From: a virus
Direction: 5' to 3' (one strand)
Length of the DNA stretch: 23,862 bases
IMG/VR virus record: IMGVR_UViG_3300001472_004174
Location: 79,160 to 103,021 of that record
Part shown: piece after piece, positions 1 through 23,862 of the stretch
Numbering within the stretch: position 1 is the stretch's first letter
Layout of the letters: every line of letters begins with the position of its first letter
Made by a program: the position numbers and the translations under genes
The notes under the pieces: model-generated
Database searches by the model: none
Told to the model about the DNA's origin: nothing
What the model saw: only the letters and a program-made list of their open reading frames with translations

Positions 1-1
1 T

Positions 2-550
2 AACACTGACATAGAAAAGAACTTAGGACCCGTATATGGCGTCCAATGGCGCTCATACAACGGTGCTAGACGTAAAGTTGACCAGATAGCTGAACTAATA
101 AAAGGTATCAAAGAGAACCCACAATCTCGTAGACATATTCTTAATGCATGGAACCCAAGTGATATAGATATGATGGCGTTACCTCCGTGTCATACTATGT
201 CGCAATTTTATGTATCTAATGATAACAAATTACATTGTAATATGTATCAACGTAGTGCAGATTTATTTTTAGGAGTTCCTTTTAACATTGCATCATATTC
301 ATTATTAACTTATATGGTTGCACATGTTTGTAAGTTAGGTGTTGGTGAATTTAATCATATCTTTGGCGACTGTCATGTATATGAGAATCACTTTGATGCA
401 GTAAAAGAACAACTTAAAAGAAAAGCAGAACATTTTCCAAAACTAAGAATTAATAGAACTGTAGAGTCTATGAATGATTTTAAAATAGAAGATTTTGAAT
501 TGATTAATTATGACCCTCAGCCTTTTATTAAAGCATCGATGTCAGTTTAG
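2..550 (+). CDS. thyA: Thymidylate synthase ThyA, C-terminal part (5' end outside window)
   Basis: Folate-dependent thymidylate synthase, converting dUMP to dTMP in the phage nucleotide-supply pathway. The frame is open from base 2, so the gene begins upstream of the window; 182 codons are visible. The translation shows [10 protein letters not shown], the phosphate-binding [13 protein letters not shown] segment, the active-site loop MALPPCH with the nucleophilic Cys, [19 protein letters not shown] with the dUMP-recognising Asn, and GDCHVYENH. The Asn in PFNIAS argues for dUMP rather than dCMP as substrate. A dUMP hydroxymethylase, the relative used for thymine hypermodification, cannot be fully excluded because the N-terminal third is missing. 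The stop overlaps the convergent rpiB by 23 nt. It is the only left-side gene on the + strand. Confidence 0.95.
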
Positions 551-986
551 CAATTCTATCTTTATGTCTACCGCCTTCGAATTCAGTAGTTAAGAACTTA
601 TCAACAATTTTTAATGCAACTCTTTTAGAAGTAAAGTCTGCACCTAAACATAATACGTTTGCATCATTATGAAGTCTTGCCATTTCTGCTTCTTTAGGAG
701 TGCGAACTGTTACTGCACGAATATGTGGGTATCTATTGGCCGCTATTGCTACACCAAAACCAGAACCACATACTAAAATGCCTCTAGTAAATACACCTTT
801 CATTTCAAGTGCTAGGCTTTTTACTACATCTGGATAATCTACTTTTGCGTTTGGATCATAACAACCACAATCTAAATATGTTGTTATATCTTTTTCTATA
901 TCTTTGTCAATAGGAACAAGATATTTCTCTATTGCACATTTTAATTCATACCCTCTATGGTCTGAACCTGTAATCAAATCAGTCAT
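528..986 (-). CDS. rpiB: Ribose-5-phosphate isomerase B (RpiB/LacAB family)
   Basis: Interconverts ribose 5-phosphate and ribulose 5-phosphate (pentose phosphate pathway), or acts on a related aldose phosphate. The 152-aa length matches full RpiB. Visible motifs are [10 protein letters not shown] at residues 7-16 (Asp9, His10), [15 protein letters not shown] at 71-85 with the catalytic-type Cys73, HIRAVTV at 88-94, [11 protein letters not shown] at 106-116, and FEGGRHKDR near the C-terminus. The start at 986 overlaps the upstream hydroxylase stop by 8 nt, so it is the last gene of the long - strand operon. In a phage it could feed ribose phosphate to nucleotide synthesis beside thyA, or supply an isomerised sugar phosphate to the biosynthetic cluster. 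The second role is inference. Confidence 0.93.
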
Positions 987-1596
987 TTGTTTTTTCCCAT
1001 GGTAAAGGTTTTGATTTATCTATTTTTGGTTTAGGAAAACAAAATACTAAATGTGTTCTTAGTATCTTACTTGCATTTATGGCTGTGTGAGTTTTTGTTG
1101 TGTCAACTCTATATACTCCACCATATGGTATTCTGCATACTTTATCATCAATGACCATAAAACAATTATCATCAGTGACTATAGGAATATGTAATCTAGG
1201 TGTTTTGTCCTTATGATAAGTCAAGCATGATTTCATACCTAACATCATAAATCTACCTCTTAGGACTCCATATTCTTCATTTAAAGCGTTTACTATTTCC
1301 CCTATATATGTACCCTTCCATACATCACAAAGTAGATTAAACTCATCTTCTTGTAATATTACATCACGTATTTTAGGTCCAGAGTTTTCATAATCTTTCT
1401 CAGGAAAATAATCATCCCAATCATACATCAAACTACCACAACTGTCTAGTAGTTGTTTCTCTCCCTTAATACCTTCTCTACATTGAACTGCAATTTGTTT
1501 CTCATTATCAATAAGTTTCTGTTCAATGCCAAGTCCTTTGAACTCTCCTACAAGTCTCTTGTAATCGAATTCTATGTCTAATTTTTCTACACTCAT
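979..1596 (-). CDS. Aspartyl/asparaginyl beta-hydroxylase-like Fe(II)/2-oxoglutarate dioxygenase
   Basis: A 205-aa protein with a double-stranded beta-helix core in its C-terminal half. Fe(II)-binding HxD is His128-Lys-Asp130 (in TYHKDKTPRLHIPI), followed by Arg134/His136. A distal His170 lies in DTTKTHTAIN and a 2-oxoglutarate-binding type Arg180 in ILRTHLVF. This spacing is that of the Asp/Asn beta-hydroxylase family, which hydroxylates amino acid side chains or small molecules. The N-terminal ~100 residues are not recognised. It overlaps the PLP-enzyme gene upstream by 4 nt (ATGA) and rpiB downstream by 8 nt, so it is translationally coupled. The substrate is unknown; the context suggests a tailoring step in the radical SAM pathway. 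It is the first of three such enzymes in the window. Confidence 0.85.
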   Translation of the reverse strand: MSVEKLDIEFDYKRLVGEFKGLGIEQKLIDNEKQIAVQCREGIKGEKQLLDSCGSLMYDWDDYFPEKDYENSGPKIRDVILQEDEFNLLCDVWKGTYIGEIVNALNEEYGVLRGRFMMLGMKSCLTYHKDKTPRLHIPIVTDDNCFMVIDDKVCRIPYGGVYRVDTTKTHTAINASKILRTHLVFCFPKPKIDKSKPLPWEKTND

Positions 1597-2513
1597 TCAA
1601 AGTCCTCGTAATGTTTATCGTGTTCTTGCAAAGCATAAGACAAACATAATCTATTAATATATCCGTCTCTTTCAAAATGATTGTCTTTATCTTTTGTACT
1701 AATGCCAAAGATAACACTATCACTTGGTTCTATTTCTAGTTCTTTTGCTAACTCGATTTGTTTCTGTCTATATTTATTACACATATAATCAGGACTGAAC
1801 TCTTTCATTAATTCTGAATGTATTTTCATTCCCGCCATCTGTGTGTAAAAGTGTTCGTTTTGTAGTTGTAATGCAGTACGTTCAGTATTTCTTTTGTATA
1901 ACATACCGGTACGTAATCCTCCAGTAGCAAATGTCTTACTGAAACTAAATGCTACATGAGTTATACAATCATGATTTAGATTTAATCTGGGTACTTCTGC
2001 TACTCCAAACAAACAACAATCTATGAATACATCTACATTTCTTTTCTTACATGTAGCCATTATTCTATCCCAGTCAAAGTGTACGTTCCCAGTAGCACTA
2101 AAAGGATAACTTATAATCAAAGATCCACTGTTTGGTATATCTTCATACGTATCTAATACAGGGATCCCTAGGTCCCTATGATACGTGTACTCACCTCTGA
2201 GTACGTTTAAATCTATTGTAGTCTCATAGAAGTCTGTGAATGCATCAGTTATACCGTTAGTAACTAATCTATTCTTAAACTTATCAAGCCCTTCTATCTT
2301 AAACTTTTTACTAGAATGTATCCACTTATCATATTGTTCTATGAATGCAATTTGGTCATGTAATATTGAAAAGTCATAAGAGTCATTAAAGATATCAACT
2401 GAACTTCCTACTTCAATAACATCTTCGTCTACAATAGCTTTTGCTTTACGAATAGCCTGTTGTCTATTCTCACAATGTCTTGTAAATAAATCTATCTTAT
2501 CTAACTTTTTCAT
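1593..2513 (-). CDS. PLP-dependent aminotransferase-fold protein (fold type I, short)
   Basis: Resembles the large domain of class I/II aminotransferases. VFIDCCLFGV holds an Asp165 placed like the residue that pairs with the PLP pyridine nitrogen. FSFSKTFATGGLRTG holds the Schiff-base-type Lys193 and a phosphate-type Arg201. SYPFSATG at 135-142 corresponds to the NPxNPTG-type turn, and TNGITDAF at 85-92 to the N-terminal cofactor loop. At 306 aa it is clearly shorter than the usual ~380-400 aa, and the C-terminal small domain is reduced, so it may use a partner or be a specialised lyase or transaminase. The gene sits between a radical SAM gene (17-nt overlap) and a hydroxylase (4-nt overlap). 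A transamination step giving an amino sugar or amino acid precursor is plausible but not shown. Confidence 0.75.
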   Translation of the reverse strand: MKKLDKIDLFTRHCENRQQAIRKAKAIVDEDVIEVGSSVDIFNDSYDFSILHDQIAFIEQYDKWIHSSKKFKIEGLDKFKNRLVTNGITDAFTDFYETTIDLNVLRGEYTYHRDLGIPVLDTYEDIPNSGSLIISYPFSATGNVHFDWDRIMATCKKRNVDVFIDCCLFGVAEVPRLNLNHDCITHVAFSFSKTFATGGLRTGMLYKRNTERTALQLQNEHFYTQMAGMKIHSELMKEFSPDYMCNKYRQKQIELAKELEIEPSDSVIFGISTKDKDNHFERDGYINRLCLSYALQEHDKHYEDFE

Positions 2514-3660
2514 TTGGATATATTCTTACTAGGGTTCCTGGTGCTCTTTTTGGTATCTTACTATCTGCACTTGAAACACAACTTTCACTAATACATGGCT
2601 TAGGACTATCAAATAGTTTAAACCCACTTTCGATATATCCTAGTGGTTCATCTGCACAACTGTAAGAACGTTTAATACTTCCGTCTGGTTCTCTTATGAT
2701 AACACCTTTGAAGCCACTAGTACAATCCCAACCTTTGAACTTATTAAAGTTGAAAGCATTAAATCTTTCTGCTTGGTCTATGTACCACTTCTTGCCTTTG
2801 CTATCTTCAAACTCTACTTGCATGATTGGTGGGACACCTTTATCATCACCATTCATTACATCTTGATTCCACATAGTCTTTGCTGGCTTAGGTCTTATAA
2901 TCTTTTTACCTGTTGTCTTTTGTAAATCATCTGTGTATGCACGTTGTGGCATACCATTCTGCATAATCTCTAATTGCTTATCTGTATAACCTTTAACAAC
3001 AAAAGAAGCAGTAGGATCAGATTGAGGCTTTAACGTAACATTAATACCTCTGTTATGAAAGTATAATGCATTATCCCAATCAACATCAAATCTTTCAGGA
3101 ACAAGAACCATATTAATAGTTACTTGTATATCATATTCCATACATAATAAAAGTTTGTCTGCAAATTCTTCTGGCTTTGCAAACTCTCTATGATAACTGG
3201 CTGTAATACTTGCTCTATGCATTTTACCTACTATCTCAGCATACTTTATAAACCAATCTTTTTTACGAGAAATATTACTAGTCATATGAACGCTAGTGTA
3301 ATTACAATTATCGACATCATCAGCCAAATGTTGTAAGATGTCCAAGTATCCTGGATGGAATGTAGGCTCACCACCAGATAAACTAAAATGAAAACTATTA
3401 AACCCATTATCACGTGCTTGCCTCTTTATCTCATCAATAGTTGCTAAACACAATTCTGTAGGTCTATGGTCTTTTCTATCTGACCTAGCATAAGGCCAAC
3501 AGTAACTACATTTGTAATTACAGAAACGACCTAACAACCAAGATACTGAGAACAAATCTCTATACAATAGAGTACGCTGTCCTACTTTGACAATATCATC
3601 AAAGGGTATCTTCGTAAAGTCATACTGTGACCATTTAAGTGATTGTTTATCTATTTCCAT
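2497..3660 (-). CDS. Radical SAM protein with C-terminal auxiliary Cys cluster (class A, copy 1)
   Basis: A 387-aa radical SAM enzyme. The [4Fe-4S]/SAM motif CxxxCxxC is Cys47, Cys51 and Cys54 (in RFCNYKCSYCWPY), and GGEP at 96-99 is the SAM amino-group motif. A C-terminal set (GWDC at ~313, then Cys335, 356 and 361) is arranged like a SPASM/twitch auxiliary cluster. AAGG lies about 8 nt before the ATG. It begins 1 nt after the stop of the upstream twitch radical SAM gene and overlaps the PLP gene downstream. It shares architecture with the 356-aa protein at 10417-11487: CNYxCxYC, GGEPT, GWxC and a late Cys-rich tail. The two appear to be paralogs. The reaction is unknown; radical chemistry on a peptide or sugar substrate is the family expectation. 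Confidence 0.88.
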   Translation of the reverse strand: MEIDKQSLKWSQYDFTKIPFDDIVKVGQRTLLYRDLFSVSWLLGRFCNYKCSYCWPYARSDRKDHRPTELCLATIDEIKRQARDNGFNSFHFSLSGGEPTFHPGYLDILQHLADDVDNCNYTSVHMTSNISRKKDWFIKYAEIVGKMHRASITASYHREFAKPEEFADKLLLCMEYDIQVTINMVLVPERFDVDWDNALYFHNRGINVTLKPQSDPTASFVVKGYTDKQLEIMQNGMPQRAYTDDLQKTTGKKIIRPKPAKTMWNQDVMNGDDKGVPPIMQVEFEDSKGKKWYIDQAERFNAFNFNKFKGWDCTSGFKGVIIREPDGSIKRSYSCADEPLGYIESGFKLFDSPKPCISESCVSSADSKIPKRAPGTLVRIYPNEKVR

Positions 3661-3661
3661 A

Positions 3662-5083
3662 TTAAACCTTATACTTTTTCATTGCGTTATACAACTCTGG
3701 TAATTGTTTTTCCATATTTTCGTTTCTGATCCCATCAAGTTTCTCATTGTATTGCCAGAACTTTCTATTGTTTTCTTCTGTAAACCAATCTTCATCATAC
3801 ATAAACTTAATATTGTTGTCAAGTAATTGGTCCATTTTCATTATAGCCCACTCTTTATTTGCAGGCTTAATCATTCCCATTGCCATAGGATTTTTCTTGG
3901 CGAGTGAATGAAAGTCAATGTTATTAACTAAATCTGTTTTAAACTCTGTTCTAAAGCCTTCCCATTTATCACGTACTTGGTCTTTCACTTCTAATGGTAA
4001 GAACCTTGTCGCTAATTCATGTGGTCTATGTATTGGGTGTGCATTAACATATGGCTTAGGGTTATTCTTCAACATAGGAGATATAACTGCAAAGTCTTGT
4101 TCTAGTTTCCACTTTAAGAAATCACTAAAATGAAATGCATTTAAGGCACCAATAGTAAACGCTATCCAGGCTCTGAAATTCATCTTCTCTAAGCCAACTT
4201 CATCTAGCTTTAATAAATTCTTTTCCATTAGTTTAGACTTAAGTGGGTTACGTACATATTCTAATGTCTCACCTATTCCGTCCATTGATATACCGAACTG
4301 AACTTGTTTGAACTGTTTCCATAATTCTAATGCTCTTGGTTGAATATTAGTTAGGTTTGTGTTGTACTCAAGTGTTATTTCTTTTGCTTTATCTACTTCT
4401 ACACAATACTTTAAGAAATCATAATGTTCTTCAATAATAAGAGGCTCACCTCCCACTAGATATACATGTTGCATACCTGCTACATTTTCTTTTAGGTTCT
4501 CCCAGAAGTGATCCTTCTTAACCCAATCGTAATCGTTTGATACAAATCTACCTTTGTTATTCTTATACATTTCTACGATACCATGTGTATCTTTAAACTT
4601 ATTTGTGCCCCACATCTTAACATAATCATCGTACCAAGAACTACTATCCATCGGAGAACACATACGACATTTTAAGTTACAGAAATTACCTAAACGAATA
4701 TCATAGTAAGTTTGTTTTATATGATTTAAATCTATCGTACCATCTTCCGCGGTATGTTTCTGTGCTTGTTCTAATGTTATATGTTCAGCAAATCTTTCAC
4801 CATCATTAATACGTCTGGACTTCATGCCTGCTTTTTCTTCACGTAAACATCTAATACATTCAGCATGCCATTTATCATCTAAGATTGTCTTACGTATATC
4901 TTTAGCAAGAGGAGAGTTAATTGCATCAGTAATCTTATCTTGTTTAAGATTATAATTTGTTCCATCTTCTTTCTTATAGATACCTCTAGTAGGTCCTTGA
5001 TTGGCATGACAACAAACACGTAAATCACCATTAGCACGTGTAGATATGTTTATCCAAGGTAGAATGCAAAATGTACTAGACAT
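3662..5083 (-). CDS. N-terminal-twitch radical SAM protein (class T, copy 1)
   Basis: A 473-aa protein. The ATG at 5083 is chosen over the upstream in-frame ATG at 5110 because AAGGAG lies 6-7 nt before it, and translation then starts directly at the conserved FCILPW strand. An N-terminal Cys-rich twitch segment comes first: Cys6, GDLRVCC at 20-25, and CIRC at 76-79. The radical SAM motif NFCNLKCRMCSP follows (Cys135, 139, 142), then GGEP at 211-214. This order, auxiliary cluster before the radical SAM core, is typical of 'twitch domain-containing radical SAM' proteins, which are found among other places in marine phages. It overlaps the upstream radical SAM gene by 8 nt. It is a paralog of the genes at 8850-10409 and 12559-13830. 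The substrate is unknown. Confidence 0.88.
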   Translation of the reverse strand: MSSTFCILPWINISTRANGDLRVCCHANQGPTRGIYKKEDGTNYNLKQDKITDAINSPLAKDIRKTILDDKWHAECIRCLREEKAGMKSRRINDGERFAEHITLEQAQKHTAEDGTIDLNHIKQTYYDIRLGNFCNLKCRMCSPMDSSSWYDDYVKMWGTNKFKDTHGIVEMYKNNKGRFVSNDYDWVKKDHFWENLKENVAGMQHVYLVGGEPLIIEEHYDFLKYCVEVDKAKEITLEYNTNLTNIQPRALELWKQFKQVQFGISMDGIGETLEYVRNPLKSKLMEKNLLKLDEVGLEKMNFRAWIAFTIGALNAFHFSDFLKWKLEQDFAVISPMLKNNPKPYVNAHPIHRPHELATRFLPLEVKDQVRDKWEGFRTEFKTDLVNNIDFHSLAKKNPMAMGMIKPANKEWAIMKMDQLLDNNIKFMYDEDWFTEENNRKFWQYNEKLDGIRNENMEKQLPELYNAMKKYKV

Positions 5084-6311
5084 GCTGTCTCCTTGCTTGT
5101 TCATGTTCATTCTCTGTCATTTCTGTATCTTCATAGTTCTTTTTACTGTTGCCTCTAAAGTCTAAATCTTTTCCACATGTTTTACCACATATAAAAAGAC
5201 GTTTGCTTTCATTACTCCAGCTTTCAACTAGGTCATTTGAATAGTATGCTGTATTCAGTATATCAAAAATTGAATGCTTTGACAAGTCATTAAAGTCTTT
5301 TCCGTACTTATTTTCTAATTCAACTCTATCATCTATTCTTTTCTGTGTACCTTTGTCTTCTCCTACTGTACTGTAGTAATGCCCTTGCCAACAACAAGGC
5401 CAAACTTTACCTTTGTAATCTATAAAAATACTTTTATCTCTTGACGTTTGACAATCAATCTGTGTTGTCTTAACATAATTATCAAAGGTCTTATGTTGTT
5501 TTAATATCGTTTCAAAATTCTTTGTAGTGTTAGATGCATCTGTTTTCTTTGGTGCTTCTAATACTGTTTCTTTTTGCATAGGGTTTTTCTTTTGATGCTG
5601 TCTGGATACAAACTTAATAGTTGTTTTCTTTTCAATAGATTCATCTTCTCTGGTAGTATCTGGATCTGCACTATAATCTTTAGGTATAACATATCTATTT
5701 GACTTCTTATATCTAAACTTTATAAAACCCATATCATTTGCTAGTTTTCTAGCTTCTTCAATCTGGTGTTCATTATGTGCAAATGCAATATAGTCCCATC
5801 TAGCAAAACCTCCTGCTCCTATGAATGCTTTTGCATTACGCATTATTACATCCCACTTAGTATTTACTCTATACAAATGATTTGTGTCTTCTAATCCATC
5901 AATAGCAAATATAACTTTATCTTGCTTACGCATCATCTTAGCTAAATTAATCCACCAGTCTGCTTTATGCACTCCGCCATTTGTACTAAGCGTTACTTGT
6001 GGAACGCCAGCGTCAATATACATTTGCATCACTTCTTGTAAATGCGGATACATTATTGGATCCCCAAAGTTACCATTAATAAAAACATGATTAGGCAAGA
6101 AAGGTTTCATTTCTTCTAACATATTATAAAGTAACTGTGGATCTGTATCAACTAATTGCAAGTCATCACGTTTCTTTAGTATTACTCCATCATGGTCTAG
6201 TCCTGTGGTTCTGGCACACATAGGACAAAGGGCATTACATCTTGAGGTTAACTCTAAGTGTAACACACCAACATCAAACTTAATATATTTTAGTTCTTTT
6301 TGCTTCGCCAT
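5076..6311 (-). CDS. Radical SAM/SPASM protein (class S, copy 1)
   Basis: A 411-aa protein starting with a short lead-in to the CxxxCxxC motif SRCNALCPMC (Cys25, 29, 32). GNFGDP at 80-85 replaces the usual GGEP, a variant shared with its paralog at 11487-12575. Other shared stretches are LSTNGG, the DGLEDTNHLYR helix start, and AHNEHQIEEARKLA. A SPASM-type C-terminus carries Cys287, the pair WPCCW (306-307), and CGKTCG (375, 379). The charged linker at ~210-265 looks disordered. SPASM proteins bind extra Fe-S clusters and often act on peptides or proteins. The gene overlaps its upstream neighbour by 22 nt and the downstream twitch radical SAM gene by 8 nt. No strong Shine-Dalgarno precedes it, consistent with coupled translation. 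Confidence 0.86.
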   Translation of the reverse strand: MAKQKELKYIKFDVGVLHLELTSRCNALCPMCARTTGLDHDGVILKKRDDLQLVDTDPQLLYNMLEEMKPFLPNHVFINGNFGDPIMYPHLQEVMQMYIDAGVPQVTLSTNGGVHKADWWINLAKMMRKQDKVIFAIDGLEDTNHLYRVNTKWDVIMRNAKAFIGAGGFARWDYIAFAHNEHQIEEARKLANDMGFIKFRYKKSNRYVIPKDYSADPDTTREDESIEKKTTIKFVSRQHQKKNPMQKETVLEAPKKTDASNTTKNFETILKQHKTFDNYVKTTQIDCQTSRDKSIFIDYKGKVWPCCWQGHYYSTVGEDKGTQKRIDDRVELENKYGKDFNDLSKHSIFDILNTAYYSNDLVESWSNESKRLFICGKTCGKDLDFRGNSKKNYEDTEMTENEHEQARRQHV

Positions 6312-7891
6312 TTTAAAAATAATTCTTCCGGATAGCCATATGCGTGATTGATTTCTTCTATTTTCATTCCTCTAGTAGGAGAACCATCCCAATCTGCACT
6401 ATGCAATCTAATATGTTTGTTTTTCTCACACATTTTACTGACTACATCTTTATAGCCTGCTCTGCGTTCTTCATACGATAGCAACCATGTTGTATACCTT
6501 GTAGTAATATAATTACTACTCCACACTACACTATCATATCCTTCTTCATGTGGTTGAATTCTATCTATAAGAGGCTGTGCATTTCTACATAAATCAGCAA
6601 CACCATATGTGATGTTAGGATTATGTTTTACTTTTTCATGCATTGAATAGAAGTCTTCCATCGTATCAAATATTCTTAGAATACTTTTCTGATATGCCTC
6701 TTTTGCTTTCTCTCTTTCACTTTCCCAATTAGGTGACATGAAATCAAAGTCTTCATAAATTGATATCAGGGCTTTATCAGTCTTATACCATTCATCGTGT
6801 AAATAATCTAAGTATTGATTGAAGTCTTGAGGATCCCATTCATTGTGCATCCACTTTCTTGCTTCTAAACTATTTGCTGATATATCAAAGTAATTTATTC
6901 CTACGTTCTCTACATCAGTATTAGGGTTCCAACCATTTAAGAATGCAAATGTTTTAAATCCTGCGGCTACACTATAGATATTCTTTAATGGAAACTTTCT
7001 AGGAACAAAGTATACATCATTAACTGATTCTGTATTCATGACCCATATAGCATCTGGTGAACGTTGAACTGTATAACTTTGATATTGTAAGAATTCTTTT
7101 TTAGTTTGACCTAAGTTACTTTCTTCTGGTTTGAACTTAGCACAGTCTTCTCTAAAGAACTTTTTGAATTCTTCTTGTTCTTCTTTAATCTCTGGATACA
7201 AATATGTTTTAGTCTTACGTGCTTGTTCATCAAAGTTTCTTACTGGTAAACCTGCCTGTAAACTCTTTGCTATTAAGTTCCAACCAAAGCCTGTTTTATT
7301 AATTGTCTCTTGTGCTGGACCAGGAGCCAAATACTTAGGTGTATGTCCGTCATGGAAGTTTTCCATGCTACGAATGGCTTGTCTAACTTCTTGTTGTTTA
7401 ACTCCAAAGTCTCCAAACGCTGGTCTTCCCATTTCTTTCCACATAGGATAGTTGATAACAAAACATTGTTCATGTAATCTAAACCATCGGTCTTTGTGCT
7501 GTTCGTCAAGAATATGTCCCATCAATAGGAATTTATTTGCCTTTGCATCTTCTAACCAATCATAATTACAATACTCTCTGAATAAACTATACCCATGCTC
7601 TAATGGTTGCCATGTGTCATATAATATATTACCATATGCTTGAACTACTAAAAGAACAATATCACTTTCTTCTGGATCATTGGCCAAGTCTGCTAATATC
7701 TTATCAACTGAATCTTCTTCATAAATCTTATGTCTATAATGGCTGTAATTATTTCTAAGAAAGTTATAAGTTATCTGTTTAGTATATTCGGATACATCGT
7801 CATCACCAATGGTTTTAGAGGTATCTAACACTGCACATCTAATTGCTTTAATAAAGTTAGTTGAGCGTTGATGGTCTGTGTGTTTATTCAT
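6290..7891 (-). CDS. Large unknown protein with GT-like N-terminus and SAM-methyltransferase-like Rossmann segment
   Basis: A 533-aa protein of unknown function. Residues ~75-160 (IVLLVVQAYG, FLLMGHILDE, RLHEQCFVINY, MGRPAFG) resemble the phage glycosyltransferase-like proteins in which a conserved FLxGHI/LHEQC core follows a Rossmann strand. Residues ~275-350 start with SPDAIWVMNTES and continue with IYSVAAGFKTF (glycine motif I position) and NYFDISANSLEARKW (acidic motif II). This is the same arrangement seen in the two methyltransferase-like proteins at 13830-16189. A later VVWSSNYITTRYT (~455-467) could be the motif IV strand. No signal peptide or membrane segment is seen. The start overlaps the small membrane peptide gene by 4 nt (ATGA) and the end overlaps the radical SAM gene by 22 nt. 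The domain assignment is by pattern only; catalytic competence is unproven. Confidence 0.7.
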   Translation of the reverse strand: MNKHTDHQRSTNFIKAIRCAVLDTSKTIGDDDVSEYTKQITYNFLRNNYSHYRHKIYEEDSVDKILADLANDPEESDIVLLVVQAYGNILYDTWQPLEHGYSLFREYCNYDWLEDAKANKFLLMGHILDEQHKDRWFRLHEQCFVINYPMWKEMGRPAFGDFGVKQQEVRQAIRSMENFHDGHTPKYLAPGPAQETINKTGFGWNLIAKSLQAGLPVRNFDEQARKTKTYLYPEIKEEQEEFKKFFREDCAKFKPEESNLGQTKKEFLQYQSYTVQRSPDAIWVMNTESVNDVYFVPRKFPLKNIYSVAAGFKTFAFLNGWNPNTDVENVGINYFDISANSLEARKWMHNEWDPQDFNQYLDYLHDEWYKTDKALISIYEDFDFMSPNWESEREKAKEAYQKSILRIFDTMEDFYSMHEKVKHNPNITYGVADLCRNAQPLIDRIQPHEEGYDSVVWSSNYITTRYTTWLLSYEERRAGYKDVVSKMCEKNKHIRLHSADWDGSPTRGMKIEEINHAYGYPEELFLKWRSKKN

Positions 7892-8061
7892 TTAAATTTC
7901 CTGTCGATCCATTTCTTTCCAATATACATTAGACTTACTACAATAAGTAGTCCTATTAGTATGCCTGTTTCTACATGTAGGTTACCAGTATCTTCAACCT
8001 CAATGCCTTTGGTTGTTATTGCAATTCTACAGTCTTCACATTGTTGTGTTTCATTATCCAT
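7888..8061 (-). CDS. 57-aa single-pass membrane peptide with CxxC
   Basis: A small gene in what would otherwise be a ~160-nt gap between coupled genes. ATG at 8061-8059 and TGA at 7890-7888 give 57 aa. The start overlaps the hydroxylase stop by 8 nt and the stop overlaps the next ATG in an ATGA arrangement, which is strong evidence that it is translated. The N-terminal ~30 residues are polar and acidic with Cys8-x-x-Cys11. A hydrophobic stretch at ~33-48 (ETGILIGLLIVVSLMYIG) is a credible transmembrane helix, followed by a basic tail (KKWIDRKFK). By the positive-inside rule the N-terminus would face the periplasm. The function is unknown. It could anchor the enzymes to the membrane, pair with host electron transfer, or be a modified peptide; none of these is shown. 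Confidence 0.75.
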   Translation of the reverse strand: MDNETQQCEDCRIAITTKGIEVEDTGNLHVETGILIGLLIVVSLMYIGKKWIDRKFK

Positions 8062-8860
8062 TAATTTTATTCCAACTGTTTAACATAATATCTTCATACC
8101 CTCTACCACCATACTGCCCGTGAACAATCATATGAACTCTTACTTCATCTGTATCATTCATCACTGCATGTTGATGTCCTACATTCATTTTAATCATCTT
8201 ACCAGGCTTCCACGGAACATATGCATTATCATCAATCATTTTAAAATAACAATGCTCTGGATTGTTTAGCGATATATTCAATGGTCCTAACTTATTGTGT
8301 TCATAATCATTATGAGGAGTAATGTATCCGCCTGGTTCTAAGTACATGTAACGAACTCTATCGTATGCCATATAACCTGGAATAGACTTAATCATTTCTA
8401 CTGTCTTAGGACATTTATCTGCAACCTCTGTCCAATGATATGCTTCTCTTACTTCTTCTTCACTTTTAAAATCAAAGCCCATTGCTTTAACATCTTTACT
8501 ATCCCAATGCTGAGATACATGTTTACCTAACCCATGTAGCGTCAAAGAGCGCCAGCCTCTGTGTCCATAGTCATCAGGGTTGCTTTCATCATAATCATTT
8601 TTTCTATGTTGAATAGCTTCATCATAAACTGCCATTGCTTCATCATAACATGCTTTCCAATCAAACTCAGGAGTATCTAATACTAACCATGGGATGCCTG
8701 ATTCATGTGAAACCCATTTTACTTTTCTGAATCTTGCTGACTCTGGAAATCTAGGTTCCTTAATTAATGCATCCACAAATGTATCTGGTACAGTATCAAA
8801 ACTATAACTATGTCTATCTTTGAATGCTTCTTCGATTATGTTTGGATAATTAATTGTCAA
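8054..8860 (-). CDS. Aspartyl/asparaginyl beta-hydroxylase-like Fe(II)/2-oxoglutarate dioxygenase
   Basis: A 268-aa protein. The C-terminal beta-helix core shows LEPGGYITPHNDYEHN with HxD at His183/Asp185, GPLNISLNN at 192-200, distal His231 in VGHQHAVMN, and Arg241 in VRVHMIVHG. These are the Fe(II)- and 2-oxoglutarate-binding positions of the Asp/Asn hydroxylase family. The central region (~95-150, with RGWRSLTLHGLG) is characteristic of longer phage members. The start is an unusual TTG at 8860, supported by AGGAG about 7 nt upstream and an 11-nt overlap with the preceding radical SAM stop. It lies inside the radical SAM operon between a twitch radical SAM gene and the membrane peptide. Its expected role is hydroxylation of a pathway intermediate or protein; the substrate is unknown. 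Confidence 0.85.
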   Translation of the reverse strand: MTINYPNIIEEAFKDRHSYSFDTVPDTFVDALIKEPRFPESARFRKVKWVSHESGIPWLVLDTPEFDWKACYDEAMAVYDEAIQHRKNDYDESNPDDYGHRGWRSLTLHGLGKHVSQHWDSKDVKAMGFDFKSEEEVREAYHWTEVADKCPKTVEMIKSIPGYMAYDRVRYMYLEPGGYITPHNDYEHNKLGPLNISLNNPEHCYFKMIDDNAYVPWKPGKMIKMNVGHQHAVMNDTDEVRVHMIVHGQYGGRGYEDIMLNSWNKING

Positions 8861-10409
8861 TGTCTAACTCCTGCTGATTTACGTGAAAACCATTGTCTTC
8901 TAATTCTTTTAATAGTCTGTCATCAAACTCACCATCCCAATCTTCTCCGTCATCTGGAGTCCAATCTAGTAATGGTGCCATCTCTGGGAATACATCTCTG
9001 AAATTAGTATCACGTATCCCATCCATTTTATTAATATATTCAATGAACTCTGGCATACGCTGTCTTGACCAGTCGCCGCTCTCTGAGAACTGTAACATAC
9101 CTTGTAATCTTTTCACACCATATGCGGCTTGACGCCAATCTTCATATGTTACTGGTGTTAGTGAACCTTTAGTACATAACTCCCAGTTTTCTTCTAACCA
9201 TTTGATGAAGATATCATATTTCTTATGTGTCATTTCTTTAAACCAGTTAGGAAGAACTTTGACATTAAGATGTGGTGGGTGATAAACAAAGTGATAGTTA
9301 ATCATACCTGCACCTAGTGGCCATAAGTTAATCTTCTTAAAGTTTTGTTCTAGTTTCCACTTAACAAAGTCTGGTAAGTAATAAATGTTTAGAGCCTGAA
9401 CTGCACATGCTACTGTAACTTCTACATTAGGACCTGTGTTGTCTAATAGATGAAACTGTTTTACTGTGTGTTCCCATTCACTTGGATAACGAATATAATC
9501 ATTCATTATACCAATACTATCTACTGAATAATGAAAACGTACACGCTTGAACTGTTTCCACAAATCAAATAAACGCTGTGGCATTTCTAATCCATTTGAA
9601 TTATATCTTAATTCAATACCCGGAGCATAGCCTCTTTCTACAACTTCCTCAAGCAAAGTATAATGTTCTTCGATAATTGTAGCTTCACCACCAGCAAAGT
9701 ATAACTGTTTCATATGTGGGATTTGTTCGTACAACTGATCCCAAAATGCATCATTCTTTTTATGCCAGTTATATGTTGCACCATCTATCTGACCTTTGTT
9801 ACCCCATTGCATAGTTTCTTTTAATGATTCGTTTTCAATCTGTGGATGTAATTTAATCCAATCTTTAACCCACATTGAACTATCGTGAGGTGAACACATA
9901 ATACATTTAAGATTACATTTAGAACCTAAACGTAAGTCTAAGTATCTAATCTTTGGAGGGATTGCACCATCTTCGGCTGTCTCCTCAATTATTTCTTTCA
10001 TGTCAACTCTACGAGACCAATACTCTGTTTCCCAATATCTTTTTGACATATGGCCTGCGTCTTCCTCTTTGTAACATTTCATACAACTAGGAGGCATTTC
10101 GTTATTAAGCATCTGCGTTCTAACATTTTTCATATAATCATTATTCCAACTTGACATCAAGTCGCTATGATTTAAGTTTGCAGGTTTACCATCAGCATTT
10201 TTTAAAACACCGACTTCTCCGCCATGTTCTTTATCATTAGTAGGACCAACTGAACTTGCATTAGCTGTGCAACAAACACGCATATGTCCATTGGGTCGTG
10301 TACTTAGATGTACCCAAGGCAAAAGACAGAATGTCTTTGTTGGTGCACCTGTTCTACGTTGAAATTCTTCTAAGTTTTTCTCTAATTCTGGATTGTTTTT
10401 CTTGGACAT
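8850..10409 (-). CDS. N-terminal-twitch radical SAM protein (class T, copy 2)
   Basis: A 519-aa protein. Residues 27-33 (FCLLPWV) open the N-terminal twitch segment, followed by GHMRVCC (41-47) and CMKC (109-112). The radical SAM motif is KCNLKCIMCSPHDSS (Cys165, 169, 172). The SAM-binding GGEP motif reads GGEA at 240-243, a Pro-to-Ala change not seen in the two other class T copies. It is the longest class T protein, with an acidic C-terminal tail (WTPDDGEDWDGEFDD, ~480-495). The start is 8 nt after the upstream radical SAM stop without a strong Shine-Dalgarno. It ends by overlapping the TTG start of the hydroxylase. It is a clear paralog of 3662-5083, with long shared stretches such as IIEEHY and YLxDFxKWKLEQ. 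Confidence 0.88.
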   Translation of the reverse strand: MSKKNNPELEKNLEEFQRRTGAPTKTFCLLPWVHLSTRPNGHMRVCCTANASSVGPTNDKEHGGEVGVLKNADGKPANLNHSDLMSSWNNDYMKNVRTQMLNNEMPPSCMKCYKEEDAGHMSKRYWETEYWSRRVDMKEIIEETAEDGAIPPKIRYLDLRLGSKCNLKCIMCSPHDSSMWVKDWIKLHPQIENESLKETMQWGNKGQIDGATYNWHKKNDAFWDQLYEQIPHMKQLYFAGGEATIIEEHYTLLEEVVERGYAPGIELRYNSNGLEMPQRLFDLWKQFKRVRFHYSVDSIGIMNDYIRYPSEWEHTVKQFHLLDNTGPNVEVTVACAVQALNIYYLPDFVKWKLEQNFKKINLWPLGAGMINYHFVYHPPHLNVKVLPNWFKEMTHKKYDIFIKWLEENWELCTKGSLTPVTYEDWRQAAYGVKRLQGMLQFSESGDWSRQRMPEFIEYINKMDGIRDTNFRDVFPEMAPLLDWTPDDGEDWDGEFDDRLLKELEDNGFHVNQQELDIDN

Positions 10410-10416
10410 ACTGTAT

Positions 10417-11487
10417 TTATTTAACCTTAAACTTCGTTACTTCTGTGTCAGATACACAACTACACCATGTTTGTGGGCATATTCTTCCATCAATAGGGAA
10501 GTCTATTTCATCTGGTTTGTTTATATTTCCATGTGATAAGTTTAGAAAACAACTATTACCACTTGTGACTGTTCCATTTAAATTGACAACTAATGCTTCT
10601 ATACCAATCATACACTTCCAGCCTTTCCATGAGTTATGACCTTGTTCCATTATATGATTTGCATTCTGAAATGATTCTGATTTGCCTGTCTTTGTGTTTA
10701 TATATCGCATTTGCTTACCAAAGTTCTTTCTTTTAAACTTCTTTACTGTCATCATATGCTCAGATACATTTTCAACTGCGTCATCTATCTCTTGTCGATA
10801 CTTTGTCTGCCCATCCCATTGTCTTAATTTATCAAAGGCACCTTCTGGATATACAAATGTATTATCACTGCCTAATGTCTCTTGTAATGCTTTCGAATTA
10901 TGAACTATGCACTTAGAATTCTCATGGTAATATTGAGCCGCTTCATAATTTAATTCTATTAACGGAGGATATATAGCTGACTGAATAGAACATATCGTTC
11001 CCTTGTCAGTAAGTATGTTTGATACCTCTGTTACATGTTTATAGTCTGCACTTTGTGGATGATAACTTATAATAACTTCATCAAATATGTTTGCATTCTT
11101 CTCCCACCATCGTAGGGTTCTTGAACCGTTAGTCAATATTCTTACGCTGGCATTTGGGTCGTATGCTTTCATCTTATGAAATACTTCCTCAAACTTAGGC
11201 CAGACTGTAGGTTCACCACCTAACAAGTTCCATAGTATTCTCTTACCAGGAGCAACAACTCTATAATGGTCTGTTAATCTTTTAGTGAACTTTAGAAATA
11301 TATCTACATCAGGCCAAGGCTGACTACCATCATGAAAGTAATCATCACAATATGTACAGGCATAGTTACAAGTATTCCCCATCATCCAATCAACGATAAT
11401 GTAATCATTTCCAGCAATAGGCTCGTATCTATCATACATATCGTGGTATGAAGTATTTGCTTTCATCCTGAGTTTTAATTCAGCCAT
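10417..11487 (-). CDS. Radical SAM protein with C-terminal auxiliary Cys cluster (class A, copy 2)
   Basis: A 356-aa protein. CxxxCxxC is NTCNYACTYCDDY (Cys40, 44, 47), with GGEPTVWPKF at 90-99. A C-terminal auxiliary set comprises GWKC (~291), GNSC (~312), ICP (~336) and CSC (~341-343). The start overlaps the upstream stop by one base (TAATG), so translation is coupled. It matches the architecture of the 387-aa class A protein at 2497-3660 (CNYxCxYC, GGEPT, GWxC, paired late Cys) and has similar length. The radical SAM core places reductive SAM cleavage at the N-terminal cluster. The extra cysteines suggest at least one further Fe-S cluster near the C-terminus. The reaction is not known. Confidence 0.87.
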   Translation of the reverse strand: MAELKLRMKANTSYHDMYDRYEPIAGNDYIIVDWMMGNTCNYACTYCDDYFHDGSQPWPDVDIFLKFTKRLTDHYRVVAPGKRILWNLLGGEPTVWPKFEEVFHKMKAYDPNASVRILTNGSRTLRWWEKNANIFDEVIISYHPQSADYKHVTEVSNILTDKGTICSIQSAIYPPLIELNYEAAQYYHENSKCIVHNSKALQETLGSDNTFVYPEGAFDKLRQWDGQTKYRQEIDDAVENVSEHMMTVKKFKRKNFGKQMRYINTKTGKSESFQNANHIMEQGHNSWKGWKCMIGIEALVVNLNGTVTSGNSCFLNLSHGNINKPDEIDFPIDGRICPQTWCSCVSDTEVTKFKVK

Positions 11488-12575
11488 TACTTGAACTGCT
11501 CCGCAAATGCATCAAACTCTTTACCACATTTCTGTGAACATACCATAGGTTTGCCTGCATGTACATTTGGTTTACTCCAACTATCTACTAATCTATTAGA
11601 AAAGTATTCATTGTTTAATACATATTCTATTCCATGTTTCTTTGCATCGAATTCATCTTTGCCACCTGACTGTTGTATTAATTCCCACACTTGGTTCTCA
11701 CCAGGCTTCTGCCACCACTTATACATACTACCTGCGACCCAACAACAAGGAAGAATTAATCCTTCTGCACTAATATACATATTCTTTTCTGCCGCTACTT
11801 TACAACTAATCTGTACATTATCAAAATACTTTTCTAGTGATCCGTGTTTTGTTTTAATCTCTGTAATCTTGTCTAATGCTTTGTTCTGATACTTTACCTC
11901 TTTTGGTTGTTGTAGTAATTGTGTTTCAGCACCTTTTCTATTCTTTGCTTGGTGTTCATCTTTCTTCACTTGTTTCATTGTAGAAAAGAAACGACCTGTT
12001 TTCTTTGGTATGAATTTCTTAAAGCCTGTTTTCTCTGCTAATGCTCTGGCTTCTTCTACTTGATGTTCATTGTGTTCAAAGATTAAATAGTCCCAATGTG
12101 CTTTGCCACCTGCTTCAATAAACGCTACTGCATTTTCCCACGCTATATCCCAATTAACATTTTGTCTATATAAGTGATTTGTATCTTTCAGTCCATCAAA
12201 TCCAAACTTAACATAACTCCAATTGCCTAATGTCTTTGCTAATTCTCTCCACCACTCTGGTCTCTTTGCACCAGCGTTGGTATTCATTCCTAGCGTTAAC
12301 TCTCGCTTCTGTGAACGAAAGTATTGCATAACTTCTAATGTGTCTTTAGCAACAATCGGATCACCAAAGTTACCACACATATAAATTCTTTCTAACTGCT
12401 TTACAAACTCTGGAGGCATCATCTCCTGAACGTCTTGCAATGACAATTCATGCATACCAAGATTAGGATTATCTTTACCACCATGTACATTTCTATCGCA
12501 CATAGGACAAGCGGCCTGACACTTTTCAGTTATTTCTAGGTGTATCGCTCTTACGTCATTATAACTGTAAATCAT
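11487..12575 (-). CDS. Radical SAM/SPASM protein (class S, copy 2)
   Basis: A 362-aa paralog of 5076-6311. CxxxCxxC is EKCQAACPMCDRN (Cys19, 23, 26), and GNFGDP at 68-73 stands in place of GGEP. Residues ~126-137 (DGLKDTNHLYRQ) and ~167-180 (EHNEHQVEEARALA) closely match the 411-aa copy. The SPASM-type C-terminus has Cys257, LPCCW (276-277) and CSQKCG (~345-349). The linker ~195-235 is charged. AGAGG lies about 7 nt before the ATG at 12575. The gene overlaps the preceding twitch radical SAM gene by 17 nt. The near-identical layout of the two S copies, each next to a class T gene, points to duplication of a functional pair. Confidence 0.87.
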   Translation of the reverse strand: MIYSYNDVRAIHLEITEKCQAACPMCDRNVHGGKDNPNLGMHELSLQDVQEMMPPEFVKQLERIYMCGNFGDPIVAKDTLEVMQYFRSQKRELTLGMNTNAGAKRPEWWRELAKTLGNWSYVKFGFDGLKDTNHLYRQNVNWDIAWENAVAFIEAGGKAHWDYLIFEHNEHQVEEARALAEKTGFKKFIPKKTGRFFSTMKQVKKDEHQAKNRKGAETQLLQQPKEVKYQNKALDKITEIKTKHGSLEKYFDNVQISCKVAAEKNMYISAEGLILPCCWVAGSMYKWWQKPGENQVWELIQQSGGKDEFDAKKHGIEYVLNNEYFSNRLVDSWSKPNVHAGKPMVCSQKCGKEFDAFAEQFK

Positions 12576-13830
12576 TATAATCCTCTTTAATTATATCCCA
12601 TACTTGAGGAATAAAATCTTTAATGTGTTGTCCTCTGGCTTTATCGAATCTTTTAGTCGCTCTTGCTAAATGTTTTGGATGATATTCTTTATCGTCTGAT
12701 AACGCTTGATTTAACGAAGGCAGAACTCGTTCAGCAAATACATCGTCCCATTCTTTAAATCGCTCAATTAATTGTTGTAAGTATGGTTTTCTTATACTAA
12801 GAGGAATACTTCGTATCGAATCCCATTCAGGAGCCCTTAAGATTTCTGGTCTAATTGTGCATCCTATTTCTTTTGCCCACACAACTGTATCATATAAATT
12901 AAATAGATTGTAGGCTTGTAATGTAAAACTTATTTCTGATATATTTCTGTTTGCAATAGTATGATATATTCTTATAGTTTTGTTTATGGTTGAGAACTTT
13001 ACTGGTGTTCTGATATATTCTACAACTTTGTCTATACCATCAATACTATAATTAAATGATATTGCTGAGAACTTAGATAACTTATCTAAGAACCTTTTAT
13101 TATTATTAGTACAGTTTGTTGTAAAGTGTATCGGCACATCAAAGTATTTTTTATCAATAAGAATATCTAAAAACTTATCTACCTCTGGCATAATTGTTGG
13201 TTCACCACCTAAGAATTTAATTCTATCGCCTTTGTCCGCGGCTTCTAATAAGAATTCTATATTACCATCACGTTGAAACACATCTGATTTTCTTATAATG
13301 CCATCACCCAATATTGGTTTCATCAATACTCTGTTGTCTTTTATTTCTTTCTCCATCTGCGAACTTGATACTGGTCCACACATTCTGCACTTCAAGTTAC
13401 ATAAGTTACCCGGTCTGATATCTAAATCTAATGGAGAATTGTGTTGGTTTCCTGTTTCAACATTAGGAATTAAGTCATCCATATATGTTTCATTGAAGTT
13501 TATTCTATCACTTTTACCACCTGCATCTTCAATATTATAACATTTTACACAAATATCAGGCTTTTCGTTTCTTAAAAACTGTTCTCTTATATTTTTATAA
13601 TAGTCATTACTCCAACGTTTCTCTAAGTCTAACTCTGTATCATCTGTTACCAAATTATTTTCAGTAGACATACAACAAACTCTTTGACCTTCATTGCTAT
13701 GAATATACATATGAGAAAACGGAGCCATACAAATATTATTAGTTTTTACTGTACCGTCTTGGTACTGTAGCAACAACTCTTTCCATGCTTTTCTATATTC
13801 TATGCTTTTGCTTAGGTCATTTGTAATCAC
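12559..13830 (-). CDS. N-terminal-twitch radical SAM protein (class T, copy 3)
   Basis: A 423-aa protein, first of the seven radical SAM genes in transcription order. It starts with GTG at 13830, which overlaps the upstream TAG by one base and has GGGG about 7 nt before it. The N-terminal twitch segment is NICMAPF (Cys34), GQRVCC (Cys52-53) and CVKC (94-97). The radical SAM motif is NLCNLKCRMCGP (Cys144, 148, 151), with GGEPTIMPE at 208-216. It is the shortest and most divergent class T member but keeps the order twitch, radical SAM core, variable C-terminus. The substrate is unknown. Its position directly after the methyltransferase-like genes ties that pair to the radical SAM block. Confidence 0.87.
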   Translation of the reverse strand: MITNDLSKSIEYRKAWKELLLQYQDGTVKTNNICMAPFSHMYIHSNEGQRVCCMSTENNLVTDDTELDLEKRWSNDYYKNIREQFLRNEKPDICVKCYNIEDAGGKSDRINFNETYMDDLIPNVETGNQHNSPLDLDIRPGNLCNLKCRMCGPVSSSQMEKEIKDNRVLMKPILGDGIIRKSDVFQRDGNIEFLLEAADKGDRIKFLGGEPTIMPEVDKFLDILIDKKYFDVPIHFTTNCTNNNKRFLDKLSKFSAISFNYSIDGIDKVVEYIRTPVKFSTINKTIRIYHTIANRNISEISFTLQAYNLFNLYDTVVWAKEIGCTIRPEILRAPEWDSIRSIPLSIRKPYLQQLIERFKEWDDVFAERVLPSLNQALSDDKEYHPKHLARATKRFDKARGQHIKDFIPQVWDIIKEDYNDLQL

Positions 13831-15242
13831 TACTTTTCCCCGATAATCATATAGCGGTTATAATGCTCCAATTCTAATGTTCCGGTAAATATTTCTTTCG
13901 ACAGTTTTAACTCTTTTGCCCAAGTATCAACGTCTGTCTTAGTATTAACGACTGTATCATCTTCATGCTCAATAAAGTCATTATTTTGTAATATCACTAG
14001 AGTACCCTTTGGAATAGCATTCCACCATTTATCAAATTCTGCAATATGTTCGCAACTTGTATTGATTACACATGTTGGATGACCAATAGTATGTGTTGTA
14101 TTCATTACTTCGAACTTAAGTGCATCACTGTATTTATAATGATTTATTGGTAGAGTTTCCTCAGAAAACTTCAATTCTGCTACATCTTTGACAAATGATT
14201 TGAATTTCATGCTGTCAATTATATATTCTTTATTGAGTGTGTCTGCTGGATTATCTGTAGTAGGATCTATATCAAAGCTATAAATGTTCCCTTCAATCTT
14301 GCATCTTTCAAATAATAATGCTGGTAACACTCCATACCAACCTGCACAAGTGTAAATAGTCTTACCTAAGTTTATATCATAATTATTTACAATGTCAATT
14401 AACCACAGTTTAGACTGCAACTGTCCTCGACTGAATGCATCAGTCAATGATTGACCTTCAAATCTATTAGTCATTTTTTTCATATTCATAGGAATACTAT
14501 ACTTGCCTTCAGTAAGAGTATGAACTAATTCAAATACTTTTGTTTTAAATATTGTTGCACTTTTTACGTTAGCAATATCTTCATTTGACTCATCAAAACC
14601 CTGAATAACTTTAAATAATAAATATAAGTCTGGATCAGTATCAACTGCAATAATATTTTTTAATGCACTTAATATTTCATCACCAGGATATTCAATGTTC
14701 ATTATTACTCTGAATAATAATTCTGTTTGTGATTTAATAAAATTATGATTACCACAAACATTTTTTAATGCACCTAATCCTTCTTCATCATCTATTATTT
14801 TTTCTAGTACATTAAATAATAAAAATACTAAGTCTCTATCAAACTCACCTTCTTCCGCACAAATAGTATTTTTTAAATCATCTAACGTATCAGTATTATC
14901 AGGATACATTCCATTCAAAACTCTAAACACAAGATACATTGATTTTCTATCAATAGTTTTACATGCCATAAAGTTTCTTAATGCGTCCAATGAATCATCG
15001 TTTTGAGATATTTTGTCTAACACTTTAAACAGGACGAATGTGTTATCACAAACTTGTCTCTCATAAACGAGATTCATTAGAGCATTTATATTTGCTCTAT
15101 GTTTCTTACCTAAGAAATAAGAACATAAAGTAAATACGCTACTGAGTTCCTCAGTATTAACAACTCTTTCTAATTCAGATAGCATAGGTCTACTATTCCC
15201 ATAAAGGAGATTTAATCTATCTGCAATTTCATACGGCTTCAT
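13830..15242 (-). CDS. Alpha-helical repeat protein fused to SAM-methyltransferase-like domain
   Basis: A 470-aa two-part protein. Residues ~30-245 contain at least five tandem units of about 33-37 aa, with hydrophobic helix starts LFKVLDKI (71), LVFRVLN (104), LLFNVLEKI (141), LLFRVIMNI (175) and LLFKVIQGF (208). Each is followed by a second helix ending in LDALRN/LDDLKN/LGALKN/LSALKN. This is a helical solenoid (TPR- or HEAT-like), probably a binding surface. Residues ~275-470 look like a class I SAM methyltransferase: YTCAGWYGVLPAL (296-308) as motif I, SFDIDP (322-327) as motif II, and CVINTSCEHI (391-400) as motif IV. It is related in layout to the 315-aa protein just upstream. The start overlaps the upstream stop by one base (TAATG). 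Whether the protein methylates anything is unknown. Confidence 0.75.
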   Translation of the reverse strand: MKPYEIADRLNLLYGNSRPMLSELERVVNTEELSSVFTLCSYFLGKKHRANINALMNLVYERQVCDNTFVLFKVLDKISQNDDSLDALRNFMACKTIDRKSMYLVFRVLNGMYPDNTDTLDDLKNTICAEEGEFDRDLVFLLFNVLEKIIDDEEGLGALKNVCGNHNFIKSQTELLFRVIMNIEYPGDEILSALKNIIAVDTDPDLYLLFKVIQGFDESNEDIANVKSATIFKTKVFELVHTLTEGKYSIPMNMKKMTNRFEGQSLTDAFSRGQLQSKLWLIDIVNNYDINLGKTIYTCAGWYGVLPALLFERCKIEGNIYSFDIDPTTDNPADTLNKEYIIDSMKFKSFVKDVAELKFSEETLPINHYKYSDALKFEVMNTTHTIGHPTCVINTSCEHIAEFDKWWNAIPKGTLVILQNNDFIEHEDDTVVNTKTDVDTWAKELKLSKEIFTGTLELEHYNRYMIIGEK

Positions 15243-16189
15243 TACTTTAGCCCCATTTTCATAAAGAATTGTTTTTCTCCAACTGTAATTACTCCACTGT
15301 ATTGTTCAAATGACATTGGAAATCTTAAGTTGAAATTTTGTGAACTTGGAAATGGTCTAGGAACATCACCAGTTTCACCAACTACTATTACTCTTTTTGT
15401 ATCTGGAATCATTTCATACCAATCCTGGAAATTAGTTAAATGACTGACACTACAATTAATAATAGTACCTGGTATCTCTGTATACGGACTAGATAATCTA
15501 CCGTTCTGTAAACGTGTTTGAAACTCATTTTCAATATAATTAACATTGAATAAGTCTTGAGTATTCGCTTTAAATCTCCAGTCATGTAATAATTCTTTTT
15601 TGTGAAATTCATCTGCTAAGAACTGACACGTTCCATTAATATCAAATGAACGAATATTTTCAAATCGCATCTTAGTATCTAAGAACATAGAACCTAATAA
15701 TCCCATGCCTCCACCTAACAAATAAACTACACCAATATATTTCTGTCCATATATGTAAATCATTTGCTGTATAATCCAACTATACAACTTTGCATTGTCT
15801 CTGTTTGCAAAAGTACTGATATCCACATTAGGATAATTGTAAATTAAATCTTTAAATCTATCTACAATCAAATCATTGTCTGTTAAATTAACGTGTGCTA
15901 AGAATTCCATTGCACATCGGTAATTAAATAATTGTTGGCTTACATTTTCTTTTGAATATTCGACTGCCATCTTCTGATAGTCGTAATCTTTTACAAGTAG
16001 GTCACGCTTTTTTCTTGTTCTTTTACTCGTTACTTCTTTTTCTACAATAGATTGTCCTTCAGGGATTTCAGGCACTAATTCTGAACTGATATCTACTGAC
16101 GGATCATCTTTGCTTTCATAAAGGTCATCTGATTTAGTAATCTTAGATTTATCAAACCGTGACTTCCTTCTTTCTTTTATATTACTCAT
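15242..16189 (-). CDS. SAM-methyltransferase-like protein with disordered N-terminus
   Basis: A 315-aa protein. The first ~65 residues are highly charged (ERRKSRFDKSK; SKRTRKKRD) and probably disordered. The remainder is Rossmann-like: VVYLLGGGMGLLGS (154-167) as the glycine motif, FENIRSFDIN (176-185) with an acidic residue for SAM ribose, GTIINCSVSHL (241-251) as the motif IV position, and KRVIVVG (265-271). The pattern parallels the C-terminal half of the next protein (13830-15242), including the N-C/T-S-x-x-H signature, so the two are likely paralogs. AGGA lies about 8 nt before the ATG, and the start overlaps the 1223-aa gene stop by 8 nt. Enzymatic activity and substrate are unknown. 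Confidence 0.68.
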   Translation of the reverse strand: MSNIKERRKSRFDKSKITKSDDLYESKDDPSVDISSELVPEIPEGQSIVEKEVTSKRTRKKRDLLVKDYDYQKMAVEYSKENVSQQLFNYRCAMEFLAHVNLTDNDLIVDRFKDLIYNYPNVDISTFANRDNAKLYSWIIQQMIYIYGQKYIGVVYLLGGGMGLLGSMFLDTKMRFENIRSFDINGTCQFLADEFHKKELLHDWRFKANTQDLFNVNYIENEFQTRLQNGRLSSPYTEIPGTIINCSVSHLTNFQDWYEMIPDTKRVIVVGETGDVPRPFPSSQNFNLRFPMSFEQYSGVITVGEKQFFMKMGLK

Positions 16190-19100
16190 TGCTAAAGTCC
16201 TGTTTAAATTGTGTGGTTAACCAATCATAATCATTGATTAGACCTAGTTTTTCTGGGTTGTCTGCGTTCTCACTGCCAAACTTTCTACCAGCGTTTGCTC
16301 CTGCAAGTGAATACTTACCATGTTTGACGTTCTCATCAGCAACAGTACACCAAGTATCCATTCGTTCTTTATCCTCATCTGCTCTGAGATTATGAATAAT
16401 ACCTGAACTTAACTTAGTACACTCTCTGAAAGCAGACTTCCAGGTGTCATACGGGTTAGTATTAAATGCGGTGTAGTTAGCAACTACAGGCATAGGTTTA
16501 AACTTGTCTGAAATTGACGTTGTAAAGTCAATATTCCAATCTGTTGCATCACGCAATAATTGTGTTGGGAATAATTTAAGTCCACCGAAACCATATATTA
16601 ATCCATTAATAGGATTTTTAGATTTCCACACATGAACTGCATCTTCATCCCATACAGTAGGAAAGTATTGGAAATCAAACTCATCTAATAGTATTGCATC
16701 TGCATCTAGTACATAAAACATCTTAGTATCTGCAACTTCGGCCGCACGTTTATGAGCATTAAAAATACCTTTAACACCGTGAACTCGTTTTGCATTTGGT
16801 ACACGTGAAAGCAACTTAGCATAGTTTTCATCTGCTTCTTTTTCACGATAGGAAAGAAACACTACATCAAAAGGGATATCGGCTGATGAAGGCGTCTTTG
16901 ATTTGACTGGCTTTTTATTCTTAAAATTCATCTTACGAATTTTATCATCATCCGGCTTCAATTTTTTTAGAGCGGCAGTGGGTATAAGGCTAAGTCCACC
17001 ATATTGATGAATATAACCAGTGTAGGGATTAGACTTCGGCCATAAATGAAAATGTGATTTATGGTGTCTGTCTACATAGAATGTTCTACTGAAATCTTTT
17101 GTTAATTCTACGTCATTATTAATAGCCCAAAAATAACCTGACTTAGACATTCCTGCGGCTTTCAAATATGCTTGTGCAAGACCTTTACTTGCATCAACTA
17201 CATCAATATTCTCATGGTCGTTAAAGTACTTGGCATGTTCTTTATACATGCCTTCATCGAAATAAAATGCAGGATGTCCTACAACTCTACTCGCAACTTC
17301 ATCAACTCTGATAATATTTTTAAATCTATCGAAGGAGAAGTCTTGTTCAGTGAGTTTAAACTTATCTAAATGAGGTCTATGAACAAGATATACTCCAGCC
17401 TCTTTGCCTTCTTCACTTTTAAATGCAAATACGTTTTCGATAGAAAAGATATCCGGATAGTAATCAAACTGAAACTCATCTAATAACTCTACCGCGGTAT
17501 CTATTACCCAATAAAACACTCTACCCTTTGACTGCTTATATGCTTTGAAAGGATCACGTGTAAAATACTTTTTAATATTATGTTTATCTGGTATTCTCAT
17601 ACCATAATCATCATGCAGATTAACATTTTTTGGATGATAATCTTTATTACTGAATGCTAATCCACCATGACCTAAGTCTTTACCTGTTCTTGCACGTTGT
17701 CTCCATATATGTGTTGGACCCAAGTTATATAAATCAGGATAAAAATCATCAATCATTGGATTAATTAATTTTAAATCTGGATTAACCATCCAGAAAGTAT
17801 ATTCTTTTGCAAGTTTAACTGCTTCTTCAACTGTTCTTGCTTCTACTATTTCTATTTCTTTTAATCTACCTACAATTAAATCAATATCTTTTTGTTTTTC
17901 TTCATCAGGATTACGAGGAACAAGTCGCACACCGTTACGCACAGGCATACCTGTTGATGTATTAACTTTAAAGTTATGAATTGCGTCACTATCATATAAC
18001 ATAGGATAATAACTACAGTCAAAATCTTTTACATCTTCGTGTATCAACCAATACATTGCTGTATCAACTTTATAATCTAAATCAAATAAATCTTTAGTCC
18101 TGACTATAGGATATTCTACATCACGTATTTGGTCATCTTGTTCATAAATGGCTTTACGTTTAAAGTTAAACTTGTCGTACTGACTTTCTGTAAATAAATC
18201 AATATCAACTCTAAATAAACCTAAACCATAATATTCTCTAGGAGAACCATCTTTATTTGTTCGTTGCCAAACAACTATTTGCTGTCTAGCTTCTTCTGTC
18301 ATAGAAAAATCAAATTCATAATCAAATTTAAAATCCCATATTGCTGTATCTGGTGTAATTATATAATAATAATTATATTTTGATTTATTTCTTGCTTGTT
18401 CGTGTACTTCTAATGCATTACCAGACAATTTTTTAATTCTGTGTTTAAATTTATCTTGTAATTCTTTGAAATTATCTTCACCCCAACCTTTATCCCAGAA
18501 AAATATATCATAGTCTGGAATATATGTCATGTCTAATTCATGCTCTTTAATATTAAATTCATCGTATTCGGATGCAATATAAATTAAACCCTTACTTAAG
18601 ACATGGGCAGATACCATATCATATAAATCTGGATACCAGCCAAAAGTATGTTCTAAATTTACTTTAGACTGCACTGCTGGATCCACAATAATAGTAGGAT
18701 ACGTTTCAATACGTGAGAGCCCACCTTTTAACGTGCTTGACCTTATTACAGGGACACGCTTAAGCCTACCGATACTATCTTGCATATCTTTTTGTTTGTC
18801 GATATCTGCATTTTTAGGGACGAGACGGATGCCATTGCGAACTTCTTTATTACCTATTGTTACTTTGAAATTATGTATTAAATCTCTGTCATAACTAAAA
18901 GGATAATAATCGGTAGTATATTCTTCAACATCCTCATGAATTAGCCAGTACATATCCGCATCAACTTCGTGATTTAAATTATGCATATCACGTGTTCTGA
19001 TAACCGGAAACTCTAAATCTTTGCACATGGCGTCTTTTTCGTAGACTGCTTTCTTTTTGAAATTAAATATTTCGTATTCACGTTCTTTGAATATAAGGCC

Positions 19101-19853
19101 TTCTTTAGGAAATAATCCCAGTCCATGATATTCACGTGTTAAATTAGTAATTGGATTTTGTTTTTGCCATACAACTACTTTCTGTTTTTCTTTATCAAGA
19201 CCAAAGGCAAAAGAATAATCGAATTTAAATTCATCGTATACTTCTGTGTTTGGATGAATTAAATAATAAAAATCAGTACGGGCTAATTCTCTGCACTTCT
19301 TATGTATACTAATATTACTATTACCACTAACTGTTTTTATTTCAGGATATTTCTTACGTAAATTTGTTAGATTGGCTGTTCCAAAGTCTTTCTCCCAATA
19401 AAAGATATCATATGTTTCTGTGGTTGGTTTATATTTAATTAATTTAGAATTATGTTCTTTGAATTCTCCAGTCAAATAATAAGCATCTTTAATATATGCT
19501 TCTGACTGTTTAAGAACTTCGCTAGTCTTGAATAGTTTGACACCAACAACTGAACGCCATACATTTCTTTCCTCAGCATTCCAAACATGGGTTAAGTCTT
19601 GATCCCATTCATTGGTCTGAAAATCATAATCGAACTGCGGATTTACATCAACATCTGGATCAATAACCCAAAAGTGTTTAGTATTAGCAACGCTACCAAT
19701 TTTCTTGATTGCTGACGTTATCTTAGGGTCATTCCAATCTTCTAAATTGATTTTAACCATACGAAAGTTGGGATACTTTTTCTGTATCCTGTCATACCTT
19801 TCATTGGTTTCTCTATCGTTCTTATAGGTTAGAAAGAATCCATCGTAAGCCAT
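16182..19853 (-). CDS. Giant multi-module glycosyltransferase-like protein (about ten modules)
   Basis: A 1223-aa protein built of repeated Rossmann-like modules. Each has a strand of the type (W/Y)(V/L/I)I followed by an acidic turn, then an F-x-Y strand; the turns centre near residues 62, 197, 303, 388, 498, 602, 688, 782, 909 and 1047. The C-terminal module (from ~993: DVVFLSYREKEAD, KRVHGVKGI, FYVLDADAIL) is the best match to phage glycosyltransferase-like proteins and carries a DxD-type DAD. The first module has DPDVD. Internal modules have degenerate turns (HPNTE, HEDVE, DPAVQ), so only the ends may be catalytic. Residues 148-447 and 448-747 form a tandem duplication. AGGA lies about 7 nt before the ATG. 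A sigma70-like promoter lies just upstream. The likely role is glycan transfer or carbohydrate binding; the acceptor is unknown. Confidence 0.75.
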   Translation of the reverse strand: MAYDGFFLTYKNDRETNERYDRIQKKYPNFRMVKINLEDWNDPKITSAIKKIGSVANTKHFWVIDPDVDVNPQFDYDFQTNEWDQDLTHVWNAEERNVWRSVVGVKLFKTSEVLKQSEAYIKDAYYLTGEFKEHNSKLIKYKPTTETYDIFYWEKDFGTANLTNLRKKYPEIKTVSGNSNISIHKKCRELARTDFYYLIHPNTEVYDEFKFDYSFAFGLDKEKQKVVVWQKQNPITNLTREYHGLGLFPKEGLIFKEREYEIFNFKKKAVYEKDAMCKDLEFPVIRTRDMHNLNHEVDADMYWLIHEDVEEYTTDYYPFSYDRDLIHNFKVTIGNKEVRNGIRLVPKNADIDKQKDMQDSIGRLKRVPVIRSSTLKGGLSRIETYPTIIVDPAVQSKVNLEHTFGWYPDLYDMVSAHVLSKGLIYIASEYDEFNIKEHELDMTYIPDYDIFFWDKGWGEDNFKELQDKFKHRIKKLSGNALEVHEQARNKSKYNYYYIITPDTAIWDFKFDYEFDFSMTEEARQQIVVWQRTNKDGSPREYYGLGLFRVDIDLFTESQYDKFNFKRKAIYEQDDQIRDVEYPIVRTKDLFDLDYKVDTAMYWLIHEDVKDFDCSYYPMLYDSDAIHNFKVNTSTGMPVRNGVRLVPRNPDEEKQKDIDLIVGRLKEIEIVEARTVEEAVKLAKEYTFWMVNPDLKLINPMIDDFYPDLYNLGPTHIWRQRARTGKDLGHGGLAFSNKDYHPKNVNLHDDYGMRIPDKHNIKKYFTRDPFKAYKQSKGRVFYWVIDTAVELLDEFQFDYYPDIFSIENVFAFKSEEGKEAGVYLVHRPHLDKFKLTEQDFSFDRFKNIIRVDEVASRVVGHPAFYFDEGMYKEHAKYFNDHENIDVVDASKGLAQAYLKAAGMSKSGYFWAINNDVELTKDFSRTFYVDRHHKSHFHLWPKSNPYTGYIHQYGGLSLIPTAALKKLKPDDDKIRKMNFKNKKPVKSKTPSSADIPFDVVFLSYREKEADENYAKLLSRVPNAKRVHGVKGIFNAHKRAAEVADTKMFYVLDADAILLDEFDFQYFPTVWDEDAVHVWKSKNPINGLIYGFGGLKLFPTQLLRDATDWNIDFTTSISDKFKPMPVVANYTAFNTNPYDTWKSAFRECTKLSSGIIHNLRADEDKERMDTWCTVADENVKHGKYSLAGANAGRKFGSENADNPEKLGLINDYDWLTTQFKQDFSNE
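17613..18512 (-). repeat. Second copy of ~300-residue coding tandem repeat in the GT-like gene
   Basis: Codes for residues ~448-747. It aligns in order with the first copy at an offset of 299-301 residues: YDIFFWDKGWG, VVWQRTN, YYGLGLF, KFNFKRKAIYE, YWLIHEDV, AIHNFKV, VRNGVRLVPRN, VGRLK, YPDLY. The DNA is diverged, so this is an old duplication maintained as protein. Boundaries are approximate. Confidence 0.8.
18513..19412 (-). repeat. First copy of ~300-residue coding tandem repeat in the GT-like gene
   Basis: Codes for residues ~148-447 and contains three modules (acidic turns at 197, 303 and 388). Landmarks are YDIFYWEKDFG, VVWQKQN, YHGLGLF, IFNFKKKAVYE, YWLIHEDV, LIHNFKV, VRNGIRLVPKN, IGRLK and YPDLY. 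The matching landmarks recur 300 residues later. Boundaries are approximate. Confidence 0.8.
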
Positions 19854-19860
19854 TGTTGTC
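19854..19860 (-). promoter_or_regulatory. Shine-Dalgarno of the GT-like gene
   Basis: The - strand reads GACAGGACAACA immediately before the ATG at 19853; AGGA is placed about 7 nt upstream. This supports the chosen start. Confidence 0.5.
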
Positions 19861-19879
19861 CTGTCATGTTCATACTGTT

Positions 19880-19908
19880 ATTATAGCAGATTAAGTCTTG
19901 CTTGTAAA
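19880..19908 (-). promoter_or_regulatory. Sigma70-like promoter before the biosynthetic operon
   Basis: On the - strand TTTACA (19908-19903) is separated by exactly 17 nt from TATAAT (19885-19880), with TGC directly before the -10, giving an extended -10 element. This is one mismatch from consensus at -35 and a perfect -10. The predicted start near 19873 leaves a ~20-nt leader carrying AGGA before the 1223-aa gene. The -35 lies in the last codons of the carbamoyltransferase gene. It would let host polymerase transcribe the GT, methyltransferase and radical SAM genes separately from the upstream genes. AT-rich sequence makes chance matches common, but the spacing and position are convincing. 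Confidence 0.6.
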
Positions 19909-21417
19909 GACCAAAGTTTTATAATAAGTCGCAAAATCCTTAGCATCTTGCTCATTATTGACGATTGGCATACCCTTGATATTGAGTGATGTATTAACTA
20001 ACATAGGACAACCAGTTTTATCATGAAATCGTGTTAATAATTCATGTAGACCTGCATGTTGTTCTTTGTTAACTGTTTGCACACGTGAAGTACCGTCTTT
20101 GTGAATAATTGCTGGGAAGTCTTTTGGATGCTTACATTTTGCAATAAATTGCATGTAAGGACCTGATGGACCGTCAAAGTATTCATCGACATATTCTTCT
20201 AATATCATAGGAGCAAATGGTCTAAACTTTTGTCTGCGTTTTATTTCATTCAGTGTATCTTTTATATCATTGCCTCTAGGATCTGCACACAATGTACGAT
20301 TGCCTAATGCACGTGGACCAAACTCTGCACGACCTGATGCAATACCACAAATAGACCCTTTGAGTACGGCATTTAATACATCTTCGACAGGATACTTTCC
20401 AGGTATGTCATGTCCAAGATATGGGTTGTTCCATTTAATTCTTTCACTTGAATATTTCTGAGTGACACCGATACAACTACCTGCATCACCTGGATTAGGC
20501 ATAATCCATACTGACTTGAAATAATCTTTTATTATACTATTCGCACTACAATTTAAAGCACAACCACCCATAAGAACTAAGTTCTCTGAGTGACATTTTA
20601 ATTTAGCTTTAATTAATATTTCGGATAGTATCATTTCATACACATACTGCGTTGCGGCGGCTATGTCGAATAAATCTTGTTCTTCTGTTAATTCAGGTAA
20701 GAACCATCGACAACCACGATGCAAATTCTGTGTAAATTTAATTAGGGTAGAATTCGGCACAGTATATCCAACTAACCCAGATTCATGTAGAATACCGAAC
20801 TCATCATATATATGTTGAATTAATTCTTTACCTTCATGCAATCTATGTGGATCACCATAAGCGGCCATACCCATTAAAATATATTCATCTTCTTGTGGCT
20901 TTAATCCAAGACGTTGAGTCATTGCTGAATAGAATAAACCTATTGAACTTGGATATGCTTGAGAATATACTTTCTCTAATCTCATTCCACGTCCTTTCCA
21001 GAACGTAAGTGTTTCGAATTCCCCTATTGAATCGATAACAACTATCGTAGCTTCATCATACGGCGAAGTAAAGTAACCACTTGCGGCATGAGTATAATGA
21101 TGCTTTTGATATTTAATTGGAATATGTTTTAATTGTGGAAACTTTTCTAAGTATTGACTCGGTAATTCTTTAGTATCTAAACTTAAATTCCATTGACCTG
21201 CACGTAATTGACGTAATTTTTTAAGCATTGGCTTCTCATACCAAGCAATTATATCAGGCTTACCACCATAACTAATAGCATCATTTAATAATGCTTCATT
21301 TAAATCAGGGTCGTTTTTCTTTTTTGAGTATCTTTCTGCATGACCGGCAAATTTAATATCGCCCTCATGAACGATAGCAACTGCGGCATCGTGGTTAATA
21401 GCACCACTGATACCCAT
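19891..21417 (-). CDS. Carbamoyltransferase, NodU/CmcH family
   Basis: Transfers a carbamoyl group from carbamoyl phosphate, via carbamoyl-AMP, to a hydroxyl of a sugar or small molecule. The N-terminal ASKHA-type part starts GISGAINHDAAVAIV. HHYTHAASGYF carries the metal-binding His residues. DSIGE, MGMAAYGDP and LMGGCALNCSAN follow, then the C-terminal YrdC-like part with FGPRALGNRTLCADPR and KFRPFAPMILEE, and a final CPMLVNTSLNIKG. With the ATG at 21417 the protein is 508 aa and begins directly at the first core strand, as in the family. An upstream GTG at 21456 would add 13 aa and overlap the small gene before it; neither start has a strong Shine-Dalgarno. It is followed by the promoter of the GT operon. 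The product is probably a carbamoylated sugar on virion or host glycan (inference). Confidence 0.9.
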   Translation of the reverse strand: MGISGAINHDAAVAIVHEGDIKFAGHAERYSKKKNDPDLNEALLNDAISYGGKPDIIAWYEKPMLKKLRQLRAGQWNLSLDTKELPSQYLEKFPQLKHIPIKYQKHHYTHAASGYFTSPYDEATIVVIDSIGEFETLTFWKGRGMRLEKVYSQAYPSSIGLFYSAMTQRLGLKPQEDEYILMGMAAYGDPHRLHEGKELIQHIYDEFGILHESGLVGYTVPNSTLIKFTQNLHRGCRWFLPELTEEQDLFDIAAATQYVYEMILSEILIKAKLKCHSENLVLMGGCALNCSANSIIKDYFKSVWIMPNPGDAGSCIGVTQKYSSERIKWNNPYLGHDIPGKYPVEDVLNAVLKGSICGIASGRAEFGPRALGNRTLCADPRGNDIKDTLNEIKRRQKFRPFAPMILEEYVDEYFDGPSGPYMQFIAKCKHPKDFPAIIHKDGTSRVQTVNKEQHAGLHELLTRFHDKTGCPMLVNTSLNIKGMPIVNNEQDAKDFATYYKTLVFTSKT

Positions 21418-21433
21418 TATAACAGGCTCTCGC

Positions 21434-21550
21434 CTATTTATAAATGAATGGATCACGTTTTTTCAATTCCTCTAATCTCTTTTTCATTTCTCTGCGTCTT
21501 TTAAACTCTGTCCAAGGGAAAAGAATAATATCAATTATCTTTCTAATCAT
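21434..21550 (-). CDS. 38-aa basic small protein
   Basis: ATG at 21550-21548, TAG at 21436-21434. The start overlaps the TGA of the SGNH hydrolase gene (ATGA), and the ORF fills what would otherwise be a ~100-nt gap. The peptide begins with a hydrophobic helix (MIRKIIDIILFPWTEF), continues with a strongly basic helix (KRRREMKKRLEELKKR) and ends DPFIYK. It has the look of the short conserved peptides that T4-like marine phages carry next to such genes, but that resemblance is from memory and the function is unknown. Peripheral membrane or nucleic-acid binding are both possible. Confidence 0.7.
   Translation of the reverse strand: MIRKIIDIILFPWTEFKRRREMKKRLEELKKRDPFIYK
21435..21442 (-). promoter_or_regulatory. 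Possible T4-type late promoter element before carbamoyltransferase gene
   Basis: TATAAATA on the - strand, an exact match to the T4 late -10 octamer, with a predicted start about 12 nt before the ATG at 21417. It overlaps the last codons (Ile-Tyr-Lys-stop) of the 38-aa gene, so coding constraint may explain it, and the leader would be very short. Weak call. Confidence 0.3.
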
Positions 21551-22266
21551 GATTTATTTCCTTTTATATCTGCATGTAATATTTCAGCCCATTCTCTATG
21601 AGCCTCTTCATCTGGATGCATATAGCGTTCATCTCCTTCTACAGGAAAGAACTTTTTATTGTCATACATATAAGTAAAAAACGTTTGGTCTTCGTATATT
21701 TTACTCATATCTAATTGTTTATAAACTGAAACCATATCACTTTGCTCACATAACTCTGTAAACTTTGTTGGCTCTAGTAAATTAGGTGTTAAATTAAGTG
21801 AATTAAATATTAAATAAGGTATATTATTAGCAGTAAAGAAATTCTGGAGTGTTAATATATTAATTAAATATGAATGAAAATCATATACTGGTGACCAGAA
21901 ATGCTTCATATATAACTGATTAAACAAATCTAAATCACGATTGGATTGCTCATCTAAATTAATATTCCCATGATACTCATGTGATGGAATATTATGAACT
22001 AATAAATTCTTTTTCTCAATAAAATGCTCTCTGCGATTAGGAGCGGTCATACCAATAGCTACAAAATCAACTGCTTCACCACTAACTAGTTTATCACTTA
22101 CAGTAGTAACGGTATTACGAACAATGTAATTATTCGATACACCACGTTGAGCCTCAGTTTCTACTCCACTAATATTCATCTTTTCAGCAAGTATAAAAGG
22201 CCATGCTCTGTCTTTGTGGGCTAGACCAGTTCCATATGTGAAACTACATCCGTTTGCATATAACAT
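21547..22266 (-). CDS. SGNH/GDSL-type hydrolase
   Basis: A 239-aa protein. MLYANGCSFTYGTGLAHKD places the block I Ser8 in GCSFTYG right at the N-terminus. RGVSNNYIVRNT at 41-52 gives the block II Gly and Asn. FVAIGMTAPNRREHF at 68-82 fits block III, although the usual Asn is not evident. The C-terminal RYMHPDEEAHREWAE (214-228) supplies the catalytic-type His in block V. Such enzymes remove or transfer acyl groups on glycans or lipids. AAGGA lies about 8 nt before the ATG. The gene is 14 nt downstream of the hydroxylase stop and overlaps the 38-aa gene by 4 nt. It probably works with the carbamoyltransferase and GT genes on a surface glycan. Confidence 0.75.
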   Translation of the reverse strand: MLYANGCSFTYGTGLAHKDRAWPFILAEKMNISGVETEAQRGVSNNYIVRNTVTTVSDKLVSGEAVDFVAIGMTAPNRREHFIEKKNLLVHNIPSHEYHGNINLDEQSNRDLDLFNQLYMKHFWSPVYDFHSYLINILTLQNFFTANNIPYLIFNSLNLTPNLLEPTKFTELCEQSDMVSVYKQLDMSKIYEDQTFFTYMYDNKKFFPVEGDERYMHPDEEAHREWAEILHADIKGNKS

Positions 22267-22280
22267 ATTTTATTCCTTAT

Positions 22281-22856
22281 TTAATTATTATACTTGAAAC
22301 AGCCAAGTAATGCAAGTCTTTTCTCACCTGAATTAACTACTTGATGTTCCCAATTAGTATTAACGTACCAGACTTCTCCGGGAGTTTGCGTAGTAGATAC
22401 TACCGCTTTCCGTTTCTTTATCTCAAATTGCTGGACGCCATTTAATACACATATGAATCTATCTAACGCTGGTTGGTCTATATGCCAGGGTAGAGTCTCA
22501 TTTGGCTCCATTACTGCATATCTTAGACGATATACTGGACCACTCAAAATGCTTTCTAACTCTGAAATTGCTGGTTTTAAACGTAAAAATCTTTCATCTA
22601 TGTAATTAAAATCTGTTTCTACTGGATCATTAACAAGAGAGGTTTGAATATCACGCTGGTCATACCCATCAGGCATATAAGAATCTTCTTCTTTATACAT
22701 ACCTGAACGTGAACGTAATGCACTAGTAGACACCATAGAAGAACTCGCATTAAAGAAATGTTCTCTAAAAAGAGCGATAGAAGAACTCGCTATAGTACCC
22801 ATATTATTGGTTAATGGTAACTTAATTCTTTTATTTGCTATTGCTCTACGATCCAT
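22281..22856 (-). CDS. Aspartyl/asparaginyl beta-hydroxylase-like Fe(II)/2-oxoglutarate dioxygenase
   Basis: A 191-aa protein, third hydroxylase of the window and first gene of the leftward block. The core shows YRLRYAVMEPNETLPWHID with HxD at His125/Asp127, Arg133 in LDRFICVLNG, TPGEVWYVNTNWEHQVVN with distal His171, and Arg180 in EKRLALLG. The Ser-rich N-terminal ~60 residues are not recognised. AAAGGAG lies about 8 nt before the ATG, preceded by a TATAAATA late-promoter element, so the start and the direction of expression are well supported. The substrate is unknown. It could hydroxylate a residue of a virion protein or an ACP- or sugar-linked intermediate. Confidence 0.87.
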   Translation of the reverse strand: MDRRAIANKRIKLPLTNNMGTIASSSIALFREHFFNASSSMVSTSALRSRSGMYKEEDSYMPDGYDQRDIQTSLVNDPVETDFNYIDERFLRLKPAISELESILSGPVYRLRYAVMEPNETLPWHIDQPALDRFICVLNGVQQFEIKKRKAVVSTTQTPGEVWYVNTNWEHQVVNSGEKRLALLGCFKYNN

Positions 22857-22862
22857 CTAAAA

Positions 22863-22869
22863 CTCCTTT
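22863..22869 (-). promoter_or_regulatory. Strong Shine-Dalgarno of the hydroxylase gene
   Basis: AAAGGAG on the - strand, about 7-8 nt before the ATG at 22856. It is one of the two best ribosome binding sites in the window; the other is AAGGAG before 5083. Confidence 0.6.
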
Positions 22870-22893
22870 GATAAATAATATCTGTATATAATG

Positions 22894-22901
22894 TATTTAT
22901 A
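22894..22901 (-). promoter_or_regulatory. T4-type late promoter element TATAAATA
   Basis: An exact octamer in the divergent intergenic region. It predicts a start near 22888 and a ~32-nt leader containing the AAAGGAG site of the hydroxylase gene. It lies in non-coding DNA, so coding constraint cannot explain it. It supports T4-like late (sigma gp55/sliding clamp-dependent) expression of the leftward genes. Confidence 0.6.
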
Positions 22902-22913
22902 CAAGAAGGGATT

Positions 22914-23150
22914 ATGAGTAAAACACTAAAAGTACTTAAAGAATTAGCACTACGAGACCATGAAGTAACTCTAACACCAGACCATATTACTGCTGGAACT
23001 AAGTTTTCAGAACTAGGAATAGACAGTTTGGACTCAATAGAAATGATGGTATCACTAGAAGACGAACTTGATATAGAACTCAACAACGACAAGCTAGAAC
23101 GAATAGAGAACATCGCACAGCTAGTAGAGTATCTAAGAGAGTTTGATTAA
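22914..23150 (+). CDS. Acyl carrier protein
   Basis: A 78-aa protein of standard ACP length. It is acidic and predicted helical, with the phosphopantetheine attachment motif ELGIDSLDSIEMM (Ser in DSL, residue 39) followed by the helix-III pattern LEDELDIEL and the terminal helix IAQLVEYL. It would be activated by a host phosphopantetheinyl transferase, carrying acyl or aminoacyl thioesters. AAGGG precedes the ATG closely. It is transcribed away from the hydroxylase/SGNH/carbamoyltransferase block from a shared intergenic region and is followed by a terminator. It may take over host lipid or LPS acylation, or hold intermediates for the neighbouring enzymes. No ketosynthase or ligase is seen nearby. 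Confidence 0.93.
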   Translation: MSKTLKVLKELALRDHEVTLTPDHITAGTKFSELGIDSLDSIEMMVSLEDELDIELNNDKLERIENIAQLVEYLREFD

Positions 23151-23163
23151 AAAGAAAGAACTA

Positions 23164-23206
23164 GGGCGAAGCCCGGAGCGAAGCGACCTCTCGGCAAATT
23201 TTTTTG
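23164..23206 (+). terminator. GC-rich double hairpin with U-tract (likely terminator)
   Basis: Starts 14 nt after the ACP stop. GGGC-GAA-GCCC (23164-23174) forms a perfect 4-bp triloop hairpin. The overlapping CCGGAG (23173-23178) can pair with CTCTCGG (23188-23194) with one bulged base, followed by CAAA and seven consecutive T. Both stems contain a GCGAAGC core. The strong GC content stands out from the AT-rich surroundings. The two stems share bases at 23173-23174, so they compete. Confidence 0.65.
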
Positions 23207-23231
23207 AACTAATTAACAACTGACTTTTGAC

Positions 23232-23450
23232 ATGAGCATTAAAACCTTAACCAATGCAGATAATCAAGTATACCTTGACCGTAGAGTCACAGTAGAATAC
23301 AGTAGACTATGGGGTAGATACATGCTGAACCAGGGTAGTATGAACATCTTAGATACTTACAACCGTGGACTAGCTTATTCAGTTTATCGTAAACGCACTG
23401 GATTAGATATTACTCTTAAAGAATTCTTGACTTTGGTTAAATACACATAA
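23232..23450 (+). CDS. 72-aa hypothetical protein
   Basis: Not recognised. The protein is basic, with no signal peptide or membrane segment. It contains RRVTVEYSRLWGRYMLNQG and a C-terminal helical part (YRKRTGLDITLKEFLTLVKY). No convincing Shine-Dalgarno precedes the ATG, and no upstream in-frame start is seen. It follows the hairpin terminator by 25 nt. It is probably a small phage gene, judged from length, sensible composition and the tight spacing typical of phage small-gene strings. Confidence 0.5.
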   Translation: MSIKTLTNADNQVYLDRRVTVEYSRLWGRYMLNQGSMNILDTYNRGLAYSVYRKRTGLDITLKEFLTLVKYT

Positions 23451-23512
23451 CAGACTATTAACGATAGAGGATATAGTAACAAACAGAACTAGACCACACA
23501 CTGAGATAAACT

Positions 23513-23806
23513 ATGAAAACAACCTATACACGGGAGGCTTCAAGATACAGAAGTTTCACTCTACATCATGAACATCACAGTAGTGGTTACAGACATACTG
23601 CTTATCTTAATTCAAGAGTAATAATGATTACTCATTCTCTACCACTACTATACAGATACTTACACACTCTTTCGCCAGCTAATAGTGACACCACTGACCG
23701 GGACAGGATTATCACACACAAGTATATTACTAACAGAATATCTAAATCAGACGATATCACACTAATGAATACTAAGAGAGAACTCAATGAAGATACTACC
23801 AAGTGA
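23513..23806 (+). CDS. 97-aa hypothetical protein, Thr/Arg/His-rich
   Basis: Not recognised. The composition is unusual: many Thr, Arg, Ser, Tyr and His, including HHEHHSS near residue 18, with one moderately hydrophobic stretch (VIMITHSLPLLYRYL). GAGAT lies about 5 nt before the ATG. It is 62 nt downstream of the previous ORF with nothing notable between them, and overlaps the next possible start by 20 nt. It may be a genuine small phage protein or a chance frame; the odd composition keeps confidence low. Confidence 0.35.
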   Translation: MKTTYTREASRYRSFTLHHEHHSSGYRHTAYLNSRVIMITHSLPLLYRYLHTLSPANSDTTDRDRIITHKYITNRISKSDDITLMNTKRELNEDTTK

Positions 23807-23862
23807 CGATTTAAATCACAATCCAGACTATAATAAACACTATAAGAGATACTTCCCTGAAC
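23787..23862 (+). CDS. Start of an unknown protein, cut by the window end
   Basis: ATG at 23787 preceded by GAGAG about 6-8 nt upstream. The frame is open for 25 codons to the edge (MKILPSDDLNHNPDYNKHY...). It overlaps the 97-aa ORF by 20 nt, an overlap like others in the window. Too short to identify. Confidence 0.4.
   Translation, partial: MKILPSDDLNHNPDYNKHYKRYFPE

Follow-up and report, generated by a model that had tools for sequence, protein, structure and literature searches.

Phages with many radical SAM (rSAM) genes have been described before. The Campylobacter phages CP220 and CPt10 carry, according to a 2010 report, 11–12 rSAM genes per genome (PMC2853527), and the marine T4-like virus TARA_ERS488813_N000010, described in 2017, has 12, a set reported there as part of Fe-S metabolism (PMC5332604). 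The host-recognition clusters of pelagimyophages contain rSAM cassettes (PMC7029224), and in the Pelagibacter phage Mosig MoaA-like genes adjoin genes for a carbamoyltransferase, an aminotransferase and a methyltransferase. The locus analysed here resembles the CP220/CPt10 module in that several rSAM genes form one phage cluster, the enzyme set is exchanged among relatives, and nearby genes encode two proteins with an annotated nucleotide-diphospho-sugar transferase domain (PMC2853527); it differs in that CP220/CPt10 have an amidinotransferase instead.

The locus comes from IMG/VR record IMGVR_UViG_3300001472_004174, a 103-kb record of which positions 79,160–103,021 (23,862 nt, hereafter the window) were analysed. 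An earlier note had placed seven rSAM genes of three architectures, A, S and T, in a single operon at 2497–13830, and all seven open reading frames are indeed present there, forming a strand-uniform operon on a fragment of a marine jumbo-type phage. The labels core and accessory refer to the distribution described below.

2497–3660, minus strand: A1, core class A rSAM (387 aa), CxxxCxxC plus four distal cysteines; PF04055, E 6e-12
3662–5110, minus strand: T1, accessory class T rSAM (482 aa, or 473 from a downstream start); NF033640, 348 bits
5076–6311, minus strand: S1, accessory class S rSAM (411 aa); PF04055, E 3e-8
8850–10409, minus strand: T2, core class T rSAM (519 aa), N-terminal twitch-like domain; NF033640, 432 bits
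10417–11487, minus strand: A2, accessory class A rSAM (356 aa); PF04055, E 2e-9
11487–12575, minus strand: S2, core class S rSAM (362 aa), GNFGDP motif; PF04055, E 4e-7
12559–13830, minus strand: T3, accessory class T rSAM (423 aa, GTG start); NF033640, 297 bits

PF04055 is matched by all seven proteins, six of which exceed its curated cut-off, with T2 falling just under it (26.5 versus 29.5 bits); an eighth match to this family occurs in the 103-kb record beyond the window. The three proposed architectures, each in at least two copies, are borne out. The class A motif reads CNYKCSYC in A1 and CNYACTYC in A2, GNFGDP is found in both S1 and S2, and T1, T2 and T3 belong to NCBIfam NF033640 (‘twitch domain-containing radical SAM’, a name that denotes architecture and says nothing on function), all scoring over the cut-off of 170 bits, under which A1 (40), A2 (25) and S2 (37) remain and for which S1 gives no match. 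The N-terminal SPASM/twitch stretch reaches 22.1 bits in T1 and 22.2 in T2 against a cut-off of 21.5, with T3 below it at 18.0; at the C-terminus of the class S proteins, SPASM (PF13186) scores 21.3 bits in S1 against the same value of 21.5 and is unmatched in S2. The neighbouring positions of T1 and S1, and of S2 and T3, were also read correctly, A2 lying between T2 and S2. Misassembly of the window is disfavoured, because gene order along the common stretch is identical in L088, a relative recovered in a different assembly.

The further suggestion that the operon is a duplicated three-enzyme module that diverged is contradicted by phylogenetic analysis. Sequences were thinned at 60% identity, which left 59 of 195 for class A, 103 of 228 for class S and 253 of 490 for class T, and a midpoint-rooted FastTree phylogeny was inferred for each class. 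The root of the A tree separates A1 (27 of 59 rows) from A2 (32 of 59); S2 belongs to a clade of 27 rows with a support of 100, nine of them bacterial, with S1 outside; T1 and T2 occupy neighbouring clades (30 and 23 rows), each including bacteria, while T3 falls into another clade of 44. Since the trees thus place same-class copies in different clades, these are old, separate lineages, and duplication of an A+S+T module is rejected. What does hold is the idea that a single enzyme from each class makes up a working unit; A1, S2 and T2 occur as a triplet in other genomes. Within NF033640 at large, T2 is a lineage of its own that goes with A1 and S2; the window-type T2 groups with bacterial T2, away from most viral T2, and one virus sequence (L136) groups with Bacteriovoracaceae.

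We defined the trio as one high-scoring ortholog each of A1, S2 and T2, with the window proteins as first profile rows. All three were found in each of 14 large virus records picked via a trio or related query, about 11 of which are independent (G005–G007 and G001/G002 being near-copies), with T2 as a single ortholog at E<1e-200 in every one. Among 25 bacterial genomes found through A1, 23 have T2 (E≤1e-150), 23 have S2 and 22 the full trio; G022 is without T2, G020 gives only a T1-like score (9e-92), the T2 of G029 is truncated by the contig end, the A1 match of G010 is partial (E 5e-86), and in G012 S2 is distant from A1 and T2. An even draw of 290 Bdellovibrionota genomes yielded A1 in 17 (15 of them already recovered by the earlier scan), T2 in 15, S2 in 17 and the full trio in 14. 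All 15 genomes with T2 and 15 of the 17 with S2 are among the 17 with A1 (hypergeometric p 3e-23 and 4e-21, kinship uncorrected); A1 occurs without T2 in G020 and G249 and without S2 in G020 and G025, and S2 without A1 in G082 and G282. Co-occurrence in this draw may partly stem from kinship or joint transfer. Two further class draws, comprising 273 and 288 other genomes, contained no T2. Tree distances of A1, S2 and T2 correlate with r of 0.55–0.74, versus a permutation maximum of 0.24. Taken together, there is strong support for A1, S2 and T2 being one evolutionary unit.

Computation shows that the trio genes are under purifying selection (dN/dS 0.04–0.10) and that their active-site cysteines are intact, the three cysteines of CxxxCxxC being kept in 56/56 loci for each enzyme. 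Equally invariant (56/56) are C47, C51, C54, C313, C335, C356 and C361 of A1, C28, C46, C47, C109, C112, C165, C169 and C172 of T2, and C19, C23, C26, C67, C277, C278, C346 and C350 of S2, with C258 of S2 kept in 55/56; the distal cysteines of S2 are thus retained in 55–56 of 56 loci even though a SPASM match is lacking. A1 shares 62–81% identity with 22 diverse viral relatives.

The other four enzymes behave differently in that they constitute a variable shell around the core, differing widely between phages. T1-type proteins (at least 290 bits) occur in 81 of 145 locus clusters, S1 (at least 400 bits) in five, A2 (at least 200 bits) in five and T3 (at least 250 bits) in four. The claim that so many rSAM genes in one viral operon are exceptional was overstated: 69 of the 145 clusters, which are relatives found through these very genes, have at least seven in the representative stretch, and the 2010 and 2017 reports add to this.

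Besides the rSAM genes, the window encodes the following companions.

528–986, minus strand: RpiB/LacAB sugar-phosphate isomerase; PF02502, E 4e-45
979–1596, minus strand: second Asp/Asn beta-hydroxylase family protein; PF05118, E 3e-8
1593–2513, minus strand: aminotransferase class I/II-like protein; PF00155, E 1e-5
6290–7891, minus strand: U533, relatives at 64–95% identity in seven viral loci
8054–8860, minus strand: aspartyl/asparaginyl beta-hydroxylase family protein; PF05118, E 9e-18
13830–15242, minus strand: MT470, N-terminal repeats and a class I methyltransferase-fold domain, accompanies the trio
15242–16189, minus strand: MT315, a relative of MT470 (phmmer, 30 bits), no Pfam family over cut-off
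16182–19853, minus strand: GT1223, multi-unit protein whose homologous unit has a GT-A-like fold (AlphaFold and Foldseek)
19891–21456, minus strand: Nol-like carbamoyltransferase; PF16861, E 1e-51; phrog_1601, E 1e-93
21547–22266, minus strand: DUF6071 protein (PF19547, E 3e-9), putatively SGNH

U533 had no Pfam, NCBIfam or PHROG match at the limits used; a lax limit gave DUF87 under cut-off (E 0.014). The MT470 family is present in 74 of 145 clusters (at least 40 bits) and adjoins the trio in eight of 14 bacterial loci (>60 bits). The AlphaFold model of a homolog (L212:2605-3288, pLDDT 87) has NodS as its best match (Z 16.4) with many others within Z 2, so the structure search, by computation, gives the fold only, that of a predicted methyltransferase; a sequence search of solved structures returned one chance match. 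For GT1223, the model of a homologous unit (L155:1094-1792, pLDDT 91.5) finds glycosyltransferases as the best Foldseek matches, the top one being the fucosyltransferase WrtF (E 1.5e-4, TM 0.38). A second structure comparison gives B4GALNT1 at Z 11.2 over 138 residues, tied with IspD-type cytidylyltransferases at Z 11.1. The unit has a conserved DADA-type motif and no match in the solved-structure sequence search. From these models, GT1223 is probably a glycosyltransferase.

All 26 bacterial loci derive from MAGs according to their titles. Of 14 that were mapped, seven have the trio contiguous on one strand and three have it contiguous with one gene inverted, the gene orders including A1-S2-T2, S2-T2-A1, T2-A1-S2 and A1-T2-S2, and in four the trio is non-contiguous; a relative of MT470 or GT1223 is carried by 11. 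The bacterial surroundings are, by computation, glycosyltransferase-rich, with Glycos_transf_2 carried by 16 of the 123 proteins that surround 15 A1 loci, whereas control stretches have it in no more than 1 of 99 (p 4e-4, counts inside one locus not being independent of each other). Two trios have an epimerase and DegT or an acyltransferase nearby, and in a 342-kb relative a second rSAM group adjoins genes for a cytidylyltransferase, an epimerase, DegT and a C-methyltransferase. Three trio loci (L249, L259 and L266) have housekeeping or catabolic neighbours and, by eye, no sugar genes except a GT1223-type unit.

Trio orthologs are absent from the CP220 stretch (L001), where the best profile scores are 27–80 bits versus several hundred for orthologs, and from the Mosig stretch (best 87 bits). 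Among 50,697 isolated-phage records, A1 and U533 have no match, T2 has three at 22–25% identity and S1 four at 24–28%. In the open-access literature no published pathway could be matched to the enzyme set, in agreement with the earlier note, and rSAM-rich phages are already published there while the trio as a unit was not found. Searches of solved structures by sequence retrieved sulfatase maturase and viperin for the A1 profile (E about 1e-4 to 1e-3), SkfB for T2 and NifB for S2, all uninformative on substrate. Viperin or another defence role was rejected on weak scores, the similarity extending across the SAM-binding core: A1 and A2 reach 39.7 and 44.0 bits with viperin NF038283 (cut-off 180), and six of the seven rSAM proteins 18.8–46.2 bits with PADLOC pVip, S1 giving none.

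The reading we favour, at something near an even chance, is that the operon is a radical pathway around the A1/S2/T2 core producing an unusual sugar or glycan, with an exchangeable tailoring shell. A1, S2 and T2 would serve a single pathway; each would bear a SAM-cleaving 4Fe-4S cluster, and their extra cysteines could hold auxiliary clusters. GT1223 and MT470, with their predicted GT-A-like and methyltransferase folds, would be the frequent partners of the trio. Interchangeable tailoring steps that vary among phages may be contributed by the remaining four rSAM enzymes together with the two hydroxylase-family proteins, the aminotransferase and the carbamoyltransferase. The likely product would be displayed by infected cells or virions. 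We infer with moderate confidence that it is a glycan, and its location, the step order and each reaction are likewise conjectural. In a more specific form, which we regard as possible but somewhat doubtful, the three rSAM architectures would be an obligate cascade or complex building a new sugar or surface polymer in Bdellovibrionota and uncultured marine jumbo-type phages, with exchangeable radical enzymes diversifying the product. The GT-A-like fold, the carbamoyltransferase, the Glycos_transf_2 excess near bacterial A1 loci, and the sugar-type genes close to two trios and to the second rSAM group of the 342-kb relative speak for a glycan. Against it count the tie of the GT unit fold with IspD-type nucleotidyltransferases, the low TM-scores, the housekeeping or catabolic setting of L249, L259 and L266, and a ketosynthase, an acyl ligase and an ACP in the same phage, which make lipid chemistry possible; SPASM/twitch rSAM enzymes, moreover, are best known from peptide modification.

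The last point leads to the rival that we consider unlikely yet worth weighing, namely that a virion or host protein receives radical cross-links or other modifications from the trio and the accessory enzymes and is glycosylated by GT1223. The SPASM/twitch-type domains of S1 and the T proteins, the two Asp/Asn beta-hydroxylase family proteins within the operon, and the S-glycosyltransferases SunS and ThuS among the GT-unit fold matches are all consistent with this, as is a conserved 74-aa protein whose gene, in numerous viral relatives, separates those of MT470 and S2. However, this protein is found neither in the window nor elsewhere in the 103-kb record, and gaps inside the seven contiguous same-strand bacterial trios range from −17 to 35 nt, apart from a single one of 133 nt, and hence leave little room for a precursor gene, an argument that concerns neither distant precursors nor ORFs below 50–60 aa. 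As a universal precursor the 74-aa ORF was rejected: its motif is found in 61 of 248 viral sequences, and its profile has no match in the record, one weak match in the Bdellovibrionota loci (L260, E 0.11), and clear matches in two MAG contigs titled non-Bdellovibrionota (L255 and L267).

Improbable in our view is a lipid-like or polyketide-like small molecule made with the phage's ketosynthase, acyl-AMP ligase, Trp-halogenase-type flavoenzyme and ACP. Matches to PF00109/PF02801, PF00501 and PF04820 do exist at 68–75 kb of the record, and a PP-binding (ACP) match at 22914–23150 of the window, but all except the ACP lie 4–11 kb past the window's left end on the opposite strand, and the Bdellovibrionota trios, by eye, are without such a set, an enoyl-CoA hydratase being near two. 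Slightly less credible still is the absence of any joint pathway, with seven independent acquisitions retained for separate reasons; the separate origins of the copies in the class trees and the wide variation of the accessory members would fit, but the co-occurrence and linkage of A1, S2 and T2 in phages and bacteria largely contradict it for the trio; it could still hold for T1, S1, A2 and T3. Hypermodification of phage DNA or nucleotides, suggested by a thymidylate synthase at the window edge and, by eye, a QueE-like frame in the same record, seems very improbable, as the trio resides on bacterial contigs, the longest of 936 kb, and inspection by eye of the loci listed showed no phage genes around it.

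Phages with many rSAM genes have been noted since 2010, with no handle on their function. Here such a crowd of genes is reduced to a constant three-enzyme core and a variable shell, and the occurrence of the core as a compact gene group on bacterial contigs offers a compact system amenable to testing. A peptide product would represent a new modification class; a glycan, which we favour, would mean viral radical chemistry on surface sugars, with relevance to host recognition.

The window, the final 23.9 kb of the 103,021-base IMG/VR virus record, contains the seven radical SAM ORFs that the earlier note had placed at 2497-13830, all on the minus strand and all matching PF04055. From low to high coordinate, the order is A1, T1, S1, T2, A2, S2, T3. 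NF033640 membership is clear for the three T proteins, and none of the A and S proteins exceeds any NCBIfam cut-off among the matches listed. Most adjacent ORFs touch or have a short overlap of a few bases, hence an operon-like arrangement, and the genes on this strand include:

1593-2513, minus strand: aminotransferase-like protein
2497-3660, minus strand: A1, radical SAM, class A
6290-7891, minus strand: U533
8850-10409, minus strand: T2, radical SAM, class T
11487-12575, minus strand: S2, radical SAM, class S
13830-15242, minus strand: MT470
15242-16189, minus strand: MT315, a relative of MT470
16182-19853, minus strand: GT1223
minus strand: sugar-phosphate isomerase
minus strand: two Asp/Asn hydroxylase family proteins
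minus strand: Nol-like carbamoyltransferase
minus strand: DUF6071 protein
minus strand: cupin-like protein (score under its cut-off)

The aminotransferase-like ORF encodes 306 aa against 344 aa for its syntenic counterpart in L088, a relative from another assembly, and the window copy may be truncated.

The record's 929-aa DNA polymerase is nearest to those of jumbo myoviruses (48% identity to Sinorhizobium phage Phosso, 45% to Agrobacterium phage Atu_ph07 and 42% to Cronobacter phage GAP32), and the window has long exact words in common with stretches of contigs of 138 and 342 kb. The record, with eight PF04055 matches, also encodes a SAM synthetase (identified from its N-terminal part), adjoined by a frame that looks QueE-like by eye (L006:18366-20000) and has no Pfam match at 0.001. 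At 68.2-74.7 kb (L007:8214-14679), genes encode an acyl-AMP ligase, a Trp-halogenase-type flavoenzyme, a ketosynthase and two membrane proteins that look desaturase-like by eye (the one tested had no Pfam match); together with an ACP at window 22914-23150 they make a lipid or polyketide-like set in a phage. Another possible tailoring cluster, on the minus strand at L005:5467-11196, encodes a QueC/PP-loop-like protein together with an AMP-binding domain of half length.

Profiles of window copies matched 589, 509 and 452 viral stretches related to them, U533 matched 8, and 80, 74, 80 and 7 loci respectively were retained. Once loci that overlapped or were near-identical had been merged, and the window and seven isolate or own-genome stretches added, there were 145 locus clusters. 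Seven radical SAM genes, which the earlier note considered exceptional for one viral operon, are ordinary among relatives found via these genes, because at least seven occur in the representative stretch of 69 of the 145 clusters (maximum 13; motif plus phmmer) and fourteen virus records of 116-457 kb have 8-20 PF04055 matches each. Phage clusters of this kind are as such already known, large radical SAM sets having been reported from Campylobacter phages (PMC2853527) and one marine T4-like genome (PMC5332604).

What stands out is a constant core. With score limits chosen per class, and with counts that are lower bounds because stretches are cut, relatives of A1, T2, S2 and T1 occur in 79, 90, 85 and 81 of the 145 clusters, whereas close relatives of S1, A2 and T3 occur in only 5, 5 and 4. 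The same-class pairs of the earlier note are therefore unequal: A1, S2 and T2 are both widespread and conserved, T1 less strictly so, and the remaining enzymes make up a variable shell. In the gene maps the order (carbamoyltransferase)-GT-(MT315)-MT470-S2-T2-variable genes-A1 recurs, with T1 often preceding A1. A highly conserved 74-aa protein (L024:4105-4329 and relatives), found in 61 of 248 viral sequences and in marine relatives mostly between MT470 and S2, has no Pfam family over cut-off and was not found in the window's record.

The A1 profile, run against one genome per species (84,980 species), yielded 26 bacterial loci, all in MAGs by title; 20 are titled, e.g., Bdellovibrionales, Bdellovibrionia, Oligoflexia or Bacteriovoracaceae (55-68% identity, contigs up to 936 kb), and five MAG contigs with other titles have a radical SAM-rich layout resembling phages and may be binned phage. 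In 14 mapped bacterial loci the trio A1, S2 and T2 is contiguous on one strand in seven, contiguous with one inverted gene in three and non-contiguous in four, gene order being permuted and adjacency mostly retained; relatives of MT470 lie nearby in eight, of GT1223 in seven and of either in 11.

Thirty-nine records searched whole contain A1 in 39, T2 in 37 (E<=1e-150, set because T1-type proteins reach about 1e-112) and S2 in 37 (E<=1e-100). As these had been picked via one of the three families or a related query, an even draw of 290 genomes from the phylum Bdellovibrionota is the fairer test (A1 E<=1e-60, T2 E<=1e-120, S2 E<=1e-110). The three genes do co-occur there, all in 14 genomes, but some carriers are incomplete (A1 in 17, T2 in 15, S2 in 17); A1 is present in 15/15 T2 and 15/17 S2 genomes. 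One genome (G078) has S2 on a separate contig, so the set is retained even without linkage. Two further class draws (274 and 289 genomes) gave T2 in the two centre genomes only, both found via A1.

In 56 loci with near full-length A1, S2 and T2, the CxxxCxxC cysteines are all conserved, as are four extra cysteines in A1, five N-terminal ones in T2 and six in S2 (one of these in 55/56). Window genes compared with three relatives give dN/dS of 0.04-0.10 (NG86), and the three trees have correlated pairwise distances. A quick A1 tree unites 41 of 42 virus-group rows, including MAG contig L269, in a single set (support 98), leaving only L136 outside. That A1, S2 and T2 form one unit is well supported.

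The companions hint at the chemistry. The GT1223 unit, for which a single-unit relative was modelled, has a predicted GT-A-like fold (pLDDT 91.5) with glycosyltransferases as the top Foldseek rows; since IspD-type nucleotidyltransferases were level with them in a second structure comparison, glycosyltransfer is only the likely function. GT1223 apparently comprises several GT-A-like units in tandem, with a clear DADA motif, by eye, in the last only (DPDVDV, HPNTEV or TPDTAI in the others). The MT470 unit has a predicted class I methyltransferase fold (pLDDT 87). With the carbamoyltransferase, these modelled folds suggest sugar chemistry; alone they do not fix substrates. At 15 bacterial A1 loci, 16 of the 123 proteins encoded no more than 6 kb from the core genes match Glycos_transf_2, against at most one of 99 control proteins (nine stretches from nine genomes; 25 of 147 families listed, among them all those with at least two members). 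The trio lies beside an epimerase, GT2 and acyltransferase in L265 and an epimerase and DegT in L257, and a 342-kb relative (L275:1-15001) has a second radical SAM group near a cytidylyltransferase-mannose-phosphate-isomerase fusion, two epimerases, DegT and a Methyltransf_14 C-methyltransferase. The glycan case is weakened by trio loci L249, L259 and L266, whose neighbours are, by eye, mainly housekeeping or catabolic.

From this context we infer that the trio product is a glycan. A1, S2 and T2 would perform successive radical steps on a common substrate; the likeliest is a nucleotide sugar or a glycan under construction, which GT1223 would transfer and MT470 methylate, while accessory radical SAM enzymes, hydroxylase-family proteins, the aminotransferase and the carbamoyltransferase would add variable decorations. 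The constant trio, its occurrence in jumbo-type phages and its compact Bdellovibrionota form were not found in the open-access literature searched, and there is a real chance that the trio represents a new pathway.
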